Assembly (NCBI RefSeq): GCF_900107375.1
Contig: NZ_FNPT01000022.1
Location: 1 to 64,000, forward strand
Length of the DNA: 64,000 nt
Direction of reading: 5' to 3'
Source: Lysobacter sp. yr284
GTDB lineage: Bacteria; Pseudomonadota; Gammaproteobacteria; Xanthomonadales; Xanthomonadaceae
Shown here: positions 1 to 64,000 of the stretch, in pieces
How positions within the stretch are numbered: position 1 is the first letter of the stretch
Layout: every line of letters begins with the position of its first letter
The notes under the pieces: generated by a model
What the model saw: the letters and a program-made list of their open reading frames with translations, nothing else
Database searches by the model: none
What the model was told of the DNA's origin: nothing
Program-made: the position numbers and the translations under genes

Positions 1-63
1 GGTCGGCGCGATTTCGGCCGAAACGGGGCAGATCAACCCCACTTTTCTCTCTCTTTTCTCAGG

Positions 64-110
64 GCGTTGGTTTTTTAGTCCAACGCGCGACTCCGCGTTT
101 TCTTTTTTTT
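64..110 (+). terminator. Probable terminator of a gene left of the window
   Basis: A 7-bp stem (GCGTTGG at 64-70, CCAACGC at 80-86) is followed by a short CGCG/CGCG stem and a T-rich run at 98-110. It most likely ends a rightward gene that lies outside the window. No gene was seen in 1-338. Confidence 0.5.
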
Positions 111-338
111 CAATGACTTAGCGTTGGTACAAATAGGGCGGTTTGATGGCATATATGCCCCTCAGAATCGGGATCAAACCATCTGCCCATGCGTGCTTGC
201 GAGATCCTCAGACCAGGACTATAAGTGCTGTGCCGGCTCGGCTGCGCGCCCCGGTGTTTTGCCTGCATTGCCAATCGGCTCCAGGTGCCTGCTCTTCCGC
301 TATGGCGGAGACAGGATTGCCTACCTCACGGAGCCGCT

Positions 339-647
339 ATGCCCAACCTTCAAAGTCTTCGCGAACGTGCCTTCGTAGCCCAACAAGGCCGCTGCTGCTA
401 TTGCGGTCGTGCCATGTGGCTGCAATCTCCATCCGAACTTGATCTGCGGCCGTCCAGGGCGATGTCGCGGCGATGCACAGCGGAGCACTTGATCGCTCGT
501 CACGAAGGCGGTCGTAACAGAAGGGAAAACATAGCTGCCGCTTGCTGGCTCTGCAATCAGCGTCGGCATCGAAGAAGACGCCCTCTTTCGCCCGATGCCT
601 TTAAAGAACTGGTGGCGGAGAGAATGGCTAAAGGGCGCTGGTGCTAA
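339..647 (+). CDS. HNH endonuclease family protein
   Basis: This 102-residue protein has the layout of a compact HNH nuclease. A CxxC pair (CCYCGRAMW) lies near residue 19, EHLIARHEGG near residue 48, and an N-rich segment ends in ACWLCNQRRH, a second CxxC-type knuckle. HNH domains use such His/Asn residues to bind a metal ion and cut DNA. I chose the ATG at 339 because the family domain begins a few residues later; the frame is open further upstream, but that part has no HNH character. The gene stands alone, followed by a convergent XRE regulator. It may be a free-standing nuclease or part of a restriction function; no methyltransferase lies nearby. Confidence 0.7.
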   Translation: MPNLQSLRERAFVAQQGRCCYCGRAMWLQSPSELDLRPSRAMSRRCTAEHLIARHEGGRNRRENIAAACWLCNQRRHRRRRPLSPDAFKELVAERMAKGRWC

Positions 648-663
648 CCCGTAATATGACTCG

Positions 664-993
664 TTACTCCTCAAGCCAGTCGGCGTACGGCCTCAGATCC
701 TCGACGTAGGGGAACAGGTCGCCGACCTCGCACTCCAGCGCGATGGCGAACTTCACGAGCGTAATGATCGACGCGGCCGACTTGCCGTTCTCGATCAGTC
801 CGACGTGCGCCCGGTCTATTGGAATCGAGTACGCCAAGTGGTCCTGGCTGTAGCCGCGTTCCTTCCTCACCTCTCGAATGCGCGCTCCGACCAGCTTGAG
901 CAGCTCGGAAGGGGGCGACCGGCGCTTCTTCGACGGGGGCTTCGACTTGGCCCGCGGCAGTCGGCGTTTCGGAGGGGCTGGCGACTTCGGCAT
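664..993 (-). CDS. XRE-family transcriptional regulator
   Basis: The 109-residue protein has a Lys/Arg/Pro-rich N-terminal tail of about 28 residues. A classical helix-turn-helix follows (GARIREVRKERGYSQDHLAY, then the recognition segment DRAHVGLIENGKSAASIITL), with the usual ALECEVGDLFPY end. Such proteins bind DNA as dimers and often repress their own promoter. The gene is convergent with the HNH gene and faces away from the response regulator across a 0.5-kb gap. The basic tail is unusual for the family and may add non-specific DNA affinity. Target genes cannot be deduced from sequence. Confidence 0.8.
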   Translation of the reverse strand: MPKSPAPPKRRLPRAKSKPPSKKRRSPPSELLKLVGARIREVRKERGYSQDHLAYSIPIDRAHVGLIENGKSAASIITLVKFAIALECEVGDLFPYVEDLRPYADWLEE

Positions 994-1488
994 CGGGGCG
1001 GCGATCTTCCAAATTTCGAAGACCGTATGGCCAGTCGGCCGGCTCTACCTGTGGCTAATCACCCTCTGTCGGCATTCCTCGCACTATAAGCTATTGATCT
1101 GTATTGACTTGCCAGTGATCCGGAAGCCACATTGCGCGCCGATGCGACGCTACGACCACGTTTCGTTCAGCTACCAGCAGGCTAAAAATGCGCGAGCGCA
1201 GACGAACAAGAATCGGCCATCCCGCCGTCAGATCATTCGGATTCTGCTGTCGGAAAAATCTGACCCCCGCTGTTTTCCAGCGTTTCGCGAAAGGCTACGC
1301 GCGCTCAAGGCCAGCAGTTTTCTCGATGGTTTAGTCGAATCGGCGTGCTCGCTGTGCCACGAAGCACATTGTTGATAGAGCAAAGGCTCGGGCTTTTCTT
1401 CGATTTTTCGAAGCGACAAACGCCCCGAGATAGGGCAACACTATCCGTCCGGCAGGAAGCCAGGGGATAACAGATACGGGAAGCACGA
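994..1488. other. Intergenic regulatory region
   Basis: About 0.5 kb separates the divergent XRE regulator and response regulator. No convincing gene is seen; the open frames here lack starts with ribosome-binding sites. It contains the palindromic 19-bp repeat at 1395-1413. A ribosome-binding site (GGGAAG) precedes the ATG at 1489. Confidence 0.6.
1395..1413. repeat. 19-bp palindromic repeat, copy 1
   Basis: TTTCTTCGATTTTTCGAAG contains the dyad CTTCGA/TCGAAG. An identical 19-bp copy lies at 29687-29705, inside the prophage. Here it lies 75 bp before the response regulator start. A chance match of 19 bp is unlikely in 64 kb. Confidence 0.7.
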
Positions 1489-2121
1489 ATGAAGTACGTC
1501 GTAGCTGATGATCATTTTTCGGTACACATGGCTGTAAAGGCGATTTTGCAAACGCACTTCGGCGCATCGAGCGAGAGCATCGTCGATATCCATGATGGTG
1601 ATGCGTTACTGGATCAGATCCGGAGAGGAGGGTTTACCAACGCACTGCTAGTCCTCGACCTTTCTATGCCGGGAAGGTTCAGGCGCCTTCTGCTGGTGGA
1701 AGCCCTGCTGACCATCGAGCCGTCGCTTCGCATCGTCGTCAATACCGCCGACACCAGCGCGCATCTGGCGAGAGACCTGTTGCAACAAGGGGTTGTGGCC
1801 TATGTCACCAAAAGCCGGAGTGAGCCGCTCATCCAGGGAATCGCTGCCGGCATCGCGGGAGATGTTTACGTGGACCCGGCTATCGATCTGGAAGGTGCGG
1901 CTCGCCATCCGTGGAGCAGGCTCACCCCCAGCCAGAAGGCCGTGGTGATCGACGTTTGCCGCGATCTCAGTAACGAGGAGATTGCCTACGCCCACGGGGT
2001 TACCACCAACACGGTATCCGCGCACAAGCGGCAAGCGATGGCCAAGCTGGGGGTTACGAAGGATTCGCTTCTGTCGCGATACCTCGTTGAAAACGGATTG
2101 ACGTACTTGCTAGACGAGTAG
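1489..2121 (+). CDS. LuxR-type response regulator
   Basis: This 210-residue regulator has an N-terminal receiver domain and a C-terminal LuxR helix-turn-helix (NarL/FixJ type). The receiver shows the acidic pocket (VVADDH near residue 8), the likely phosphoacceptor Asp in LLVLDLSMPG near residue 57, and the conserved Lys in YVTKS near residue 106. The HTH runs from LTPSQKAVV to NTVSAHKRQAMAKLGV. It should be phosphorylated by a sensor kinase and then bind DNA. No kinase gene is in the window, so it is an orphan here. It precedes a small unknown gene and the secretion island and could control either; this is inference from position. Confidence 0.85.
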   Translation: MKYVVADDHFSVHMAVKAILQTHFGASSESIVDIHDGDALLDQIRRGGFTNALLVLDLSMPGRFRRLLLVEALLTIEPSLRIVVNTADTSAHLARDLLQQGVVAYVTKSRSEPLIQGIAAGIAGDVYVDPAIDLEGAARHPWSRLTPSQKAVVIDVCRDLSNEEIAYAHGVTTNTVSAHKRQAMAKLGVTKDSLLSRYLVENGLTYLLDE

Positions 2122-2133
2122 GAGCAGCAGGAC

Positions 2134-2451
2134 ATGGACGCCAAGCGGAACAACGTCGTGCCCCTTCACCGGCACGGAATACCGCCGGAGGACGCCGACG
2201 CGATCGAGATGATCATGCTGGTCCACTCCGGCGAGGAAGTAGCGATTGGGGAGATGGAGGTCACGGATGAGCCCCTCGATTCGATCTGCCGCCGCATGAA
2301 CGCCGAGTCCGGCGCGATCTTTAGCGAGTCGAAGGGTTGGTGTTTTCCCGTCGCAACCTGGAAGTACCACGAGACCGGCGGGCGCCATCTAGTGCTGACC
2401 GTCATCGACCAAGGCCGCCGCAGGGTGTTCAAGCACAGCGTCCGGCGTTGA
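2134..2451 (+). CDS. Hypothetical protein, 105 aa
   Basis: I do not recognise this protein. It has no signal peptide or membrane segment. Its middle is acidic, and the C-terminal half (GWCFPVATWKYHETGGRHLVLTVIDQ) looks like an alternating beta-strand fold. It starts 12 nt after the response regulator stop, so the two genes are probably cotranscribed. The preceding sequence AGGAGCAGCAGGAC supplies a good ribosome-binding site. It is followed by the VirB5-like gene after 46 nt. Confidence 0.6.
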   Translation: MDAKRNNVVPLHRHGIPPEDADAIEMIMLVHSGEEVAIGEMEVTDEPLDSICRRMNAESGAIFSESKGWCFPVATWKYHETGGRHLVLTVIDQGRRRVFKHSVRR

Positions 2452-2497
2452 CCCCAAAACATCCGTTTCAACATTCACAACTGGAAGTGGAGTCGGT

Positions 2498-3226
2498 ATG
2501 AGCAAGAGCAATCGTCTTCCCGCGTTGCCCGCCACGGTGCTCGTGGCGATCCTGGCTGGCTTCTCCCATCCGGCGGCGGCCATCGACATCGTGTTCGACC
2601 CCAAGAACACCGCCGAAAGCATGAAGCAGTTGCAGGAGATGAAGCGCTCCTACGACAAGCTCAACGATCAGTACAAGGAACTGCAGAAGCAGTACAACCA
2701 GCAGTTGGTCAACGGTCAGTCCTATTTCGGCCGCGATGGCGTTAAGGTCAAGCTCGACCGGCGGCCGCTCGGCTATGGCCTGCCCGAGCGCTGCACCGAT
2801 ATCAAGAACCCCGGTCCCAAGCAGAAGGAACTCTGCACGGCGCTTGTGCAGACCCAGAATCGGCAGTTCAACGCGATGGTGGACCTGCAGGAACTGACCG
2901 AAGCCCGGGAAGGCGAATTGAAGGACATCTACAAGGAGCGCTCGGAGATCAAGCCGGACGAAGCCGGGCGCCTGCAGGCGAACAACAACCGCCTGCTGTC
3001 CTTTCAGGCGCGAACGCAGGTGGACCTCCAGAATGCGCAGAACCTGCTGGAAGCCTATGGCGGGCAAGTGCGCGTTCTTGAACAAGAGCATTCGAAGGCC
3101 GCGCAGGCGGTGATCGAAGGCGAACACACCGGCAGCAAGATCGATCTCAAGAAGCTGGGCCAGGGCGGCATGCGAGCGGCAGCGCTCAAGGCTGCGTTCG
3201 AAGTGGCCAAGCGGCGCGAGCGCTGA
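2498..3226 (+). CDS. VirB5/TrbJ-like type IV secretion protein
   Basis: The 242-residue protein begins with a cleavable signal peptide ending near SHPAAA-ID (about residue 28). A long, charged, mostly helical coiled-coil body follows (residues about 35-75 and 120-220). Size, export signal and coiled-coil content fit VirB5/TrbJ proteins, which sit at the tip or along the pilus of type IV secretion systems. The next gene encodes a VirB6/TrbL-type channel protein, the neighbour expected for VirB5. I see no enzymatic motif. Family assignment is by overall character, so it is moderately certain. Confidence 0.65.
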   Translation: MSKSNRLPALPATVLVAILAGFSHPAAAIDIVFDPKNTAESMKQLQEMKRSYDKLNDQYKELQKQYNQQLVNGQSYFGRDGVKVKLDRRPLGYGLPERCTDIKNPGPKQKELCTALVQTQNRQFNAMVDLQELTEAREGELKDIYKERSEIKPDEAGRLQANNNRLLSFQARTQVDLQNAQNLLEAYGGQVRVLEQEHSKAAQAVIEGEHTGSKIDLKKLGQGGMRAAALKAAFEVAKRRER

Positions 3227-3259
3227 TCAGGAACCCGGCACCTAAACGGAATTTCGAGC

Positions 3260-4321
3260 ATGCTTGACATCATTTCAGCCGGCCTGAGCGACAGCCTGCA
3301 CCTGCTTCGTGCGGGGATTCCTGACGGAGTCGATAGCCTCGGCTTTTTCGCACTGTTCAAGGACTTCCTCGACGGCGAAATCGCCGAGTACTCCCGCAAC
3401 CTATTGCGACGCGTCGGCACGTTGGTTGCCGTTGGCGTTACCCCGCTGGTAACCCTGTGGATCATCTACCAGGGTTATCTCAGGGTAACCGGGCAGTCGC
3501 ATGGTTCGATGGCAGCGCTGAAAGTTGAGGCCACGAGGATCGTCTTGATCGTCACGATCGCTGGCGCGTCCGCCAATTTCCAGGATTCGATCTACAAGTC
3601 GATGACGGACGGTGTCGGTCAGGTCATCAACTACGCGATCAGCGGTGAAGACAAGGCCACTGTCTACGACAACATCGATCAGGCGCTGGCTCTGATGCAA
3701 CTGGCAACCAGCAGCATCGACATGCTCGACGTGGGCGAAAACCAAGTCGCCCTCAAGAAGCGAGATCAAGCCAGTTTGGTTGCCGGGCTCGGGGTCGGGG
3801 GGCCGGCGGTGGTCGGCGGATGCCTCCTCATCCTGAACAAGTTCGTGATCGCCATGCTGCTCGGCGTCGGCCCGTTTTTCGTTCTCTGCCTAATCTTCAA
3901 GCAGACGGAGGGGCTGTTCAAGGGCTGGCTGAACTCGTTGCTGGGGTCTCTAATGGCTATGGCCTTCTTGAGCGTGGCGGTCACTCTTGCGATGGACGTC
4001 ACGCTCGCACTCGCAGGAGGGTTTTGGGCAGCTGAGGGACTGTCCCGCCTGCTGGGCATGGGGACCGCTTCTGAAGGCATCAACAGCGTGGTCCAGATGC
4101 AGGGCATCTTGGGACTCGTCCTCACCACGTTCATCATGGGAGCGCCACCTGCGGCGGCGATGTTATTCAGGGGACTGCTGGCCAACTTCAACCCCCACTC
4201 CCAGTTCACCGGCGGCGGTGCCCGCAGCGGAGACCGCGCCCCGTCGGGATACCCTCAGCCTCCTGCATCCTCCCCCCCGCCGCCGCCCCCGTCAGGTCAG
4301 CAGCAAGTGGTTGTTCGCTAG
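3260..4321 (+). CDS. VirB6/TrbL-like inner-membrane channel protein
   Basis: This 353-residue polytopic membrane protein has about six hydrophobic segments: around residues 50-75, 92-110, 170-195, 195-215, 228-255 and 280-300. It ends in a Pro-rich cytoplasmic tail with a run of prolines near residue 337. This fits the TrbL/VirB6 family, the inner-membrane platform through which type IV secretion substrates pass. It lies 33 nt after the VirB5-like gene. No other Vir component (VirB3, VirB4, VirB8-B11, VirD4) is in the window, so the rest of the machine must be encoded elsewhere if this pair is functional. Confidence 0.75.
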   Translation: MLDIISAGLSDSLHLLRAGIPDGVDSLGFFALFKDFLDGEIAEYSRNLLRRVGTLVAVGVTPLVTLWIIYQGYLRVTGQSHGSMAALKVEATRIVLIVTIAGASANFQDSIYKSMTDGVGQVINYAISGEDKATVYDNIDQALALMQLATSSIDMLDVGENQVALKKRDQASLVAGLGVGGPAVVGGCLLILNKFVIAMLLGVGPFFVLCLIFKQTEGLFKGWLNSLLGSLMAMAFLSVAVTLAMDVTLALAGGFWAAEGLSRLLGMGTASEGINSVVQMQGILGLVLTTFIMGAPPAAAMLFRGLLANFNPHSQFTGGGARSGDRAPSGYPQPPASSPPPPPPSGQQQVVVR

Positions 4322-4371
4322 TCCCAGCTCACTACTAGCAGGCACGAGCAGCCGACCTCAAAGGAAGCATC

Positions 4372-4878
4372 ATGAACCTTCGCCACTTCACCCTGATTTG
4401 CACGCTTACGGCCATTTCGCCCCTTGCGATTGCTCAACGAGGATGCCCCGAGGGGTACTACGAACAAAACTCTACGGGTCTCAATTCCTGTATCCCGATC
4501 CCAACAGGCGTCGAAGCACAGCCAACAGGACCGAAATGGATCAAAACTTGGGGAGCAATCGCGGCCGAAGCTGGCAGCGGCAGAGTAGGCGTTGCTACCG
4601 GCAAGGATTCAAAGGCAGATGCCAAGCGAAGCGCCATGAAAGCCTGCCAAACGGGCGGGCGTAACTGCGAGGTCGTGCTGACCTACAACCATCAGTGCGC
4701 CGCAATTGCAGAAGTACCCGATTCCGACACCAGCAAAATGAAGAAGCGCGGATACGCGACCGGACCGGACGAAGCTTCGAGTACTCGTCAGGCGATGTCA
4801 GCTTGCGAGGGGGCGAACCCTGGCAGTGCCTGCAAGATCGCCTATTCCGATTGTTCAAAGCCGAAGTACAGCCCTTGA
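4372..4878 (+). CDS. Secreted DUF4189-domain protein
   Basis: A signal peptide (residues 1-21, ending SPLAIAQ) precedes a Cys-rich mature protein of about 147 residues. The segment WGAIAAEAGSGRVGVATGKDS followed by KRSAMKACQTGGRNCEVV, and the repeat-like QAMSACEGANPGSACKIAYS, are typical of DUF4189. The even number of cysteines in CxxGGxxC-like pairs suggests disulfides in the periplasm. DUF4189 genes are often found beside secretion-system effector and immunity genes in Xanthomonadales; their biochemical role is unknown. It lies between VirB6 and the effector-immunity pair. Confidence 0.75.
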   Translation: MNLRHFTLICTLTAISPLAIAQRGCPEGYYEQNSTGLNSCIPIPTGVEAQPTGPKWIKTWGAIAAEAGSGRVGVATGKDSKADAKRSAMKACQTGGRNCEVVLTYNHQCAAIAEVPDSDTSKMKKRGYATGPDEASSTRQAMSACEGANPGSACKIAYSDCSKPKYSP

Positions 4879-4915
4879 TAATCCAGAATTTTCAAATCGG
4901 GACTGGTGCCTAGCT

Positions 4916-5404
4916 ATGACGACTCGATACAACGTCAGCCGGGAGGGCGACAAGTTCATCCGCCCTGTTGCGATTGCGGTCATTGTGACGCAGCTCTTTC
5001 TGATGCTCGCGTTCTTGGCGGTCCTCGCATCCTGGGCGTTTGACTTGAATCTTTACGTCGCTGCCCGATTCATGTCCGCGCTGGCAGGCACGTCGGTGAT
5101 GATCGTGGCAGCACAGATATGGAAGCTCTACTTCCAGACTCGGCGTAAGTTGGCGGGACTCCGAGACACCAAGATCGTATGGCTGGCTTCGGCGGTAACC
5201 GCTGCATGCGTGCTATCCACTGTCGTAGTCGCCGCCACGGTTCCTATCATGAGCGCTGACGTTTCCCAGGAAGCGGCAGCGGCGGTAATGGCCGCTCAGT
5301 TCATCACGGTATTGACGACGGGCCTCTTTGCCGCCAAATCGACTATGGCTTTCACCGCACTTTTCGAAGCACTTCGGGTTACCGAGAGAGCCCGACTCAA
5401 CTAA
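4916..5404 (+). CDS. Four-helix integral membrane protein, unknown
   Basis: The 162-residue protein has four predicted transmembrane segments, at about residues 20-42, 50-68, 86-108 and 125-147, with short loops. No motif is recognised. The ATG at 4916 was chosen because the longer upstream frame overlaps the end of the DUF4189 gene and has no secretion or membrane character. It lies between the DUF4189 gene and the lipoprotein/lipase pair, all in one direction with short gaps. It may be an accessory or second immunity protein of the island; this is inference only. Confidence 0.65.
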   Translation: MTTRYNVSREGDKFIRPVAIAVIVTQLFLMLAFLAVLASWAFDLNLYVAARFMSALAGTSVMIVAAQIWKLYFQTRRKLAGLRDTKIVWLASAVTAACVLSTVVVAATVPIMSADVSQEAAAAVMAAQFITVLTTGLFAAKSTMAFTALFEALRVTERARLN

Positions 5405-5420
5405 GCCTTACGAGCGATCT

Positions 5421-6062
5421 ATGAGCGATAGACAGCCAACCGCTATTCGCGTCTTAAGCATGGCTTTGATGATCGCCCTGCTTTCAGTCGCCGGTTGCTC
5501 CGGAAAATCAGGAGCAAAGATGCCCACCTACGACAAGAATCCCACCCCAAAGCAGCGATACGACGTAACGGTTGTGATCGAAAATGCGCCGGGTCCATTC
5601 GCAGTCGTGCATGGGGCGGTGCAGTACGACATTGCCAACATGGACTGCCTACCGCCGGCCGAGAGCTTCTCCGGTGCACAGACAACGCCAATCTCTACAT
5701 TCGTGCCCATCGTCCTTAAGCGCGTCAACGACACGACTTTTGAAGGACAGTTTGCGCTGGATGAATTGGTCGATGGTGACTACTTCGGGCGAGGGATCTG
5801 CCACTTCAAGCCCATTGGCCCTTCTTTCTCCCTTAAGGCTAGTCAGGCAGCTGGCGACACCAAATTCGTCGCGAGCCGTTGGGCCAATGAGTTGGAGCAG
5901 GCGGACCAACTAACAACCTATTACTGGCGGGCCAGCTATCCCAGGCACGCCAAGATCGAGGACTACTCGGACCTCGGATCGAGCAGCCCCGACGAGTACA
6001 AGGAATCAGTTCGTAGCGAGTTGTTCAGTGTTTCTGTCAGGACCAGGAAGGTGCCGGAATGA
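5421..6062 (+). CDS. Lipoprotein, probable immunity protein for the T4SS lipase effector
   Basis: The 213-residue protein has a lipoprotein signal (MALMIALLSVAGC, lipobox near residue 24), so it should be lipid-anchored and face the periplasm. The mature part is a mixed beta-rich domain with no recognised enzymatic motif. It overlaps the lipase gene by 4 nt (ATGA at 6059-6062), so the two are translated together. In Xanthomonadales, each bactericidal type IV effector (X-Tfe) is paired with an adjacent periplasmic or lipoprotein inhibitor (X-Tfi), and this gene fits that role. The assignment is from context and export signal, not sequence similarity. Confidence 0.7.
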   Translation: MSDRQPTAIRVLSMALMIALLSVAGCSGKSGAKMPTYDKNPTPKQRYDVTVVIENAPGPFAVVHGAVQYDIANMDCLPPAESFSGAQTTPISTFVPIVLKRVNDTTFEGQFALDELVDGDYFGRGICHFKPIGPSFSLKASQAAGDTKFVASRWANELEQADQLTTYYWRASYPRHAKIEDYSDLGSSSPDEYKESVRSELFSVSVRTRKVPE

Positions 6063-7414
6063 GCATGACCACGCAGCAGTACGCGAACCTCGCGCAGGAC
6101 GCTTACAGGTCGCCGGACATGAGCAGTCTCGACAGCCGCCGTACCGTGATCGACGGGGTCGAGTACACCATTCGCGCCCATGTAAGCAAGGAGTCCGGCT
6201 ACCAAGGGACGATCTACCAGCGCAACGACACCAAAGAGATCATCGTCGCCCATCGCGGTAGTGAATTCGACACTCAGCCGTTCAAGGACGGCGTCTTCGC
6301 CGATGGTGGAATGGTTGCGCGACGCGTCAACGCGCAAGCTGCGGACGCACTTGAGTTCACTCGTAGCGCAATCGAAATGGCTCAGACTAGCCGCGATGCG
6401 CGTGGCATGGAGCCTCAAGTGACAGTCACGGGCCATTCGCTCGGCGGCTGTCTCGCCCAGATCACTGCTGCAAAGTTGAACCTCAACGGCGAGACCTTCA
6501 ACCCGTATGGCGCGGTCAGCCTCGGCATGCGCATCCCCGAAGGCGGCAGCAACGTGGTTAACCACGTCATGGCCGGCGACGTGGTCAGCGCCGCCAGCAA
6601 GCACTTCGGCAAGGTGCAGATGTACGCCGAGCCGGTCGAACTGAACGTTTTGAAGGCGTCAGGCTACGAGGACAACGGCAGCCAGTGGGATATCCGCAAT
6701 CCCGGTAAGGCCGCGGTGACCGGCGGCGACTCCCACCGGATGCACCACTTCCTCGATGTCGATGGGAACGGCCAGCCGGACCGATCGATCCTGTCGCAGC
6801 CCCAGGCACGCGACTTGGCCGAGAAGCACCGGCCGATGATCGACAAGTACCGGGGCGACATCGAGAACATGCGAGCCGGCGTGTCCATCGGCGTCGCTGT
6901 CGCCAACGGCGCCCAGGGGATTGCCGGGGAGATCGGCCGACATCTGCCCGAGAAGTCGGAAAGCCCCTTCAAGGACGCCAGCGGCGCCCTACCCCAGCGT
7001 ACCGACTCGCCCAGCGTCGATCCACGTACCCCTCGCCATCCAGACAACCCCATGTACCTGCAGATCCGCGACGGCATCGGTGCGCTGCACGGGCGCGAGG
7101 GCCGCCCCTTCGATGAAACGGCCGAGCGCACGACCGCCAGCCTGCTGGTCGCGTCCAAAGCCAACGGCCTCAACCGAGTCGATCATGTCATCCCCGGCCA
7201 GGCCGCGCAGAACGATCAGAAGCTGTTCGCCGTACAGGGCGACTTGCTCGATCCCTCGCATCGTCGCGCCCAGGTGTCCGTCGCCCAAGCAGCGCAGACG
7301 CCCGTGGACGAGTCCTTCCGCAAGCTGGAGGCCGTGGGCCAGCGGCTGGCCCAAGCGCCCGCCCAGGACCAGGTGCAGGAACACAGTCGATCCGCTCCGA
7401 CCCGATCCGCCTAA
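6059..7414 (+). CDS. Lipase-type antibacterial type IV secretion effector (X-Tfe with XVIPCD)
   Basis: The 451-residue protein has two parts. Residues about 1-270 form a class-3-lipase-like alpha/beta hydrolase. The nucleophile elbow is GHSLGG at residues 125-130 (Ser127), with AHRGS near residue 64 as oxyanion region, and later Asp and His residues could complete the triad (DVDGNGQPD, DSHRMHH). Residues about 325-430 match the Xanthomonadales VirD4-interacting domain: GLNRVDHVI, then LFAVQGD, DPSHRRAQV and a Gln-rich tail. Known proteins with this domain are delivered into rival bacteria by the Xanthomonadales T4SS. There is no Sec signal, as expected for a VirD4 substrate. The predicted action is membrane phospholipid hydrolysis in the target periplasm. 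Confidence 0.88.
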   Translation: MSMTTQQYANLAQDAYRSPDMSSLDSRRTVIDGVEYTIRAHVSKESGYQGTIYQRNDTKEIIVAHRGSEFDTQPFKDGVFADGGMVARRVNAQAADALEFTRSAIEMAQTSRDARGMEPQVTVTGHSLGGCLAQITAAKLNLNGETFNPYGAVSLGMRIPEGGSNVVNHVMAGDVVSAASKHFGKVQMYAEPVELNVLKASGYEDNGSQWDIRNPGKAAVTGGDSHRMHHFLDVDGNGQPDRSILSQPQARDLAEKHRPMIDKYRGDIENMRAGVSIGVAVANGAQGIAGEIGRHLPEKSESPFKDASGALPQRTDSPSVDPRTPRHPDNPMYLQIRDGIGALHGREGRPFDETAERTTASLLVASKANGLNRVDHVIPGQAAQNDQKLFAVQGDLLDPSHRRAQVSVAQAAQTPVDESFRKLEAVGQRLAQAPAQDQVQEHSRSAPTRSA

Positions 7415-7448
7415 ACCGTAACTCCTCTCCAACCCGACCTCAGCCACA

Positions 7449-7466
7449 CCGCTCCTTCGGGAGCGG
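7449..7466 (+). promoter_or_regulatory. UUCG hairpin before a ribosome-binding site
   Basis: CCGCTCC and GGAGCGG enclose a TTCG tetraloop, followed at once by the strong ribosome-binding site TAGGAGG and a GTG start at 7480. It may act as a weak terminator or as an mRNA element limiting read-through from the lipase gene. The GGA motifs are of the type CsrA can bind, and a CsrA-like gene lies 1 kb downstream. Confidence 0.5.
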
Positions 7467-7479
7467 CTAGGAGGGCTTT

Positions 7480-8127
7480 GTGTCCCGAATTTCAACACCG
7501 GCGATGCAACGGATGCTGCCAGCTTGGTTCCGCCGGCTTTTTACTCCCGGCGCCCCCGACACCCACGCCGCGCTCAGCTACGAGGCGAAGCTCATGGCTG
7601 CCTACGCGCGCAGCGCGCTGTGGGGGTTAAGGCCGCCCTTGTTCCACCCCGCGCCAGTCCGGCTCGGGCCAGCGGCGACGCCGGCAGTTCACCGGCAACT
7701 GGCCTGCGCCCTTGGGCATCTGAGCGAGGACTTCGTCGCCGGACAACGGTTTGGCTTGACCTTGCTGATGCGCGACCTGTTGGTGCGTGAACTGCGTGCG
7801 CCGTTGATCTACACGCTGGGTTACGTCTACCAAGGCGGACAGCGGCTCTACCACACGCCCATCGAAGGGCTAGAGCAGATGCTGCGCACGGGCATCGCGC
7901 CGGGCGCGCGCGTCAGCCTGCATGCATGGTTGACCTTGCCCAGCCACGAGATTATCGACGCCACCTTCTGGGCCGCCTTCCCGGCGCTCGCTTGTCCCGA
8001 AGAACGCCAGCAGCGCGGGTTGTTCATGCATCCCGATCAGATGCCGGGGCGCAGTTACCACCCTCAGTGGACGAGCGAGGAGTTCGTAAAGCGGATCGGC
8101 GTGGTCAAGGAGTACGAAGGATGGTGA
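7480..8127 (+). CDS. Hypothetical protein, 215 aa
   Basis: I do not recognise this protein. It is soluble and rich in Leu, Ala and His, with a central segment (RDLLVRELRAPLIYTLGYVYQGGQRLYHTP) that could form a helix-strand core. The GTG start at 7480 has an excellent AGGAGG site 6 nt upstream; an ATG at 7504 is the alternative. It overlaps the next gene by 7 nt, which suggests an operon. It could belong to the secretion island or to a second pathway; no catalytic motif is visible. Confidence 0.6.
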   Translation: MSRISTPAMQRMLPAWFRRLFTPGAPDTHAALSYEAKLMAAYARSALWGLRPPLFHPAPVRLGPAATPAVHRQLACALGHLSEDFVAGQRFGLTLLMRDLLVRELRAPLIYTLGYVYQGGQRLYHTPIEGLEQMLRTGIAPGARVSLHAWLTLPSHEIIDATFWAAFPALACPEERQQRGLFMHPDQMPGRSYHPQWTSEEFVKRIGVVKEYEGW

Positions 8128-8450
8128 CCCCACCCGGAGCCGTCTACGACGTCGTCAATCACGGTTCACTCGGTTGGCGGATACGCCTAAACGATGAGGA
8201 CGAACCCAGGTACTTCCCGAACCGTGAAGGCTGCGTCGCCGAGGCCGCGGCGCGTGCGCGCCACCAACACGCGCTGACCGGCCAACCGACCGAAGTCTGG
8301 GCGCCAGGCTACGACGGTGTGCGCCAGTGCGTCGTCCGCTACATGAAACCTTCGGATCTGGACGAGCTCCTCCGGCGTGGTACGTCGCATTTCCAGTTGC
8401 TCGGAGTCAGCTACGCCGACGGCCCGTTGTTCCTCAACGCTCAGGGATAA
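8121..8450 (+). CDS. Hypothetical protein, 109 aa
   Basis: This soluble protein has no recognised motif. It starts inside the last codons of the previous gene (ATG at 8121, previous stop at 8125-8127), so translation is probably coupled. The sequence has many aromatic and charged residues (GWRIRLNDEDEPRYFPNREG) and a short C-terminal segment with FQLLGVSYADGPLFL. The next gene, csrA-like, begins 5 nt after its stop, so the three form a tight unit. Confidence 0.6.
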   Translation: MVTPPGAVYDVVNHGSLGWRIRLNDEDEPRYFPNREGCVAEAAARARHQHALTGQPTEVWAPGYDGVRQCVVRYMKPSDLDELLRRGTSHFQLLGVSYADGPLFLNAQG

Positions 8451-8455
8451 ATCCA

Positions 8456-8689
8456 ATGCTGGTACTAACTCGCAGGCCTTACGAGGCCATCAAGATCGGA
8501 GACGACATCGAAGTGCGCGTGTTCCGTGTGCGGAACGGGAACGTGCGCTTCGCCCTAGCCGCCCCTCGCGACGTGCTGATCCTCCGCTCGGAACTAATGA
8601 ACCACCCCCGTCCAGCGGAGATCCCGTGGCGTGCATCGCGAGGCAAGAAAGCCGCTTGCCGGTTCCCCCCTGGCCCGGTAGAGCGCTGA
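8456..8689 (+). CDS. csrA: CsrA/RsmA-family RNA-binding regulator paralogue
   Basis: The first 48 residues match the CsrA fold: MLVLTRRPYEAIKIGDDIEV, VRVRNGNVRFALAAP near residues 25-37, and the key Arg at position 44 (ILRSEL). CsrA dimers bind GGA motifs in mRNA leaders and change translation or stability. The protein is 77 residues; the last 25 (RASRGKKAACRFPPG) form an odd basic tail not found in standard CsrA. It is probably an accessory copy, since the main chromosomal csrA usually lies beside alaS, which is not here. The position next to secretion genes suggests local control. Confidence 0.8.
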   Translation: MLVLTRRPYEAIKIGDDIEVRVFRVRNGNVRFALAAPRDVLILRSELMNHPRPAEIPWRASRGKKAACRFPPGPVER

Positions 8690-9151
8690 CGGCGGCGCGG
8701 CAGGCGCCCGCCGGCCAATCGGGGCCGGCGGGCAGCGCTCAACTCGCGCATCCAACAGATGGGTCGGACCAGGACCATGCCCCTATCGAGCTCCTGATCT
8801 GCCACCACCAGGGGAACGCGAATTCGTGGATGTCAGCGCGAGAATGTTCGAGGCAATGGGCCGTGCTTGGAGATCAGGTGTCCACGAAATCCCGGTATCT
8901 CCAAATGCATACGCAAGCGCCCGAGCAAAATCAGAGTTTTCCTACAGAAGCTGGTTCGTTCTATGAATAGGCTGTCGCAGCCCTTGACTTCACCATGGCG
9001 CACAGGCCCCTGCGTCGCCAGCAAACTCAGGCAGGCGCCGGATATAGCGCGCGCCATATCGCAGGGTGAGATCGCTTTTGGTGAGACTAGTCTCCGCGGG
9101 ATGCGCTGCTAATGATTAATGGCAGGGCCTGTTGGCCGATAAGGATGAGCA
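8690..9151. other. Intergenic region with hairpin
   Basis: An 11-bp perfect stem (GCCCGCCGGCC at 8706-8716 with GGCCGGCGGGC at 8723-8733) lies just after the csrA-like gene. It lacks a T-tract but may end that transcript. The remaining 400 bp contain no supported gene. A plausible ribosome-binding site (AAGGATG) precedes the RHS start at 9152. Confidence 0.5.
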
Positions 9152-11944
9152 ATGACTAAAAACCTGAACTACCCGCAGCGCGGGGTTGGAAGTGCTTCCC
9201 CTCGATGGCTGCACTGTGCGATTTGCGTGGCGTTGTGGCCCACGCTCGCATGGGGCCAGGGCAACAAGGCGCCGTGGGAAGAGTACGACAAGCTCATCCA
9301 GGGACGCGGCAAAGTCGTCGCGCTAACCGCGGACCTGTTCGGCGACTCAGTCGATCTCGCCAGCGGCGCGCTGAGTTTCTCCGCAACCGACGCCAGCGTT
9401 CCGGGCAATCAAGACGGCCTCAGCGTCGCCGTCTCGCGCTCGTTCTCGGTCGGCAACCGCAAGGGCTACGGGCCGAACGAGTTGGCGTTCGCCGACTGGG
9501 ACATCGAGTTGCCGCGCCTGACCGGGGTGTTCGCCACCGGCACCGGATGGGGCAGCCCGTGCACGCACCAGGGCAATGGCCAGCCGCCGTTGATCCAGCA
9601 GCCCGCGTACTTCTATCCACACGAGTATTGGCAGGGCAACCGCATGATCCTGCCCGGGCGCGGCTCGCAGGACATGATGGTCGCCAACGGCACGGTGCCG
9701 GCGACGCCGTCAACGGGCGGCCCATATCCCTGGCTGACCGCCGACCTGACCTTCTTTTCCTGCCTGCCGAACCAGAAGAACGCAGGCGGCGAGGGCTTCC
9801 TGGCGTTGACGTCGGACGGCACCAAGTACTGGTTCGACTGGCAGGCTCAGTTGCTCGAACCGACCCTGGAAAAGACCACCGCCGGTGGCAGCAGCGCCAG
9901 CGGCAATGTCACCTACCTGGGCCGTCGGCAGGTGTCGTTGTACGCCTCGCGCGTCGAGGATCGCTTCGGCAACTGGGTCAGCTACACCTACACCAATGCG
10001 GCGACCGCGCCGGTACGGCTCACCCGGATCGATGCCAGCGACGGCCGCGCGCTGACCCTGGAGTACAACGCCGCCGGCCACATCGCCAAGGTCAATGAAG
10101 GCGCGCGCAGTTGGATCTACGAGTACAGTCGCCCCAGCAGCGTCGCGACCAGCTTGTCGGCGGTGGTCCTGCCGGACGGCTCGCGCTGGACCCTGGACAT
10201 GGCCGCCCTGGCCAATGCCACGATCCTTTACGAGCAATCGACCCGCCCGGAGGACCTCGTCCGCAGCTGTGGCGATCCCGGCATCGTCGTCGGTCCGGGG
10301 GATCTGAGCGCGACCCTCACCCATCCCGCCGGCGCGCGCGGCGTGTTCACGGTCGGCGTGCAACGCATGGGGCGCTCCAACGTCCCGATGGTGTGCAGCA
10401 ACTACAGCACGCCCAATAACAACCCCAACGACGACGTCGCCTACTACGCGCTGGCTTATGACGGCTTCGCGCTCAAGAAGAAGCAGTTGTCAGGCCCCGG
10501 CGTGACGGCGGTGGAATGGAACTATGCCTACGGCGCGCAGATCTCGTTCGCGCCCGGCACCGGCCCGGTCTGCACCAGCGGCGATTGCGGCCAACCGCGA
10601 TGCACCTCCGACAGCTGCGCCGGCACCTCGACCACGGTCGTGCAGGGCCCGGAGTCGAGCTGGACCCGCTACACCTTCGGCAACAGCTACCGCTACAACG
10701 AGGGCAAGCTGCTGAAGATCGAGCGCGGCAGCAGCGCCAGCGCCATTGCGCGCACGGAGACGTTCCGCTACGCCTGGGCGCTGCCCGGCCAGCAGTTCGC
10801 GGCGCCGCTCGGCAGTACCCAGCAAACGCGTGGCGATGGATTCGGCTCCGAGTATCGACGCCCGGAGATCGGCCGCTCGGTGTCGCAGGACGGGGTGAAC
10901 TTCGATCGCCAGGTCGCTACCGTGGATGCGTTCGCGCGCCCGACCCAGACCACCCGGTCCAGTTCGCTGGGTTTCAGTCGTACCGACCTGAGCGAGTATT
11001 ACGACGACACCGCGCGCTGGGTGCTGGGCCAGAGCAAGCGCCAGATCAACCAGAACACCGGCCTGGTCGTGTCGCAGGTGGACTATCACGCCGCCAACGC
11101 CTTGCCGGCCAAGGTCTACGCATTCGGCCGCCTGCAACAGGAGTTGGCCTACAACCCCGACGGCACGGTGGCGAGCGTCAAGGACGGCAAAGGACAGGCG
11201 ACGGTCTTGTCGCAATGGAAGCGAGGCATTCCGCAAGCCATCGGCTACGCCGACAGCACGAGCGAGTCAGCCAGCGTCGACGATCTCGGCCTGATCGCCT
11301 CGACTACCGACGAGAACGGCTATAGCGCCGGGTACCGCTACGACGCGATGGGGCGCTTGGCCGGGCTGACCTATCCGTCCGGCGACAGCGTCGCGTGGAA
11401 TCCGATGTCGAGCGATTTCGCTGCCAGCGGCGCGGCCGCGTTCGGCCTGCCGGCAGGGCATTGGAGCCAGGTGCGTAGCGAAGGCAACAAGCGCGACCGG
11501 GTGTTCTTCGATGCCTATTGGCGTCCGGTGCTGGAGGAGACGTACGACGTCGCCGACCGTGCCGGCACCCTGAGCCAGGTGGTCAAGCGCTACGACGGTC
11601 TCGGTCGGCTCGTCTTCCAGTCCTATCCGCTGCGCAATGTCGCCGACATCGGCGCCGCGCTGCCCGGCGTGCGCACGCGCTACGACACCCTGGACCGACC
11701 GCTCGCCAGCGAACAGGACTCCGAGTTGGGCGTGCTGACCACCTCGGTCGAGTACCTGTCCGGCTTCCAGCGCCGCACCACCAACCCGCGCGGCTACGCG
11801 ACCAACGAACGCTTCCAGGTCTTCGACGAACCTGATTTCGGCAGCCCGGTGCTGATCGAAGCGCCGGCCGGCGTATCGACCACGATCGCACGCGACATAT
11901 TCGGCAAGCCGCTAGAACTGATCCGGTCTGGGCCGAACGGCTGA
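9152..11944 (+). CDS. Sec-exported RHS/YD-repeat protein (first of a pair)
   Basis: The 930-residue protein begins with a signal peptide (hydrophobic CAICVALWPTLAWG near residues 21-34). It then shows the RHS N-terminal region (DLFGDSVDLASGALSFSATD) and many YD-type repeats, such as YTYTNAATAPVRLTRIDASDGRALTLEY and GYSAGYRYDAMGRLAGLTYPSG. RHS proteins fold into a large beta-cage that can hold a toxin. It stops at 11944 with no conserved core-end motif and no toxin domain, so it looks like only the front part of an RHS protein. The second RHS gene starts 78 nt later on the same strand. The two may form a two-chain shell; this is inference. Confidence 0.8.
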   Translation: MTKNLNYPQRGVGSASPRWLHCAICVALWPTLAWGQGNKAPWEEYDKLIQGRGKVVALTADLFGDSVDLASGALSFSATDASVPGNQDGLSVAVSRSFSVGNRKGYGPNELAFADWDIELPRLTGVFATGTGWGSPCTHQGNGQPPLIQQPAYFYPHEYWQGNRMILPGRGSQDMMVANGTVPATPSTGGPYPWLTADLTFFSCLPNQKNAGGEGFLALTSDGTKYWFDWQAQLLEPTLEKTTAGGSSASGNVTYLGRRQVSLYASRVEDRFGNWVSYTYTNAATAPVRLTRIDASDGRALTLEYNAAGHIAKVNEGARSWIYEYSRPSSVATSLSAVVLPDGSRWTLDMAALANATILYEQSTRPEDLVRSCGDPGIVVGPGDLSATLTHPAGARGVFTVGVQRMGRSNVPMVCSNYSTPNNNPNDDVAYYALAYDGFALKKKQLSGPGVTAVEWNYAYGAQISFAPGTGPVCTSGDCGQPRCTSDSCAGTSTTVVQGPESSWTRYTFGNSYRYNEGKLLKIERGSSASAIARTETFRYAWALPGQQFAAPLGSTQQTRGDGFGSEYRRPEIGRSVSQDGVNFDRQVATVDAFARPTQTTRSSSLGFSRTDLSEYYDDTARWVLGQSKRQINQNTGLVVSQVDYHAANALPAKVYAFGRLQQELAYNPDGTVASVKDGKGQATVLSQWKRGIPQAIGYADSTSESASVDDLGLIASTTDENGYSAGYRYDAMGRLAGLTYPSGDSVAWNPMSSDFAASGAAAFGLPAGHWSQVRSEGNKRDRVFFDAYWRPVLEETYDVADRAGTLSQVVKRYDGLGRLVFQSYPLRNVADIGAALPGVRTRYDTLDRPLASEQDSELGVLTTSVEYLSGFQRRTTNPRGYATNERFQVFDEPDFGSPVLIEAPAGVSTTIARDIFGKPLELIRSGPNG

Positions 11945-12022
11945 GCCGCGTCGATTCCGGTCGATTGATCAAGTTAGCCGCGTCCAGGCGTGGCGTGTGC
12001 AGCATAGGTAAAGGAGCTCCGG

Positions 12023-15000
12023 ATGAGCCGGATCAGTAAGTGGTGGCTGGGTGTCGCGTCTTACCTGCTGTTCGCCATGGCGGCATCGGCGCAACAGCCC
12101 AATCCGTATATCCATGTGGCGTTCGATTACCCGGCCGAGGGCGCGCAGTACGTCGCGCCCGCGAACGTGGCGATCAAGGCCACGGCGACCGTCCTCGACG
12201 ACAACGTGTTCGTCAGCTCGATCGTTCTCAACGGCGCCAGTGGGCAGTTGCACCAGGTGCAAGGGCCCGAGTTGCAGTACACCTTGTCGAACCTGCAGCC
12301 CGGCAACTACGCGGTGTCGGTGATCGCGCGCAACAATCTCAACCGTACCGCATCGGCCACGCGCAAGTTCACCGTCATCGCGCCGGGCGAGAAACCGCCG
12401 ACCGTGACTTTGCGTGCGCCGACCGGCGCGCCGTTCATCAATCCCGCGCAGATCGGCCTGACAGCCGATGCGGCCGACCCCGATGGTCATGTCGTCAGTG
12501 TGGCGTACTACGTCAACGGCCAGTCGCTCGGCACCGCCACCGCCGCACCGTATCCCTTTACCTGGAACAACGTCGGTCCTGGCAACTACAGCTTCACCGC
12601 GGTAGCGACCGACAACAACGGCAAACAGGCCACCTCGGCGGCGGTTCCGGTGACCGTTGCGCAGACGACGGTTCGCGGCAACATCGACGGCGTACACCCG
12701 TCCGGCAACGGCGAGTACCGGGTCACCGGTTGGGCGTGCACCAGCGGCCGCAACGCGCCGATCGACGTGGAGTTTTACGTGGGCGGTGGCTGGCCGCAGG
12801 GGACTCGTGTCAGCGGGCACACCGCTTCGCTGCCCAGCGATTCAGGCATCGCCGCGGCGTGCCAAGCGCAAGGCACGGCCTACCGATTCTCGATCCCGAT
12901 CACGCCGGCGCAGCAACAGGCTTACGCCAACCAGGGCATTTTTATCCATGGCGTATCGCCGATTGGTGCGGGCAACCTGCTGATCGGCAACTCGGGCACT
13001 TACAAGATCCCGGCGCCGCTGCGGATCTCGCGTCGCTACGTCTACGACCAGAGCCAGCAACTGTGCAAGACCATCGAGCCGGAGACCGGCGCGACGGTGA
13101 TGGAGTACGACGCCGCCGGCAATCTGCTGTGGTCCGCCGCCGGCCTGGACTTACCCGATCCGACCCAGTGCAATCGGGCCGAAGCCGCCGCCTCCGGCCG
13201 CGTCGTGGCCCGCACGTACGATGCGCGTAACCGGCTCAAGACCCTGCGCTTCCCAGACGGGCGCGGCAACCAGACTTGGAATTACACCCCCGATGGCCTG
13301 ATCAAGGATGTCGTCACCGACAACGACGGCGCGAATCAGGGCGCGGTGGTCAATACCTATGAGTACAACCGGCGCCGTCTGCTCACCGGCGAGGCGGTGA
13401 GCCAAGCTGGGCTGTACTCATGGAGTCTGGGCTACGGCTACGACGCTAACGGGCATTTGACCACCCAGGCCTATCCCTCCGGCCTGGTCGTGCGTTACAC
13501 CCCCAACGCCCTGGGCCAACCCAGCGGGGTTTGGGACAACGTGACTGGCGCGGTGTTCGCCAGCGGCAACCGCTACGCTGCCAACGGCGCCTTGCAGCAA
13601 TTCAGCTACGGCAACGGCATCGTTCACACGATGCAGCAGAACGCCCGCCAGCTGCCAACGCGTAGCACCGATGCGGGCGTGATCGATCTGGAAACCGGCT
13701 ACGACCCCAATGGTAACGTCGATCACATCCTGGATCGTCAGCGCGGCGATTCGTACAGCCGCTGGATGAGCTACGACGGCCTGGATCGGCTGACCACGGC
13801 CGGTTCCTGCAGCTTCGGCGGCGATTGCTGGCATCGTTTCAGCTATGACGCGGTCGACAATCTTCGCGGTTGGTCGTTGGGCAGCGTCAAGAACCATCGC
13901 TACGTCTACGACACTAAAAACCGCCTGACCAACATCCTCGATGGCGACGCCGGACCGAGCGTGATCGGCCTGGGTTACGACGACCAGGGCAATCTGTTCA
14001 ACAAGAACGGGCAGGAGTACCACTTCGATTACGGCAACCGGCTGCGTCGGGTCGTCGGGAAGGAGGTGTACCGTTACGATGCCCATGGTCGGCGCACCTG
14101 GACTCAACGAATCTCCGACAGTCTGGCCGATAGCGGTATCTACAGCCAATCGGGACAGCTGCTGTACGAATCGAAGGGCCGCACGGGCGAGCGCAACGAG
14201 TACCTGTATCTGGGCGGCAGCTTGCTGGCGACGCGGACGAGGTCGGCCAGTGACACGGTGACGATCAAGTACCAGCATACCGATGCGCTGGGCAGTCCCG
14301 TTGCAATGACCAATGCAACGGGCCAAGTGGTAGAACGAACCGAATGGGAGCCGTACGGCAGCGCTATCGGTAAACCGAGCTACAACGGCATTGGTTACAG
14401 TGGGCATCCGATGGACGGGGCGACTGGCCTAACCTACATGCAGCAGCGCTACTACGACTCGACCGTCGGGCGCTTCCTGAGCGTCGATCCGGTCACGGCT
14501 AACGCGGTCACGGGAGGGAACTTCAATCGATACAAGTACACAGCTAACAATCCGTACCGATTCGTTGATCCCGATGGACGTATGGATCGTGACACCAAAC
14601 GGCGGATTTCCGAAGACCATCGGCTGCAAAAAAAAGAATTCGAAAAAAACATTCCAATTGCAAATACTGTCAAGCCCATTAAGCTGTTGGGGCAGGTGCC
14701 TCAAGCAATTACTCTGGCCGGCCCAATCGACGCCTCGGCCGCAAAAGACGCTAAGCTGGCAGCGGAGAAATTTGAGAAGGATTCCGGACTACCCGGATCA
14801 CACAATGGACCAGCAGATGCATTCAGGCACTGCACTGCAGCGTGCCTTATGGCATCTGCAATGCCCGAGGAGGATGCTCATCAGATTTTAGATAATCATG
14901 AGGCATGGGTCCCCAATCCTGCCGATGAAAATCAAATGGATCTTTTCAACAATCGTGCTGGCCGCGCCTTATCTAAAGAATATTGCCCGACTGGATGCCG

Positions 15001-15064
15001 CAATGCGCTCGATAATGGCGACCTAATTGTCTTGCCGAAAGATAGATGGAGTAAGGATAAATGA
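12023..15064 (+). CDS. Sec-exported RHS polymorphic toxin with DUF6973-like tip
   Basis: The 1013-residue protein starts with a signal peptide (LGVASYLLFAMAASAQQ). Two Ig-like beta domains follow (about residues 30-220), then YD repeats (about 340-720) and the RHS core end (DALGSPVAMTN to GRFLSVDPV, about residues 752-818). The last 165 residues differ in base composition and form the toxin region: PADAFRHCTAACLM, NHEAWVPNP and MDLFNNRAGRALS resemble the DUF6973 family seen at RHS tips, with conserved His, Glu, Asp and Asn that could be catalytic. It overlaps the next gene by 4 nt (ATGA). A good ribosome-binding site (AAGGAGCTCCGG) precedes the start. The toxin target is unknown. Confidence 0.82.
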   Translation: MSRISKWWLGVASYLLFAMAASAQQPNPYIHVAFDYPAEGAQYVAPANVAIKATATVLDDNVFVSSIVLNGASGQLHQVQGPELQYTLSNLQPGNYAVSVIARNNLNRTASATRKFTVIAPGEKPPTVTLRAPTGAPFINPAQIGLTADAADPDGHVVSVAYYVNGQSLGTATAAPYPFTWNNVGPGNYSFTAVATDNNGKQATSAAVPVTVAQTTVRGNIDGVHPSGNGEYRVTGWACTSGRNAPIDVEFYVGGGWPQGTRVSGHTASLPSDSGIAAACQAQGTAYRFSIPITPAQQQAYANQGIFIHGVSPIGAGNLLIGNSGTYKIPAPLRISRRYVYDQSQQLCKTIEPETGATVMEYDAAGNLLWSAAGLDLPDPTQCNRAEAAASGRVVARTYDARNRLKTLRFPDGRGNQTWNYTPDGLIKDVVTDNDGANQGAVVNTYEYNRRRLLTGEAVSQAGLYSWSLGYGYDANGHLTTQAYPSGLVVRYTPNALGQPSGVWDNVTGAVFASGNRYAANGALQQFSYGNGIVHTMQQNARQLPTRSTDAGVIDLETGYDPNGNVDHILDRQRGDSYSRWMSYDGLDRLTTAGSCSFGGDCWHRFSYDAVDNLRGWSLGSVKNHRYVYDTKNRLTNILDGDAGPSVIGLGYDDQGNLFNKNGQEYHFDYGNRLRRVVGKEVYRYDAHGRRTWTQRISDSLADSGIYSQSGQLLYESKGRTGERNEYLYLGGSLLATRTRSASDTVTIKYQHTDALGSPVAMTNATGQVVERTEWEPYGSAIGKPSYNGIGYSGHPMDGATGLTYMQQRYYDSTVGRFLSVDPVTANAVTGGNFNRYKYTANNPYRFVDPDGRMDRDTKRRISEDHRLQKKEFEKNIPIANTVKPIKLLGQVPQAITLAGPIDASAAKDAKLAAEKFEKDSGLPGSHNGPADAFRHCTAACLMASAMPEEDAHQILDNHEAWVPNPADENQMDLFNNRAGRALSKEYCPTGCRNALDNGDLIVLPKDRWSKDK

Positions 15065-15411
15065 AGACTGGCCCTGCTTTGATTGCAGCTGCCCTAGGGT
15101 TGACGGCGTGCGCAGGATCCTCGAGCGATGTTGAAGTTCAAAATAGATCAAAATTTCCCGCTCGGGAGGTGTCCATTTCCGTTGGAGGGAATGATTTGCA
15201 TATAAGCGAGATCGGCCCCGGGGAAAAGGCCAGCGTCTCTTACGTACCTAAGGCGGACTCTTCGATTTCAGCATCGTTTCGGGAGGGGGATGGCTCACTT
15301 ATGAAGACGTGTGCGGCAGATGTCTATGTGACTAGCCCATCACGGGATCATTTTCTTCTGGTGATTGATGATGAGGGATGCGCAGTGCGACGAAAGTCCG
15401 GCGGGAGCTGA
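15061..15411 (+). CDS. Small lipoprotein, probable immunity to the RHS toxin
   Basis: The 116-residue protein has a lipoprotein signal (AAALGLTAC, lipobox LTAC near residue 17) and a mature domain of about 100 residues with beta-strand character and two further cysteines. The start overlaps the RHS stop by 4 nt (ATGA), so the two are translationally coupled. This order, with a toxin tip followed at once by a small unrelated gene of similar low GC, is the usual one for polymorphic toxins and their immunity proteins. Membrane anchoring suggests the toxin would act in the periplasm. Function is inferred from position. Confidence 0.7.
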   Translation: MKTGPALIAAALGLTACAGSSSDVEVQNRSKFPAREVSISVGGNDLHISEIGPGEKASVSYVPKADSSISASFREGDGSLMKTCAADVYVTSPSRDHFLLVIDDEGCAVRRKSGGS

Positions 15412-15459
15412 AAAGTGAATCGCCCAGGATTCCATAGATCTCTCGCAGCTATTCTTTAG

Positions 15460-15486
15460 GGCCCCGGCAACGGGGCCTTTCTTTTT
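15460..15486 (+). terminator. Strong intrinsic terminator of the RHS operon
   Basis: GGCCCCG at 15460-15466 pairs with CGGGGCC at 15471-15477 around a GCAA tetraloop, followed by TTTCTTTTT. It ends the rightward RHS/lipoprotein transcript just before the prophage edge. Confidence 0.9.
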
Positions 15487-15487
15487 G

Positions 15488-15495
15488 GACGACTG
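15488..15495. other. Candidate left attachment core
   Basis: GACGACTG here is repeated at 60112-60119. It lies directly between the RHS terminator and the first prophage gene. Eight bases is short and could match by chance, though serine recombinase cores are often short. Confidence 0.3.
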
Positions 15496-15663
15496 CTACA
15501 GCACTGACCGCCGCTGCTCCCACAGTTGCCGGCCGAGCGAGCGCATTCTCGTATCACCGAGCGCACCGGCGACGGCGCTGGCACTGATGCCCATGCGCCC
15601 GAGCCTCGCCACTTCATCCTGCAGGTCCTAGGCCATGTCGGCCAAGCCGTTCGCTTCTGCCAT
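15496..15663 (-). pseudogene. Small phage gene interrupted by an amber codon
   Basis: Read from the ATG at 15663, the frame gives MAEANGLADMA, then TAG at 15628-15630, and continues open for 43 codons (DLQDEVARLGRMGISASAVA and on to a QLWEQRRSVL end). The sequence on both sides has the same protein-like, charged helical character, so one C-to-T change (CAG to TAG on the coding strand) probably broke a 55-residue protein. Position just after the last tail gene suggests an end-of-module accessory protein. An ATG inside the second part could still give a shortened product. The ribosome-binding site at 15663 is weak. Confidence 0.45.
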
Positions 15664-15709
15664 TGGTTCGCGCCCCACGAAGAAGGGAGGAGCGATGCCC
15701 CTCTCTCTT

Positions 15710-16153
15710 TTATTGATCCGTGCAGTAACTGATGCCGTCTAGTGTTAGCCATGCAACCTGCGCGCTAGGCGGAAGCCCCACGAACACCTCCCCGTTCGCT
15801 CGAACATCAATACGAGTAGGTGCTGCTACATCGCTCAGCGTCGTCATGATCAACTGCGCGGAGGGGCGCAATGCTGCAGGTAGAACGAACACCACCGTCC
15901 CGCCTGCTCCACTCTTGACCACGCCCCGTAACTGCACACGGTTACCATCCTTTCGATAGCCGACCGCGGCGAACAAATCGCCGAAGTTCGTCCAAGGCGC
16001 GTTGAGCGTCGGCGCTACCCACGCGCCCCTACGCGCATCGGCCAGCGCCGCGGCGGTACTTCGCCGGGTCTGCCCGCCTTGCACCACCGGGACGATTTCA
16101 TCGCCGGCCAGCGCGCTCGCCACCGGCAGCTGGGACAGTTTCAGGTTTGCCAT
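15710..16153 (-). CDS. Phage tail-tip or fibre-associated protein
   Basis: The 147-residue protein starts MANLKLSQLPVASALAGDEIVPVVQGGQTRRSTAAAL, a phrase common at the N-terminus of phage tail-fibre and structural proteins that sit at the distal end of the tail operon. The rest is beta-rich and ends YCTDQ. It begins 1 nt from the stop of the large tail protein gene, so it is coupled to it. It may contact the host surface or serve as an adaptor; the exact role is unknown. It is short compared with true fibres. Confidence 0.65.
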   Translation of the reverse strand: MANLKLSQLPVASALAGDEIVPVVQGGQTRRSTAAALADARRGAWVAPTLNAPWTNFGDLFAAVGYRKDGNRVQLRGVVKSGAGGTVVFVLPAALRPSAQLIMTTLSDVAAPTRIDVRANGEVFVGLPPSAQVAWLTLDGISYCTDQ

Positions 16154-16154
16154 T

Positions 16155-18368
16155 TCATTCCATCAGCAGGTAGTCGCCCGCTTCGGTCACCAGCTCGTCG
16201 CTGGTCTCCGACCGCAGCAGGCCGTTCTTGAAGTCGAAGGTGTGCGCGGCCTTCTGCCAGCTCGCCAGACCGTCGCGCGTCGCGCCGATCTCGGCCCGCA
16301 CGCGGTAGACGCCCTTGAGCGTGGCGGCGTAGCTGGTGCCGGCGATCGGCGCCGGGCTGTCGAGGACCGTGCCGGCAATGGCGTCCAGCAAGCGCAGCAC
16401 GTAGGCGGTGCCGGCCTCCGGGCCGACCGATCCCTGGCTATGGTCGACCAGTTGGTCGCTCTGCAGGCGCCGGTCGCGATGCGCCCAGCCCACCACCAGG
16501 TCGCCGTCGACGGCGTCCGGATAGCGGGCGCCCGCCAGTTTCAGATCGCCGGGCGGGTACGGCCGCGCCTGGCGCTGCGTCAGCCTAACGCTGTCCACCG
16601 GCGCCAGCGCCGGGTCCAACTGCGCGCTCGACGTTCGCGTCAGCAGCTTAGCCTCAACGGTCTCGCCGACGCTGTAATCCGTGGAGTCGGCCGCGGCGAA
16701 GTCGTCGTAGAACCAGACCCGGACGCCCTCGGCGTGGGGCACCGGGACGGTGTCCGCGCAGCCGCGCGCCAGCGTCGCGGTCTGGGCCTGCGGGTCGATC
16801 GCCACGACGCGGACCAGCTCGTCCTCGATCCAGGCCGCGGTGCCGACCGCCACCTGATCCAGCGCGCGCCCGGCCGCCAGTAGGACGGCCGTTGTCGTCG
16901 CCGACAGCGCGCCTGCCAGGATCGCGGTCGGGCACCAATCGCCGGTGCCCGCCTCGGCGTAGGCAGCGCCGCCCACTCGCGTGGTCAGGATGTAGTTCAG
17001 TGCCAGCCCGCCCGGCTGTTCGCCCACGGCCAGCGCCACGCCCGCGTCCGCCGGCAGCGCCGCCAGCGCGGCCGGGTCGAGCGTGGTGGCCAGATCCCGG
17101 TAACCGGCCTCGAACAATCGACGCGTCGGCGCCGGCTGCGGGGTTCGGTCCGGCGGCGTCCACACGGGCGGCTGCGGTTGCAGATAGCTCGTCGCCGGCA
17201 GGCCGAACACGTCCTGCACCGCCGAGACCAGGATGGCGCCCTCGGCTAGCCGGCCGTCATCGAACGTGCCGGCGCGCAGCACCAGGGTGCCGATCTCGCG
17301 GAACGGATCGCGGATACAGAACACGCTACCAGGCGCGAGAACGCCGCCGCGGCGGTCGAGCCGGACCTTGAATCGCTTCAAGGCCGAGCAGGCGATCGAC
17401 AGATCGCGAGTGCCGACCCGCGCCGCCAGCTCGGCGGTCGGCAGTCCTCTGTACTCGGTGGTGGTCGAGGCCACGCCACCGGTCGCTTGGATGCCGGCCA
17501 GATCCTGCACCCGGATCTGCCGTTCTTCATCCTTGATCGGGTCGTACCAGGTCACGATGACCTGATTGACCGCGCCGTCCTGCGCGCCGCCTTCGTCTTC
17601 CTCGATCGCCAGCAAGCCGGACTCGTAGTCGAACACCGGCAGGTCTTCGACGCGGTAGTCGTCGCGCAGCAGGCGCAGCGTCGAGCGGCCGGTGCTGCGG
17701 TCGGTGTACTGCGCGGCACCGATATGGTCGATGACGACCTGCATGAAATCGCTGATCGAGGTCTGCCGCGCCCAGCGCAGGCACAGGCCAAAGCCTTCGG
17801 CATGCAGCGTATCGGCGGCCCGGCGATAGCTGGCCTCGTCCAGCAGGCCACGGTCCAGACCGCGCCCCCAATCCCGGTTCGTCAGACACTCGACCAGGAT
17901 GTGCGCCGGGTTCATCGCCCGGATGGCGCCGTCGGCGAGCCAGATCACCGCCTTCTCGGGATACCAGGGCGCGCCGTCCCACCCGGCCAGCGCGCGGCGC
18001 GCGCGCTCCTTCCACGGCTTGGGGTACGGGTTGTTCGCCGCGATCTGGCCGTCGAAGTATTGCGTGGTGCTGCCGCGGAAGGCAGGCGTGGGCGTGCCGT
18101 GCAGCGCGGCCAATGCCGGCAGCACCGCTTGGTCGGCGTCGCCCATCAGCACGTCGAGTGTGCCCTTGATGCCGCCCTCGCCCTTGTCGCCGCCGAACAG
18201 GTCGGGCTTGTTGATCAGGATGCGTCCGCTCTTGGTGATCGAGCCCTTCCAGGCTTCACGATCACCGACCCGGATCTCGACAATCTCGTCCAGCGGCCCT
18301 CGTGCGAGGCCCATGTGCAATCCGAACAGGTAGCGATGGCCGACCGTTTGCTTCTTGCGACTACCCAC
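16155..18368 (-). CDS. Large tail-tip protein (central hub, gpJ-like role)
   Basis: This 737-residue protein occupies the position of the tail-tip hub. It includes WYPEKAVIWLADGAIRAMNPAHILVEC and SISDFMQVVIDHIGAAQYTD near residues 140-230, phrases typical of the phage tail-tip family that includes lambda gpJ analogues, then long beta-rich and fibronectin-like segments. I start it at the GTG at 18368 (VGSRKKQTVGHRYLFG). The frame is open further upstream, but that part overlaps the previous gene and reads as a shadow. The start overlaps the upstream stop by 8 nt. It probably fixes receptor specificity. Confidence 0.78.
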   Translation of the reverse strand: MGSRKKQTVGHRYLFGLHMGLARGPLDEIVEIRVGDREAWKGSITKSGRILINKPDLFGGDKGEGGIKGTLDVLMGDADQAVLPALAALHGTPTPAFRGSTTQYFDGQIAANNPYPKPWKERARRALAGWDGAPWYPEKAVIWLADGAIRAMNPAHILVECLTNRDWGRGLDRGLLDEASYRRAADTLHAEGFGLCLRWARQTSISDFMQVVIDHIGAAQYTDRSTGRSTLRLLRDDYRVEDLPVFDYESGLLAIEEDEGGAQDGAVNQVIVTWYDPIKDEERQIRVQDLAGIQATGGVASTTTEYRGLPTAELAARVGTRDLSIACSALKRFKVRLDRRGGVLAPGSVFCIRDPFREIGTLVLRAGTFDDGRLAEGAILVSAVQDVFGLPATSYLQPQPPVWTPPDRTPQPAPTRRLFEAGYRDLATTLDPAALAALPADAGVALAVGEQPGGLALNYILTTRVGGAAYAEAGTGDWCPTAILAGALSATTTAVLLAAGRALDQVAVGTAAWIEDELVRVVAIDPQAQTATLARGCADTVPVPHAEGVRVWFYDDFAAADSTDYSVGETVEAKLLTRTSSAQLDPALAPVDSVRLTQRQARPYPPGDLKLAGARYPDAVDGDLVVGWAHRDRRLQSDQLVDHSQGSVGPEAGTAYVLRLLDAIAGTVLDSPAPIAGTSYAATLKGVYRVRAEIGATRDGLASWQKAAHTFDFKNGLLRSETSDELVTEAGDYLLME

Positions 18369-18576
18369 GTGCGGCCTCCGCGCGCGCGAACGCGGCCAGG
18401 TGCAGGCCCAGCGCATCGCCGGTCGCCTCCAGCGTCTCAGCCTGGATACCGTCGCGCACGAATGCGCTCCAGTCCAAGCCGTAGTAGGCGAACCATTCGC
18501 GCCCGCCTTGGGCGCAGAACCCCGGCCGCGCACCAAAGCCCGGCGCGCGACGAAGATGGTCCAGGGTCACGATCAC
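18361..18576 (-). CDS. Small tail assembly protein, 71 aa
   Basis: The start is a GTG at 18576 that overlaps the upstream stop (GTGA), and the stop overlaps the next gene's start by 8 nt. Both overlaps support a real gene. The product (IVTLDHLRRAPGFGARPGFC to HLAAFARAEAARG) is small and mostly helical, with no motif I recognise. By position it may help tail-tip assembly, as lambda I and K region proteins do. Confidence 0.65.
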   Translation of the reverse strand: MIVTLDHLRRAPGFGARPGFCAQGGREWFAYYGLDWSAFVRDGIQAETLEATGDALGLHLAAFARAEAARG

Positions 18577-18809
18577 TTCTTGCCACCCTTTTGCTTGATT
18601 GCCTGCGTGCGGTACTGGCCGACGCCTAGCACCATCCAATCCGAGATCCACACATCGCCGAAGATCACCGCCTGCGGCGTACCTTCGGTGGCCTGCGGGA
18701 ACTGGAAGTCCCCGAAGGCCGCGGGCTTGGGCTGCGGCGGTTTCGGCCGTGCGGCCGCCGAGACGAAATAGCTGACCAGCCAGATCGCGAGCTGGACCCA
18801 AACATTCAT
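18573..18809 (-). CDS. Small tail protein with N-terminal membrane-like helix
   Basis: The 78-residue product starts MNVWVQLAIWLVSYFVSAAARPKPPQPKP: a hydrophobic helix followed by a Pro/Lys hinge and a beta-rich end (VIFGDVWISDWMVLGVGQY). Small proteins with this pattern are seen upstream of tail-tip hubs in siphophages. It lies 14 nt after the BR0599-type gene. Function is unknown; a role in tail-tip assembly or DNA entry is inference. Confidence 0.65.
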   Translation of the reverse strand: MNVWVQLAIWLVSYFVSAAARPKPPQPKPAAFGDFQFPQATEGTPQAVIFGDVWISDWMVLGVGQYRTQAIKQKGGKK

Positions 18810-18823
18810 GAGGAATCCGAAAG

Positions 18824-19639
18824 TCAGAAGACGGGCGTGCCGTCAAAAGGGGATTTGCCGGGCAGCCCCGGCACGCCGCCGTAGTTCGGCGCGTTGGCGA
18901 ACTTGCTATGGCAGATTGCAATCGTTCGGGCGCAGCCCGGATAGGCGACGACGGCCTGGCCGACACGCAGACCATCGCCGGCGCCGAGCAAGATCAACCG
19001 CTCGCCTTCATGGAATCGGATGCCGCGCCGCTCTATCCCAGCCTCGCCCAGATCCCAGGCCAGAAATCCACCGGCCAACCAGCCATCAGGGTGCAGGCCG
19101 AAAGCGCCCGCGGTGACGACGTTGCCGGCGACCGTCGCCAGCAGCGCCGGCAGCCGATGCGCCTCGGGGTTCACCCGGCAGTTGCGGTCGTAGAGCGTGT
19201 GCGGGCAGCCGCGCGTCCAGGCCAACCGCAATCCGGGCTGACCGAGCGCGGCGTCGAGTGACTGGCAGCGCACCTCGCTCGTTTCCAGCCTGGGCCGGTT
19301 GACGCCAGCAATGCGGCCGACCCACGACACGCGGGCCTCGGTATCGCCTTCGTGGATGTCGCGGACGACCACCGCGACCTCGGTCGACGGCGGCAAGCCG
19401 CGATAGAGCCGGGCGACATCAAAGTCGCCCGGCGCGGTGATCGTCAGCACATCGCTGGCGACGTGGCCGGACTGGCGGATGCCGTCGTCGCTGATCGCGA
19501 CGGCGCGGAAGGTCTGGGTATCGAGTTGGAAATCGCGGTCGCCGCCCGTGTACCGCCAGCGCTGGCCGCCGCGGACGAACTCGTACAGCCGCCGTGGATT
19601 GCCCGCGGCGGTCGAGCGCTCGTATTGGTCGAAACTCAT
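18824..19639 (-). CDS. Phage BR0599-family tail-tip protein
   Basis: The 271-residue protein starts MSFDQYERSTAAGNPRRLYEF and ends with ICHSKFANAPNYGGVPGLPG. It has a Cys-containing middle (WTRGCPHTLYDRNCRVNPEAH) and a Gly/Cys-rich end (VAYPGCARTIAICHS), all typical of the phage BR0599 family that replaces lambda L/K-region proteins in many tails. The conserved cysteines may bind a metal or an iron-sulfur cluster, as lambda gpL does. Its start overlaps the previous stop by 4 nt (ATGA). Confidence 0.78.
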   Translation of the reverse strand: MSFDQYERSTAAGNPRRLYEFVRGGQRWRYTGGDRDFQLDTQTFRAVAISDDGIRQSGHVASDVLTITAPGDFDVARLYRGLPPSTEVAVVVRDIHEGDTEARVSWVGRIAGVNRPRLETSEVRCQSLDAALGQPGLRLAWTRGCPHTLYDRNCRVNPEAHRLPALLATVAGNVVTAGAFGLHPDGWLAGGFLAWDLGEAGIERRGIRFHEGERLILLGAGDGLRVGQAVVAYPGCARTIAICHSKFANAPNYGGVPGLPGKSPFDGTPVF

Positions 19640-21339
19640 GCCGGGGCGGGTCCATCGTCTTGGTCGGGATCGCGTACCGCGCGCAACACGGTGGCCGCGT
19701 CGGCGGCGCCGTCGCTGTCGGTGTGGTGCTCGATTTCGGTTTCGTCGCTGTCCGCGCGCGAGAGCGCCATGAAGCTGATCCGCCTCACATCGCGCGGCCG
19801 GACTTCCGCGCCCAGCGCCGCGTTGAACGTGATCCGGTCCACGGCTTCGTCCAGGCTGACCGCGGCGGTGATGCGTCGATGGAAGGCGCGACCGTCGCGC
19901 AGCTCAATGCGCAGATCGCGGCGCCCCGACCGCAGACCGCCGAACCGGGCCAGGCCGACGTTGGCCACGTCCGCCGCCGTCGCGGTGCCGGCGACGGTGG
20001 CCAGCAAGGCCAGGTCGTCGGCGTGGGTCGGCCGCCACACGGCGCGCTGGCGGCCCCGCAGGGCGTAGAGCCAGGACCGGACGCGCGCGCGCTCGGCCCG
20101 TCCATGCATGCGCCAGCGGTGCGATTGGGTCACGGCCGCCCAGTCCGCCGGGTCCAGCACGAACGGGGCGCCGAACTCGTTGTCCAGGGACAGCAAGGCG
20201 CGCTGCCATCCGGCCGACAGCGATTCGGACTCGTCCGGGCGATCGGCCAGGACGGGATGCCCGCGGTAGACGGGCGCATCGATCAGCGTCGGCCAGTCGC
20301 AGGGTTCGACCACGTCGAAGCGCACTGTGATCGACGCCGCCTGATCGGTCAGGCGTGTGACCTTGGGCGCCTCGGCGAGGCGGGCGGTCCGGACGGGGTA
20401 CAAGCGGGCGCCGCGCGGCCACGCGCGCGTCGTCGGATGCCGCAGGACGATGCGGTCGGCGCCGATGCTCTCGATCTCGGCGACCTCGGTGTCGAACGCG
20501 GCCGATCCGCGCAGCAACACCAGGCCGCCCGGTCGGAAATCGCGATGGGCTGGATCGCAGGCCAGGACGCGGACCCCGAGCGCATGCTCTGCGCCCAGCC
20601 ATTGCCCGTCCGGCCAGACCGGCAGCGCCCAGGTCCGTCCGCCCCAGCCGAACACGGCCAGATCCAACAGCACCCGCTCGCGGCCGTCCACGATCAGCGT
20701 CGCTTCGAACGACCGCCGCGGCGTCGAGCGCAGGCCGCGGCGTTGTTCGACCTGCAGCAGGCTGGTCAAGATGTCGGTGCGCCAGGCCAGCCGTTCCAGC
20801 ACGCCGCGCGACCAGTCCGGCACGAACGCGAAGGCGACGATGCGCTGACCGGTGATGACGACCGCCAGTTCGGGGAACCCGTCGAACCGGAATGCCAGGG
20901 TGGCGCCGATCACCGGCGGGCCATCGGTGCCGACCGCGACCTGCCACGTTCGTTCCGACAGCGGGGCGAACGGCAGCGGCGGCGAACCCGGCGCGGTCAG
21001 CACTATGCCCTCGCCGCCCGACAGCGTCGCGTCGGTTAACGTCAGTGCTCGGCTGCGGAACGCATTCCACACGCGCGTCGCTCGGCGCTGCACGCTGCTG
21101 ACGTTGCCGAGGTTCAGCAGCCACGGCTCCACGTGGATGCGGTCGAAAAAGTCATCGCCGAACAGCGGTTGCAGCGCACCGCGGCGTTGATCGCCGATGT
21201 ACTGGGGCACCTCCACCATGCGCCGGCCATGGGCGGGCTCTGCCCCCAGCGCGCCAGAGGCGCGGCCGTCCCAGAACGGGGGAGATCGGAAGTAATCGCC
21301 CTGACCGCTGAAGGTCAGCGGCCACAGGCCATGCCACAT
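19636..21339 (-). CDS. Large tail protein, unknown role
   Basis: This 567-residue protein is beta-rich throughout, with repeated short strands (WPRGARLYPVRTARL, ASITVRFDVVEPCDWP) and an acidic C-terminal end rich in Asp/Ser/Ala. I chose the ATG at 21339 because it lies just after the upstream stop and the upstream extension has no protein character. It is one of four consecutive large distal-tail genes; by order it could be a distal tail or hub component. I recognise no enzymatic motif. Confidence 0.7.
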   Translation of the reverse strand: MWHGLWPLTFSGQGDYFRSPPFWDGRASGALGAEPAHGRRMVEVPQYIGDQRRGALQPLFGDDFFDRIHVEPWLLNLGNVSSVQRRATRVWNAFRSRALTLTDATLSGGEGIVLTAPGSPPLPFAPLSERTWQVAVGTDGPPVIGATLAFRFDGFPELAVVITGQRIVAFAFVPDWSRGVLERLAWRTDILTSLLQVEQRRGLRSTPRRSFEATLIVDGRERVLLDLAVFGWGGRTWALPVWPDGQWLGAEHALGVRVLACDPAHRDFRPGGLVLLRGSAAFDTEVAEIESIGADRIVLRHPTTRAWPRGARLYPVRTARLAEAPKVTRLTDQAASITVRFDVVEPCDWPTLIDAPVYRGHPVLADRPDESESLSAGWQRALLSLDNEFGAPFVLDPADWAAVTQSHRWRMHGRAERARVRSWLYALRGRQRAVWRPTHADDLALLATVAGTATAADVANVGLARFGGLRSGRRDLRIELRDGRAFHRRITAAVSLDEAVDRITFNAALGAEVRPRDVRRISFMALSRADSDETEIEHHTDSDGAADAATVLRAVRDPDQDDGPAPA

Positions 21340-21353
21340 ACGATGTCCGCTAG

Positions 21354-22289
21354 TTACTCGGTGATGCGATAGGCATAGCCGTAGACCCCGCTGTTCGGGG
21401 TGCCGACCGGACCGTTCTTGCGGTGGACCGGAAACATCTTCCAGCGGTCGCTGCCCAGCACCAGCTCCTCGCCGGGGGCGTAGCTGTCCAGACGAATGAA
21501 GCGCAGATCGGGCGGATGGCCGACATCGGTGCTCAGGTCGCCCCCGCGCGGAACCGCGCACCACAGCGGCTGGCCGGGCGCTCGGCCGGTCAAGGTACTG
21601 TGCCCGAACTCCTTCAATAGATTGATCGGGGCTGCACGGCGGCGCCAGCCGCAGTACAGCGCGCGCGGATCACTGCCCGTATCCGAGACCGCATGCCAGC
21701 GCGGTGCCATGCCGTCGTAGTCGGCGCGAACACGTGTCGCGGTGGTGAGGTAGTTGGTAAAGCTGTCATCGAACGCGATCGCGTGGCGGCCATCGTCCGG
21801 GCTGTTGACGTAGCTGTCGTCGTAGTACCACTGGCTGCCGTAGACGTACTGGCCGGTGTTCACGATCCCGCGGGTCACCAACCGGCCCGTGCCGAAGTGC
21901 TTGAACGTGCCAGCCTGCGTTTCCAGCACCACATGCAGGTACGGCTGCGGCGCGGTTCGACCGAAGAAGTGAACCGCGCTGTAGGGGCCTTGCGCGTAGT
22001 TGGCCCAGACCGGACCGCTGGCCTCCGCTTGGACATCCGCGTTGGCATGGGTGGCGTAACCGGTATGCCCAAACGCACCGACGAACGGGCCGGGCCGCGC
22101 GCTGTCGCCTGCGGCCAGCTCCGACAGGAAGGTGACGAAAAGGGAATCCGCGTGCACGCTCAACGCCTTGCCGGCCTTCACGGTCCGGTCGCGCCAACCA
22201 TCGACGCTCCAGCCGTTGCCTTGCGCAAACACGCGCAGCTTGTCCAGCAACTCGTTGGGATCGCTCGCGATCGCGGTCGTGTAAGCCAT
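21354..22289 (-). CDS. Tail structural protein, 311 aa
   Basis: The protein starts MAYTTAIASDPNELLDKLRVFAQGNGWSVDGW, the form of a phage structural protein that appears beside a larger related gene; the next gene starts in a similar way (RTGVASDYYDFLNRLETTLCAEGHAW). It is rich in Tyr, Trp and Gly, which suggests a surface beta structure. The start overlaps the preceding stop by 1 nt (TGATG). It may decorate the tail or baseplate; no catalytic motif is seen. Confidence 0.7.
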   Translation of the reverse strand: MAYTTAIASDPNELLDKLRVFAQGNGWSVDGWRDRTVKAGKALSVHADSLFVTFLSELAAGDSARPGPFVGAFGHTGYATHANADVQAEASGPVWANYAQGPYSAVHFFGRTAPQPYLHVVLETQAGTFKHFGTGRLVTRGIVNTGQYVYGSQWYYDDSYVNSPDDGRHAIAFDDSFTNYLTTATRVRADYDGMAPRWHAVSDTGSDPRALYCGWRRRAAPINLLKEFGHSTLTGRAPGQPLWCAVPRGGDLSTDVGHPPDLRFIRLDSYAPGEELVLGSDRWKMFPVHRKNGPVGTPNSGVYGYAYRITE

Positions 22290-23866
22290 CAATCCAGCTT
22301 CAAAGCGAAGTAGTTGTCGGGGGAAATGCGAAAGGCGTTCTGGAACGTCATCCAGGCCGCGCCGTCGTGGTCGATGCGCGATTCCGAAGCGGTGCTGAAG
22401 CCCGTCGTCCAGCCGCAGCCATCGAACTCGCCCAGCGTGTGCCGTGGAGAGGTATTTCCCAGGATCAGCGGCAGCACCGGCGAAGAACCATCGAGGTTGT
22501 CGCGCAGCGTGGCGCGGTCGCCCCCGGTGGACATCGCGCTGGGGTAGACCTTGCCGGGCGTTTCGGTATCGCCGGTATCGCTCGATCCAGAGGAGTACCG
22601 GTTGGCATGTACCCGCCACACGTTGTCCGGGTAGTTCACCGCCAAGCCATAGCGCCCCGGGTCGAAGAAGCAGCGGAAGCTGGCATCGGTCGCATCCGGG
22701 GTCAGCGTCTCGACGGAGCCGCAGGCGCCGATAGCGAGGGGGTACTCGTGGATCGAGGGTGGCTCGTAGGCGTTGATGAAGCCCAGGTACGCGCTCAGGT
22801 AGACCGTGCCGACGCGCGCCACGATCACTACGCGCTGGCCGTTGATCGCCAGCCAGTAGGCGAAAGGGCCGTTGCGCAACGGCAATCCGCGTACGCCACT
22901 GGCGTTGGTCTGCGTCCGCACGCCGCGCAGCGGGTTGTGCGAGCGGAAGCCGTACCAGTTGAGGTTGTAGGCGGCGCGCGCGCTGTCCTCGTACAGCTCG
23001 GCGCCGATGAAGATCGCCTTCTGCCCGTCCAGTCCCGGCGCCTGCACGATCCATTGCGCCCGGTCTTCGAGTTCGAAATCGGCGTTCAGATCGGTGTGGA
23101 AGCTGACATCGTTGACGTCGAGCGGGTCGGCGCCGGCCGTGGCGGTGATCAGGACACGCCAGAACCGCGCCGGCGCGGACGCGCCGATGATCGAATACGT
23201 CCGACGCATGCGCGCGGTGGGCCAGACCTGGCCGCCCCAGGCTTGAACCCGCGACCAGGCCGAGCCGTCGTCGGAGCGCTGCAGTTCGAAAGCTGCCGGG
23301 CCGCGCGCGCCGCTGTCGCCGATACCCAGGGTAATCGCCTTGATGACCGCCGGACCGATCATCTCGATACTGGCGTGGGCCGGCAGACTGGCGACGGGCA
23401 AGCCGCCCCATGTGTCGGTTCGGTTGTCGAACACCGCAGCGGGATTGCTCAGGTTCGTGGTGCGAGCGCTGGCGTTGCGGCAGCCGGTGCGGCGCACCCG
23501 CGTCCAGGCCGGCGACGTGTTCAGGGTGAAGCGGTCGCCCGCCACAAATGGAACCGAGCCTGCGTTGATGCGGAATCGCAGCCGCTCGGAATCGAACGGC
23601 TGGCCGACCTGCGCGATGCCCAGATCGCCCGCGACCGCACCGGCCACCTGGAACCGCTCGGCATCGAGCGCGGTGAGGGTGAAGCCCTCGGCAACGCTGG
23701 CGCTACCACCACAGTAACCGCCGGTGGCGCCGTCCGGTCCGGTCAGCGTGCCGTTGCCGGCGCCGGCATAAAGCTGACCCCAGGCGTGGCCTTCGGCACA
23801 AAGCGTGGTTTCCAGGCGATTGAGGAAATCGTAGTAGTCGGAAGCAACGCCGGTGCGGAGAGTCAT
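22289..23866 (-). CDS. Large tail structural protein, 525 aa
   Basis: The N-terminal 30 residues resemble those of the 311-residue protein encoded just downstream. The middle contains a discoidin/F5-8-type stretch (AFELQRSDDGSAWSRVQAWGG near residues 190-250, with RTYSIIGASAPARFWRVLIT), a fold often used to bind carbohydrate. This suggests that it contacts host surface sugars. The ATG at 23866 lies 5 nt after a terminator hairpin on the same strand, so full expression probably needs read-through or its own promoter. Confidence 0.7.
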   Translation of the reverse strand: MTLRTGVASDYYDFLNRLETTLCAEGHAWGQLYAGAGNGTLTGPDGATGGYCGGSASVAEGFTLTALDAERFQVAGAVAGDLGIAQVGQPFDSERLRFRINAGSVPFVAGDRFTLNTSPAWTRVRRTGCRNASARTTNLSNPAAVFDNRTDTWGGLPVASLPAHASIEMIGPAVIKAITLGIGDSGARGPAAFELQRSDDGSAWSRVQAWGGQVWPTARMRRTYSIIGASAPARFWRVLITATAGADPLDVNDVSFHTDLNADFELEDRAQWIVQAPGLDGQKAIFIGAELYEDSARAAYNLNWYGFRSHNPLRGVRTQTNASGVRGLPLRNGPFAYWLAINGQRVVIVARVGTVYLSAYLGFINAYEPPSIHEYPLAIGACGSVETLTPDATDASFRCFFDPGRYGLAVNYPDNVWRVHANRYSSGSSDTGDTETPGKVYPSAMSTGGDRATLRDNLDGSSPVLPLILGNTSPRHTLGEFDGCGWTTGFSTASESRIDHDGAAWMTFQNAFRISPDNYFALKLD

Positions 23867-23870
23867 AGGC

Positions 23871-23909
23871 AAATAAAAACGCTCCCGGCCTGAGGGGCCG
23901 GGAGCGTTT
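23871..23909 (-). terminator. Intrinsic terminator between a moron and the tail genes
   Basis: A perfect 14-bp stem (23877-23890 with 23896-23909) and a 5-nt loop are followed on the minus strand by TTTTATTT. It would stop leftward transcription from the membrane-protein gene, only a few bases before the next tail gene. A second inverted repeat (GACGGTT/AACCGTC) lies at 23910-23939. Confidence 0.85.
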
Positions 23910-24054
23910 GACGGTTGAGAACAAGGGGATCTAACCGTCGGCAAGAATTCTACCGAGGGTGGCCGCAAAACCTGAAACGAGGTTCGCGGCTCGAAAAACA
24001 AATGCGGCGTCGACATTGCGCACCACTCTTCGCGACGCGCGCCTGCCGGGATGG

Positions 24055-24696
24055 CTATTCTGCCTTCGGCAAAGCCTTCGCCGCTTTGGATCGCGATTGC
24101 CTTGCGGGCTTCTTTCGAACCGGGTGATAGACGTCGAGCTCCGCCGTCAGACGATGCGCCGTGGCAAGCTTCGCGGAGAACCAAGCAAACATTGGACCGA
24201 TGACAGGAAACACGAGCATCATCGCGATCAATATCACCTGCGCCCAGTTCGGAAGATACAACACAAAGGCGAGGCCGCTCCATAATACAAAGAAGTACGC
24301 CACAACAATTCCAAGCGCGATGTTCGCCTGAGTTTTGAACGATTTACCCAACTGCTCGGGCCGGGCAACGAACGCTCCATCTTTCGGCAGGATGTACTGG
24401 CGCGAACGTATATACCAGCGGATCAACCCGAGAGGGTTTTCCCGCTCCATCGCCATTTCGAGAACCCTGTTGTCTACCTCGACACCAAAGGCTATCGCCG
24501 CATCAAGTTGCAATGCAATGGGCTTCTCCTTCATCTTCTCCCGAAATCTTTTGGTTCTCTGCAGCGACAGTCGTAAGCGCCCACCAGAGAACTTCTGCCA
24601 AGCAATCACGCCACCGATAACGAAAACTAATGGCAGAACTGTCGGTGCAAGCCAGGGGTAGGCTGCGAGCAATTCAGATATACCTTTGAACGGCAT
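24055..24696 (-). CDS. Moron-like integral membrane protein
   Basis: The 213-residue protein has an N-terminal hydrophobic helix (TVLPLVFVIGGVIAW, about 18-34) and two further helices (about 122-142 and 147-168). The tail is strongly basic (PVRKKPARQSRSKAAKALPKAE). It is clearly more AT-rich than the flanking tail genes, has a strong ribosome-binding site (GGAGGTGACCC) and is followed by its own terminator. It sits between tape measure and tail-tip genes. These are features of a moron: a cargo gene expressed from the prophage. A role in superinfection exclusion or host envelope change is possible but unproven. Confidence 0.75.
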   Translation of the reverse strand: MPFKGISELLAAYPWLAPTVLPLVFVIGGVIAWQKFSGGRLRLSLQRTKRFREKMKEKPIALQLDAAIAFGVEVDNRVLEMAMERENPLGLIRWYIRSRQYILPKDGAFVARPEQLGKSFKTQANIALGIVVAYFFVLWSGLAFVLYLPNWAQVILIAMMLVFPVIGPMFAWFSAKLATAHRLTAELDVYHPVRKKPARQSRSKAAKALPKAE

Positions 24697-24769
24697 GGGT
24701 CACCTCCGGTGTGGGCTTTCTTCCACTATGACGCAGATCACCGGACATCCAAGGCACGTTTGTGATCCG

Positions 24770-27451
24770 CTAACCGAGATCCTGTCTGACTGTAGGCGCG
24801 TTCGCACGGATTGTGGACAAAATCACCTGCCGCCCGGCCTGCGATCCAATGACGTTGACGATCTCGCGCGGGTCCAGATAGAGAACGTTGGTGATTTGCG
24901 AGGATCGCGAACCGGACGCGCTGGCCGCCGATCGCTCCGAGACGGACCTACGCACGGGCGCACGGGTCGTCGGCGCTGGTAACACGAAGCCCCCGCCGGC
25001 AAACCCGCGCAGCCCATCCAATGCGGCCATGCCTACGCGGTTGAAACGCTCCAAGAAGGACCGCGCACCCGGCTGTCGCACGACCTCCCGGCGATTTACG
25101 AATTCGCCGCGATGGACGATGCCGGCCGGCGCGTACTTCGGACCGATGCCGGTGAAACCGCCCGCCGCGAAGAACCCGCTCGCTCCCTTAGTCGCATTCG
25201 CTGCGGCCAACGTCGCCGCCGCGGCCTGCATAGCGCCGGCCGCCTTGAGCACCACGCCGCCGGCCACGCCCAGTGCGACCGACGCACCCGCGATCGGGGT
25301 GGCGTAGGCAGCGCCTGCGGCCGCCGCTTGGACCGGGTCCGGCTGGGCGAGATCGGGCGTTTTATCCCCGCCCGCGATCTTGCCTACCAACGACATCAGC
25401 TTGGCGGTCGCCAGCGCCGCCAGTTGCTGCGATGCCAGCTGCGCCAAGGACCGGGCCATGTCCTGCACCAGCCCCGTAAGGGCTTGCCGGAGCGTCAACG
25501 TGCCGGTCGCCAATCCTTCTAGGGCGCTACCCAAGCCCGTCTCGAAGCCATTGGTCAGCGTCACCACTAATTCGTTCGACTGCGTCTTGAGCGCGGCGAC
25601 CTGTGCCGTCAGATCCTTGACTCGCTCGATCGCTTCGGGCGAGCCGGTCTTGGCGGCCAGCGCATCCATCTTCGGCAGCAACTGGTCGACCTCGGCGGCG
25701 GTGCGGCCATGCAGATCCAGCAGTTCCCGGCGCGCGCCGATCTCGGTCAGCAGCCTCGCCTGCTGGCGGGTCTGGATCGACTGTTCCTGGCGCGACTGAT
25801 CGCCGAACACCCGCTCGATCTTCGCTTCCAACTCTTGCAGTTGTGCCTGCGCCGACTCGGTGTCGATGTGCAGGCGGAGTGTCGATTCACCAGCGACGCC
25901 CAGCCGCTTCATATCCGCCAGCAGCGGCGCGTACTGCGCCGTCAGCTCCCGTTCGCGCGCCTCCCGCTCCTTGCCCTGCACACGCAGCAACGCGTTCTCG
26001 GCTGCAGCGACCGCCTCGGCCAATTCCTTTCGACGCTCGCCATCCTTCCGTGCTTGGTCGTCCCGATCCTTCTTATCCTTGGCGCCCTGCTTTGCGGCGT
26101 CCTTGCTGTCTCCTGACTTGATCTTGCCCGCGCCGTTGGCGATGGTTTTGGCGTTCGCCGCAAAATCCTGGGCGGGCTTCGGGTCGGCGCTGGTCGTCCA
26201 CAGCAGTCCCAACTGCGTGTTGGCTTTGCCGATCTCGTCGGCCATATCCTCGCCGGCCGCGCGCCACGCCTCCGCGGTCTGCCGCGCCAGGCCCTTGGCC
26301 TCTTGGAGGGCCTGCTGCTGAGTGGCGAAGAACTGATCGGGTGCCGAAAAGTCGAACTGCGCAATCTTTCGCAACCCTTCGACGTAGGCGACCACCACCT
26401 GTCCGTTGAGGATGAGATAGCGCCCAAAATTCTCGACGCTGACCATCAGCGCCGCGATGACCCGGCCAATGATCTGGAAGCCGACCTTCAATCCGATCAA
26501 TGCGGTGCCCACCACTCGAACGATGGAAACCAGGGCGTTGAGCTTCTGTCCTGCCATATCCGTCGTACCACCCGCAGCGACCAGGGCAGCGTTGTAGTTG
26601 GAGATGAAGGTCGCGAGCGACGACAGCTCGGTGGAGAAGGCGCCGGCCGCGCCGGTCGCGCGCTCGGTGTCGCCGATGGTGATGGTGAACGCATTGCTCA
26701 GCTGCGTCAGTGCGCCGCCGATAGTCACGGGCAGCTTCGCGAACTCCTCGGAGATCGACTTGCCCTGGCTCTGGATCGCCTGAAGCACCACCGCCGTGGT
26801 CAGCTTGCCCTCGGCCGCAAGCTTCTTGAGATTGTCCGCGCCCTCGACGCCCAGGTCTTTCAGACCCGCTTTCAGCGCCTCGGCCAACCGCGGCGTCTGT
26901 TCGAGAACCGAATTCAGTTCTTCGCCGCCCAGCCGCCCCGTCGACAAGCCTTGCCCCAACTGCATCAACGCGGCCTCGCCAGAGGCTGCGGAGGTGAAGC
27001 TCAGCGCCACCGCCTGGGAGATCGTCTGCGTCAGGCCGAGCAGTTGATCCTGGCTCAGCTTGAGCGCTTGCGTGCTGCGCTCGACGCGGGCATAGAGATC
27101 GACTGTGGCCGCCAACGGCTGACGGGTCGCCTGCGCGATCTGCTGGACACCGCTGTACGCGGTGTTGAATTCCTCCTGGCTCTTGGTCGCCAGTTTCAGG
27201 CGCCCCTGCAGGGTGATCGCTTCGTCGGCCACGCGCGCGAGCGCCTGGACGGATCGCAGCGACAGATAGCCGGCGGCGACTCCCCGAATCTCGGACTGCA
27301 AGCCCGCCAGGCTGGCCTGCGCCTTGCGCCCCGCGGCCTGGGACTCGTTCGCGAACGAGCGCACGCGGGCGCCGGCCTGTTGGAGCGCAGCATTCAGCGC
27401 CGCTGCGTTACCTCGCAGCAGCAGCGTAATCGTGGTATCGCGATTGGCCAT
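24770..27451 (-). CDS. Tail tape measure protein
   Basis: This is the longest tail gene, 893 residues. The N-terminal 250 residues carry the tape-measure domain (VADEAITLQGRLKLATKSQEEF, QPLAATVDLYARVERSTQAL, LGQGLSTGRLGGEELNSVLEQ). A long Ala/Gln/Lys coiled coil follows (about 400-560), with hydrophobic stretches near 290-320 and 700-740. The C-terminal PAGIVHRGEFVNRREVVRQPGA motif is common in such proteins. It sets tail length and probably helps DNA cross the inner membrane. In lambda it directly follows the tail chaperone genes; here three kilobases of other genes intervene. Confidence 0.92.
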   Translation of the reverse strand: MANRDTTITLLLRGNAAALNAALQQAGARVRSFANESQAAGRKAQASLAGLQSEIRGVAAGYLSLRSVQALARVADEAITLQGRLKLATKSQEEFNTAYSGVQQIAQATRQPLAATVDLYARVERSTQALKLSQDQLLGLTQTISQAVALSFTSAASGEAALMQLGQGLSTGRLGGEELNSVLEQTPRLAEALKAGLKDLGVEGADNLKKLAAEGKLTTAVVLQAIQSQGKSISEEFAKLPVTIGGALTQLSNAFTITIGDTERATGAAGAFSTELSSLATFISNYNAALVAAGGTTDMAGQKLNALVSIVRVVGTALIGLKVGFQIIGRVIAALMVSVENFGRYLILNGQVVVAYVEGLRKIAQFDFSAPDQFFATQQQALQEAKGLARQTAEAWRAAGEDMADEIGKANTQLGLLWTTSADPKPAQDFAANAKTIANGAGKIKSGDSKDAAKQGAKDKKDRDDQARKDGERRKELAEAVAAAENALLRVQGKEREARERELTAQYAPLLADMKRLGVAGESTLRLHIDTESAQAQLQELEAKIERVFGDQSRQEQSIQTRQQARLLTEIGARRELLDLHGRTAAEVDQLLPKMDALAAKTGSPEAIERVKDLTAQVAALKTQSNELVVTLTNGFETGLGSALEGLATGTLTLRQALTGLVQDMARSLAQLASQQLAALATAKLMSLVGKIAGGDKTPDLAQPDPVQAAAAGAAYATPIAGASVALGVAGGVVLKAAGAMQAAAATLAAANATKGASGFFAAGGFTGIGPKYAPAGIVHRGEFVNRREVVRQPGARSFLERFNRVGMAALDGLRGFAGGGFVLPAPTTRAPVRRSVSERSAASASGSRSSQITNVLYLDPREIVNVIGSQAGRQVILSTIRANAPTVRQDLG

Positions 27452-27542
27452 TCAGAATGCACAGGGCGACGCCGGCCCTGCCGCACTGCGGCCGGACACT
27501 CAGGCTGGGAAAGGGAATAGGCGGCGTGGGCCGCAGAAAGCA

Positions 27543-27563
27543 CCTCCGCCTATGCGGCGGAGG
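27543..27563 (-). terminator. Hairpin after the small lipoprotein gene
   Basis: CCTCCGCC and GGCGGAGG form an 8-bp stem, followed on the minus strand by TGCTTTCTG. The T-tract is imperfect, so efficiency may be modest. It separates the lipoprotein and cyclase cargo from the tape measure gene. Confidence 0.45.
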
Positions 27564-27617
27564 GATGCCGAGTTACCGAACGGTTCGGCGGAACGAGAAG
27601 GAGATTGAGCAGCGCAG

Positions 27618-27752
27618 TCAGACCGCCAAGTGGCTGGGAGCCGACGCAGTCGGCGCCTTCGCCGTGTCGCCGGGGGGCAGCAGATTGGGCGGCTTGCAGC
27701 CGGCGCAGGCGAGCAGAACCAGGGCCAGAACGATAGTGGCGCGTGCTTTCAT
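27618..27752 (-). CDS. Tiny Pro-rich lipoprotein
   Basis: The 44-residue product (MKARATIVLALVLLACAGC then KPPNLLPPGDTAKAPTASAP) has a signal peptide with a Cys at position 19 and a short Pro/Ala-rich mature part. AGAGGA precedes the ATG with good spacing. Small Pro-rich outer-membrane lipoproteins in phages are often Rz1-type spanins, but no overlapping Rz-like gene is present, so this remains open. It may be cargo with the cyclase. Confidence 0.55.
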   Translation of the reverse strand: MKARATIVLALVLLACAGCKPPNLLPPGDTAKAPTASAPSHLAV

Positions 27753-27877
27753 GACGGAATCCTCTGTTGGGCGACATGCGGTCCCGGCCCGCCCGACCTT
27801 GGGCTGGCCACCGCATCCCAATGTAGCCCCGGCGGGCTAACCCGCTTCAGAGGACGGAGCGGAGAGCTTGATCCCAC

Positions 27878-29566
27878 TCACAGATCGAGCTGGCCGACCC
27901 CTTCGATATCCTGGCCACCGCCATAACCGGTGACCCGGGCCCGGCCCGCCGCCTTGCTCCGGTAGAGCGCCTCATCGGCCCGACGCAGCAATGTCTCGGA
28001 GGAGTCCCCCGGCCGAAGGTCCGCGACACCCATCGACAGTCCCAGCGGCACGGTGGCGCCGTCGATGGCCAGCGGATTCCGACTGACAGTCTCGCGGAGC
28101 GCGCCCGCCAAGACCAACGCCTCGGACTGATTCAGTCCGATCAGCACCAGCAGCATTTCGTCGCCACCGTAGCGCGCGACCAAATGGCCCGTGGGCAGCC
28201 AGTTGCGTATCCGAAGCGCAACTATGCGCAGCGCTTCGTCACCCGCGGAATGGCCGTACAGGTCGTTGATGGATTTGAAGTGGTCGATGTCGACAAACAC
28301 CACCGACAACGGCGAGCCGGCGGCGTGCGCTTTCTCGATGTTGATCCGTAGCATGTCCTCGACCGCGTCGCGCGTGATCACGCCGGTGAGCTTGTCGTAA
28401 GTCCACCGGCGCTGGGCGGCATCCCGGTCCACACGCAACTGCTCCAGCCGCGCCGTGAGGCCGAGCATCAAGCCCAAGCCGCTGGTTGCCAAGCCAATCG
28501 GGAACCCATCGATGGCCCAACCGGGCATCGCCCACCAATTTTGGTAGCCGCCGACCATCGCCACCAAGACCACCATAACCGGCGCCCATGCGAGCAGCAG
28601 ATACATCGCGTCCAGTTGGCGGCGGCGCAGCGCTCGGACGATCGCAACGGCGATCCCGCCAAAGGCGATGAGCATCACGGTGTTGCCGAAGTAGGCACTG
28701 AACGTGGTTACATGAATCACCGAGACCAGCAACAGGCCGCCGAGCAGCGTGCTGCACACGTTCAGCAGTTGCGCGACACGTGGCTGCTGGACCTGCAGCT
28801 GCAGGAAGAACATGAGGAAGCGAATGCCCGTCAGGACCGCCGCTGTATTGATGACGATGTTGGTCCGCCGGTCCATCGCGAACTCGGCCAGCGCGGGGAA
28901 TACGCGGATCTCGCCACCTTCGATCATTAGGTTGGCGAGCTGGGCCAGCAGCGTGATGCCGAGATAGGCGTACCCGTGTTCGCGCAAAGCGGCGAAGTAA
29001 CCGAACGAAATCAGCGCGACAATGAAAAGGGCGACGAGCACGGAGGCACGGAATCGCGCGTACTGGACATCGCCAGCATGCACCGTTGCCATCGGCTCGA
29101 CCGACAACTCCGAGCCAATCAAATTCGGCGAGGTAATTCGTAGGTACAGCACATCGCCCGGCTTAAGGCCCGCGTTCAACGGGACCACCAGCGCGCGAGC
29201 GGAGTGCAGCAACTCGGACTCGGGGCCGAAGGCGGTGCGGCTCGCCGGGGCACGTTCGCCGGGCTGCCACACTTCCAAGCGCTTCTGATTCGGGGGCGAA
29301 AGGACGAGCTGGGGTAGCGCCCGATCTGCGGGCAGGTCGCCCAGCACAACCCGCCACCACTGGGGCGCCGGGCGCGGGATCACGATGCTGGTGCCTTCGA
29401 CCTTACGGAACTCCCGATCATAGGCGCCGGCCAGCACTTCGTCCGGCTGCGCGCCCTGGCGATCCAACCGTTCCAGCCGAAGCGGCGCCGCATGAGCACT
29501 GCCGACAAGCAGCGCTAGTAGCAGGAGCAGCAGGCTGGACCAGCATTGGGACGCAACCGTCCGCAT
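27878..29566 (-). CDS. Prophage-encoded 7TM receptor diguanylate cyclase
   Basis: The 562-residue protein has a signal peptide, a periplasmic sensing domain of the 7TMR-DISM type (about residues 27-165) and seven membrane helices (about 178-375). A short linker leads to a GGDEF domain (about 395-550) with FVDIDHFKSINDLYGHSAGDEAL and the active loop RYGGDEM near residue 466. The loop reads GGDEM where GGDEF is usual; the catalytic GGDE is intact, so c-di-GMP synthesis is likely. The inhibitory RxxD site reads PTGH, so product inhibition is probably lost. The ATG at 29566 has a strong AGGGAGG site. Such a gene is normally chromosomal, so this is probable lysogenic-conversion cargo. Confidence 0.88.
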   Translation of the reverse strand: MRTVASQCWSSLLLLLLALLVGSAHAAPLRLERLDRQGAQPDEVLAGAYDREFRKVEGTSIVIPRPAPQWWRVVLGDLPADRALPQLVLSPPNQKRLEVWQPGERAPASRTAFGPESELLHSARALVVPLNAGLKPGDVLYLRITSPNLIGSELSVEPMATVHAGDVQYARFRASVLVALFIVALISFGYFAALREHGYAYLGITLLAQLANLMIEGGEIRVFPALAEFAMDRRTNIVINTAAVLTGIRFLMFFLQLQVQQPRVAQLLNVCSTLLGGLLLVSVIHVTTFSAYFGNTVMLIAFGGIAVAIVRALRRRQLDAMYLLLAWAPVMVVLVAMVGGYQNWWAMPGWAIDGFPIGLATSGLGLMLGLTARLEQLRVDRDAAQRRWTYDKLTGVITRDAVEDMLRINIEKAHAAGSPLSVVFVDIDHFKSINDLYGHSAGDEALRIVALRIRNWLPTGHLVARYGGDEMLLVLIGLNQSEALVLAGALRETVSRNPLAIDGATVPLGLSMGVADLRPGDSSETLLRRADEALYRSKAAGRARVTGYGGGQDIEGVGQLDL

Positions 29567-29686
29567 CGAGCTCCCTCCCTGAGTGTTTCGCGAGAATAGC
29601 GGCGCCGCAGGGAGGGCTAGGTGCGCCGGGTCACGGTTCCTCGTCGGGCCAAGACGAAACCGGCGTTGACTAGCGAATGCCGTCAC

Positions 29687-29705
29687 TTTCTTCGATTTTT
29701 CGAAG
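29687..29705. repeat. 19-bp palindromic repeat, copy 2
   Basis: The sequence is identical to 1395-1413 and lies about 120 bp upstream of the diguanylate cyclase start. It contains the CTTCGA/TCGAAG dyad. Confidence 0.7.
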
Positions 29706-29728
29706 ACGTTTCGCCGGCCGGCCCATCG

Positions 29729-30205
29729 TCATGCGACTTGGCCCCCTGCCCTTTGGTAGACCACCAGCAGAGCTTCCAGCGGCAACTCCCGCTGGCCGTA
29801 GCCGGCGTTCGGCAGCGACGCCCAGGTCTTGCGGGACTTTCGGACCGCCGAACTGATCCAGCCCTTCTTGATGTCGGCCAGCGACCCGTTCTCGCGCAGC
29901 AGTTCGATGGCGGCACAGTCCTGCGACGCCGGGCCGAAGTCCGGCAGTTTCAGCCGGATTTGAAGGCTGTTCCAGGTCCGCCATAGGAACTGATAACGGC
30001 CGGCAGCGGTGGAGCGGATTCGGTACTTCGGCAGCCAGACCTTGATGCGTGGATGGTGGGCGAAGTCCGTAAACCGATCGCCGCCCACCAGCACGTCGTA
30101 CCCGCCGATGACGCTGAACCGCTCGACGCCCTCGGCGTGCGCGATCGTATCCAGGAAGGCCACGACATTCTGGCCACCCGCCTGCTCAGCGATCAGACGT
30201 GCCAT
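29729..30205 (-). CDS. Phage endolysin, lambda R-type transglycosylase
   Basis: This 158-residue endolysin has the lambda R/GH104 pattern. The catalytic Glu lies in FLDTIAHAEGV, and GGYDVLVGGDRFTDFAHHPR and STAAGRYQFL follow, as in that family. It cleaves peptidoglycan glycan strands by forming an anhydro bond. There is no signal peptide, so it needs the holin encoded just upstream. The ATG at 30205 (preceded by GAGGCGCC) overlaps the holin end by 20 nt; a start 10 codons earlier is possible. Confidence 0.88.
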   Translation of the reverse strand: MARLIAEQAGGQNVVAFLDTIAHAEGVERFSVIGGYDVLVGGDRFTDFAHHPRIKVWLPKYRIRSTAAGRYQFLWRTWNSLQIRLKLPDFGPASQDCAAIELLRENGSLADIKKGWISSAVRKSRKTWASLPNAGYGQRELPLEALLVVYQRAGGQVA

Positions 30206-30407
30206 CGGCGCCTCGCTGCTGGAACAGACGGCCAAACAAGCCCAGCACCAGAACGCCTGCGGTTACATACGTGGCGACCCGATCCGGTACATGCACGCGC
30301 AGGTCGTCGGGGATGTTCAGCCAGACGCCCTGCACCGCCAGCGCCAAGCTCATCGCCTGCACGCTCAAGAAGCGCCACGCATGGCGCCAGTTCTCGATCA
30401 ACTTCAT
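30186..30407 (-). CDS. Holin
   Basis: The 73-residue protein has two hydrophobic segments (FLSVQAMSLALAVQGVWL about 14-31 and VATYVTAGVLVLGLFGRLF about 44-62) separated by a polar loop, and a charged C-terminus. Size, topology and overlap with the endolysin gene fit a holin that permeabilises the inner membrane at the end of infection. Its ATG overlaps the stop of the frameshifted tail chaperone by 4 nt (ATGA), so lysis genes are coupled to tail genes here. Confidence 0.8.
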   Translation of the reverse strand: MKLIENWRHAWRFLSVQAMSLALAVQGVWLNIPDDLRVHVPDRVATYVTAGVLVLGLFGRLFQQRGADGTSDR

Positions 30408-31020
30408 AAGGGTTCCCGAAGGGATTGAATAAGGGCGGTGACGTCAGCTCCGCCAGCGAAACCGGCGTTTACGTCCTCGATGCGCTCGGCGCGCAGCGCG
30501 CGTTCGCGCTGAATCGCGGCGCGATAGAACAAGGCGAGTTGGCGCGCGGTCGCGCACTCGATCCAGGACCAGTCGTGGCCGTGATCGATCAGGGTGGCGA
30601 GGACGCTGGGCCAGTCGCTGCCGGGGCCACCCGCCGCAGTTCCACCGCCGCCAGCACGCGCTGCAGAAAAAAATCCGCATTGACCGCCCAGAACGTCAGC
30701 AGCAATAGATCGCCCTGCGCGCCGGGCAGTGCCTGCACCCACTCGGCGGGCTGATCGCAGGCTTGTGCGAGCAGCGTGATCGTGGCGGTCGGATGCGCGG
30801 CGCAGACCCGGTGCAGCCGCCCCAGATCGACATTGCCGTCGTCCGTGTGTTCGACCAGGTCGGCGACCAGCGCCGCGATCTCGGCATGCAGTCGCAGGCT
30901 TTCGAAGAAGCCGATTTCGCGTACGGTGACGTTGTGCCCGCCGATAGGCAGCGTGCGATTCGGCTCCAAAATCGTCAGGTCGTCGGCCGCTGGCGCCCGA
31001 CGCTTCACCTTGCGCGCCAT
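30404..31020 (-). CDS. Tail chaperone long form by -1 frameshift (gpGT-like)
   Basis: Reading the first frame to the T7 tract and then the -1 frame gives a protein of about 205 residues. Its C-terminal part (SDWPSVLATLIDHGHDWSWIECATARQLALFYRAAIQRER) is clearly protein-like, with a helical pattern. It has no start codon of its own with a ribosome-binding site. The layout is that of lambda G/GT, where a -1 shift makes a small amount of the fusion needed to recruit the tape measure protein. The slip codons TTT TTT can re-pair perfectly in the -1 frame. Confidence 0.75.
30589..31020 (-). CDS. Tail assembly chaperone (gpG-like, DUF6631-type)
   Basis: The 143-residue protein starts MARKVKRRAPAADDLTILEPNRTLPIGGHNVTVREIGFFE and resembles DUF6631 phage proteins. 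It directly follows the tail tube gene (overlap TGATG), the usual position of lambda G. Near its 3' end a run of seven T on the coding strand (30667-30673) lies in Phe codons. A -1 slip there enters a second frame that stays open to 30404, so this is the short form of a two-product gene. It should bind tail tube and tape measure during tail assembly. Confidence 0.8.
   Translation of the reverse strand: MARKVKRRAPAADDLTILEPNRTLPIGGHNVTVREIGFFESLRLHAEIAALVADLVEHTDDGNVDLGRLHRVCAAHPTATITLLAQACDQPAEWVQALPGAQGDLLLLTFWAVNADFFLQRVLAAVELRRVAPAATGPASSPP
30667..30673 (-). promoter_or_regulatory. Predicted -1 ribosomal frameshift site
   Basis: On the coding strand the sequence is GAT TTT TTT CTG in the zero frame. 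The heptamer T TTT TTT allows both Phe tRNAs to slip back by one base. The downstream frame is open for about 90 codons. Confidence 0.75.
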
Positions 31021-31778
31021 CAGTCGGCCACCAGCTCGATCCGGCCGAAACCACCCAGCTCGGGGTCCAGCGCGCGGGATTCATCGAACAGCGCGGCGCC
31101 GGAGAGTTGCAGGCTGCCCCACTCCTCCGAGATCAACGCCAACTGCTCGATGGGATTGAACGTCAGGCGGTACAGGGTCACCTTGGCGCGTTGGCCGGTG
31201 ACGGTGTTGATGCCGTCGAGGAACAGCATCCGCTCCGGCGGCGGGGTCGTGAACAGGGCGATGTTGACCGTCGCGCCGTACTGGTAGGTCGCCTTGTAGG
31301 GCTGGGTGAAGCCATCGACCTTCCGCAGCCCGATCACGCCGGCCGTCGGCGACTCGGTCCACCAGTTTGCCGGAGGGATCGTCCCCGGGGGATTGGCGCT
31401 GTCCGTCAACGACAACTCGCTGATGTGGCCGCGGTCGAGCGCGATCAGGTCGCCCGCCTTGAGGCCCGCCGGCAGCAGTTCGTTGCTGACCGCGCCGGCC
31501 TGCACCGTCGCCGGCAAGGCGTACAAGCCCTCGGCCAAGTTCTCCGGCGTCGCTTCGTCCAGCGTCAGGTTGACGTTGGCGGTCTTGGATTGGACGAGCC
31601 GGCCATACAGCAAGCGATTGCCGCTGAAGGATTCGAACTTGTCCGAGTTTTGGACTTCCAGGGCGAGTTCCAGCTGCGGGGCGTTGCCGACCCAGCGCAG
31701 CGGACCGGGCTTGCCCGTGGACTGGCGCTGGGCGAGGTAGACCTTGCCTTGGAACGAAAACAGATTCGGCGCGGCCAT
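31020..31778 (-). CDS. Major tail tube protein
   Basis: The 252-residue protein occupies the tail tube position upstream of the chaperones. It is beta-rich with sequence features of tube subunits (FSFQGKVYLAQR, VGNAPQLELALEV, RMLFLDGINTVTGQRAKVTLYRLTFNPIEQLAL). Hexameric rings of it should form the tube. A ribosome-binding site AGGAG lies 11 nt before the ATG at 31778; the frame extends further upstream without protein character. Confidence 0.8.
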   Translation of the reverse strand: MAAPNLFSFQGKVYLAQRQSTGKPGPLRWVGNAPQLELALEVQNSDKFESFSGNRLLYGRLVQSKTANVNLTLDEATPENLAEGLYALPATVQAGAVSNELLPAGLKAGDLIALDRGHISELSLTDSANPPGTIPPANWWTESPTAGVIGLRKVDGFTQPYKATYQYGATVNIALFTTPPPERMLFLDGINTVTGQRAKVTLYRLTFNPIEQLALISEEWGSLQLSGAALFDESRALDPELGGFGRIELVAD

Positions 31779-31832
31779 CGGGTCGCGTGCTCCTATATAT
31801 AAGATGTCGAAGGCCGCCAGCCGGCGGCCCAT

Positions 31833-32390
31833 TCAGCGGCGCAGCGAGCGCAGGAGTTGCCGATCCAGCTCTGCAGTGATGACGTCCAGACCCGCTTGAG
31901 CTATGCGGGCCGGGCGATCGCCCTTGCGCAGCATCTGAGCCAGCGACGGGCCGAACAGGGGTTCGATGGGGTAGCGCGGCACCCGCCGCGTCCCGCCGCT
32001 GCCGGCCAGGGACTCGCGCTCCCAGGCCTTGGCGATGCCTTGCCCCCGCCGCGCACGCACGAATCCATGGGGTTCGTGGCCTGGCCGGTTCTGGAAGATG
32101 CGGTAACGCAGGCCCGTTGGCGTCCCACGTCCGGCGAAGTTCAGCAGGCCAATACCGCGCACGCGGCCGACCAGCTCAATGCCGTCCCGGGTGATGCGCA
32201 CGCTCAGGCCGTCGCGAATCCGGGCCGCCGATATTGCGTACTCGGTTTGGATGTCGCGGCGCGCGATGACCGGCCAGCGGCGACGCAGTGTGCCCAGCGC
32301 CCGGCGCTGGGCCAGCAACACGCTCGCTGGCAACGCGCTGATGACCTTGGCCGCGTTCAGCGCGCCATCGGCGTCGATGGAAACCCGCAT
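31833..32390 (-). CDS. Minor tail protein Z-like
   Basis: This 185-residue basic protein (ALGTLRRRWPVIARRDIQTEYAIS, GRGTPTGLRYRIFQ, RVPRYPIEPLFGPSLAQML) resembles the lambda gpZ/minor tail group, which act in tail completion. It lies between the tail terminator-like gene and the tail tube, the lambda Z-U-V order. Its start overlaps the preceding stop by 1 nt. Confidence 0.75.
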   Translation of the reverse strand: MRVSIDADGALNAAKVISALPASVLLAQRRALGTLRRRWPVIARRDIQTEYAISAARIRDGLSVRITRDGIELVGRVRGIGLLNFAGRGTPTGLRYRIFQNRPGHEPHGFVRARRGQGIAKAWERESLAGSGGTRRVPRYPIEPLFGPSLAQMLRKGDRPARIAQAGLDVITAELDRQLLRSLRR

Positions 32391-32818
32391 CAGCGTCGAT
32401 ACCGAACCGTCAAGGTCAGCTGCACCGCGACCACCGCCAAGCCCTCGGGCCGATCGAGGAATACGATGTCCTCGACCTGCAACGGCAGCGCCTGCGGCAG
32501 CGGAATCCACGCATCGAGCGCATCCTCGACATCGGCGGCGATGGCGTGTGCTTGGGCGTGTGCGTCGTTGAGGTGGGCCGGCACCGTGGCTTCGACAATC
32601 GCCTGCAGGAGCCGATGTTGGCCGTGTGGCTTTTGGGTATCGCGCTGCACGCCTAGCGCCGCCAGGGTCAGTCCCGGCACATCGGGCTCGGCATGCTGCG
32701 CCGGCTCCAACGCAACATCGGCACCGATGTCGGTTCGATAGCCGCGGTCGGATCTAATCTCCGCTAAGCGGGCGGCGATACGCTCCAGCAGCGCCCAGGT
32801 CGGGGCCGGCTCAGCCAT
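32390..32818 (-). CDS. Tail terminator-like protein (gpU-like)
   Basis: The 142-residue protein lies between the head-tail joiner and the Z-like gene. The N-terminal helix (TWALLERIAARLAEIRSDRGYRTD) and the beta end (EGLAVVAVQLTLTVRYRR) fit the small mixed fold of tail terminators that cap the tube and join it to the head. It overlaps the upstream gene by 8 nt. The assignment is from position and general character. Confidence 0.65.
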   Translation of the reverse strand: MAEPAPTWALLERIAARLAEIRSDRGYRTDIGADVALEPAQHAEPDVPGLTLAALGVQRDTQKPHGQHRLLQAIVEATVPAHLNDAHAQAHAIAADVEDALDAWIPLPQALPLQVEDIVFLDRPEGLAVVAVQLTLTVRYRR

Positions 32819-33101
32819 GCAGGACGGCCTCGTTGACCAAGCCGTCGTCGCGAACGATCGTTTCCACCGGCTGGGCGCGCCCTTCGAGGATCACCACGTC
32901 GCCGCGGCGGAAGACCCAGTCGGCATTGCGCGCCACGACATGGCGCGCCCGACCAATGACCTGCTGGAAATCCCCCAGACGCTCGACACCGTCGCGCACG
33001 ACAAGGTGGATCGACGCCGAGGAGTTAGGTGGGCGTTGAACCTGCGCGACGGCGCCGAGCGCGTCGAAGATTACGGTATCTGCCGTGGAGAACTCGTCCA
33101 C
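32811..33101 (-). CDS. Head-tail joining protein (gpFII-like)
   Basis: The 96-residue protein starts at a GTG 2 nt after the capsid gene stop (VDEFSTADTVIFDALGAVAQVQ). It follows the major capsid gene, as lambda FI/FII does, and the C-terminal half (ADWVFRRGDVVILEGRAQPVETIVRDD) has the beta pattern of the FII/Gifsy-2 joining family. It should connect the filled head to the tail. Confidence 0.72.
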   Translation of the reverse strand: MDEFSTADTVIFDALGAVAQVQRPPNSSASIHLVVRDGVERLGDFQQVIGRARHVVARNADWVFRRGDVVILEGRAQPVETIVRDDGLVNEAVLHG

Positions 33102-33103
33102 GC

Positions 33104-34111
33104 TTACGCCTTCAGCTTCACGAGCAATGCCGGGCGATGGCACATCGGTAGCGGATTCGACTGCGTATGCAGGTCGGTACCGCGGTCGAACTTACGTGGC
33201 GCCTGCTTGCTGTAGAGCAACTGGCCCAGGGTATTAACCGTCTCGTTGAAATCGGCCGGCGCAACATACGTGGAGAAGGTGTCGAGGGTGCCCAGGGGAA
33301 ATGCATGGCCCTCACCGGGCTCGATGAACTTCCTCACGTTCGCGTCAGCGTCGCTCGCCTCGCCCGTGTACTCTTCGAAGCGAACGCCGGCAAAGCGGAA
33401 GTCCGTGCGCATGTCGTCTCGCAGCGCCGCGCCCTCCTGCCAGCGGTTGTAGGCGTCCTGGACCTTCTTGTGACCAGTGAGCGCGTCGAAGAAGTCGGAC
33501 GACACCAGCACATGAATCGCACTCATGCGTTCGCCCAGCAGTGCCTTGCTCATGTAGCGCTTCAGATCGAGGCATTTCTTCCGAACGTCGGTGTCCGGAT
33601 TGCTGAGTTGGAAATCGAACGTCTGCGGGCGGATTCCGAAGATGTCGAACAGGTTCGCGATTTCGGAGCCGTCCGAGTCCAAGATCACGCCCTTCAAAGC
33701 GCCCATCCGCAGATGCTCCAGCGTGATCGCGTGCTTGTTGCGCATGGTCTGCAGATGATCGGCCATGACGCCGGCAACGCTTTCAAGCTCGGTCTCCGTG
33801 CCGAAGGCGCGAACGCCGACCACCTCTTCCGGCAGTACGACATCATCGTGCGGGATGTGCGGAATCACGAACGCTCGCGCAGTTCGCTTTCCTCGCTTGC
33901 CCACCGTGCCCGGCGAGCCGACCGGTTGGGTCGGCAGCAGCGAGAGCACGCCGTTCTTCTCTTCGATCGTGACCTGCCGCGTGCGGACCGGCTTGATCGG
34001 GAACAGATTCAGCTCGTCCAGGCGCCCGTACTGATTCGGCAGTAGGTTGATGGCGGCGGTCAGCGCGCTAACCGAGAATGCGGGGTTGTGGAACGGATTG
34101 TTCATCGACAT
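33104..34111 (-). CDS. Major capsid protein (lambda gpE family)
   Basis: The 335-residue protein shows the lambda E-type pattern: FSVSALTAAINLLPNQYGRL at the N-terminus, RTARAFVIPHIPHDDVV near residues 78-92, and ending with the LPMCHRPALLVKLKA phrase. It forms the icosahedral shell with the decoration protein encoded just before it. An in-frame ATG 2 codons later is an alternative start. Confidence 0.92.
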   Translation of the reverse strand: MSMNNPFHNPAFSVSALTAAINLLPNQYGRLDELNLFPIKPVRTRQVTIEEKNGVLSLLPTQPVGSPGTVGKRGKRTARAFVIPHIPHDDVVLPEEVVGVRAFGTETELESVAGVMADHLQTMRNKHAITLEHLRMGALKGVILDSDGSEIANLFDIFGIRPQTFDFQLSNPDTDVRKKCLDLKRYMSKALLGERMSAIHVLVSSDFFDALTGHKKVQDAYNRWQEGAALRDDMRTDFRFAGVRFEEYTGEASDADANVRKFIEPGEGHAFPLGTLDTFSTYVAPADFNETVNTLGQLLYSKQAPRKFDRGTDLHTQSNPLPMCHRPALLVKLKA

Positions 34112-34114
34112 GGA

Positions 34115-34507
34115 TCAGATTCCTTGACGCACAAGCACGCCGATGCCCCGCAGTTGCTGGATGCAGGCTGTGCGCTGTTCGGGGGTGATGGCCTTCGGCC
34201 AGACCAAGGCGTGGTCGGCGACGGTGGCGTGGCGTGCAACGATCAGCCCGTCCGGACTGGGCGTGTCGGCGGTGATGATCGGAACGATGACGACACCAGC
34301 GGCCTGTTCACGGCCGTCGGTCGCGGCCGGGTCGAGCGCGACCACGTGACCGGTTGCGGTGACGCGACCCACCACATGGCCCAGTTGCAGCGCCTGCTGC
34401 GCGGCCACGGTCACGCGATCGCGCGAGTACAGGTTGTCGGCTTCGAACTTGAGCAAATCGCCCAAGTTGTTCGGCTCAGACTGGGGCGGATAGACGGTGA
34501 TGCCCAT
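34115..34507 (-). CDS. Head decoration protein (gpD-like)
   Basis: The 130-residue protein has the decoration-protein layout: a short N-terminus (MGITVYPPQSEPNNLGDLLKF) and a beta domain (VVGRVTATGHVVALDPAATD, AAGVVIVPI). It lies between protease and major capsid genes as in lambda. Such trimers cement the expanded head. Confidence 0.85.
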   Translation of the reverse strand: MGITVYPPQSEPNNLGDLLKFEADNLYSRDRVTVAAQQALQLGHVVGRVTATGHVVALDPAATDGREQAAGVVIVPIITADTPSPDGLIVARHATVADHALVWPKAITPEQRTACIQQLRGIGVLVRQGI

Positions 34508-34508
34508 C

Positions 34509-35687
34509 TCAGCGCTCCTTCTTCGCACGCGCAACCCGCGCCTTGACGGCGTGGATCAGCGGGTTGTCGTCCAGCGATTGCGGAGCGGCGGCAGGTGCCA
34601 CGGCCGGCGACAGGTGGCTGGTGATCTCGGGCGACTCGGCTCGCAGACCGAGCAGCTTGCGGCGAACGTCGGCGGTACTGAGCCGTTCGCCCAGGAACAC
34701 CGCGGTCAGATCGGGACGGCCGGCGAGCGTGCACAGCTCGGCGATCGCCAGGGCATCGCCGTGCGCCTGTGCGCGCACGGCGTCAACGTCGACGGCGGGC
34801 GCCGTCGATTCGGGGGTGGACATCGTGGGGGACTCCAGGGAAAGGGGACGCGCGGTGGCGTCCAGTTCGGTGCGCATTTGCTGCACGGCGTCGCTGAGCG
34901 TGCCGATGCGATCAGCCAGACCGGCATCGAGCGCGTCCTGACCGAAGAACAAACCGGCTTCGGTGGCGCGTACAGCGTCCGCCGCGGCGCCGCGTTGCTC
35001 GGCTACGGTCAAGACGAACAACTCGTAGAGGCGGTCGACCTCGGTTTGAATCGCCGCGCGCGCCTCAGGCGTCAGCGGCTGATAGGGGCTGCCGTCATTC
35101 TTCCGGGCGCCAGCCAAGATCGGCGTGTAGCTCATGCCGGCGTTGGCATCGCGGCGCGATTGGTCAACGTGCAGGGCGATCACGCCGATGGAGCCGACAC
35201 CGGCCGTGCGGGTGACGAAGATCCGCGTAGCGGCACTGGCCAGGGCGTAGGCGGCGGAGAACGCGGCATCGTTCGCGGCCGCCCAGACGGGTTTCGTCTG
35301 CCGGGCCGCGTGGATCTTGTCGGCCAGGTCGAACACGCCCGCGGCTTCGCCGCCGGGGCTGTCGATGTCGAGCACGATGCCCCGCACCACAGGGTCGGCC
35401 AGTGCGGCATCGAACTGCTGCGCGATCACCTGATAGCTCGTCAGGCCCGATAGTGCTTCGAGACCGGCCGTCCGCTGCACCAAGGTGCCGTGGATGGGGA
35501 TGACCGCGATGCCGCGGTGATCCACGAACCGCGGTGCCGGCGGCATAGGCGGCGCCATTTGCGGCGGGGGCAGGGTCTGGAGCTCGAACTTCGGTTCGAG
35601 CACGCTCAGGATGACGTCCAGCTTGGCGCGCTGGATCAGCAGCGGCGTGTTGAACACGCGCGCCGCCAGGTAAGGCAGTCCGGTCAT
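34509..35687 (-). CDS. S49-family head maturation protease with scaffold end
   Basis: The 392-residue protein has a SppA-like protease domain (about residues 60-270): GIAVIPIHGTLV, VRGIVLDIDSPGGEAAGV and AAFSAAYALASAA with the likely nucleophile Ser. The last 120 residues are Ala/Glu-rich and helical, as in scaffold proteins. In lambda, gene C encodes protease plus scaffold, and the scaffold Nu3 is made from an internal in-frame start. Here an internal ATG at about 34823 (MSTPESTAPAVDVDAVR), preceded by GGAG, is in the right place for that. Confidence 0.85.
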   Translation of the reverse strand: MTGLPYLAARVFNTPLLIQRAKLDVILSVLEPKFELQTLPPPQMAPPMPPAPRFVDHRGIAVIPIHGTLVQRTAGLEALSGLTSYQVIAQQFDAALADPVVRGIVLDIDSPGGEAAGVFDLADKIHAARQTKPVWAAANDAAFSAAYALASAATRIFVTRTAGVGSIGVIALHVDQSRRDANAGMSYTPILAGARKNDGSPYQPLTPEARAAIQTEVDRLYELFVLTVAEQRGAAADAVRATEAGLFFGQDALDAGLADRIGTLSDAVQQMRTELDATARPLSLESPTMSTPESTAPAVDVDAVRAQAHGDALAIAELCTLAGRPDLTAVFLGERLSTADVRRKLLGLRAESPEITSHLSPAVAPAAAPQSLDDNPLIHAVKARVARAKKER

Positions 35688-37177
35688 TCGATGGTTTCGG
35701 GTTCGGTCGGCGCCGGCTCAGCCGGCGCGGATTGGAAGGCGCCGTTGCGGGCGACGCGGCGCGGGTCGGTGTCGAACACCAGGCCCAAGCGGTCGGCGCG
35801 CTCGGCGTCGGCCGCGATCTCGCGATCGATGGTCTCGGCGTCGTAGCCCGAGCTCGCGATGGCTTCCGCGCGCGACAGCAGGCCGGCGCGGATCGCCAGG
35901 ATCATGGCGTTGAACTCTTTCTCGGGGTCGACCCAGTTCCAGCCCTGCGGCACCCACTTGCAGGCGCGGTATTGGCGCTTGCGGCGGCGATAGCCCGGTA
36001 GCTCGATGGCATCGGCCAGGACGGCCGCGTCTACGAAAGCCGCCCAGATCGGCCGGCACATCTGATAGACCAGGACCGAGTGCTGGACCTGCTCGCAGCG
36101 GCGCCGGAACTCCAGCAGGCCGGCGCGGATGGACGAATAGTTGACCCCGGTCAGGTCGCCGGTCAGTTGCTCGTAGGTAACCCCCATCGCCGCGGCGACC
36201 GCGCGGAACTGCGAGCGCAGGAACGCCTCGTAGCTGGCGCCCACGTCGGCCGGCTGGGCAAAAGCGACGTTCTCGCCCGGCTCCAGGATTTGCAGACTGC
36301 CCGGCTCCAGCCCGAGCGGCGCATTGCCGTGCTCGTCGGGCGGGGCATCGCCCGGCAGCGGGTCATCTGGGCCGTCGCGCGTGATGAAGCCGGCGAACAT
36401 CGCCGCGGTCTTCTTGCGGACGAGTTCGGCGTCGTCGTACTGGTCGAGCTCGTTGAGCTTGACCAGCGCGCGCGCGAGCCAGGGCTCGCCACGGATCTGT
36501 CCTGGGCGCAGCGGCCGGAACAGGTGCAACACCTCCGACGCCGGCACGCGGATGGTATCGAGGCCACCGTGCCGCGTCATCGGCGCCATCGCCCCGTCCT
36601 GCGGGTGCGAGAGGTACAAGTGGTAGGCAACCCTTCGGCCCAAGCGATCGAACTCGATGCCGGCGCGGATCAAGTTGCCGTTCGGCTCTTCCCGGTTCAG
36701 GGTGATCGGCAGGTGCTCGGGCTCAAGGACCTGCAGTTGCAGCGGCACCGCCAGGCCATCCTCGGGACGGCGCGGGCGCAGGCGGATCAGGCACTCGCCG
36801 CCCTCCAGCAGCGCGCGGCAGGCCAGGGCTTGCAGGCCATAGAGATCGGTCAAGCCGGCGGCGTCGGCTTCGTCCACGAAGTCCCGCCACAGCGCCTGAA
36901 GTGCCTCGCGCTGCATGGTGTCCACGATCAGCGATTGCGGCTTAATGCCGGTACCGACCGCGTTGGCGACAAACGCCTCGATCGCGGCGTTGGCCCAGGC
37001 ATTGCGCCGCACCAGGTCGCGCGAGCGCACGCGCAGCGCGTCGCCGGTCGCCAGCAGCGCCGCGACCGCACCTGGATTGCTGGGCTGCCAGGCGGTCGAC
37101 CGCCGGCCGTGGCCCGCAACCTCGTGCACGGGCGAGCCGCCGAACATCGCGGCTTTGAGCTTTCCCCACCACCCCAT
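35684..37177 (-). CDS. Portal protein (lambda family)
   Basis: The 497-residue portal shows family features: RVRSRDLVRRNAWANAAIEAFVANAVGTGI near residue 50, VLHLFRPLRPGQIRGEPWLARAL near 215, and the QLTGDLTGVNYSSIRAG phrase near 345. It forms the ring through which DNA enters the head. The stop overlaps the protease start by 4 nt, and the gene lies just after the gpW-like gene. Confidence 0.9.
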   Translation of the reverse strand: MGWWGKLKAAMFGGSPVHEVAGHGRRSTAWQPSNPGAVAALLATGDALRVRSRDLVRRNAWANAAIEAFVANAVGTGIKPQSLIVDTMQREALQALWRDFVDEADAAGLTDLYGLQALACRALLEGGECLIRLRPRRPEDGLAVPLQLQVLEPEHLPITLNREEPNGNLIRAGIEFDRLGRRVAYHLYLSHPQDGAMAPMTRHGGLDTIRVPASEVLHLFRPLRPGQIRGEPWLARALVKLNELDQYDDAELVRKKTAAMFAGFITRDGPDDPLPGDAPPDEHGNAPLGLEPGSLQILEPGENVAFAQPADVGASYEAFLRSQFRAVAAAMGVTYEQLTGDLTGVNYSSIRAGLLEFRRRCEQVQHSVLVYQMCRPIWAAFVDAAVLADAIELPGYRRRKRQYRACKWVPQGWNWVDPEKEFNAMILAIRAGLLSRAEAIASSGYDAETIDREIAADAERADRLGLVFDTDPRRVARNGAFQSAPAEPAPTEPETIE

Positions 37178-37179
37178 GC

Positions 37180-37398
37180 TCAGAAACCCTTCGAGGTGGT
37201 GGTCAGCAGCCGGCGCACCTTGCGCGGGCGCCCTTCGGTGCCCGCCAGCGCGGCTTCGATCTCGCGGATCGCGGCCAGCAACTCATCGACCGAGCGGTAC
37301 TCGACCAGGCGATCGCCGAAGCTGACGCGGCGTTCGCCGCGCGCGAGCGCGGAGCGCAGCGCCTGCAATTGCTCGTGGGTGTAAGGAAGGTCGCTCAT
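37180..37398 (-). CDS. gpW-like head-tail joining protein
   Basis: This 72-residue protein (YTHEQLQALRSALARGERRVSFGDRLVEYRSVDELLAAIREIEAAL) matches the two-helix gpW pattern and size, and sits between terminase and portal genes as lambda W does. It should bind the portal and provide the tail attachment surface. It overlaps the terminase stop by 4 nt. Confidence 0.82.
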   Translation of the reverse strand: MSDLPYTHEQLQALRSALARGERRVSFGDRLVEYRSVDELLAAIREIEAALAGTEGRPRKVRRLLTTTSKGF

Positions 37399-39329
37399 CG
37401 CATGAAACGGCTGGAGATCACCCGGCGACGGCCGGAAACGGAAAGGCCGCCCGGAGAGGCGGCCTTTGACGGAGTGGGTAGCAGTGGCTCGGTTGGATCA
37501 GGCGGGCGCGGCGGCTGCACGCCCAGCAATCGCTCGAGCTCACGCCAGTGGCGTTCTTCGAAACGATCGACGCCGGCCTGCATCGCGGCGGCGCGCGCCA
37601 TGACATAGCAGTCGAGTGCTTCGTTGCGGTCTCGGCGCTTTTCCCACACGCGCTGCGGATAACCGTGCCGGTCACGACGGGTGATCAGGTGTTCGGCCGT
37701 CAGCTGCTGGAGGAACTCGCCATCGATCTTCGGCAGATGGACGTAGCCCCCTGGGAACGTCGACTGTCCATCCGGCCCGATCTCGATCGACAAGCGCAGG
37801 GCGTTGTACAGCTCCAGCTTCGCGATGCCGCCGGCCACGACGAACAGCTTCAGGCCGCGCCGCAGACGCTTGCCCGGAATGCTCACGTCGACGGCGGTCG
37901 GGATGCCGATCAAGGCAGCGCCGCTACCGACGCCCTTCATCGGCAGCAGGCGCGGATCGTGCACATCGCGCGCGAATGCATACGCTTCCTGCGTGGCGTA
38001 GCCAGTGTCTAGGCCCAACCGGGTCAGCGGCAACAACGCGCCGGAGGCGTGGGTCCACTGCTCGCGGAGCAGCCCCGCCAGTTCAGCCCAGACCGCGCTG
38101 CGGGCGGTGTCGCCCATGAGCACCCGGTGCTCGACGAGCCAGGTCTCGCGCTCGCGGCCGAACGCCCAGACCGAGACCTCGATCCGGTCTTTCTGCACGT
38201 CGGCGCCAGCCACCAGGAGCAGGCCGCCCGTCGGCACGCTGCCGATGCGGTAATCCTCGCGCCGTTCCAGCAGGCGTTCCCAGTCGGGGGCCTCGCCCTC
38301 TTCCTCCCAGGTCTCGCCCAGTTCGGTGTTCTTGAACGCCTTAAGCGCAGTGGCCGAGTCCTGCGCCGCCTCCCAGGCCGCGGCAATGTCGGCCCAGCTG
38401 CGCCAGCCCACTGGGGAGTACAACGATGACAGGTGGTAGCCGGCGGTCTTGCCGCGGTTCTGCGGCGCCGTCGCGATCCACTGGCCGGCGGCGAGCATCG
38501 CGGTCTTGTGATGTTCCCCGATGGGGTGCTCGCAGGACTCGCAGATGTAGCGCGCCGAACGCGCATCGCCCCAGGTCCAGCGCAGTTGCTCGAACCGCAG
38601 CCATTGCGCGTGGGCGCAGTGCGGGCACGGCACAAAGAACCGACGCTGGTCCGAGGCCAGATACTCGCGCTCGATGGTCGAAGCACCAGCAATCGTCGGC
38701 GTCGAGACCAGCAGGATCTTTCGGCGGGTGAAGGTCCGGGTGCGGGCCTCGGCCAACGCGACCGCGTCGCCTTCGCCCTCCACGTCGCGCGGATAGCCGT
38801 CCACTTCGTCCAGGAACAAATAGCGCACCGGCATCGAGCGCAGGCCGACCGCGCTGTTGGCGCCGGTCAGGACCAGGACACCGCCGCGGAACTCCTTGGC
38901 GAGGATCGTGTTGCCCGAGTCCCGTGCGCGCGAGGGCGCGATGCGCTCGCGTAGCGTTGGCGACTCCTCGATCAGCGGATCGACACGCTGCTTCGAATTG
39001 CGCTTGGCCATCTCGACCGTCGGCGCCACGGCCATCATCGGCCCCGGCGCGCACGCGATGACGTAGCCGATCCAGTTGTTGCCGCACTCGGTCCCGCCAA
39101 CCTGCGCGCCCTTCATGAACACGACGCGCTCGGTCGCCGAGGCCGGCGACAGGTCGTTCATGATGTCGCGCAGGTACGGCGTGCGCGCGGTGCGCCAGCG
39201 GCCGGGCTCGGACGACGACGTGCTCGACAGCACCCGGTCGCGGTCCGCCCAATCGGACACATCCAAGAACGGATCGGGCGTCAGACCGTCGCGCCAGGCG
39301 CGCGCCACGTCGTCAAAGCCGTCGTACAA
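37395..39329 (-). CDS. Terminase large subunit (gpA family)
   Basis: The 644-residue protein has the packaging ATPase domain with KGAQVGGTECG near residue 73 (Walker A variant) and YLFLDEVDGY near 170 (Walker B). A Cys knuckle (FVPCPHCAH and CESCEHP, about 233 and 263) and a nuclease domain in the C-terminal half (GADVQKDRIEVSVWAFG, GLDTGYATQEAYAF) follow. This is the lambda gpA arrangement, so the phage probably cuts at cos sites. The C-terminal tail is basic. Confidence 0.92.
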   Translation of the reverse strand: MYDGFDDVARAWRDGLTPDPFLDVSDWADRDRVLSSTSSSEPGRWRTARTPYLRDIMNDLSPASATERVVFMKGAQVGGTECGNNWIGYVIACAPGPMMAVAPTVEMAKRNSKQRVDPLIEESPTLRERIAPSRARDSGNTILAKEFRGGVLVLTGANSAVGLRSMPVRYLFLDEVDGYPRDVEGEGDAVALAEARTRTFTRRKILLVSTPTIAGASTIEREYLASDQRRFFVPCPHCAHAQWLRFEQLRWTWGDARSARYICESCEHPIGEHHKTAMLAAGQWIATAPQNRGKTAGYHLSSLYSPVGWRSWADIAAAWEAAQDSATALKAFKNTELGETWEEEGEAPDWERLLERREDYRIGSVPTGGLLLVAGADVQKDRIEVSVWAFGRERETWLVEHRVLMGDTARSAVWAELAGLLREQWTHASGALLPLTRLGLDTGYATQEAYAFARDVHDPRLLPMKGVGSGAALIGIPTAVDVSIPGKRLRRGLKLFVVAGGIAKLELYNALRLSIEIGPDGQSTFPGGYVHLPKIDGEFLQQLTAEHLITRRDRHGYPQRVWEKRRDRNEALDCYVMARAAAMQAGVDRFEERHWRELERLLGVQPPRPPDPTEPLLPTPSKAASPGGLSVSGRRRVISSRFMR

Positions 39330-39332
39330 CGA

Positions 39333-39872
39333 TCACTCCAGGCGGGCGACGAAGTCCCCCAGTTCGGACAGGTGCTGCCGCACCTCGCGCTCCAGCGCGA
39401 CGTGCATGGCATGCGGGTCGATCCCAAGCTCCGCCGCCAGCATCGAGCTGATGCGCGCGGGCCAGTTCAACCAGGCATCGCGTTCGGCGCGCGCCAGGGC
39501 GAAGACTTGGCCGACCGCCTGCTGGCGGTCGATCAGTTCCCCGCGCAGCTGCGCGATGCGCAGCTTGTGGTGCTGGGCCTTGAGGACTTCGTTGGCGGTC
39601 CGGGCTTGGGCGTAGCTGTTGCCTCCGCTCGGGCCACTGGCCGGGCCGGGGCCCGCGTCCTCTATGGTCATAGGTGCAGCGCGCGAGCGCGCCGCAGGGC
39701 GCGGCACCGGCGCCTGCGCCGACGTCGTGTTCGCCGCCCACTCGACGTCGGCGCGCGCGGCGTCGATGGTGCCGTCCGGCAGCGCGGTGATGCGGCCGGT
39801 CGTGATGGCTTTACGTACAGCGGTGTCCGAGACGCCGCGATGGCGCCCGTAGGCGCGGATGCTGATTCCCAC
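39333..39872 (-). CDS. Terminase small subunit (Nu1-like)
   Basis: The 179-residue protein starts with a winged-helix-like DNA-binding domain (IRAYGRHRGVSDTAVRKAITTGRI). A Pro/Ala linker leads to a helical segment (ANEVLKAQHHKLRIAQLRGELID) for self-assembly and contact with gpA. It is 3 nt before the large subunit gene. It should recognise cos DNA, which in lambda lies just upstream. Confidence 0.8.
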   Translation of the reverse strand: MGISIRAYGRHRGVSDTAVRKAITTGRITALPDGTIDAARADVEWAANTTSAQAPVPRPAARSRAAPMTIEDAGPGPASGPSGGNSYAQARTANEVLKAQHHKLRIAQLRGELIDRQQAVGQVFALARAERDAWLNWPARISSMLAAELGIDPHAMHVALEREVRQHLSELGDFVARLE

Positions 39873-39873
39873 A

Positions 39874-39909
39874 GGCGGTCACTGGCAGATTCGGGCCTCC
39901 GCGACCGCC
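39874..39909. other. Candidate cos-associated inverted repeat
   Basis: GGCGGTC at 39874-39880 and GACCGCC at 39903-39909 flank 22 bp directly upstream of the small terminase gene. The position fits a cos or terminase-binding site. The cut position cannot be seen from sequence. Confidence 0.35.
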
Positions 39910-39946
39910 GGCCATCGGCGCAGATTGAAGGATTGGAAGAGGGAAC

Positions 39947-39973
39947 ACCCCAGCCCCCATCGGGGGCTGGGGT
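39947..39973 (-). terminator. Terminator of cassette gene at 39988-40515
   Basis: A perfect 12-bp stem (ACCCCAGCCCCC with GGGGGCTGGGGT) and a 3-nt loop lie 15 nt after the gene stop. Two sister hairpins with the same CCCCAGC/GCTGGGGTGTTC core occur at 40654 and 41064. Confidence 0.75.
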
Positions 39974-39987
39974 ATGCGCTCTCAGGG

Positions 39988-40515
39988 TCAGTTGCGCAGC
40001 GCGCCCGTCGCCGCGAGGATCGCGTTTTCCAACTGGCAGATCGCCTTTCGCAGGCTGGGCACGTAGGCGGCGTCGGCCACGTCCCACACCAGCATCAAGC
40101 GGGCCTCGCGAACGGCGCGGTCAAGCTGGTGGGCCGGCAGGGCGGCGAACTCCGGCTCCAGCCCGTCGAAGTATCGCTGGAGGCCGGCGAGCAACCACCG
40201 CAGCGTCATCTCGTCCTCGTTGATCTGGCTCGGCACCTCGCGCGTACCCGACCAGCCCTTCGCCTGATCGATGGCGCGCTCGATGGGCGCCAGCTCCTCG
40301 CGGCATCCCACGACGAACTGCTCGACAAGCGAGGGCGGCAGCGCGCGGGTGCGAAACGTCTTCGTGCGGTCGGCAAGAACGTTGGCAAGGCGGTGGCAGA
40401 CAACCAACGTCAAGCCTCCCGCCTCGGGCACCGGCGCGCTGGACAGCAGTATCCGCTCCACGGTGTCGCGCAAGCTGCGCAGTTCCGTCCGGGCCATCAT
40501 GATCTCGTCGTCCAT
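39988..40515 (-). CDS. Cassette gene a: hypothetical protein, 175 aa
   Basis: I do not recognise this acidic, mainly helical, soluble protein (TVERILLSSAPVPEAGG, MTLRWLLAGLQRYFDGLEPEF). It is the first of a series of small genes that share the TGTC-repeat/GAAGCGTTCATG control module; its copy is at 40554-40625. It has its own terminator. It lies just before the small terminase gene, at the right end of the packaged genome by lambda logic. Confidence 0.65.
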   Translation of the reverse strand: MDDEIMMARTELRSLRDTVERILLSSAPVPEAGGLTLVVCHRLANVLADRTKTFRTRALPPSLVEQFVVGCREELAPIERAIDQAKGWSGTREVPSQINEDEMTLRWLLAGLQRYFDGLEPEFAALPAHQLDRAVREARLMLVWDVADAAYVPSLRKAICQLENAILAATGALRN

Positions 40516-40553
40516 GGGTTCGTCCTAGTCAGGCCGCGTTGTTGCGGCAGCGA

Positions 40554-40625
40554 CATGAACGCTTCATCCGACGGGCCTCGCAAGCACTTCGTTCGCTGCG
40601 CCGCACCGTGGACAGCGCTGAGACA
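40554..40625 (-). promoter_or_regulatory. Cassette control module a
   Basis: TGTC direct repeats (read on the minus strand) lie at 40622-40625 and 40611-40614, 11 bp apart. After 54 nt comes the conserved GAAGCGTTCATG at 40554-40565. The short frame from there reads EAFMSLPQQRG. The gene ATG is at 40515. Confidence 0.75.
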
Positions 40626-40653
40626 GCTTCGCCGGCTGCTGGAAGAACGAACA

Positions 40654-40678
40654 CCCCAGCCCCTTTTAGGGGCTGGGG
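40654..40678 (-). terminator. Terminator of cassette gene b
   Basis: CCCCAGCCCC and GGGGCTGGGG form a perfect 10-bp stem with loop TTTTA, 14 nt after the stop of the 40692-40937 gene. Confidence 0.75.
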
Positions 40679-40691
40679 ACTTCACTCTCCC

Positions 40692-40937
40692 TCAGCGGTA
40701 TACGTACTCGCGCAAGATCGTCTCCCAGTCTGGCTCGCGCGGCAGGTCGACGTTGGCCTGATCACAGAGCATCTTGGTGATGGCCCAAGCGCTGCGCACC
40801 ACCTCGAAGACCGCCGCCCGGTCCTCATCCGCAAGGGTCGCATCCTCCTCCTGTCGCAGCAGGTCGTGCAGGTAAAACTCTGCCCAGGCGATGGGCTGCC
40901 TGGCTTGTGAAAATTCACGGCCGGGTACTCGGTGCAT
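40692..40937 (-). CDS. Cassette gene b: hypothetical protein, 81 aa
   Basis: This small helical protein (AWAEFYLHDLLRQEEDATLADEDRAAVFEVVRSAWAITKMLCDQ) is related in pattern to cassette gene c: both have an acidic helix followed by a CxxA or CEHAGVDL-type helix. The ATG at 40937 has an AGGAGAAGG site. The frame is open upstream through the leader (SVPQRRGEQEKD), so a longer product is possible. Function unknown. Confidence 0.65.
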   Translation of the reverse strand: MHRVPGREFSQARQPIAWAEFYLHDLLRQEEDATLADEDRAAVFEVVRSAWAITKMLCDQANVDLPREPDWETILREYVYR

Positions 40938-40973
40938 GTCCTTCTCCTGTTCGCCACGTCGTTGCGGCACGGA

Positions 40974-41045
40974 CATGAACGCTTCCTTCTCGGCCTTCAT
41001 CGAGCGAAACAGCGGCAGTGCGATAGCGCAGACACGAAGTAGACA
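40974..41045 (-). promoter_or_regulatory. Cassette control module b
   Basis: TGTC repeats (minus strand) lie at 41042-41045 and 41031-41034. After 54 nt comes GAAGCGTTCATG at 40974-40985. The leader frame reads KEAFMSVPQRRG. Confidence 0.75.
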
Positions 41046-41063
41046 GGGAGCGGAAGAGGGAAC

Positions 41064-41090
41064 ACCCCAGCGCCGTTCCGGCGCTGGGGT
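41064..41090 (-). terminator. Terminator of cassette gene c
   Basis: ACCCCAGCGCC and GGCGCTGGGGT form a perfect 11-bp stem, 15 nt after the stop of the 41106-41369 gene. Confidence 0.75.
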
Positions 41091-41105
41091 CTGTCCTCTC
41101 CCCGC

Positions 41106-41369
41106 TTAGCGTCGGGGCAAGCTGTCGATCACACTTCGCATCAAAACCCGCGCTTCCTGGTGTTGATCCAGATCCACGCCCGCGTGCTCGCAGAGCAGCG
41201 TCAGGATGTCGAAACATTGCTCCGCCAGAGCCTCGGCGGCACGCGCCTCGTCGTGGCTGAGGACGAACACTTCGTCCTCGTCCCCCGCGACCATCTCTTC
41301 GATGGTGTTTCGGCAGTCGATCAGGTCGATTAGCGTGTTGTGGAACTTGCAGTAAGACATATTGCTCAT
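41106..41369 (-). CDS. Cassette gene c: hypothetical protein, 87 aa
   Basis: An acidic helical protein (LIDLIDCRNTIEEMVAGDEDEVFVLSHDEARAAEALAEQCFDIL and then LLCEHAGVDLDQH). The end resembles that of cassette gene b (MLCDQANVDLPRE), so the two are probably diverged duplicates. The frame is open through the leader as well. The preferred ATG is at 41369. No membrane or enzymatic motif is visible. Confidence 0.65.
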   Translation of the reverse strand: MSNMSYCKFHNTLIDLIDCRNTIEEMVAGDEDEVFVLSHDEARAAEALAEQCFDILTLLCEHAGVDLDQHQEARVLMRSVIDSLPRR

Positions 41370-41408
41370 GTCGATCTTCCCGTAGTCACCGCGTCGTTGC
41401 GGCAACGA

Positions 41409-41480
41409 CATGAACGCTTCCTTCCGCGTGGAAGCCAAGCAGAACAAGCAGCGTTCGCGTTCGCAGACAGGGTTCTGACA
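41409..41480 (-). promoter_or_regulatory. Cassette control module c
   Basis: TGTC repeats (minus strand) lie at 41477-41480 and 41466-41469. After 54 nt comes GAAGCGTTCATG at 41409-41420. A perfect dyad GCTTCC-N8-GGAAGC ends in the conserved segment. The leader frame reads LASTRKEAFMSLPQRRG. Confidence 0.8.
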
Positions 41481-41499
41481 GCTTCGGCCTACGCCGCGC

Positions 41500-42006
41500 C
41501 TACTCCGGCAGTTGCCCGAGCGCTTGCTCCAACCCGCTGACCGCGAAGCTGATGCCGTGCTGGTACTCGGAGTCACGGGGCCGCAGCACGGACAGCCTTT
41601 CAACCATGGAGAGCGCTTGCGCGACCCACTGGCGCGGCGTCAACTCCCGGCGACACTGCAAGTAGTCTTCAATTTGCTGCGCTGCGGTCGCCAGCGTCGC
41701 CGCGACGGTCTCGTTCCTCCGCTTCGGCTTGCGCTTGCGGCGGTTGTAGTCGCCACGCACCCGCCGATGCCAGCTGTCCAGCTCCGCACTCGCCGCCGCA
41801 ACGCGCGCGCGCAGTTCGACGCCGTCGATTCGGCGCGCGCGGTCAATCCGCGTCCAAGGCACCAGAAATCGGGTCAAGGCGGCACATCCGTCCACGGGGC
41901 AGTTGCCGTACTCCCAGACCGGCTCCAGATCCGTGGGCGCTGTCAGCAGCCACCGTATCGTCCCCGGCAGCGCGCCAAGGGTACGTAGATCGTGTTCGAC
42001 GTCCAT
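41500..42006 (-). CDS. Cassette gene d: hypothetical protein, 168 aa
   Basis: The protein has a small Cys-containing segment (YGNCPVDGCAALTRFLVPWTRIDRARR) and a very basic stretch (RRVRGDYNRRKRKPKRRNETV) that suggests nucleic acid binding. The C-terminal half is helical. The ATG at 42006 has GGAGGAAAA upstream. It is divergent from gene e with back-to-back control modules. It has no obvious terminator hairpin of the CCCCAGC type; control module c begins 20 bp beyond its stop. Confidence 0.65.
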   Translation of the reverse strand: MDVEHDLRTLGALPGTIRWLLTAPTDLEPVWEYGNCPVDGCAALTRFLVPWTRIDRARRIDGVELRARVAAASAELDSWHRRVRGDYNRRKRKPKRRNETVAATLATAAQQIEDYLQCRRELTPRQWVAQALSMVERLSVLRPRDSEYQHGISFAVSGLEQALGQLPE

Positions 42007-42044
42007 CGCGGGTTTTCCTCCGTTGCCGCCCAGCGCGGCGAACG

Positions 42045-42117
42045 CATGAACACCTCTTCCGCCGCCGAAGCCAAGCGCCGTCGCGATTCCAGGCGGTGTT
42101 CGGACAGGCAACGGACA
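42045..42117 (-). promoter_or_regulatory. Cassette control module d
   Basis: TGTC repeats (minus strand) lie at 42114-42117 and 42103-42106. After 55 nt comes a diverged GAGGTGTTCATG ending at 42045. The upstream TTGGCTTC is kept. Confidence 0.7.
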
Positions 42118-42164
42118 GCGTTCAACGCACACGCGGCGCGTTTTCTTTGCGCCGACGACGAAGC

Positions 42165-42247
42165 TGTCCGACGCCTGTCCGTGAACGAGAACGAGCGTTC
42201 TTCAACGCGAAAACCGCTTGGCTTCCTCGGCGAACGAAGCGTTCATG
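42165..42247 (+). promoter_or_regulatory. Cassette control module e
   Basis: TGTC repeats lie at 42165-42168 and 42176-42179. After 65 nt (one helical turn more than modules a-d) comes GAAGCGTTCATG at 42236-42247. TTGGCTTCC is conserved upstream. The gene ATG is at 42282. Confidence 0.8.
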
Positions 42248-42281
42248 CGTCCACACCAACGCGGCCACGGAGGCCACCACG

Positions 42282-42506
42282 ATGAAGCAGAACGACGTGT
42301 TCAAAGAATGCCTGACCCAACTCCCCGCATCGGTACTCGCGGACTTCGGCCCCCTGACCGGCGGCGTCCTCAGCACGCTGGCGCAACAGGAATTGCAGCG
42401 CCGCGCCGCGCTCGCCCTGCAGAGCATCCCCGGGGATTACGTGGTCGACCTGCTGCTGGGCCACGCGTACCCGAGCAAGACCGTCGCCGATGTCCTCGCC
42501 GAGTGA
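42282..42506 (+). CDS. Cassette gene e: hypothetical protein, 74 aa
   Basis: A short acidic helical protein (KQNDVFKECLTQLPASVLADFGPL and then LQSIPGDYVVDLLLGHAYPSKTVADVLAE). Function is unknown. It overlaps the next gene by 17 nt and probably forms a three-gene unit with it and the DUF3489 gene. Confidence 0.65.
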   Translation: MKQNDVFKECLTQLPASVLADFGPLTGGVLSTLAQQELQRRAALALQSIPGDYVVDLLLGHAYPSKTVADVLAE

Positions 42507-42681
42507 CGCGGACCTCTGGTTCCTGAAGGCAACGGCGGCGACGGTCCTCGTCGCCGCCGCCAACGGAACCCTCGACCTCAACCAACGGGCACGCGACGAA
42601 CTGATCCGTCGCGGCCTGGACCCCGAAGGCGAATGGGTGGGCCCCAGCCGCGCGCGGGAACTGCACCACCCCAACCCCTAA
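42490..42681 (+). CDS. Small conserved phage protein, 63 aa
   Basis: The phrase NGTLDLNQRARDELIRRGLDPEGEWVGPSRARE has the pattern of a small protein family found in many phages (a short helix, then ARxELxxRGLDxxGxWVG). It starts within the end of gene e, so translation is coupled. Its function is not known to me. Confidence 0.6.
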   Translation: MSSPSDADLWFLKATAATVLVAAANGTLDLNQRARDELIRRGLDPEGEWVGPSRARELHHPNP

Positions 42682-42695
42682 CTAGGAGAACACCC

Positions 42696-43301
42696 ATGAG
42701 CAACGTCGAACTCACCGTCAACCAGCGCGCTGTCTTGGAACTGGCCGTGGCCACCGAAGGCCGCATCGAACGCTACCCCGCCGGCTTGCTTGGCGGCGCC
42801 CGCACCAGCGTCGTGCGCGGCCTGCTGCGCAACGAGCTGGTCGAGCCACACGACGCCGGCTACCGCCTGACTGCGGACGGCTACGCGGCCGTCGGCGTCG
42901 AAGCGCCGGCTGACGACGGACGGGGCGACGAGGGCGCCAGCGGCCACGACGCGCCCAGCGAACCTGCGGGCGATGCGGACACCGGCCAGAACGATGGCGC
43001 CGCCGCCGCGCCGGCCGACAGCGTGTCGGCGGCAACCACGCCGCCGGCGAAGCCCAAGCGCACGGCGCGCGGCGACACCAAGATCGCCAAGGTCATCGGC
43101 CTGCTGATGCGGTCGGACGGCGCTACCATCGCGCAGATCATGGCCGAGACCGACTGGCAGCAGCACTCGGTGCGCGGATTCCTCGCCGGCACGGTCAAGA
43201 AGAAGGGTTACACGCTGACCAACCGCAAGGAAGGCGACGGCGAGCGGGTCTACCGCATCGTGACCGAAGGTACCGCTTCGCACCGCGACGAGGAAGAGTG
43301 A
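42696..43301 (+). CDS. DUF3489-domain protein
   Basis: The 201-residue protein has two helical domains joined by a long Asp/Ala/Pro-rich linker (about 75-125). The C-terminal domain (DTKIAKVIGLLMRSDGATIAQIMAETDWQQHSVRGFLAGTVKKKGYTLT) is DUF3489, a winged-helix-like fold often carried by proteobacterial phages. The N-terminal part (LTVNQRAVLELAVATEGRIERYPAGLLGGARTSVVRGLLRNELVE) looks like a second winged helix. It may be a DNA-binding regulator. AGGAG precedes the start. Confidence 0.75.
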   Translation: MSNVELTVNQRAVLELAVATEGRIERYPAGLLGGARTSVVRGLLRNELVEPHDAGYRLTADGYAAVGVEAPADDGRGDEGASGHDAPSEPAGDADTGQNDGAAAAPADSVSAATTPPAKPKRTARGDTKIAKVIGLLMRSDGATIAQIMAETDWQQHSVRGFLAGTVKKKGYTLTNRKEGDGERVYRIVTEGTASHRDEEE

Positions 43302-43307
43302 AGCACG

Positions 43308-43337
43308 CAGCGAGCCGGGCGAACGCCCGGCTCGCTG
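43308..43337 (+). terminator. Terminator-like hairpin after the DUF3489 gene
   Basis: A perfect 13-bp stem with loop GAAC. Its distal arm runs into the first TGTC of control module f, so terminator and activator-site candidates overlap. Confidence 0.75.
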
Positions 43338-43418
43338 TCTCGTAACTGTCCAGCAATGCGCCGCATCGAAGAACGTCGCGCGTTGCGCTTGATGTTCCTT
43401 CGAATGGAAGCGTTCATG
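43336..43418 (+). promoter_or_regulatory. Cassette control module f
   Basis: TGTC repeats lie at 43336-43339 and 43347-43350. After 65 nt comes GAAGCGTTCATG at 43407-43418. The leader frame (MEAFMASQPRRPT) is in frame with the next gene. Confidence 0.8.
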
Positions 43419-43442
43419 GCCTCCCAACCACGGAGACCCACG

Positions 43443-43727
43443 ATGAAGAACGCTAACCCCCACGCCGGTCCGGACGAACTGCTCGCAACGCTTGACGCGT
43501 GCATCCTCGATATCGTCGAAGGCACCTTGTCGAACGACGAGGGCTCGACGGACGCCGAGATAGCGCAGTACCTGATGGACCTCGGCCTGAGCGAGGCACA
43601 GGCCAAGCGCGCGATCTGCTACCGCGCGCTGTACACCCTCAACCTCTGGGTGGGCGATTACACGCCAATTCGGTCGAGCGTCGCCCTTCGCTACAACGGC
43701 GAGACCGGCCAGTTTGAAATCGCCTAA
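43443..43727 (+). CDS. Cassette gene f: hypothetical protein, 94 aa
   Basis: The protein (LLATLDACILDIVEGTLSNDEGSTDAEIAQYLMDLGLSEAQAKRAI) is acidic and helical with a beta end (SVALRYNGETGQFEIA). The N-terminal half has the spacing of a small UBA/HTH-like bundle. The leader frame runs into it without a stop, so an extended form may be made. Function unknown. Confidence 0.65.
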   Translation: MKNANPHAGPDELLATLDACILDIVEGTLSNDEGSTDAEIAQYLMDLGLSEAQAKRAICYRALYTLNLWVGDYTPIRSSVALRYNGETGQFEIA

Positions 43728-43729
43728 CC

Positions 43730-43761
43730 GGTATGCCCCGCGCGCTGCGCGGCGGCATACC
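43730..43761 (+). terminator. Terminator-like hairpin after cassette gene f
   Basis: GGTATGCC and GGCATACC enclose an inner CCGCGC/GCGCGG stem. It directly precedes the single TGTC of module g, as the hairpin before module f does. Confidence 0.7.
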
Positions 43762-43834
43762 TGTCCGACCGCTGAGCGGCGCCCGAAAAGCCAGGCAGAT
43801 TCCCTTGGCTTCCAGCTGGATGGAAGCGTTCATG
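43762..43834 (+). promoter_or_regulatory. Cassette control module g
   Basis: Only one TGTC is present, at 43762-43765; the expected partner 11 bp upstream is lost. After 66 nt comes GAAGCGTTCATG at 43823-43834. The dyad GCTTCC-N8-GGAAGC is perfect. Confidence 0.7.
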
Positions 43835-43859
43835 GACTCCCTACCGCAGGAGGCCAACC

Positions 43860-44183
43860 ATGACCACCACGCTGCTCCCGCCCTACCAGCTCCGCATTCG
43901 GTTTAGTCGCAAGCCGGCGAACTATCGCGCCATGATGCGCGAGCTAAGCGGCTACTACGTAGAACCCGAGTTGATCTGGGTTATCGAGCGCAAGACGATG
44001 ACCCAATCCGAGTATCGCGCGTTCGAGCGCGACTTCGCCAAGCCGCAGTCTTGGATCTGGGAACTCAACAGCCGACCCGGCCATTGCATCATGGTCGTCG
44101 CGCCTCGGATGCCGACGCTGTATGTCCGGGCCGAAGGGACCGACCATGCCTGCTACGTCGGGCTGCCGGCGGACGAAGAGTAA
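43860..44183 (+). CDS. Cassette gene g: hypothetical protein, 107 aa
   Basis: A beta-rich protein with many aromatics (YQLRIRFSRKPANYRAMMRELSGYYVEPELIWVIERKTM and then GHCIMVVAPRMPTLYVRAEG). Alternating strands suggest a small alpha/beta fold. AGGAGG precedes the ATG. A hairpin ends it. Function unknown. Confidence 0.65.
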   Translation: MTTTLLPPYQLRIRFSRKPANYRAMMRELSGYYVEPELIWVIERKTMTQSEYRAFERDFAKPQSWIWELNSRPGHCIMVVAPRMPTLYVRAEGTDHACYVGLPADEE

Positions 44184-44189
44184 GCCTCG

Positions 44190-44218
44190 CCCTGGCGCCG
44201 CGCTGCGCGGCGTCAGGG
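44190..44218. terminator. Bidirectional terminator-like hairpin
   Basis: CCCTG-g-CGCCGCG pairs with CGCGGCG-t-CAGGG with one mismatch, between convergent cassette gene g and the cytosine methyltransferase, overlapping the last codons of the latter. Confidence 0.6.
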
Positions 44219-45247
44219 ACGCAACGCCCTCAAGATTTCGGCGGCGACCTGCGGGACGATCGCGTTGCCGGCGGCGCGCAGGCGAGGAATTCTTCCGGGT
44301 ATCCCATGAGCCAGAAGACGAATTCCGGGTTCAGGAATCCGCCGACCGGCGAGGGTTCGACCTGTCGCCCAAGCATCCCATTGACCGGCGCGCTGCCAAC
44401 GCTCGATGCGTCCTTGTGGTCTCGCGTCGTCGGCGTCGCCCACACGGCCTGCGCCGGGAGCGGCTGGGTCGCGCCACTGCCGAAGCTCTGATTCGGTCCG
44501 CCCTTCTCCCCGTCGCTGGCGCGCGGGGTGCTCCAGACCGCCTTCGCCACGCCCGGCAGGCCATTGCGCCGCTCGGCCGCAAAGTTGCCGCGCTTCTCCG
44601 GGTCGTTCGCCGTCGCCGTCGGCCAGACGGCCTTCGCTGCGACTTGCAAGCTGGTGATCGCCTTGCGTGGGCCGTCCGGCATCCGGCGCTTCATCGCCAG
44701 GTGCGCCTCCGGAGACTTGTTGTCGTCGTTCGCCACCGCGGTCGGCCAGACGCTGCCCGACGATCCAGACGCGGTCGCGCCGGTGCGGGGCGTTGACGGC
44801 GCAAGCTGGAACAACAATCGCCCGGCTGGCGTAGCCTTCGCCTTCCAGGTCAGCAAGAACTCCGTCGAGCCCCAGCGCGATGAGGCCAGCAACGTTCTCG
44901 CCCAGGAATAGAGCGGGTCGCGCTTGTGCAATAAGGCGACGCAGTTCCGGCCAGAGGTGGCGGTCGTCGGCTTGCGCGCGCTGGTTGCCGGCGACGCTGA
45001 ACGGCTGGCAGGGGAAGCCGCCGGTCCACAGTGGCGCGTCGTCCGGCCAGGCCGCGAGTCGGGCGGCGTAGGCGAACCCGCCGACCCCGGCGAAGAAGTG
45101 GCACTGGGCGTAGCCGCGGACATCGTTTGCGGAAACAGATCGGATGTCGCGGTCATCGACGTCGCCGGCCGGGATCAGGCCCGCCGCCATCAAGTTCTTC
45201 AGCCACTGGCACAGGTACGGATCGATTTCATTGTAATAGACCGACAC
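44213..45247 (-). CDS. DNA (cytosine-5) methyltransferase
   Basis: The 344-residue enzyme has the ordered m5C motifs: FFAGVGGFAYA (motif I, about 50), GGFPCQPFSVAG (motif IV with catalytic Cys, about 77), GENVAGL (VI, about 115), PHRRDRVWIVG (VIII, about 153) and GNAIVPQVAAEIL near the C-terminus (X). It transfers a methyl group from SAM to cytosine in DNA. The target-recognition region (about 165-300) is Gly/Arg/Glu-rich. No restriction partner is present, so it is an orphan phage enzyme, possibly protecting phage DNA from host restriction. It overlaps the next methyltransferase by 1 nt. Confidence 0.9.
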   Translation of the reverse strand: MSVYYNEIDPYLCQWLKNLMAAGLIPAGDVDDRDIRSVSANDVRGYAQCHFFAGVGGFAYAARLAAWPDDAPLWTGGFPCQPFSVAGNQRAQADDRHLWPELRRLIAQARPALFLGENVAGLIALGLDGVLADLEGEGYASRAIVVPACAVNAPHRRDRVWIVGQRLADRGGERRQQVSGGAPGDEAPDAGRPTQGDHQLASRSEGRLADGDGERPGEARQLCGRAAQWPAGRGEGGLEHPARQRRGEGRTESELRQWRDPAAPGAGRVGDADDARPQGRIERWQRAGQWDAWATGRTLAGRRIPEPGIRLLAHGIPGRIPRLRAAGNAIVPQVAAEILRALRP

Positions 45248-46530
45248 TAGGCAGCGTCCTCGGCCTCCACGTCGGCCGCGATGAACGCGACGCCGTCGGA
45301 AGCGCGGATCGCCTGCTGGCCGGTGTAGTCCTGCCAGCGCCGGACGATGACATCGACGTACTTCGGGTCCAGTTCGATGAGGCGCGCGCGGCGGCCGGTC
45401 TTCTCGCAGGCAATCATGGTCGTTCCCGATCCGCCGAAGGGATCGAGCACCAGGTCGCGGGTCTTGCTGCTGTTGCGGATCGCTCGTTCGACCAGCGCGA
45501 CCGGCTTCATCGTCGGGTGTAACTGGCTGCGGGCCGGCCGGTCGATGAACCAGACATCACCCTGATCTCGCGCGCCACACCAGAAGCGGTCATTGCCGTC
45601 GCGCCAACCGTAGAGGATCGCCTCGTACTGGCGCTGGTAGTCGGCCCGGCCCATCACGAAGTGGTTCTTCGCCCAGATGATGAAATCCGACCAACGACCG
45701 CCCGCAGCGCGGAACGCTACCTGCAGGCGGTCCAGCTCGGACGAAGACATCGCGACGTACACCGCGCCCTTCGTGACCTCCAGGATTTTGCGGCAGGCGC
45801 TCTCCAAGAACGAACCGAAGTCCGTACCGAGATTGTCGTTCAGGATTTCGCGCTGGGTTCCCCGGATCTTGTCGCGGGGGTTGTTCCCGTAATCGACGTT
45901 ATACGGCGGGTCGGTGAATGCCATGTCCACCAGCTCGTCGCCCAGCAGCGCAACGTAGTCGTCGGCCAACGTGGCGTCGCCGCAGATAACGCGATGTGTT
46001 CCGCAGATCCAAACATCGCCGTGCCTAGAGACCGGCTCGGCTTCGGGCTCGGGTGCGGCATCCTCGTCGGTCAGACCCGCTTCTTCGCCGAGGCCGAGCA
46101 GCTCATCGATCTCTTCATCCGAGAAGCCGAGCAGGTCCAGATCGAAATCGGCGTCACGCAGCTCGGCCAGCTCCAGCGCCAGCAGTTCGTCGTCCCAGCC
46201 CGCGTTCTCGGCCAAGCGGTTGTCGGCCAGAATGTAGGCGCGCTTTTGCGCGCTGGTCAGATGCGCCAGCTCGATCACCGGCACGGTGTCCAGGCCCAGC
46301 TGGCGCGCAGCAAGCAAGCGACCGTGTCCGGCGATCACGCCGTTGGCGGCGTCGACCAGGATCGGATTCGTCCAGCCGAACTCCACGATGCTCGCAGCGA
46401 TCTGCGCAACCTGCGCGTCGGAGTGCGTGCGCGCGTTGCGCGCATACGGAATGAGCGCCCCGATGGGTCGCTGCTCGATCTGGAGGGTCAAGGGCAATAC
46501 CGTGCGAACCCAGGTTTGCAGACGCTGCAA
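45247..46530 (-). CDS. ParB-like domain fused to DNA amino-methyltransferase
   Basis: The 427-residue protein starts with a ParB/Srx-like domain (IGALIPYARNARTHSDAQVAQIAASI, then GVIAGHGRLLAARQLG, about residues 23-115). An acidic linker leads to an N6-adenine/N4-cytosine methyltransferase with DPPYNVDYG (about 207) and DPFGGSGTTMIACE (about 365), the beta-class order. Such fusions occur in phages and plasmids and are usually orphan methylases. The start is uncertain: the longest frame opens with TTG at 46530 inside a palindrome, and there is no ATG before the domain. TTG at 46497 or 46491 is possible. Confidence 0.85.
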   Translation of the reverse strand: MQRLQTWVRTVLPLTLQIEQRPIGALIPYARNARTHSDAQVAQIAASIVEFGWTNPILVDAANGVIAGHGRLLAARQLGLDTVPVIELAHLTSAQKRAYILADNRLAENAGWDDELLALELAELRDADFDLDLLGFSDEEIDELLGLGEEAGLTDEDAAPEPEAEPVSRHGDVWICGTHRVICGDATLADDYVALLGDELVDMAFTDPPYNVDYGNNPRDKIRGTQREILNDNLGTDFGSFLESACRKILEVTKGAVYVAMSSSELDRLQVAFRAAGGRWSDFIIWAKNHFVMGRADYQRQYEAILYGWRDGNDRFWCGARDQGDVWFIDRPARSQLHPTMKPVALVERAIRNSSKTRDLVLDPFGGSGTTMIACEKTGRRARLIELDPKYVDVIVRRWQDYTGQQAIRASDGVAFIAADVEAEDAA

Positions 46531-46536
46531 ACCTGG
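46510..46536. promoter_or_regulatory. 27-bp perfect palindrome at the methyltransferase start
   Basis: CCAGGTTTGCA and TGCAAACCTGG are 11-bp arms with a 5-bp centre. The position over the start of the ParB-methyltransferase gene suggests an operator for autoregulation, or an mRNA hairpin controlling translation. Confidence 0.6.
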
Positions 46537-46932
46537 AAGGAAGACTTGACACTAGCGGGGTTTTGCGGCTACGCCCCCCGCTCGTCCTGACCGCCAGGAA
46601 GGACCCTGGCGAATTTTTGACCACTCGCCGCATCGCCCCAACGGCGGCCGCGGTAGGCCGCGTGTCGGCCTGGGACCCGCGGCGCTAGGGTCGGCGCGGC
46701 ACGTCGGCAGAGGCCGACACACGCGCGCACGCCGCGAAGAAAGGCGGGCCAGCCCGGAGCGGAGGAGGCGGCGGAGGCACTCCGGGCTGGCCCTAGTGGT
46801 CGCGCTGCATTCATGGCACAGCGCGCTCAGCATGGGGATCAGACTAGGCCAAAGATCGACTTTTTGGGACAGGGATGTTTGTTGCCCGAGCACTGTTTAT
46901 CTGCGTTTACCCGCGTCTGCCGAAAAGAGGTT
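46537..46932. other. Non-coding region with three inverted repeats
   Basis: No supported gene. Hairpins: CGCCAGG/CCTGGCG at 46592-46611, GTCGGC/GCCGAC at 46703-46718, and a 14-bp perfect arm pair at 46746-46759 and 46780-46793. The last is followed on the minus strand by GCCTTTCTTCG and could end the early operon; the region may also hold the promoter for the methyltransferase genes. Confidence 0.5.
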
Positions 46933-47337
46933 CTATGTGTCGGGCGAAACGATGCGCGGGAGCGCGCCGTTGAGATGGACAGTGACCAGGTTGAGCGCGT
47001 GCTGCCATCGACGCCATGCGGTCTTTCGGACCAAGCCGGTGCGTGTGCAGACCTCGCGCCACGGAACGTACTGCGCGCGCAGCCAGATCAACCGACGCTG
47101 TTCTTCGCCCAGCCATTGCAGCCAACGCACGGTTTCGCCAAAGCGGTCGATCGCACCGGGCGATGCCGCGAAGCGCAGTACGATCCGCTCGTCCGCATAG
47201 CCCTCCCAGGCTTGGCGGTTGATGTCCGGCCAGAAGGCAGCGTAGCCCTGCACCCGAGCCGGTGGCAGGCGGCGCGCGGTAACCGCCGCCTCGTGGAAGC
47301 GATCAGTCACCCGCTGCACAGTCCAGATCTCGCTCAT
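46933..47337 (-). CDS. DUF6362 family phage protein
   Basis: The 134-residue protein (IWTVQRVTDRFHEAAVTARRLPPARVQGYAAFWPDINRQAWEGY then WLQWLGEEQRRLIWLRAQYVPWREVCTRTGLVRKTAWRRW) matches the DUF6362 pattern, with a C-terminal helix-turn-helix-like end. The family is common in proteobacterial phages at the end of the replication region. A DNA-binding or late-control role is plausible. It overlaps the resolvase gene by 4 nt. Confidence 0.72.
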   Translation of the reverse strand: MSEIWTVQRVTDRFHEAAVTARRLPPARVQGYAAFWPDINRQAWEGYADERIVLRFAASPGAIDRFGETVRWLQWLGEEQRRLIWLRAQYVPWREVCTRTGLVRKTAWRRWQHALNLVTVHLNGALPRIVSPDT

Positions 47338-47795
47338 GCGTTCGCGCCCTGCGCCAACGCCCAGTGCAGCAAAGCGAGCGCGTCGGCCTCGTTGTCGTCG
47401 CTTGGCGCATGGCCGCGCCGCTCCATCGCCGCGATCATGGCGGCCTTCTTCGCGTTGCCCTTGCCCGTGGCGTGTCGCTTGATCGTAGCGACTGGAACGC
47501 CTTGGTACGGAATTCCATTCTGCTCGCACCACGCGGTCAACTGGCCTAGAAAACCGCCATAGGCGTGCGCAGCGTCCACGCCGAGATGCCGCCGCACTTC
47601 CTCGAAGTAGACCGCCTCGATCTTGCCGACGAACCCCAACGCTTCGTCCAACCAACGCCCGAAACGCAGATATCGCATTCCGCCGCCTTCGAAGCGGCCT
47701 GGTCGGAACGTTTGGGTACCGCTGGTGATCTGGCCGGGGCGCGCCAGTGCCCAGCCCATCGTCGTGCCCAGATCGAGGGCGAGGAGCGTGCTCAT
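47334..47795 (-). CDS. RuvC-like Holliday junction resolvase
   Basis: The 153-residue protein has an RNase H-like core: LLALDLGTTMGWAL (first acidic residue at about 7), EAVYFEEV (about 61), and SDDNEADALALLHWAL near 140. These acidic residues bind two metal ions in RuvC-type nucleases. The size fits phage resolvases that clear branched DNA before packaging. The start overlaps the upstream stop by 4 nt. Confidence 0.8.
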   Translation of the reverse strand: MSTLLALDLGTTMGWALARPGQITSGTQTFRPGRFEGGGMRYLRFGRWLDEALGFVGKIEAVYFEEVRRHLGVDAAHAYGGFLGQLTAWCEQNGIPYQGVPVATIKRHATGKGNAKKAAMIAAMERRGHAPSDDNEADALALLHWALAQGANA

Positions 47796-48052
47796 GCATC
47801 GTCTCCGTTTTGGGTGAGTCCATCGTTGAGAAAGACGAAGCAAATTTCGCCATCCGCGCCGCGGCAGGGAATGTATCCCCTCTCGATCAAAATCCTGATG
47901 TACTGGCTCACGTCGCCTGTGTCGCTCTCGTTCCGCTCTGCAGCGCGTCTGAAATTCTCGATAAGCTCTTCCGGGCTACTGACCGTAGGCAGTCGGCCGA
48001 ACCTTTCTTCGAACCTAGCCACGAGAATTTTCAATACGTCTTCGCTGTCCAT
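47792..48052 (-). CDS. Small hypothetical early protein, 86 aa
   Basis: A soluble acidic protein (DSEDVLKILVARFEERFGRLPTVSSPEELIENFRRAAERN and then YIRILIERGYIPCRG). It has helical character with no recognised motif. The preferred start is the second Met of the frame (near 48052), preceded by GGAAAGG. Its stop overlaps the resolvase start. A 10-bp inverted repeat (CACATCTGAC about 48076 with GTCAGATGTG at 48151) lies just upstream. Confidence 0.6.
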   Translation of the reverse strand: MDSEDVLKILVARFEERFGRLPTVSSPEELIENFRRAAERNESDTGDVSQYIRILIERGYIPCRGADGEICFVFLNDGLTQNGDDA

Positions 48053-48189
48053 GATCCTTTCCTGGGTGGGCTGACACATCTGACGCGGTTTCCGGTTGTT
48101 CCCTATGTGTGCGCGTGTGCGCGCACGTGTGGGGGGTAACTAGCAACCGTGTCAGATGTGACAAGTCGTTGATTTTTCAGAGCACGAAT

Positions 48190-50487
48190 TCAGACGCGCG
48201 GCGTCCTGCGCGGCAGCAGACGAAAGCCGATCAGGCCGCGTTGGCCCGTGGAGTTGCGATGCGGTTTGAGGCCACGGACCGCCAGCGCGGCGATCAGCCG
48301 CTTGATCGACCCGACGTATTCGCCGTTCTCCTCCGCCCAGACCTTCCAGCTTCCGTACAGGTCGCTGCTGAGCGCGAAAGCGTTGGGATCGAGGGCGCCG
48401 GCCACGGCCATCCACTGGCCGTGCGCATCCTCGTTTTCGAAGTAGTCCTGCGTGGCATCGCTGACGCTCGCGGGCGGTTCCAGCCCGTGCTGCTGCCAGT
48501 CGAGGCAGCCGTCGACCGCCCAGCGCAAGATGCCGTCGCGCTCGCCCAGCAGCTTCTGCGCCAGTTCGGGGTCGCGGCGTGCCGAAGGCACGGTCACCGT
48601 GAACGGGATCAAGTGCAGGCGACGCTTCATCGCCTCGTCCACGTTGCGGATGGCCGGCTTGTGGTTACCGGCGATGACGAGCTTGAACTGCGGGATGTAC
48701 TCGAAGAAATCTTGTCGCATGAACCGCGCCATGATCTTGTCGCCGCCGGTGATCGCCTTGAGCTTGGATTCGTTCCAGCGTCGGCCCTCCTCCGTCTCCA
48801 CGGCGGACACGAAGCGTGCGCCGCGCAGTCCGGCCAGTTCGGTCGGGTGCCGTTCGCCGCGGCTCTCCATGAACGTGTCCATCGGCGCGCTCGTGGCGTA
48901 GTCGCCGAGGATCGAAGTCAGCGTGTTCACGAACACGGACTTGCCGTTGGCGCCGGTGCCGTACAGAAAGAACAGCGCATGCTCGGTCGTGACGCCGGTC
49001 AGGCAGTAGCCGGCCATCCGCTGCAGGTAGGTCTGCATCTGCGCATCGCCGCCGGTGACGTCGGCAAGGAAGCGGCGCCACAGGGGGCTATCGCGCCCCA
49101 TGCCTGCCGTCGCCATCCGGGTCAGCCGATCCGCACGCGCGTGCCGGCGCATCGTTCCGGTGCGCAGATCCACAGTGCCGATGGGCGTGTTGAGCGCCCA
49201 GACATCGCTGTCCCATTCCTGCGCCGACGACGAGTGTCGCGGGTCGCTGCGCGCCAAGCGCTCGACGCCCGCTACCGTCGAGGATGAGGCTAGCTTGGAT
49301 CGCTGCGAGGGCCGCTCGGCCAGCGCGGAAGCCGCTCGGCAGACGCCGCGCACGAGATGCTGCACGACCAGGGTGCGGTCGGGATTCCATCGCGAGCCGG
49401 TCCAGCTCAACCACTGGCCCCATGCGGCGCAGTAACGCCAATCCTCGGCGTAGCGCCGGCTGAAGGCCAAGCCCAGGCCATCGTCGCTGGTCCAATCCAG
49501 CCCTTCGAAGTCCACGCTCGGAGGCGCCTCGTCGGTGCCCGCCGACAAGAACGTCCGCTCGCCGGCGCGGATGAAGCCCTCGATGTCGAAGCCGTCCGCG
49601 GCAGCGTCGGCGGCGTCCCAGCCTTGCGGCTTATCCTCCGGCAGATGCAGCACGGCCACCGAATCGGCGCCGGCCCGGAATGCCGCTTGCGCCGCCAGCA
49701 TGGCGTACTCCCAGCCAGGCCGGTCTTTGTCCGGCCAGATCAGGACGTGCTTGCCGGCCAGCGGCAGCCAATCGGTTTTGTCGATCGGCGCGTTGGCGCC
49801 GTTCATCGCGGTTGTGGCGCAGAAGCCACGCTCGATGAGGGCGTCGGCGGACTTCTCCCCCTCGACTAGGACCGCCTCGACCGCAGCGGCGAGTCCAGGC
49901 TGGTTATAGAGCGGCCGCGGCGTCGGCGCCTGGTGCTTACGGCGCTTGGCGTCCCAAGGGCGATACTGCTTCCCCTCGGGCGGATCGTATCGGTACACAC
50001 AGGCGATCAGCTCGCCATCGGCGTCGAGATAGTCCCAGCGCGCGGTTGCCGGCCCCAACTCGTCCATCGCCGGTTCGGCGCGACGGCGTTGCCGCGTTGC
50101 CGGCGCCGGCAGCGGGACACGCCCCAGCAGTTGGACGGCACGGTCCAGGACGGCAGGAAAGTCGCGCCGAGCGTCCAGACCGAAATGCTGCGCTATCAGG
50201 TCGAAAACGTCGCCGCCCTCGCCAGTGGCGTGATCGTTCCACAGCCCAGCCTTGTCGCCGGCCAGCGCCACTTCAAGGCTGTCCCCGGTGGTGCCATGGA
50301 TATCGCCGATCGTGAACTTGCCGCGGTGTGCTTTACCTTTCGGATACAGGTCTTGCAGCACGCCCTGTAAGCGCAGCAGCAGTTCGCTGCGCACGGCGTC
50401 GCGCTGCGATGCGGGTGGTGCCGGCGCCGATGCGGCCTCGGCGTCGTTGAAGTCGTTCCAGGTGCTCAATGAGGCAGGCTCCAGCAT
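48190..50487 (-). CDS. Phage primase-helicase (TOPRIM-like plus D5/P4-type ATPase)
   Basis: The 765-residue protein has an N-terminal zinc-less primase-like region, then a TOPRIM-like stretch (AVLVEGEKSADALIERGF to VLIWPDKDRPGWE, about 200-260). The C-terminal helicase has Walker A GTGANGKSVFVNTL at about 510 and the D5-type features NHKPAIRNVDEAMKRRLHLIPF near 605. This domain order is that of P4-alpha-like proteins that prime and unwind DNA for phage replication. The start at 50487 lies inside the end of the nuclease gene. The protein should be the main replication initiator. Confidence 0.88.
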   Translation of the reverse strand: MLEPASLSTWNDFNDAEAASAPAPPASQRDAVRSELLLRLQGVLQDLYPKGKAHRGKFTIGDIHGTTGDSLEVALAGDKAGLWNDHATGEGGDVFDLIAQHFGLDARRDFPAVLDRAVQLLGRVPLPAPATRQRRRAEPAMDELGPATARWDYLDADGELIACVYRYDPPEGKQYRPWDAKRRKHQAPTPRPLYNQPGLAAAVEAVLVEGEKSADALIERGFCATTAMNGANAPIDKTDWLPLAGKHVLIWPDKDRPGWEYAMLAAQAAFRAGADSVAVLHLPEDKPQGWDAADAAADGFDIEGFIRAGERTFLSAGTDEAPPSVDFEGLDWTSDDGLGLAFSRRYAEDWRYCAAWGQWLSWTGSRWNPDRTLVVQHLVRGVCRAASALAERPSQRSKLASSSTVAGVERLARSDPRHSSSAQEWDSDVWALNTPIGTVDLRTGTMRRHARADRLTRMATAGMGRDSPLWRRFLADVTGGDAQMQTYLQRMAGYCLTGVTTEHALFFLYGTGANGKSVFVNTLTSILGDYATSAPMDTFMESRGERHPTELAGLRGARFVSAVETEEGRRWNESKLKAITGGDKIMARFMRQDFFEYIPQFKLVIAGNHKPAIRNVDEAMKRRLHLIPFTVTVPSARRDPELAQKLLGERDGILRWAVDGCLDWQQHGLEPPASVSDATQDYFENEDAHGQWMAVAGALDPNAFALSSDLYGSWKVWAEENGEYVGSIKRLIAALAVRGLKPHRNSTGQRGLIGFRLLPRRTPRV

Positions 50488-51200
50488 CGGTCCTGCCAGG
50501 GGCAGGATCGGCAGGTGTAGTGGGTGGGGGTCGTGCTGATGCGGGGGAGCGCCTCGCCGGCATCGCAGGCACGCAAGATCTCGACGGCGCGGTCGGACGC
50601 GCGCTGCGCCAGCCCTCGGTCGAAGACCACGCGCTCGGCGTAGATGGCCATGTCGTCGGCGCAGACCGCGGTGAAGAGCGCCGGATGTTCGTGCAGGTCC
50701 AGATAGGCTTGGTAGAGCGCGACCTGCGCAGCGTAGACCGGACGGCTCGCGGCCAGCCGTTTCTTCTGTAGGTCGCGGAAGGTCTTGAGCCCAACCGCCT
50801 TGTTTTCCCAAAGCATGGGATAGCGGAAGCTGGCGGGGCCGGCGACGATGATGCCGTCCGCGTGACCGGCCACCCGCCCATCGGCGGCTTTGAATCCGAA
50901 CTGGCCTCCGGCTTCGGTGTGCGTGCGTAGTTCGAAGCCGGCCAGGCGCAACCATTCGGCCATCCAGTCTTCCATGCGGTGTCCGCGCTTGAAGACGCGG
51001 AGAACGCGACCGGGGATATGCCGCCCGATGTCCTTGGGCGTGTCGAAGAATTGGAACTGCAGGCGGCGAGAACATTCCTCGCCCAGACTGGAAGCGCCAA
51101 GGTAAGGACGCGCCGGTTCCGCAGCGGCGCTACGCTCCAGCGCCACGTCGATCAGCGATCCCAGGTGCTCGGACACGTCGTGGGAGTTGAAATCGAGCAT
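50466..51200 (-). CDS. PD-(D/E)XK nuclease, Cas4/RecB-like
   Basis: The 244-residue protein shows the exonuclease core: RVAGHADGIIVAG (catalytic Asp, about 113), MLWENKAVGL (E-x-K, about 133) and QVALYQAYLDLH (motif QxxxY, about 163). It also has one early Cys (GEECSRRLQF, about 42) and the C-terminal CRSCPWQDRC, which together suggest a 4Fe-4S cluster as in Cas4 and AddB. It probably resects DNA ends in phage recombination with the ATPase and small proteins encoded nearby. Confidence 0.82.
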   Translation of the reverse strand: MLDFNSHDVSEHLGSLIDVALERSAAAEPARPYLGASSLGEECSRRLQFQFFDTPKDIGRHIPGRVLRVFKRGHRMEDWMAEWLRLAGFELRTHTEAGGQFGFKAADGRVAGHADGIIVAGPASFRYPMLWENKAVGLKTFRDLQKKRLAASRPVYAAQVALYQAYLDLHEHPALFTAVCADDMAIYAERVVFDRGLAQRASDRAVEILRACDAGEALPRISTTPTHYTCRSCPWQDRCWSLPH

Positions 51201-51214
51201 GGCGCTGACGTGGT

Positions 51215-51628
51215 CTAGAAGGGGATCGGGTCGTCGAATGGAGCGTCGTCGGAAACACGTGGGTTGGAGCGCTGGCGTATCGATGCTTCATACGCGCAGG
51301 TGACCGCTTCAACTACTTGGGTCGCCTGCGCTTGCGTGTACTGCGCGAGCGGGACATCGAATCCCACGCGGTCGGCAACCGACGCCAGCGCTTGCAGGCA
51401 GGCGCGCTGTGCCTGATGGGATAACGGCTGAGTCACGGGCAAAAGATCCTCCACCGACGCCGGATCGCTCCGGTATCGAGATGAGTAGAGTTGGTGGAAC
51501 GCGTTCTGGCAGGTCGCCGAGCAGAAAGCCCAGCGATACGGCGCGCGCTGCGGATCAGTAACGGGGCGGCGGAGATCCAGATGGCCGAACCCGCGCGCGG
51601 GTCGGCCACAGCCCCAGCATGGCCTCAT
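51215..51628 (-). CDS. DUF6511 domain protein with Cys knuckles
   Basis: The 137-residue protein has an N-terminal zinc-binding pattern (MRPCWGCGRPARGFG then AFCSATCQNAFHQLY), followed by a helical part. This is the DUF6511 layout seen in phage early operons. It may bind DNA. Its start overlaps the next upstream stop by 4 nt (ATGA), and the following nuclease gene starts 14 nt after its stop. Confidence 0.72.
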   Translation of the reverse strand: MRPCWGCGRPARGFGHLDLRRPVTDPQRAPYRWAFCSATCQNAFHQLYSSRYRSDPASVEDLLPVTQPLSHQAQRACLQALASVADRVGFDVPLAQYTQAQATQVVEAVTCAYEASIRQRSNPRVSDDAPFDDPIPF

Positions 51629-51822
51629 CGGCCATGACGCGACTTATCGAACACCCGGTCGCGGTACGCGATCAGGGCTTGAACGTGTTCCTCGTGCTGC
51701 ACCGCCAGTTCCTGAAGCACCCGGATCTGAGCGTCCAGGTCGGCGGCGGTCAGCTCCCGCAGCTTCGTGTAGATGCCATCGCGATTCGGGTATCGGTCTT
51801 GCAAGATGATTCGTCGTCGCAT
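51625..51822 (-). CDS. Small early protein, 65 aa
   Basis: The product (RRRIILQDRYPNRDGIYTKLRELTAADLDAQIRVLQELAVQHEEHVQ) is a helical, charged peptide with coiled-coil character. The ATG at 51822 has GGAG 6 nt upstream; one 4 codons earlier is possible. Function unknown. Confidence 0.6.
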   Translation of the reverse strand: MRRRIILQDRYPNRDGIYTKLRELTAADLDAQIRVLQELAVQHEEHVQALIAYRDRVFDKSRHGR

Positions 51823-51834
51823 GGTGCGCTCCAA

Positions 51835-52431
51835 CTATTGCGCCCATGCCGGACGGCCGGACGGGGTCGTCGCAGCCGTCGTCGCCTGAGCGATGTGCGC
51901 CGGCATGTCGCGACTAATGGCCGGAGACTCCCCGCTCATGCACTCTCGGTACTGCGGATGGTCCGGCATGATCGGCATCTTGATCACCGCCTTGTCTTCG
52001 CCGTAGCTGTCCTTCTCCCAATCCACCTTGCCGGCGAACAGGACGCCGTCGAGGTCGCCGAAGCTCTCGATGCACCGGCCCTGCTGCGCCGCGGCGCTCA
52101 TGTCGTCCGGATGCAGCGCGTGCGCGGAGTTGAGGACGCCCTTGATAAAGCTGCGGCCCATCTGGCCCCAGGTCGGACCCTTCGGGCTGTGCAGCCCGAT
52201 CAGGGTCCACAGCTTGCGGCGCGCGTACTTGCCTTCGACCACGACGAACTCGGCGTTGAGATAGACCGCGCCGGTGTCGCCGCGCGTCGCCCATCCGTGC
52301 ATCCAGCCGTTGGCCGGATCGTTGTAGCCGCCCGGCTTGATGGTCATGCGGACCTTGACCAGCGATCCCTTCGGGATCAGCGCAAAGGACGGGCTCTCGG
52401 CATCGTTGAAATTGTTCCAAGCGGAGGACAT
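51835..52431 (-). CDS. Phage recombination-module protein, possible ssDNA binder
   Basis: The 198-residue protein starts WNNFNDAESPSFALIPKGSLVKVRMTIKPGGY, similar to the start of the primase (WNDFNDAEAASAPAP). It continues with a beta-rich OB-like section (GAVYLNAEFVVVEGKYARRKLWTLIGL). It lies between the ATPase and the nuclease modules. The layout of ATPase, beta protein and PD-(D/E)XK nuclease resembles DUF669-type recombination operons, so a single-strand DNA binding role is possible. Not proven by motif. Confidence 0.65.
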   Translation of the reverse strand: MSSAWNNFNDAESPSFALIPKGSLVKVRMTIKPGGYNDPANGWMHGWATRGDTGAVYLNAEFVVVEGKYARRKLWTLIGLHSPKGPTWGQMGRSFIKGVLNSAHALHPDDMSAAAQQGRCIESFGDLDGVLFAGKVDWEKDSYGEDKAVIKMPIMPDHPQYRECMSGESPAISRDMPAHIAQATTAATTPSGRPAWAQ

Positions 52432-52444
52432 GGTTGACCTTCTT

Positions 52445-53272
52445 CTAGTGAGTGGACGATGGGCTCGGCGCCGCAGCCTCGGGCGCGCCGAGCTTGGTCA
52501 TGAGCAGACCCAGGTTCGGGGGCTCAACGACGTCCAGGCGACCGGATCGGTCTTTGGCGGGGAAGCCCCAGGGGTTGGCGGTTTGGCAGACGAAGGCGCG
52601 GTACGGCTTGCCCTCCGCCGCCGGGATCTCGGCCAGGGTGATCACCTCATCGACAATGCCGGGCAGTTCCAGTCCGGTCTTGGAGCCGTCGATCTGGAGT
52701 TCGTAGTACCGGCGGTTGAAGTCGTCGGTCCGCTCATCGAGGATGCCGACGAACCAGACGTGGCGACCGCGCGCATGCTGGATGTGCGTCAGCCAAGCGA
52801 CCATCTCCTGTCCGAGCAGTCCGTACGCGCCGCGCATGTCCGGCTTGTTGGTTCGCTCTGAGAACGCTTGCGGTTGTCCCTTGCACCACTGCAGGCACAG
52901 GCGCCCAGCCACCGTGATCGAGTCGATGAACAAGGTGCGGTAGCGATCGAGCACCTTCGGATCGCCATACTTCAAGCACGCCTGGTCGTAATGCCATTGG
53001 CTGAAGTACTGGCCGTCGCGCAACGCCGGGTTCGGTCCACCCAGGAAGACGGCCAGATCCCGGCAGTCGTCCCAGGTGCGCGGGCGCAGACTGTCACCCG
53101 GCCAATTCTTGACGGCCAGGTCGCCGGCCTCGATGTCCACGAACAACGTCGTGGCCGGGTCCAGCGTCCACAGCTGGTACGTTTTGCCCAGCCCCCAGCG
53201 CCCGACCAGCACGCCTTTGACGCCGCGCGCCTCGGCGAGGCGTTGGTCCGCGGTGATGATGGGCAAGGTCAT
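52445..53272 (-). CDS. Phage AAA (RecA-like) ATPase
   Basis: The 275-residue protein has a Walker A variant GRWGLGKTYQL near residue 25, an Asp-rich strand TTLFVDIEAGD (about 42) and RTLFIDSITVAGRLCLQW near 110 (Walker B-like). It fits the AAA_24 phage group, found next to Cas4-like nucleases and single-strand binding proteins, where it helps strand annealing or exchange. It probably forms the recombination module with the two downstream proteins. Confidence 0.78.
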   Translation of the reverse strand: MTLPIITADQRLAEARGVKGVLVGRWGLGKTYQLWTLDPATTLFVDIEAGDLAVKNWPGDSLRPRTWDDCRDLAVFLGGPNPALRDGQYFSQWHYDQACLKYGDPKVLDRYRTLFIDSITVAGRLCLQWCKGQPQAFSERTNKPDMRGAYGLLGQEMVAWLTHIQHARGRHVWFVGILDERTDDFNRRYYELQIDGSKTGLELPGIVDEVITLAEIPAAEGKPYRAFVCQTANPWGFPAKDRSGRLDVVEPPNLGLLMTKLGAPEAAAPSPSSTH

Positions 53273-53481
53273 CAGCGTCCTCCCAAAAGAGAACGCAGCA
53301 GTTCGTCCCAGGGATCGGAACCCGTGCTCGGCTTGCGCGGCTTCGTGGTCATGGCGCGGCTCGGCGCCGGTGCCGGGCGCGGCGGTGCCGCGCGCCGGAT
53401 CAGCCACGACTCCTTGCCGGCGGCGGTTTCGACGGAAAGCAGAATCCAGTCGCCCCAACTCAAAATTGTGATTTTCATCAC
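53272..53481 (-). CDS. Small early protein, 69 aa
   Basis: The product starts KITILSWGDWILLSVETAAGKESWLIRRAAPP and ends with a Pro/Arg-rich tail (KPRKPSTGSDPWDELLRSLLGGR). Beta N-terminus and DPWDELL tail could bind a partner by the tail, as in SSB-type proteins. TGATG overlap with the ATPase gene supports an operon. Function unknown. Confidence 0.55.
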   Translation of the reverse strand: MMKITILSWGDWILLSVETAAGKESWLIRRAAPPRPAPAPSRAMTTKPRKPSTGSDPWDELLRSLLGGR

Positions 53482-53948
53482 GATTCACTCTCCGTCAGCG
53501 ACAGGCGGAAGTTGGGCTCGCCGGTCTTGAGCGTCCGGGCCGGATCGAAGGAAGCGCGCATCGGCGTCGGCCACGAGTTGTACTTCGTCTCGCTGACGCG
53601 GTAGCTGATCTCTACGAACTCGGTCGGATCGTCGCCAGCTGCGCGGATGCGCTCCACGATGCGACGCAGCTTGCCCTGGTCCCATTCGACCTTCTTCGGC
53701 AGCTCGCAGGCGATGCGCACAACGCCGTCGTTGAAGGAGACGGTCCCCGCATCCTTTCCGGCGGCGACGCGATGCACCGCGGCAATGCGGCTGTATCGCA
53801 GATCGAGCGCGCGGTCGACCAGCTCCGCGTTCGCTTTGGCGCGTGCGAGCGCGTCGTGCGCCTGCTTCTTCAGGTCGAGCAGCTGATCCGGTGGATAGGC
53901 GGCCAGTTCCGATGCGGGCCGACCGACGCAACGTTCCAATAGCGTCAT
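53478..53948 (-). CDS. Early hypothetical protein, 156 aa
   Basis: The first half is a helical coiled segment (DQLLDLKKQAHDALARAKANAELVDRALDLRYSRIAAVHR). The second half (GVVRIACELPKKVEWDQGKLRRIVERIRAAGDDPTEFVEISYRV) looks like a small alpha/beta domain. I recognise similar proteins only as unnamed phage early proteins. It overlaps both neighbours by 4 nt. Confidence 0.62.
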   Translation of the reverse strand: MTLLERCVGRPASELAAYPPDQLLDLKKQAHDALARAKANAELVDRALDLRYSRIAAVHRVAAGKDAGTVSFNDGVVRIACELPKKVEWDQGKLRRIVERIRAAGDDPTEFVEISYRVSETKYNSWPTPMRASFDPARTLKTGEPNFRLSLTESES

Positions 53949-54160
53949 GCGGCCACCTCCGCGGCGCCCGCAGCGCTGGTCGTGCTCGATCGCAACGACC
54001 GATTCTCGTAAGCTACGATGTCCTCCAGACGGTAGCGGATGCGCCGCTCCACCTTGAAGAATCGAGGGCCGACCTTCTCGCAGCGCCACCGCTGCAGGGT
54101 CTCCGGCTTGATGTCCCAGCGCTCTGCGAGCTGCTCGGGGGTCAGGTTGTTGCTGCTCAC
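53945..54160 (-). CDS. Helix-turn-helix DNA-binding protein (excisionase/AlpA type)
   Basis: The 71-residue protein has the small winged-helix pattern LTPEQLAERWDIKPETLQRWRCEKVGPRFFKVERRIRYRLEDIVAYE, like the excisionase/MerR-type HTH_17 family. I chose the GTG at 54160 because it has GGAGAG 6 nt upstream; an upstream ATG lacks one. It is the first gene of the leftward early operon, so it may regulate it. It resembles the 57395 gene in pattern, and the two could be paralogues with different sites. Confidence 0.75.
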   Translation of the reverse strand: MSSNNLTPEQLAERWDIKPETLQRWRCEKVGPRFFKVERRIRYRLEDIVAYENRSLRSSTTSAAGAAEVAA

Positions 54161-54220
54161 TGCCGACTCTCCTCTCGTCCACGGCACTCATGCCGGTGGT
54201 GAGAGCGTCCTCGGAAGTCC

Positions 54221-54311
54221 GCTAGAACTTAAAGCCAAGCTAGCTACAAGCTTGATAGAAGTTCGCTCTACTCTTGATAGAACTTTTCCGCGAAAAAGTC
54301 GCCAGTTCTAA
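54221..54311. promoter_or_regulatory. Operator-like repeats at the early switch region
   Basis: TAGAACTT at 54223, TAGAAGTT at 54256, TAGAACTT at 54278 and the inverse AGTTCTA at 54304 lie in an AT-rich gap upstream of the leftward early operon. The longer repeat CTTGATAGAA occurs twice, 22 bp apart (two helical turns). This is typical of a phage repressor operator. The rest of 54161-54704 has no supported gene. Confidence 0.6.
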
Positions 54312-54704
54312 CGAAAGATGAATATTTTCGGCCCTAGGGCGCCGATCTTAAGCAAAAGTCAAGGTCTCATCTTGCGGCGCGTTCATCGCGTGATATAGGC
54401 TGCGGCGAAATCAAGCACCACCTGAAGTGGTCATTCGTGGACTGCCTATGAACAACAAAGGATTGTTGCACCACTCGCAGCGCTGCGACGCCCGTCGCCG
54501 CGCAACTGCACCGCCGCCGCATTCGTCGCCGATACGCATCGGCGATTCCAGCGGCTGTGTGCAACACCTGGTGCTATCCAGGTATCGCAGAGATCGTTCG
54601 ATCTCTCGGTTGTAACTGCTTCCCAATCGGTGAATAGCTTTACTCGGACCTAAGAAGGCCCGATCGGAGTCGTTCGTCCCGAGATTCACCAAGGATTTAT
54701 TGGC

Positions 54705-55637
54705 GTGCTCAAACTGTACTTGCGCTGGTTCGATCGAGAGCCGGTCGGTGCTCTGTTGCCTGCGAAAAGCAGTCGCGAGCTGATCGATCTCGATGCGCTG
54801 GGTGCGTTCACCGCGCCCCGCCGAACCCGAAGATATCGCTGCGTCGACTGCGGCCTCCTCGACACCGTCCATGTCTACCCGGCGGGCGATCACCTATTGC
54901 ACTGCCAGCAGTGCGGCAGCCGCAGCATTGATCTGCAGGATAAGCCGTACCAGACGGTGCAGTTGCGGCACGAATGGCTGCCGCGCACGCTGAGCAAGCT
55001 GATGGTCGGCGACGTCACTTCACCGCAGGTGCTGGTACCCAACCGCGTCTGGCATCTGGCTGACATCGACAGCCCGCGCGGCCAGGTCGCGGTCATGCTG
55101 GTCCGCAGCGGTTGGCAGTGCGACTACGCCGCGGTGGCTTCGGTCCTGCGCAAGTTCGGTCGGCCGCGGCAGATCGTGCTGACGACCAGCCGTATCGAGC
55201 AAGAGGAGTTGAACAGTGCTGGGCGCGTGGTCATCCCATTGGCATCGGTCGCCAAACTCGACGCACAAGGACTCTGGCTGGAGCGCGAAACGCTCATAGA
55301 GCATTACCTGCGCGGCGTTAACCAAGCGCGCAAGCTGCTCCTGCACCCGACGCTGAAATCCGACCAGCACCTTTGGTTCGAACTCGGGCCAGACAACGCG
55401 TGGCTCCGCGTCAACAGCAGAACCGTCCGCCTATGGGGAAAACAGCGACTGTTCGTCGCCTCGATTGCCCGAGCGCACATCCGCAACCAGCCACATCGGC
55501 GCCTCGCCGATGCGGTCAACGACGCAGGCTACGAAGGCGATGTCCGCAGCCTGCACCAGATCTGCTCGCGTCGTGATTTCCGCGAGGTGATCGGCATCGC
55601 CGATGGCTTCGTCTGGATTCGCGACGATGTGCAGTAA
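54705..55637 (+). CDS. Zinc-ribbon protein, unknown role
   Basis: The 310-residue protein carries two Cys pairs (RCVDCGLLD near 46 and HCQQCGSRS near 67) that should bind one zinc ion. A larger domain follows without recognised motifs (VWHLADIDSPRGQVAVMLVRSGWQCDYAAVASVLRKFGRPRQIVLTTS). The GTG start has AAGGA upstream. It is the first gene of the rightward control operon, opposite the operators, where phage repressors or establishment factors often lie. A regulatory DNA-binding role is a reasonable guess only. Confidence 0.65.
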   Translation: MLKLYLRWFDREPVGALLPAKSSRELIDLDALGAFTAPRRTRRYRCVDCGLLDTVHVYPAGDHLLHCQQCGSRSIDLQDKPYQTVQLRHEWLPRTLSKLMVGDVTSPQVLVPNRVWHLADIDSPRGQVAVMLVRSGWQCDYAAVASVLRKFGRPRQIVLTTSRIEQEELNSAGRVVIPLASVAKLDAQGLWLERETLIEHYLRGVNQARKLLLHPTLKSDQHLWFELGPDNAWLRVNSRTVRLWGKQRLFVASIARAHIRNQPHRRLADAVNDAGYEGDVRSLHQICSRRDFREVIGIADGFVWIRDDVQ

Positions 55638-55739
55638 CCCGGCGCCGCCGCCTCGTCCACGGCGCGGCGAACGTCTATGACCGCCCACCGGACCGATGGA
55701 AAACCGCTCCCCACTACCCCTGCAAGAGAAGACAAATCT

Positions 55740-56186
55740 ATGGAAACCAAACTGAGGCAAGACGTCACCCGAATCGCTCGCCGCGAAGCGCGTCTCATGG
55801 TCGCACCGCTGATGAAGCGGATCACGATGTACAAGAAGGAATTGGCGGCCCTCAAGGCACCGGCGCGGGCGACGCGCTCGACGGCGTCGAAGAATGCGTC
55901 GGCCACGGTGACCCTGCCTTCAAGGGTCAATCATCCGGCTCAGACCAGTGGCGAAGAGGCGCAGGCGTGGTACTCCACCAAGAACCTGATCGAACTGCGC
56001 GAGAAGTTTGATCTGTCCGCTGCAGGGATGGCGGACTTGGTCGGCGTCCGTCCGTGGTCGATTTATCGGTGGGAGGCGGGTGAAAAGCCCAGCGTCGCGT
56101 CGATGATCAAGGTCGCATCCCTTCGTAAGATCAGCCGTACCCGCGCGCTGCGCATGCTGGAGGAACTGCGAAATTCCGAAGCGTAA
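55740..56186 (+). CDS. HTH regulator with N-terminal helical tail
   Basis: The 148-residue protein has a basic helical N-terminus and a C-terminal XRE-like helix-turn-helix (KNLIELREKFDLSAAGMADLVGVRPWSIYRWEAGEKPSVASMIKV). It should bind DNA, perhaps at the operator repeats 1.4 kb upstream. It could be the lysogeny regulator, since no other clear cI-like protein with a protease domain is present. GAGAAG precedes the ATG. Confidence 0.72.
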   Translation: METKLRQDVTRIARREARLMVAPLMKRITMYKKELAALKAPARATRSTASKNASATVTLPSRVNHPAQTSGEEAQAWYSTKNLIELREKFDLSAAGMADLVGVRPWSIYRWEAGEKPSVASMIKVASLRKISRTRALRMLEELRNSEA

Positions 56187-56201
56187 GGGAGCGACCGGCG
56201 A

Positions 56202-56230
56202 CTCCTCGACCGGCAGGGCCGGTCGAGGAG
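56202..56230. terminator. Bidirectional terminator
   Basis: A perfect 13-bp stem (CTCCTCGACCGGC with GCCGGTCGAGGAG) and a 3-nt loop lie between the convergent HTH and YfbU genes. Confidence 0.8.
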
Positions 56231-56238
56231 CTTCAATC

Positions 56239-56787
56239 TCAGGCTGTAGCTGTAAGCAGACGTGCAATCTGATCGGCCGACAGCAGGTGGCCGACCTCGT
56301 CGTTCGCGGTTTCCTCTTTAAATAGCTCGATCATCGCTTCATAGCGCGGTAGCATCCTGCATCCCGAGTTGAAGTCTGCTCGGTCCGCGAAGTTCGGATG
56401 CTCATGTAGGTTAAGAATAAGATACCTAGCGGTCACAAGAAGAAGCTGCTCCTCCCGGCCGTCATATCCCGGAAAGCGTGGCGGACACGCGCTCGGCCCG
56501 ACCTGCGCCATGATCCGCGCCTGATCCGCGCGCGGAAGCGCTTCATAGCTTTCCTCAAGCACCGACCACATCAGGATATGCATCCTGACCTTTGCGACGT
56601 GCGGCGGTGTGGGCTCGCTATGGAACAGACCTGCGTAACGTTCCAACAGCGACCATTCCTGGCCGTGGTAGAGAGCCTCTGTAACGAAGTCCGGGTCGAC
56701 CTCGTCATCGTGGTCGCCGATGCCCAGCTTTCGCTGGATGCCAGCCAGCATCGCCACTACCAATCGTTGTTCGTTTGACAACTTCAT
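56239..56787 (-). CDS. YfbU family protein
   Basis: The 182-residue protein matches YfbU: KLSNEQRLVVAMLAGIQRKLG at the start, ALYHGQEWSLLERYAGLF near 35, VLEESYEAL near 75 and RFPGYDGREEQLLLVTARYLI near 105. E. coli YfbU has been linked to growth arrest phenotypes but has no clear activity. It is on the opposite strand to its neighbours and more AT-rich, suggesting prophage cargo. It may affect the lysogen; this is inference. Confidence 0.8.
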   Translation of the reverse strand: MKLSNEQRLVVAMLAGIQRKLGIGDHDDEVDPDFVTEALYHGQEWSLLERYAGLFHSEPTPPHVAKVRMHILMWSVLEESYEALPRADQARIMAQVGPSACPPRFPGYDGREEQLLLVTARYLILNLHEHPNFADRADFNSGCRMLPRYEAMIELFKEETANDEVGHLLSADQIARLLTATA

Positions 56788-56960
56788 TCAACTCCCCTGT
56801 AGTTCTGCTTTATCCATTAACGCGCGCGTGAGCGCTGATTTTCCAATGCCGAACGATATAGAAGGCGTCCCCACGCCTACGTTATTCATGATTAGCTAAC
56901 TTTCAAGACAAGGGAAGCTTTGTCGCGTTCCATGCGACGAGCGACGTTTACGTTTCCCCC

Positions 56961-57293
56961 ATGACGACGCTCTCCGCACCTACGGATGTCCATCTTCCAG
57001 CGGGTTTTCACTGGGAACAGGCAGGTTTGGGTTTGGCGCAGCACCATATCGCCGTACCCGATCTGGCCCCAGAGGTATGGTTAGCTTCTATCGGAAAAAG
57101 TGCGCACGGCTGCACAGCTACTATTCGTCGTCATCAGGCGCGGGCTTTCCGGATCGACCGCCCGTTCCGCACCGAAGCCGCGGCAGCCGGCTGGGTAGCC
57201 CGTTGGCTCGACCGGCAAGGCCATCTGATACAAGCCGAGCTGCAGGAGCGCCCCGCTTTACCCTGTGGCCGACCTGCGCCTGGCTCCGGTTAG
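56961..57293 (+). CDS. Hypothetical protein, 110 aa
   Basis: A soluble protein (GFHWEQAGLGLAQHHIAVPDLAPEVWLASIGKSAHGCTATIRRHQ) with no recognised motif and a Pro-rich C-terminus. The ATG at 56961 lacks a strong ribosome-binding site. It is divergent from the YfbU gene. Its end runs into the 10-bp tandem repeats at 57283-57322. Confidence 0.5.
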   Translation: MTTLSAPTDVHLPAGFHWEQAGLGLAQHHIAVPDLAPEVWLASIGKSAHGCTATIRRHQARAFRIDRPFRTEAAAAGWVARWLDRQGHLIQAELQERPALPCGRPAPGSG

Positions 57294-57322
57294 CTCCGGT
57301 TGGCTTCGACTAGCCCCGATTA
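57283..57322. repeat. Tandem 10-bp repeats, four copies
   Basis: GCTCCGGTTA, GCTCCGGTTG, GCTTCGACTA and GCCCCGATTA follow one another without gaps. The period is about one DNA turn. They lie 70 bp upstream of the excisionase-like gene and could be binding sites for it or part of attP. Confidence 0.6.
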
Positions 57323-57394
57323 GCGAAATCCAACGTTCGACGGTGTCCTCGGGCACGCATAGCGTTGCGCGCATGTTCCTTTTGGAGGATACGC

Positions 57395-57610
57395 GTGTCC
57401 GAACCCACTACCCCACCGCTCGACTTCGACAGACTTCTCCGATCGTCCGAACTCGCAGACCGATGGCAATTGGCCGAATGCACTGTTCGCAAATGGCGGA
57501 GCAAGAACGTTGGCCCTGGGTACATCAAGATCGGCAGGAGCATCAGATACCACCCCGATGAAGTGCACCGCTACGAGCAAGCGATCAACGAGCGGCGGGC
57601 AGTGCCGTGA
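57395..57610 (+). CDS. Excisionase-like HTH protein (recombination directionality candidate)
   Basis: The 71-residue protein (LLRSSELADRWQLAECTVRKWRSKNVGPGYIKIGRSIRYHPDEVHRYEQ) has the excisionase/AlpA winged-helix pattern. The GTG start at 57395 has TTGGAGGAT upstream. It stands first in the integration operon, followed by genes for a small protein, DUF2924 and the serine recombinase. Such proteins can act as directionality factors, which serine integrases need for excision. It might equally regulate the operon. Confidence 0.75.
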   Translation: MSEPTTPPLDFDRLLRSSELADRWQLAECTVRKWRSKNVGPGYIKIGRSIRYHPDEVHRYEQAINERRAVP

Positions 57611-57804
57611 GCGCACCAGGTCTGCTCAGCACTGGGTCTACTGCTGAAACACGCCGAACCGAAGTCGCTCGCCTTCTTGCGCTCGCGCTGACACGGTGCC
57701 GGCGCGACGATAAACCCGCAGGTTGGACACGGAAGGGGGTTGCCAACCCGCGCGCGGGAAGCGTCCATGTCCCTCCCTTCAAACCGGGTCCAACCCAGCG
57801 ATGA
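57607..57804 (+). CDS. Small protein linking excisionase and DUF2924 genes, 65 aa
   Basis: The start overlaps the previous stop (GTGA) and the stop overlaps the next start (ATGA), so the frame is held by both neighbours. The product is Arg/Thr-rich (TAETRRTEVARLLALALTRCRRDDKPAGWTRKG). No motif recognised. Overlaps support a real gene, but the sequence is not distinctive. Confidence 0.5.
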   Translation: MSAPGLLSTGSTAETRRTEVARLLALALTRCRRDDKPAGWTRKGVANPRAGSVHVPPFKPGPTQR

Positions 57805-58283
57805 AAAGAGACACACCAGCAATGCCCGCAGTAACCGTCGCCCGCGTCATCGCGCTACGAAAGATGACCATGCGCGATCTGAGGGCGCAATGGTCGGAGT
57901 TGTTCGAGAATGATCCACCTGTCGACCAGCGCCGGTTTCTTGAGCGACGCATCGCGTACCGGCTTCAGGAACTCGCTTGGTCGAAGCACCATGCAGCCGA
58001 ACTCGATGCAAACCGTGCACGGATCGCCCTGCTCGTCGACAAGGGCAAGCTCCCTCCACGCGTGCGCAACGGCAAGCCGATGCCGGGGTCGGTGCTGATC
58101 CGGCATTTTGCGGGACAAGATCACGTTGTAACGGTCAAGGCCGACGGCGACTTCGACTATCGCGGCCAAAGCTTCACCAGCCTTTCCGCGCTCGCCAAGC
58201 ACATCACCGGCACGCCTTGGTCTGGACCGGTGTTCTTTGGATTGCGCAGCGCCGGCACCAAGACGAAGGGAGGCCCGCGATGA
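57801..58283 (+). CDS. DUF2924 domain protein
   Basis: The 160-residue protein matches DUF2924 (MTMRDLRAQWSELFENDPPVDQRRFLERRIAYRLQELAWS, then PMPGSVLIRHFAGQDHVVTV and SALAKHITGTPWSGPVFFGL). The family is nearly always next to a large serine recombinase. It has a helical N-terminus and a short DNA-binding-like C-terminus. A helper role in integration is likely. The stop overlaps the recombinase start (ATGA). Confidence 0.85.
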   Translation: MKRDTPAMPAVTVARVIALRKMTMRDLRAQWSELFENDPPVDQRRFLERRIAYRLQELAWSKHHAAELDANRARIALLVDKGKLPPRVRNGKPMPGSVLIRHFAGQDHVVTVKADGDFDYRGQSFTSLSALAKHITGTPWSGPVFFGLRSAGTKTKGGPR

Positions 58284-59629
58284 GCGACTCGGAGACCTCG
58301 CGTCGTCTGCGCTGCGCGGTGTACACGCGCAAGTCCACCGAGGAGGGGCTGGAACGCGAGTACAACAGCATCGAAGCCCAGCGCGACGCGGGTCAAGCCT
58401 TCATCGCCAGCCGCCGTGCTGAAGGCTGGATTCCCGTCGCGGACGACTATGACGACGCTGGCTACTCGGCGGCCACGTTGGCTCGCCCCGCGTTAGAACG
58501 TCTGCTGGACGACATCCGCGCCGGCAAGATCGACATCGTCGTTACCTACAAGATTGATCGGCTTTCCCGAAGTCTGCGCGACTTTCACCGGCTGTGGGAG
58601 CACATGACGGCGCACGGGGTCGAGTTCGTCGCCGTGACGCAGCAGTTCAACACGACGGACGCGATGGGTCGGCTGATGCTCAACATTCTTCTCTCGTTCG
58701 CCGAGTTCGACCGCGAACTGGACGTGGAGCGCGCGCGCGACAAGATGATCGCGAGCAAGAAGAAGGGCCTGTGGATGCACGGCGTTCCGCCCCTGGGCTA
58801 CGACTTGCGGAACCGCCGGCTCGTGGCTGACCCCAAGGAGGCGCCGCTGGTCCGCTGGATTTTTCAGCAGGTCGCCGCAGGCGTGCCGACGTCGAAACTG
58901 GTGGCCGCGTTACGTGACCGCGGGGCGACCTCGAAGGTCTGGACTACTCGGAACGGACGGCAGATCGTCGGCAAGGCTATCGACAAATCTCTGCTGTACA
59001 AAATGCTCGCCAACCGCACCTACCTCGGGGAGCTTCGCCACGGTGCTCAGTGGTTCCCCGATTCGCACGAAGCCATCATCGATCCGGAACTCTGGGCAGA
59101 GGCGCAGGCGGCAACCGCGACGCGGCAGCGCGCGTTGCCTTCGCCGGACACCTCCAAGATTCCCTTTCCTCTGCGTGGGCTGGTTTTCGCGGCGGACGGC
59201 AGGGCCATGACGCCTTGGCATACCACCAAGCGCAATGGTCGAACGTATCGTTACTACGTCCACACCCGCGCGCTGCATGAAAGCGCCAAGCTCCTGAAGC
59301 TGCCTCGCGTCCCTGCAGGCGAGCTGGAAGCCGCCATTATCGAGCAACTGCGGAGTGTCCTGCGCGCACCGGAGCTTATTTCCGCCATGTTGCCGCAGGC
59401 CGTCGCCCTGGACGCCAGTCTGGACGAGCCGCAGATCATGGTGGCCATGCTGCGCCTGCATGAGATCTGGGAGTACCTTGCCGGGCACGAGCAGGCGCTG
59501 ATGCTTCAACTACTGATCGAGCGCATCGTCGTCCACGAAGACCGCGCTGAGTTGCGACTGCGCCCGCTGGGTCTGACTACCTTTGTCCACGAACTAGAGC
59601 AGCACGAAGCCATCGAGGCGTCCGCATGA
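58280..59629 (+). CDS. Large serine recombinase (prophage integrase)
   Basis: The 449-residue enzyme has a resolvase/invertase domain (residues about 10-150): CAVYTRKSTEEG with nucleophile Ser19, and KIDRLSRSLRDFHRLWEHM. A recombinase domain follows (about 165-260, HGVPPLGYDL), and the C-terminal part lacks a full zinc ribbon. It should integrate and excise the prophage at short att sites using a 2-bp crossover. It lies at the right end, in an operon with DUF2924 and an accessory gene. Confidence 0.92.
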   Translation: MSDSETSRRLRCAVYTRKSTEEGLEREYNSIEAQRDAGQAFIASRRAEGWIPVADDYDDAGYSAATLARPALERLLDDIRAGKIDIVVTYKIDRLSRSLRDFHRLWEHMTAHGVEFVAVTQQFNTTDAMGRLMLNILLSFAEFDRELDVERARDKMIASKKKGLWMHGVPPLGYDLRNRRLVADPKEAPLVRWIFQQVAAGVPTSKLVAALRDRGATSKVWTTRNGRQIVGKAIDKSLLYKMLANRTYLGELRHGAQWFPDSHEAIIDPELWAEAQAATATRQRALPSPDTSKIPFPLRGLVFAADGRAMTPWHTTKRNGRTYRYYVHTRALHESAKLLKLPRVPAGELEAAIIEQLRSVLRAPELISAMLPQAVALDASLDEPQIMVAMLRLHEIWEYLAGHEQALMLQLLIERIVVHEDRAELRLRPLGLTTFVHELEQHEAIEASA

Positions 59630-60054
59630 GCAAGTTCAAGGTCCAGATCGCCACCGGCAGCGACGGCTCTATCGCTTTCGATGTCCCGCTTCGGATCACA
59701 AAGCGCGGCTACCGCAAGCTCGTTCAGCTCACCGGGCCCGAGACCGCCGAGCGGCCATGGGACGCTCGGCCGACCGCGCTCCAGCGTGCGCTTGGTCGCG
59801 CGGAACGCTGGCGTCGGATGCTGGAATCCGGCGAAGCAACGTCGATCAGCGATCTGGCGGCCAAGGAGGGCACAGACTTCAGCTACATCGCCCGGCTGCT
59901 CAACCTCACGACTTTGGCGCCGCAGCTAGTAGCGGCCATCTTGGATGACACGCTACCCAGCGGCACGACCGTCAACGACCTAGCAATTAATGCACCTTTA
60001 CTATGGTGCGAACAGGTCAGGCGGTTGGCGCTAAAGCGCGGCCCTCTGAGGTGA
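59626..60054 (+). CDS. Serine recombinase accessory protein
   Basis: The 142-residue protein often accompanies serine recombinases with DUF2924. It has a beta N-terminus (KVQIATGSDGSIAFDVPLRITKRGYRKLVQL) and a helix-turn-helix end (ISDLAAKEGTDFSYIARLLNLTTLAPQLVAAILDD). It overlaps the recombinase by 4 nt. A role in site choice or DNA binding is likely but unproven. It is the last gene of the prophage. Confidence 0.75.
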   Translation: MSKFKVQIATGSDGSIAFDVPLRITKRGYRKLVQLTGPETAERPWDARPTALQRALGRAERWRRMLESGEATSISDLAAKEGTDFSYIARLLNLTTLAPQLVAAILDDTLPSGTTVNDLAINAPLLWCEQVRRLALKRGPLR

Positions 60055-60111
60055 CTATGGTCGCCTAGCGCATGATCATCTGACGCGATGTTTGGTTCGC
60101 CGCTGCTTTGA

Positions 60112-60119
60112 GACGACTG
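60112..60119. other. Candidate right attachment core
   Basis: GACGACTG is identical to 15488-15495. It lies 58 bp after the last prophage gene and 4 bp from the stop of the neighbouring chromosomal gene. The evidence is weak on its own. Confidence 0.3.
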
Positions 60120-60122
60120 GGG

Positions 60123-60592
60123 TCACTCTATAAATGCAGCGAAGCGGCTAGTCTCTTCGGCCTCCACTTTTACACCCCGGGCATCCGCGGTGTACATGAC
60201 GCTAGAGCCTTCCTCAGGAAGATCTTCGGTGAGGATAAATCTTAGGAATTCTTCGAACAGGTCATTTTTGCTCCAGCCGTCAACGCCGTGCGTGGTTAGC
60301 CAAGGAAGCCAGCTTCTGGGCGTTTTTTTCCACTGCTCTTGCTGAAGTCCCAGACCGCCACCATTGCTCCTTGGGTGGCGAATGTATTACGTAGCTCGAC
60401 GAACGTTCTTTCCGGCTGGACCGCCATGCAGGATGCACCAAACGCCCAGCAGAGCATTCCTCCACGCCCTCCCTTTGCGGTTGCTGAGTCGCCGGGGTTC
60501 GTCGCCATAGCTACCCGCGTAGGCTTGACGACACTAACGGCGGAACTCCAATACGCCACCCGATCTGCAATCATGCGGAGTGCTACGACCAC
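60123..60592 (-). pseudogene. Frameshifted chromosomal gene downstream of hxlR
   Basis: The frame from 60592 stays open through ALRMIADRVAYWSSAVSVV to AMVAVWDFSKSSGKKR, then stops soon. Just at a run of seven A (read on the minus strand, about 60327-60333), a change of frame by one base allows reading on through LTTHGVDGWSKNDLFEEFLRF, LTEDLPEEGSSVMYT and ETSRFAAFIE to a stop at 60123. The second part has no start of its own. One missing A would explain it. I do not recognise the family. It may be a mutation or sequencing error. Confidence 0.45.
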
Positions 60593-60981
60593 TCGCTCTC
60601 GCGCGCGTCAAAATCGGCCCTTGCGACATCAATGTCAGCAATGTGGCTGTGTGCCCAGGTCCCGAGTGCGATGACAGGCTCGGTAAGCGAACGCCCGAGC
60701 GAAGTGAGTTCGTACTCGACACGTGGAGGCATGACCGCATACACCGTGCGCTTGATCAGCCCATCGCGCTCCAGGCCACGTAAGCAGAGCGTCAACATTC
60801 GCTGCGATATCCCATTTATAGCGCGCTTGGTTTCGGTGAACCGCCGTGGCTTTTCAGCCAGGAACATGATGATCAGGACGCTCCACTTCTCGCCGACACG
60901 AGCGAGCACCTGACTTACCCTCTGGCAGTCCGCGCTCTCAAGATGAGGAGTTTTAGTTACATTCATTGCACCAGGTTTCAT
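60583..60981 (-). CDS. HxlR-family transcriptional regulator
   Basis: The 132-residue protein has the HxlR winged-helix pattern: QVLARVGEKWSVLIIMFLAEKPRRFTETKRAINGISQRMLTLCLRGLERDGLIKRTVYAVMPPRVEYELTSLGRSL. In Xanthomonadaceae it often faces an azoreductase gene that it controls, and here it faces an azoR fragment. Two starts (60981 and 60966) are possible. Family members often respond to aldehydes or quinones. Confidence 0.88.
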   Translation of the reverse strand: MKPGAMNVTKTPHLESADCQRVSQVLARVGEKWSVLIIMFLAEKPRRFTETKRAINGISQRMLTLCLRGLERDGLIKRTVYAVMPPRVEYELTSLGRSLTEPVIALGTWAHSHIADIDVARADFDARESEWS

Positions 60982-61059
60982 AGATGTGCCTTATTGTTCG
61001 GTCCAATCGCGGCAGGCTATATTGTAGGCGTGGTAGCCCCTATATATCCATGGCAGGCG

Positions 61060-61224
61060 ATGAACCTTCTACACATCGACTCCAGCATCCTCGGCGATAA
61101 CTCGGTCGGCCGCCAGTTCACCGCCGTTATTGACGCGAAACTGCTAGCGACCAAACCTTCGGCATCAGAAGGTGGTGGAGGTGATGGCACCTTGATCGTT
61201 AGGCCTCCGCGTAAGGAAAGGTAA
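61060..61224 (+). pseudogene. azoR: azoR fragment (FMN-dependent NADH azoreductase)
   Basis: The first 33 codons (MNLLHIDSSILGDNSVGRQF and on to DAKLLATKP) match the start of AzoR flavoenzymes. The match then ends in Gly-rich sequence and stops after 54 codons, whereas the full enzyme has about 200 residues. The rest is missing, so the gene is inactive. It is divergent from hxlR, the normal arrangement. The loss may be linked to rearrangement next to the prophage. Confidence 0.75.
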
Positions 61225-61941
61225 TCAAGATCAAAGGGCTTGGCGGATGTCAGGCCCCTCATGCGCACGAAAGGCTATCGCCGCGTTTAAGTAAAAGCTG
61301 GCCTCATAGCGGAGGGACGTATCGAGGATTCCTTCTAGATGCCTTCCAAGGGCATAGCATGGAACGCATCGTCGCTTCACAGGGTATCTGCACATCCGGC
61401 TGCGTCGGGATTAAACGGACAATACTGAAAGATATCTAGTGCGAACATCTAGATGACGCAACGCTCCTTAGTTGCAGCACTACACAAGAAGAACATTCGG
61501 ATACAACGAGAACCCGTTTCAACGTATACCTCGTGCGCCGCTTCGTACTTCGGTGCATCTCCAGTTCTTATCGCCGTGATCCGCTGCCGTCAATTCGCTC
61601 GAAGGAGCTGACGGCAGATTAGGCTGTCCGTGCAATGGGGTCGGACTAATTTTTCCGGGACGCAGCCAATGCAACGGAATGGACTGGAATTATCTCAGAA
61701 GAAGCTAATAAGGCGAGCAGTCTAGAAGATGATTTGAAACTCTATGCACAAAAACCCATTTTGGTCGCTTTGCAATTCAGATCAGGGCCCGAATGGATAA
61801 CGCACCAGATATTGTTGCAAATGATTCTTATTTTTTGTTGTTGCGCGACAGGTCGCACACTTTTTGATCACGCAGTTGAGGTGGCGGTTGAGTTTCGCTG
61901 CGTGTTTCCCGAGCTAACAGCCTCAAGGAGCAGTTCGAAAA
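61225..61941. other. Gene-poor region
   Basis: About 0.7 kb with no supported gene. A 9-bp inverted repeat (CTGCCGTCA at 61584-61592, TGACGGCAG at 61609-61617) is present. The last part is AT-rich and probably contains the promoter for the next gene; AAGGAG lies 9 nt before the ATG at 61942. Confidence 0.55.
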
Positions 61942-62859
61942 ATGAAGGCAATGCAGGTCATTTCAGGTGCAGCGGTCTTGTTGCTTCTTGGAGTCGCTTT
62001 GTTTTATGTGAACTCAAGGAACGAACCGCTGGAAGCTATCGGAAGCAAGCCTAAGTCATTGACGCCGGTTAACGGCGACGGACGATCCGGTGTCCAGATC
62101 GCCACTTCGCAATCGCAGAAGGCCGACGTCGTTGATTGGGCAATGTCTAACGGCGGCTATCAAGATCCCCGCGCGGTAACCTCAAGAGAAAATCAAACTC
62201 CTCCCGCCGGGCGAGCCATAGATGTCATTCGTAGATTGACGCCGCAGGCAGAGCAAGGTGACGCACGTGCTGCGCTTCAGATATTTCAGAAGCTGGAGCA
62301 ATGTCAGGATGCGATGAAGACAGACGTCCGCGCAGGCGGATTGGCCGATCAAGCATCCCATGCAGGCGATCGTAGCTATGCCTTGAAGCAAATAGAGGCT
62401 GTACTGAAGGACTGTCAGGGGATCGAGGAACAAGACTTCGCGAGCATGGCCTATTGGCTAGAAAATGCCGCCGACGGCGGAAATCTACTTGCAATGCTTC
62501 GATACAGCAGTGCCGGTTCTCGGATCGTGGTAGGGGACGCGACAGAGATGCTACGCAATCCCGAACGAGTGATCGAGTACAAGAAGAAGGCTCTCGGATA
62601 CTTGCACCAAGCCTCCGCAAAGGGCGTGCCTGAAGCGATGCTGTCGCTAGCAAATACATACAAACATGGGGTTATGACCAAAGAAGACCCCGTACAGGCC
62701 TATGCGTATGCGTTGGCAGCGCAAATGGTGCATCCCAGTGGCCCGCCCGGCGGCCAAGCCCAATTCTTAAGTATCTACTCTGATGGTCTTTCGCCTGAAA
62801 ATTTGGCGAAAGGAAAAGTGTTGGCTCGTGATGTTTATGACAAGTGCTGCGTTAAATAA
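61942..62859 (+). CDS. Membrane-anchored Sel1-like repeat protein
   Basis: The 305-residue protein has an N-terminal membrane anchor (VISGAAVLLLLGVALFYV, about 6-23) and then a periplasmic domain with helical Sel1/TPR-like repeats (AEQGDARAALQIFQKLEQC, AADGGNLLAMLRYSSAG, ASAKGVPEAMLSLANTYKHG). These bind other proteins. The C-terminus has two Cys. It precedes a secreted Pro/Gly-rich protein by 11 nt. Function unknown. Confidence 0.7.
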   Translation: MKAMQVISGAAVLLLLGVALFYVNSRNEPLEAIGSKPKSLTPVNGDGRSGVQIATSQSQKADVVDWAMSNGGYQDPRAVTSRENQTPPAGRAIDVIRRLTPQAEQGDARAALQIFQKLEQCQDAMKTDVRAGGLADQASHAGDRSYALKQIEAVLKDCQGIEEQDFASMAYWLENAADGGNLLAMLRYSSAGSRIVVGDATEMLRNPERVIEYKKKALGYLHQASAKGVPEAMLSLANTYKHGVMTKEDPVQAYAYALAAQMVHPSGPPGGQAQFLSIYSDGLSPENLAKGKVLARDVYDKCCVK

Positions 62860-62870
62860 GGAGATATACG

Positions 62871-63326
62871 ATGCAGAAAAAATGGGTACTTCCAGCTCTC
62901 GTTGGTCTAGCTGTTCTTATTGGATCGGCGGCGGCAGGCCGAATTCTGACCATCCACAAGTGCGGCACGGGTTGGGACTGCAAGATCCAGACACCAATTC
63001 CTGATTCTGACACCGAAAACAACCTGTGGTCGTTGGTCCAGACGTTCCAATCGCTTAACAAAAAAAACCGCGCTCAGGCGGGCGACACCATCACAATATG
63101 CAATGCGACTATCTGTGCTGACTACACCTTGACTGAAGATTTCAAGTTCACGGGTAGCGGAACTCGTCCGCAAACGAATAACCGTCCACCAGTTACCGGA
63201 GGTGGCCGCCCTCCTGGCGCGGGCGGCGGCGGCTCTAACCCCGGATTTCCTTCCCTTCCGGGCGGCGGGAGCGTTAACGTAGGAAATCCTTCCCGATGCG
63301 GGTTTCCCGATCCGCCGTGCCGGTAA
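62871..63326 (+). CDS. Secreted Gly/Pro-rich protein, 151 aa
   Basis: A signal peptide (VLPALVGLAVLIGSAAAG) precedes a short domain with four Cys (HKCGTGWDCKIQ and TICNATICADY), then a Gly/Pro/Asn-rich tail of 55 residues (NNRPPVTGGGRPPGAGGGG). The even Cys number suggests disulfides in the periplasm or outside. It is cotranscribed with the Sel1-like gene and ends at a strong terminator. Function unknown. Confidence 0.65.
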   Translation: MQKKWVLPALVGLAVLIGSAAAGRILTIHKCGTGWDCKIQTPIPDSDTENNLWSLVQTFQSLNKKNRAQAGDTITICNATICADYTLTEDFKFTGSGTRPQTNNRPPVTGGGRPPGAGGGGSNPGFPSLPGGGSVNVGNPSRCGFPDPPCR

Positions 63327-63350
63327 CGGCCGTCACCTCGCGAAACTCCC

Positions 63351-63374
63351 ACGGCCCGCATTGCGGGCCGTTTT
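63351..63374 (+). terminator. Intrinsic terminator
   Basis: ACGGCCCGCA pairs with TGCGGGCCGT, followed by TTTTC. It closes the two-gene unit before the insertion sequence. Confidence 0.85.
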
Positions 63375-63399
63375 CGTGGTTGACCTCCTCCTGCCCTAC

Positions 63400-64000
63400 G
63401 GAAGGTCTGAACAACTCACCCTGATCTGCGAAAATAAGCGAGAGACCCAAACGAGTTAAAGCCATGCGGCGTTCCTTCGGAGATGCGGAGTACAACGGCA
63501 AGCGCAAGCGGACGCGGCGGGAGATCTTCCTTGCCGAGATGGACCAAGTGGTGCCGTGGCAGGATCTGTTGGGATTGATCGCGCCGCACTACCCGAAGCT
63601 GGGCCAACCAGGCCGGCAGCCGTATCGTCTGGATACGATGTTGCACGTGCACTTTTTGCAACAGCCGTGTGCGCTGAGCGACCCGGCAATGGAAGAAGCG
63701 TTGTACGACACGGTGTCGATGCGCCGCTTCGCTCAGCTGCCCGATGAGACGACGATTCTCAACTTCCGCCGCTTGCTGGAGCGGAACGATTTGGCGCGGC
63801 CATTGTGCGAGCGAGTCAACGCGCATTTGGCTCGCAGGGGCCAGAGCCGACGCGGCGGCACGATCGTTGATGCCACGATCATCAGCACGCCCAGTTCGAC
63901 CAAGAACGCCGATGGCGAGCGTGATCCGCAGATGCATCAAACCAAGAAGGACAACCAGTGGCACTTCGGAATGAAAGCGCATATTGCGCGTGGACGATGA
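63400..64000 (+). mobile_element. IS5-family insertion sequence, left part
   Basis: A left terminal inverted repeat of the IS5 type (GGAAGGTCTGAACAAC) starts at about 63400, and the transposase follows at 63464. The right end lies beyond the window. Confidence 0.75.
63464..64000 (+). pseudogene. IS5-family transposase, frameshifted near the window end
   Basis: The frame begins MRRSFGDAEYNGKRKRTRREIFLAEMDQVVPWQDLL, typical of the IS5 group. It has DETTILNFRRLLE and GTIVDATIISTPSSTKN with the first catalytic Asp. The family usually reads GMKAHIGVDDES, whereas here GMKAHI is followed by ARGR and a stop at 63998. One extra base after ATT (ATTGCGCGTGGAC instead of ATTGGCGTGGAC) would explain this. 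The gene is therefore broken or the base is an error; the sequence beyond is unseen. Confidence 0.75.

Follow-up and report, generated by a model that had tools for sequence, protein, structure and literature searches.

Repeated promoter-like modules, each before a small accessory gene, in the cos-terS interval of a Lysobacter prophage and in satellite-like loci

What reads a control element that recurs seven times within a few kilobases, each time in front of a small prophage gene? We analyzed this array in the window, the whole 64,000-nucleotide stretch of Lysobacter sp. yr284 DNA presented here. The sequence-only reading had described a TGTC direct repeat with an 11-bp period, present as a pair in copies a to f and as one copy in g, followed by a box. 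Both features hold, GAAGCGTTCATG being exact at a, b, c, e, f and g and replaced by GAGGTGTTCATG at d, and so do the upstream TTGGCTTCC of c, e and g (TTGGCTTCG in d), the occurrence in both orientations and the back-to-back placement of d and e. The GAAGCGTTCATG box forms one of the two halves of a fixed element, CTTGGCTTC...GCGTTCAT, hereafter the core. On the reverse strand lie module a (40554-40625; CTGTC pair 40611-40625, core 40554-40584), module b (40974-41045; pair 41031-41045, core 40974-41004 with a degenerate -35-like half), module c (41409-41480; pair 41466-41480, core 41409-41439) and module d (42045-42117; pair 42103-42117, core with GAGGTGTTCATG 42045-42075). On the forward strand are module e (42165-42247; pair 42165-42179, palindrome AGAACGAGCGTTCT 42188-42201, core 42217-42247), module f (43336-43418; pair 43336-43350, core 43388-43418) and module g (43762-43834; single TGTC 43762-43765 with TGAG 11 bp later, core 43804-43834). 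The two spacings first reported, 54-55 and 65-66 nt, are correct if the count ends at the ATG; if it ends at the first base of GAAGCG, the values become 45-46 and 56 nt, with 57 nt for the single TGTC of g. Given that this TGTC stands at -61 with TGAG 11 bp further, module g could be a short-class copy whose second half-site has decayed. TGTC-N7-TGTC occurs six times in the window, always in modules a to f, against a chance mean of 1.51, and none of 100 shuffles reached six, confirming that the seven modules are genuine and well beyond what chance would give.

The TGTC box is tied to the core. In the window and 29 host-genus or matching viral loci (about 460 kb), 83 of 86 distinct TGTC-N7-TGTC pairs have a core downstream at no more than two mismatches, 74 of them exactly; because these loci were retrieved by core matches, the figure supports the tie and not abundance. 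A control search on the upstream side of the pairs (85 controls) found nothing closer than four mismatches. Pair-to-core distances fall at 41 bp (one pair), 52 bp (six), 60-62 bp (44) and 70-72 bp (32). Across 103 non-redundant modules (the collections overlap, and de-duplication removed identical or near-identical sequences only), 58 carry the exact pair and 10 more have TGTC-N7-TWAA at -70/-71, a string found 25 times in total in 2.2 Mb, both strands included in that length. Neither form is present in 35 of the 103, and TGTC is absent from the 115 nt upstream in 14. Spacing is thus kept in related phages, both in these modules and in the window plus 29 loci, and the lack of conservation that had been named as grounds for abandoning the idea does not apply. 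The box nevertheless appears largely confined to the host genus: in other genera, loci of DUF6362/DUF3489 phages contain at most one TGTC pair each, and a related box was found in four loci of one genus.

The 58 exact pairs give the consensus CTGTC-N6-CTGTC, which fits the half-site and 11-nt period of the E. coli pho box, so that host PhoB (phosphate starvation) could be the protein reading it. However, an A follows CTGTC in only 4/58 first and 0/58 second half-sites, and in the bacterium's own genome the pair-plus-GTTCATG pattern is confined to the prophage except for one unrelated match in contig C25. CTGTCAYN4CTGTCA is absent from that genome, and host pho boxes may therefore differ from those of E. 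coli. We regard control by PhoB as very improbable.

The core has the form CTTGGCTTC-N8-AAC-N3-GCGTTCAT and mostly lies 24-40 nt 5' of a gene start. At up to one mismatch it is found in its own genome only in the array (five places), and one further match, with two mismatches, lies in contig C24. Beyond the host genus, it is present in prophages of eight other genera, in 15 of 17 prophage loci there that encode DUF6362, and in four copies in AcaML1 (JX507079), where it was recognised in the present analysis. Contig scans also place it, among the matches listed, before many DUF2924-serine-integrase operons; markers were sought within the retrieved stretch only, and some single matches are plainly chance (for example, L238 from Clostridium). 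In the window, a degenerate core, GTTG...GAAGCGTCCATG (57739-57769, forward strand), precedes the DUF2924-integrase operon, and the integrase operons of host-genus phages likewise have degenerate cores, the score of 14/16 for such operons being biased by a scoring that rewards TTG. The final G of GTTCATG is kept in 105 of 111 host-genus sites. In 77 multi-copy loci of other hosts (among the matches listed, with copies counted by a looser pattern than in the contig scan) the box takes the form AGCGCGTTC, with ATA in 65, ATC in 54 and ATG in 51 of 220 sites. The ATG thus need not be a start codon. A candidate leader peptide around GAAGCGTTCATG, EAFMSLPQRRG, was rejected since changes in the box are few and mostly non-synonymous, and since ATA or ATC often stands in place of the ATG beyond the host genus.

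Compared with sigma-70 promoters, the core consensus conserves TTG and has no TATAAT-like box, which counts against our own reading of the core as a promoter; the sigma-54 signature GG-N10-GC is absent from the consensus as read by eye. The conserved stretch might instead act as an RNA or translation leader forming a hairpin around the SD, since in 51 class-1 leaders a stem directly follows the core, with 43 to 50 of the 51 pairing at each of five inner pairs, and leaders before DUF2924 often pair around the SD (judged by eye). This stem is almost invariant, so that covariation lends the idea no support, and the phase pattern of TGTC suggests a reader acting at the DNA level. Over 39800-44300, Rfam gave three matches, all under gathering score. 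A leader in place of a promoter is, in our judgment, improbable.

We then turn to the genes behind the modules. Facing terS on the reverse strand are genes a (39988-40515, or starting at 40497; family 1), b (40692-40937; family 0), c (41106-41369; family 0) and d (41500-42006; family 1), with terminator-like hairpins, identified by eye, behind a (39948-39973, kept upstream of terS), b (40654-40678) and c (41065-41089). On the forward strand, gene e (42282-42506; family 2) is the first of three consecutive genes, followed by a gene matching PHROG 22970, of unknown function (42490-42681), and by a gene for a DUF3489 protein (42696-43301); genes f (43443-43727; family 3) and g (43860-44183; family 4) come next. 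These genes had been described as unrelated apart from b and c. The latter are indeed weakly related (E 1e-4), but a and d also belong to one family, joined through one intermediate under single-linkage clustering, with no direct match between them (E 0.31). PADLOC gave no match for any of the nine array proteins. Rather than arbitrary cargo, the array holds a few conserved families. Among 58 placed modules (10 others without terS within 9 kb were left out, and G090, G116 and G157 are missing, presumably having first been counted in the viral loci), families 0 and 1 face terS in 29 of 30 cases and families 2 to 5 face away in 27 of 27. Every one of the 30 exact pairs found with families 2, 3 and 5 falls in the -71 class. 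Each gene family has its own fixed direction and spacing class. In G205 the two halves of the array are cut by contig ends; in G217, terL appears at three places (both ends of C2, and C3), probably one prophage split by the assembly. Iterated cassettes in both directions, varying in number between prophages, could also suggest that the modules are recombination sites for cassette shuffling. The modules, however, mostly sit 24-40 nt before a start codon, their direction and spacing follow the gene family, and they also occur singly before integrase operons, making such a role most improbable.

The array had been placed at the right end of the packaged genome, a position that the packaging site contradicts. 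Modules a to d point toward terS (39333-39872) and terL (37395-39329), both on the reverse strand. On the same strand, at 46500-46606, lies what we take to be a lambda-type cos region, with a cosQ-like sequence (46597-46606), a cosN-like site (about 46552-46580) and, after it, GGTTTGCA/GGTTCGCA repeats. This cosQ-cosN-cosB-like sequence is followed by terS and terL in the same direction, and the linear RcDormio record ends at the base matching the predicted cos end. The left end of packaged DNA is predicted at about 46578. Between cos and terS are methylase genes and the array, which puts the array at the left end by the lambda convention. A conserved stretch just before terS, 6.7 kb from the cos-like site, was considered as cos and rejected, being absent from the satellite-like loci (best 8-10 mismatches in 29).

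In three loci of helper-bearing genomes we found the modules together with a related integrase and the lambda-type cos of the phage; these loci look like satellites. They combine an integrase with an absence of terminase, portal and DUF6362 genes, as judged by tblastn of the window's phage proteins, a DUF6362 search and inspection of ORFs. The helper-type cos-like site is present in all three and in one remnant, and was not found in L116 or L117. These loci share a conserved 593-621-aa protein with no Pfam, PHROG or NCBIfam match. No direct repeat longer than 12 bases was found at the ends of two prophages and the three satellite-like loci as a candidate att site.

Based on these data, we consider it probable that the modules form an activator-phased promoter regulon common to helper and satellite. 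They would be promoters of co-regulated small accessory genes between cos and terS in a lambda-cos-type serine-integrase prophage family. A first layer would be the fixed bipartite promoter-like core, common to integrase operons of many mobile elements; a second, in the host genus, would be the CTGTC-N6-CTGTC box, whose positions (-52, -60, -71) are about one helical turn apart; this would suit an activator contacting RNA polymerase from upstream, in the manner of class I activator positions. A third layer, chiefly on family-2 units, would be AGAACN4GTTCT, probably a repressor operator: the copy in module e is its only occurrence in the 6.25-Mb genome, and all 20 copies in 957,501 bases lie at most 110 nt upstream of a core. 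Opposite gene directions correspond to different spacing classes, at least units a to c have a terminator-like hairpin at their end, and satellites sharing cos and modules would switch on together with the helper. Sequence, spacing, distribution, the cos sequence and the gene families are direct observations; from them we infer the promoter role of the core, the activator role of the box and the mobilisation of the satellites. The earlier proposal of a dedicated regulon under one phage activator thus stands as to a single unit with helically phased upstream sites; it needs widening in that the core extends beyond the TGTC repeat and also marks integrase operons. For the broader view, that the core is an undescribed dedicated promoter class of Proteobacteria mobile elements, read by an element-encoded factor and uniting integrase operon, cos-proximal helper array and satellite genes in one regulon to which lineages add their own phased activator box, we see about even chances.

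The activator is likely phage-encoded. Our first candidate for the TGTC box is the DUF3489 protein made behind module e. It occurs in each of the ten prophage-bearing genomes of the genus and in all three satellite-like loci, and its structural model has two confident winged-helix domains on a disordered linker. Co-occurrence with the box is weak evidence because both come from the same elements, and binding of DUF3489 to the TGTC box is a tentative assignment, somewhat short of even. It is not a general reader of the core, since 11 of 30 genomes with a core before an integrase operon (30 of 45 loci were taken) have no DUF3489. Behind the serine integrase lies a gene for a small ParB/KorB-like HTH protein (59626-60054, forward strand), our candidate reader of the core: the core could be its operator, and this protein would then govern the integrase operon and the array, the TGTC box being a local addition. 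Of 50 single-core loci with the serine integrase, without a phage marker and with 900 nt or more of sequence beyond the integrase, 49 have a relative of this gene. The model of the protein retrieves the DNA-binding domains of ParB, Noc and KorB ahead of others (Foldseek, E from 0.067, probability about 1; Spo0J at E 0.067), and AcaML1, with its four cores, has a partial match (E 8e-7), a much stronger score being circular as this locus was in the training set. Yet structure and profile E-values are weak, Pfam and NCBIfam matches are sub-threshold, the core is at best weakly palindromic and host-genus phage integrase operons have degenerate cores; this operator role is possible but on the unlikely side. 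The sigma-region-4-like DUF6362 domain (46984-47274, reverse strand), for which a literature search by name found nothing, could be a phage initiation factor reading CTTGG as -35 and GCGTTCAT as -10. DUF6362 is present in exactly the 10 of 20 genus genomes that carry the prophages, matches weakly, at region 4, an ECF sigma factor beside FecR (E 6e-5; one match examined), and usually accompanies the core in other genera, as described above. In contrast, RcDormio has DUF6362 and, over the 16.6 kb examined, no core; AcaML1, with its four cores, shows no DUF6362 by tblastn at 1e-5 or among nine of its proteins; the satellite-like loci lack it, and its PDB profile matches include no sigma factor, leaving this role rather improbable. 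General scans of 21 window proteins named no zinc-finger Ogr-type activator.

If our preferred reading of a shared, activator-phased regulon is true, one DNA signature marks the accessory genes that are regulated together in a large, little-studied group of phages and in elements sharing its packaging site, giving access to many small genes whose function is unknown and a natural series of promoters differing only by whole helical turns in activator position. A control region common to phages and smaller, parasite-like elements points to one circuit for virus and parasite.

Our literature search returned nothing recognisable as this system, and searches with sequence strings only unrelated matches among those listed; a description in the AcaML1 literature is possible. 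AcaML1 shares the gene order around terS, a cos-like site, DUF3489, DUF2924 and the four cores, but has no TGTC pair and no AGAACN4GTTCT in its 32 kb examined. The E. coli pho box, in the part of the source available to us, consists of 11-nt direct repeats of CTGTCAT (PMC4415409) and so shares the CTGTC half-sites and period; here, A rarely follows CTGTC, there is no CTGTCAT-like continuation, and a separate -35-like element stands downstream of the box. One helper-satellite pair is packaged by headful, as far as the accessible text tells (PMC4936722), and differs in this from the present system. Phage-inducible islands and P4-like satellites, as portrayed in the sections seen (PMC6092414), likewise have an integrase, a small HTH protein, a helper-type cos and no structural genes found, whereas the loci described here have a serine integrase with DUF2924, akin to that of the helper, share accessory-gene families and modules with the helper, and show no recognisable replication gene in Pfam, PHROG or NCBIfam. 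The cos-adjacent hotspots of P2 and P4 also hold accessory genes beside cos in helper and satellite, to judge from an excerpt (PMC9122126); here, the genes fall into a small number of conserved families that all have the same control region. The late promoters activated by P2 Ogr and P4 delta likewise have an upstream activator box. In P2 and P4, one activator type serves helper and satellite promoters. For P2, the portion consulted gives the site TGT-N12-ACA for four late promoters, which drive structural operons (PMC3931495). In contrast, the modules described here have direct repeats 11 bp apart in three helical phases, stand before small accessory genes and contain a different core.

We found the seven modules a to g (40554-43834), as the sequence-only reading had described them, with corrections; a TGTC direct repeat (the box), reduced to a single TGTC in g, is followed by a bipartite core. 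TGTC-N7-TGTC has six matches in the window, all of them modules a to f, for an expected mean of 1.51, and none of 100 shuffles equalled six. Combined with GTTCATG, the pair matches all six of these modules and, across the complete host genome (6,249,540 bases, 46 contigs), one further, unrelated site. We then anchored a count of the architecture on TGTC-N7-TGTC alone, using the window and 29 loci. The results show GAAGCGTTCATG downstream of 83 of the 86 distinct pairs within 2 mismatches (74 exact), at distances of 41 bp (1), 52 (6), 60-62 (44) or 70-72 (32), and never nearer than 4 mismatches in upstream controls of the same pairs; the spacing is kept in related phages. An exact pair is present in 58 of 103 non-redundant modules (at -52 in 4, at -60 to -62 in 30 and at -70 to -72 in 24); ten further ones carry TGTC-N7-TWAA at -70/-71, and 14 lack any TGTC within 115 nt upstream. 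The two parts of the core keep a fixed spacing: of 93 exact cores, 81 have CTTG at -19. If GCGTTCAT is taken as the -10 region, the boxes would be centred near -62, -72 and -82, positions where class I activators sit. In addition, the palindrome AGAACN4GTTCT, a putative extra operator, has 20 copies in the 957,501 bases of genus loci, all of them inside modules, and module e is the one site in the entire host genome that carries it. It is associated mainly with gene family 2, being present in 13 of that family's 21 modules and in 9 elsewhere. The module is a real, strongly conserved, multi-layer control element.

The genes behind the modules had been considered unrelated apart from b and c; instead, single linkage groups 134 proteins into six families (41, 31, 22, 13, 13 and 11 members) and three singletons. 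Families 0 and 1 point toward the terminase gene terS in 29 of 30 placed cases and families 2-5 away from it in 27 of 27, in a count that left 10 modules unplaced. In families 2, 3 and 5, 30 of 30 exact pairs belong to the -71 class; in families 0 and 1, they lie at -60 (45), -52 (6) and -71 (2). Given that direction and spacing both follow family, the array has two arms, each with its own spacing class. Nine of the window's array proteins were compared with PADLOC, and none gave a match.

A search with 22 specified bases and at most 2 mismatches found matches in 15 of 395 family genomes. Ten of these, all of the host's genus, carry at least two copies; the five single matches elsewhere in the family have 2 mismatches each. 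The core pattern is present in 11 of 20 genus genomes, with related prophages in ten and a remnant in the eleventh, G273. In this remnant (locus L072, 8000-10000 and about 16600-16900), a single module and a disrupted DUF3489 stretch accompany a cos-like site; the G273 genome has no DUF6362.

Three genomes that also carry such prophages contain satellite-like loci of roughly 9-10 kb: G293 (L071 8300-18600), G217 (L100 1-10300) and G205 (L098 10300-19900 with L103 1-1640). Besides modules, all three harbor a serine integrase related to that of the prophages, together with DUF2924 and a ParB-like gene. They also have in common a block not seen in the prophages, which encodes an HTH_17 protein, a variable protein and a conserved protein of 593-621 aa without match in Pfam, PHROG or NCBIfam. 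They gave no matches for terL, terS, portal or DUF6362, and a cos-like, helper-type site is found in all three as well as in the G273 remnant. The specific block common to three genomes argues against independent decay of prophages. In G205, the module arm is inverted relative to this block. Two more distant relatives, L116 and L117, have the core, with no cos-like site within the part fetched. RHS-repeat proteins, recognized by Pfam, adjoin both the prophage (window 12023-15064) and a satellite-like element (L098 4553-9709), and L072 and L099 have similar large ORFs, RHS-like by similarity, as if the prophage and several satellite-like elements had a common target neighbourhood.

Outside the genus, DUF6362 prophages of eight other genera keep the core spacing at 15 of 17 loci (35 sites in all), mostly in the form CTTGGCTTC...AGCGCGTTCAT. 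The same scan found one site in each of two satellite-like loci, and one match in the reversed control. Scans of genome contigs and viral contigs found the core in at least 119 and at least 120 stretches, respectively. Among the matches listed, 236 loci were examined: 77 have two or more core copies, up to 7, with DUF3489 in 65 and TerL in 52 within the stretch covered, and 115 are single-copy loci without phage markers, with a serine integrase in 81 and DUF2924 in 80, the remainder including chance matches. In phage AcaML1, three cores precede small genes and a fourth precedes DUF2924, with no TGTC pair in 32 kb; a degenerate core (57739-57769) stands in front of the window's own DUF2924 operon. 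In the sequences compared, the core is more widely distributed than the box. By eye, multi-copy loci of other genera, among them L197, L151 and L235, show an inverted repeat, GAAGCCAAGC...GCTTGGCTTC, whose right arm is the CTTGGCTTC half of the core. In each of four loci of one other genus (L159, L160, L163 and L164), one of the modules bears a related box, [CT]GTC-N7-T[TG]AAC, exactly at -40 from CTTG.

Taken together, the modules are most likely promoters of a regulon common to helper phages and satellites, by a mechanism inferred from sequence. The earlier proposal of a dedicated regulon is retained in this form; a phage-encoded activator is likely, and several candidate regulators were considered. 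DUF3489, encoded by the third gene behind module e, is present in all ten genus genomes with a prophage. Its model has two winged-helix domains (pLDDT of the blocks, 87-97 and 90-95) and a disordered linker, and in the PDB it best matches winged-helix folds, at weak E values. Such a two-headed protein would suit a reader of the direct repeat, but it is absent from 11 of 30 core-integrase genomes. The ParB-like gene, located behind the serine integrase, is present in 49 of 50 testable loci, and its product has fold matches to ParB/KorB. DUF6362 is a candidate by its similarity to sigma region 4, yet its link to the core fails both ways, since phage RcDormio has DUF6362 and no core in 16.6 kb, whereas AcaML1 has cores and no DUF6362 match by tblastn at 1e-5 or in nine of its proteins. 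For PhoB, an unlikely candidate, the half-site agrees and its context disagrees.

The array had been placed at the right end of the packaged genome. A lambda-type cos-like region, recognized by resemblance, extends on the minus strand from 46606 to about 46500, in the order GGGTCCTTCC, then CGGGGGGC...GCTAG, then GGTTTGCA-like repeats. Because of the position of this site, the array lies between cos and terS, at the left end instead. Of 437 loci, some of which overlap, 51 matched an expression derived from these sequences; the reversed control gave no match. In the related Rhodobacter phage RcDormio (L432 and L433), the joined ends of the linear record read GCG-GGGGGC at the matching position, the record having the ParB-like gene first and DUF6362 last. 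RcDormio also retains the cos-terS gap with opposite-strand small genes, even without the core. In lambda, the counterpart of the cos-like site is formed by the right end, GGGTCCTTTCC...TTACG, and the left end, GGGCGGCGACC.
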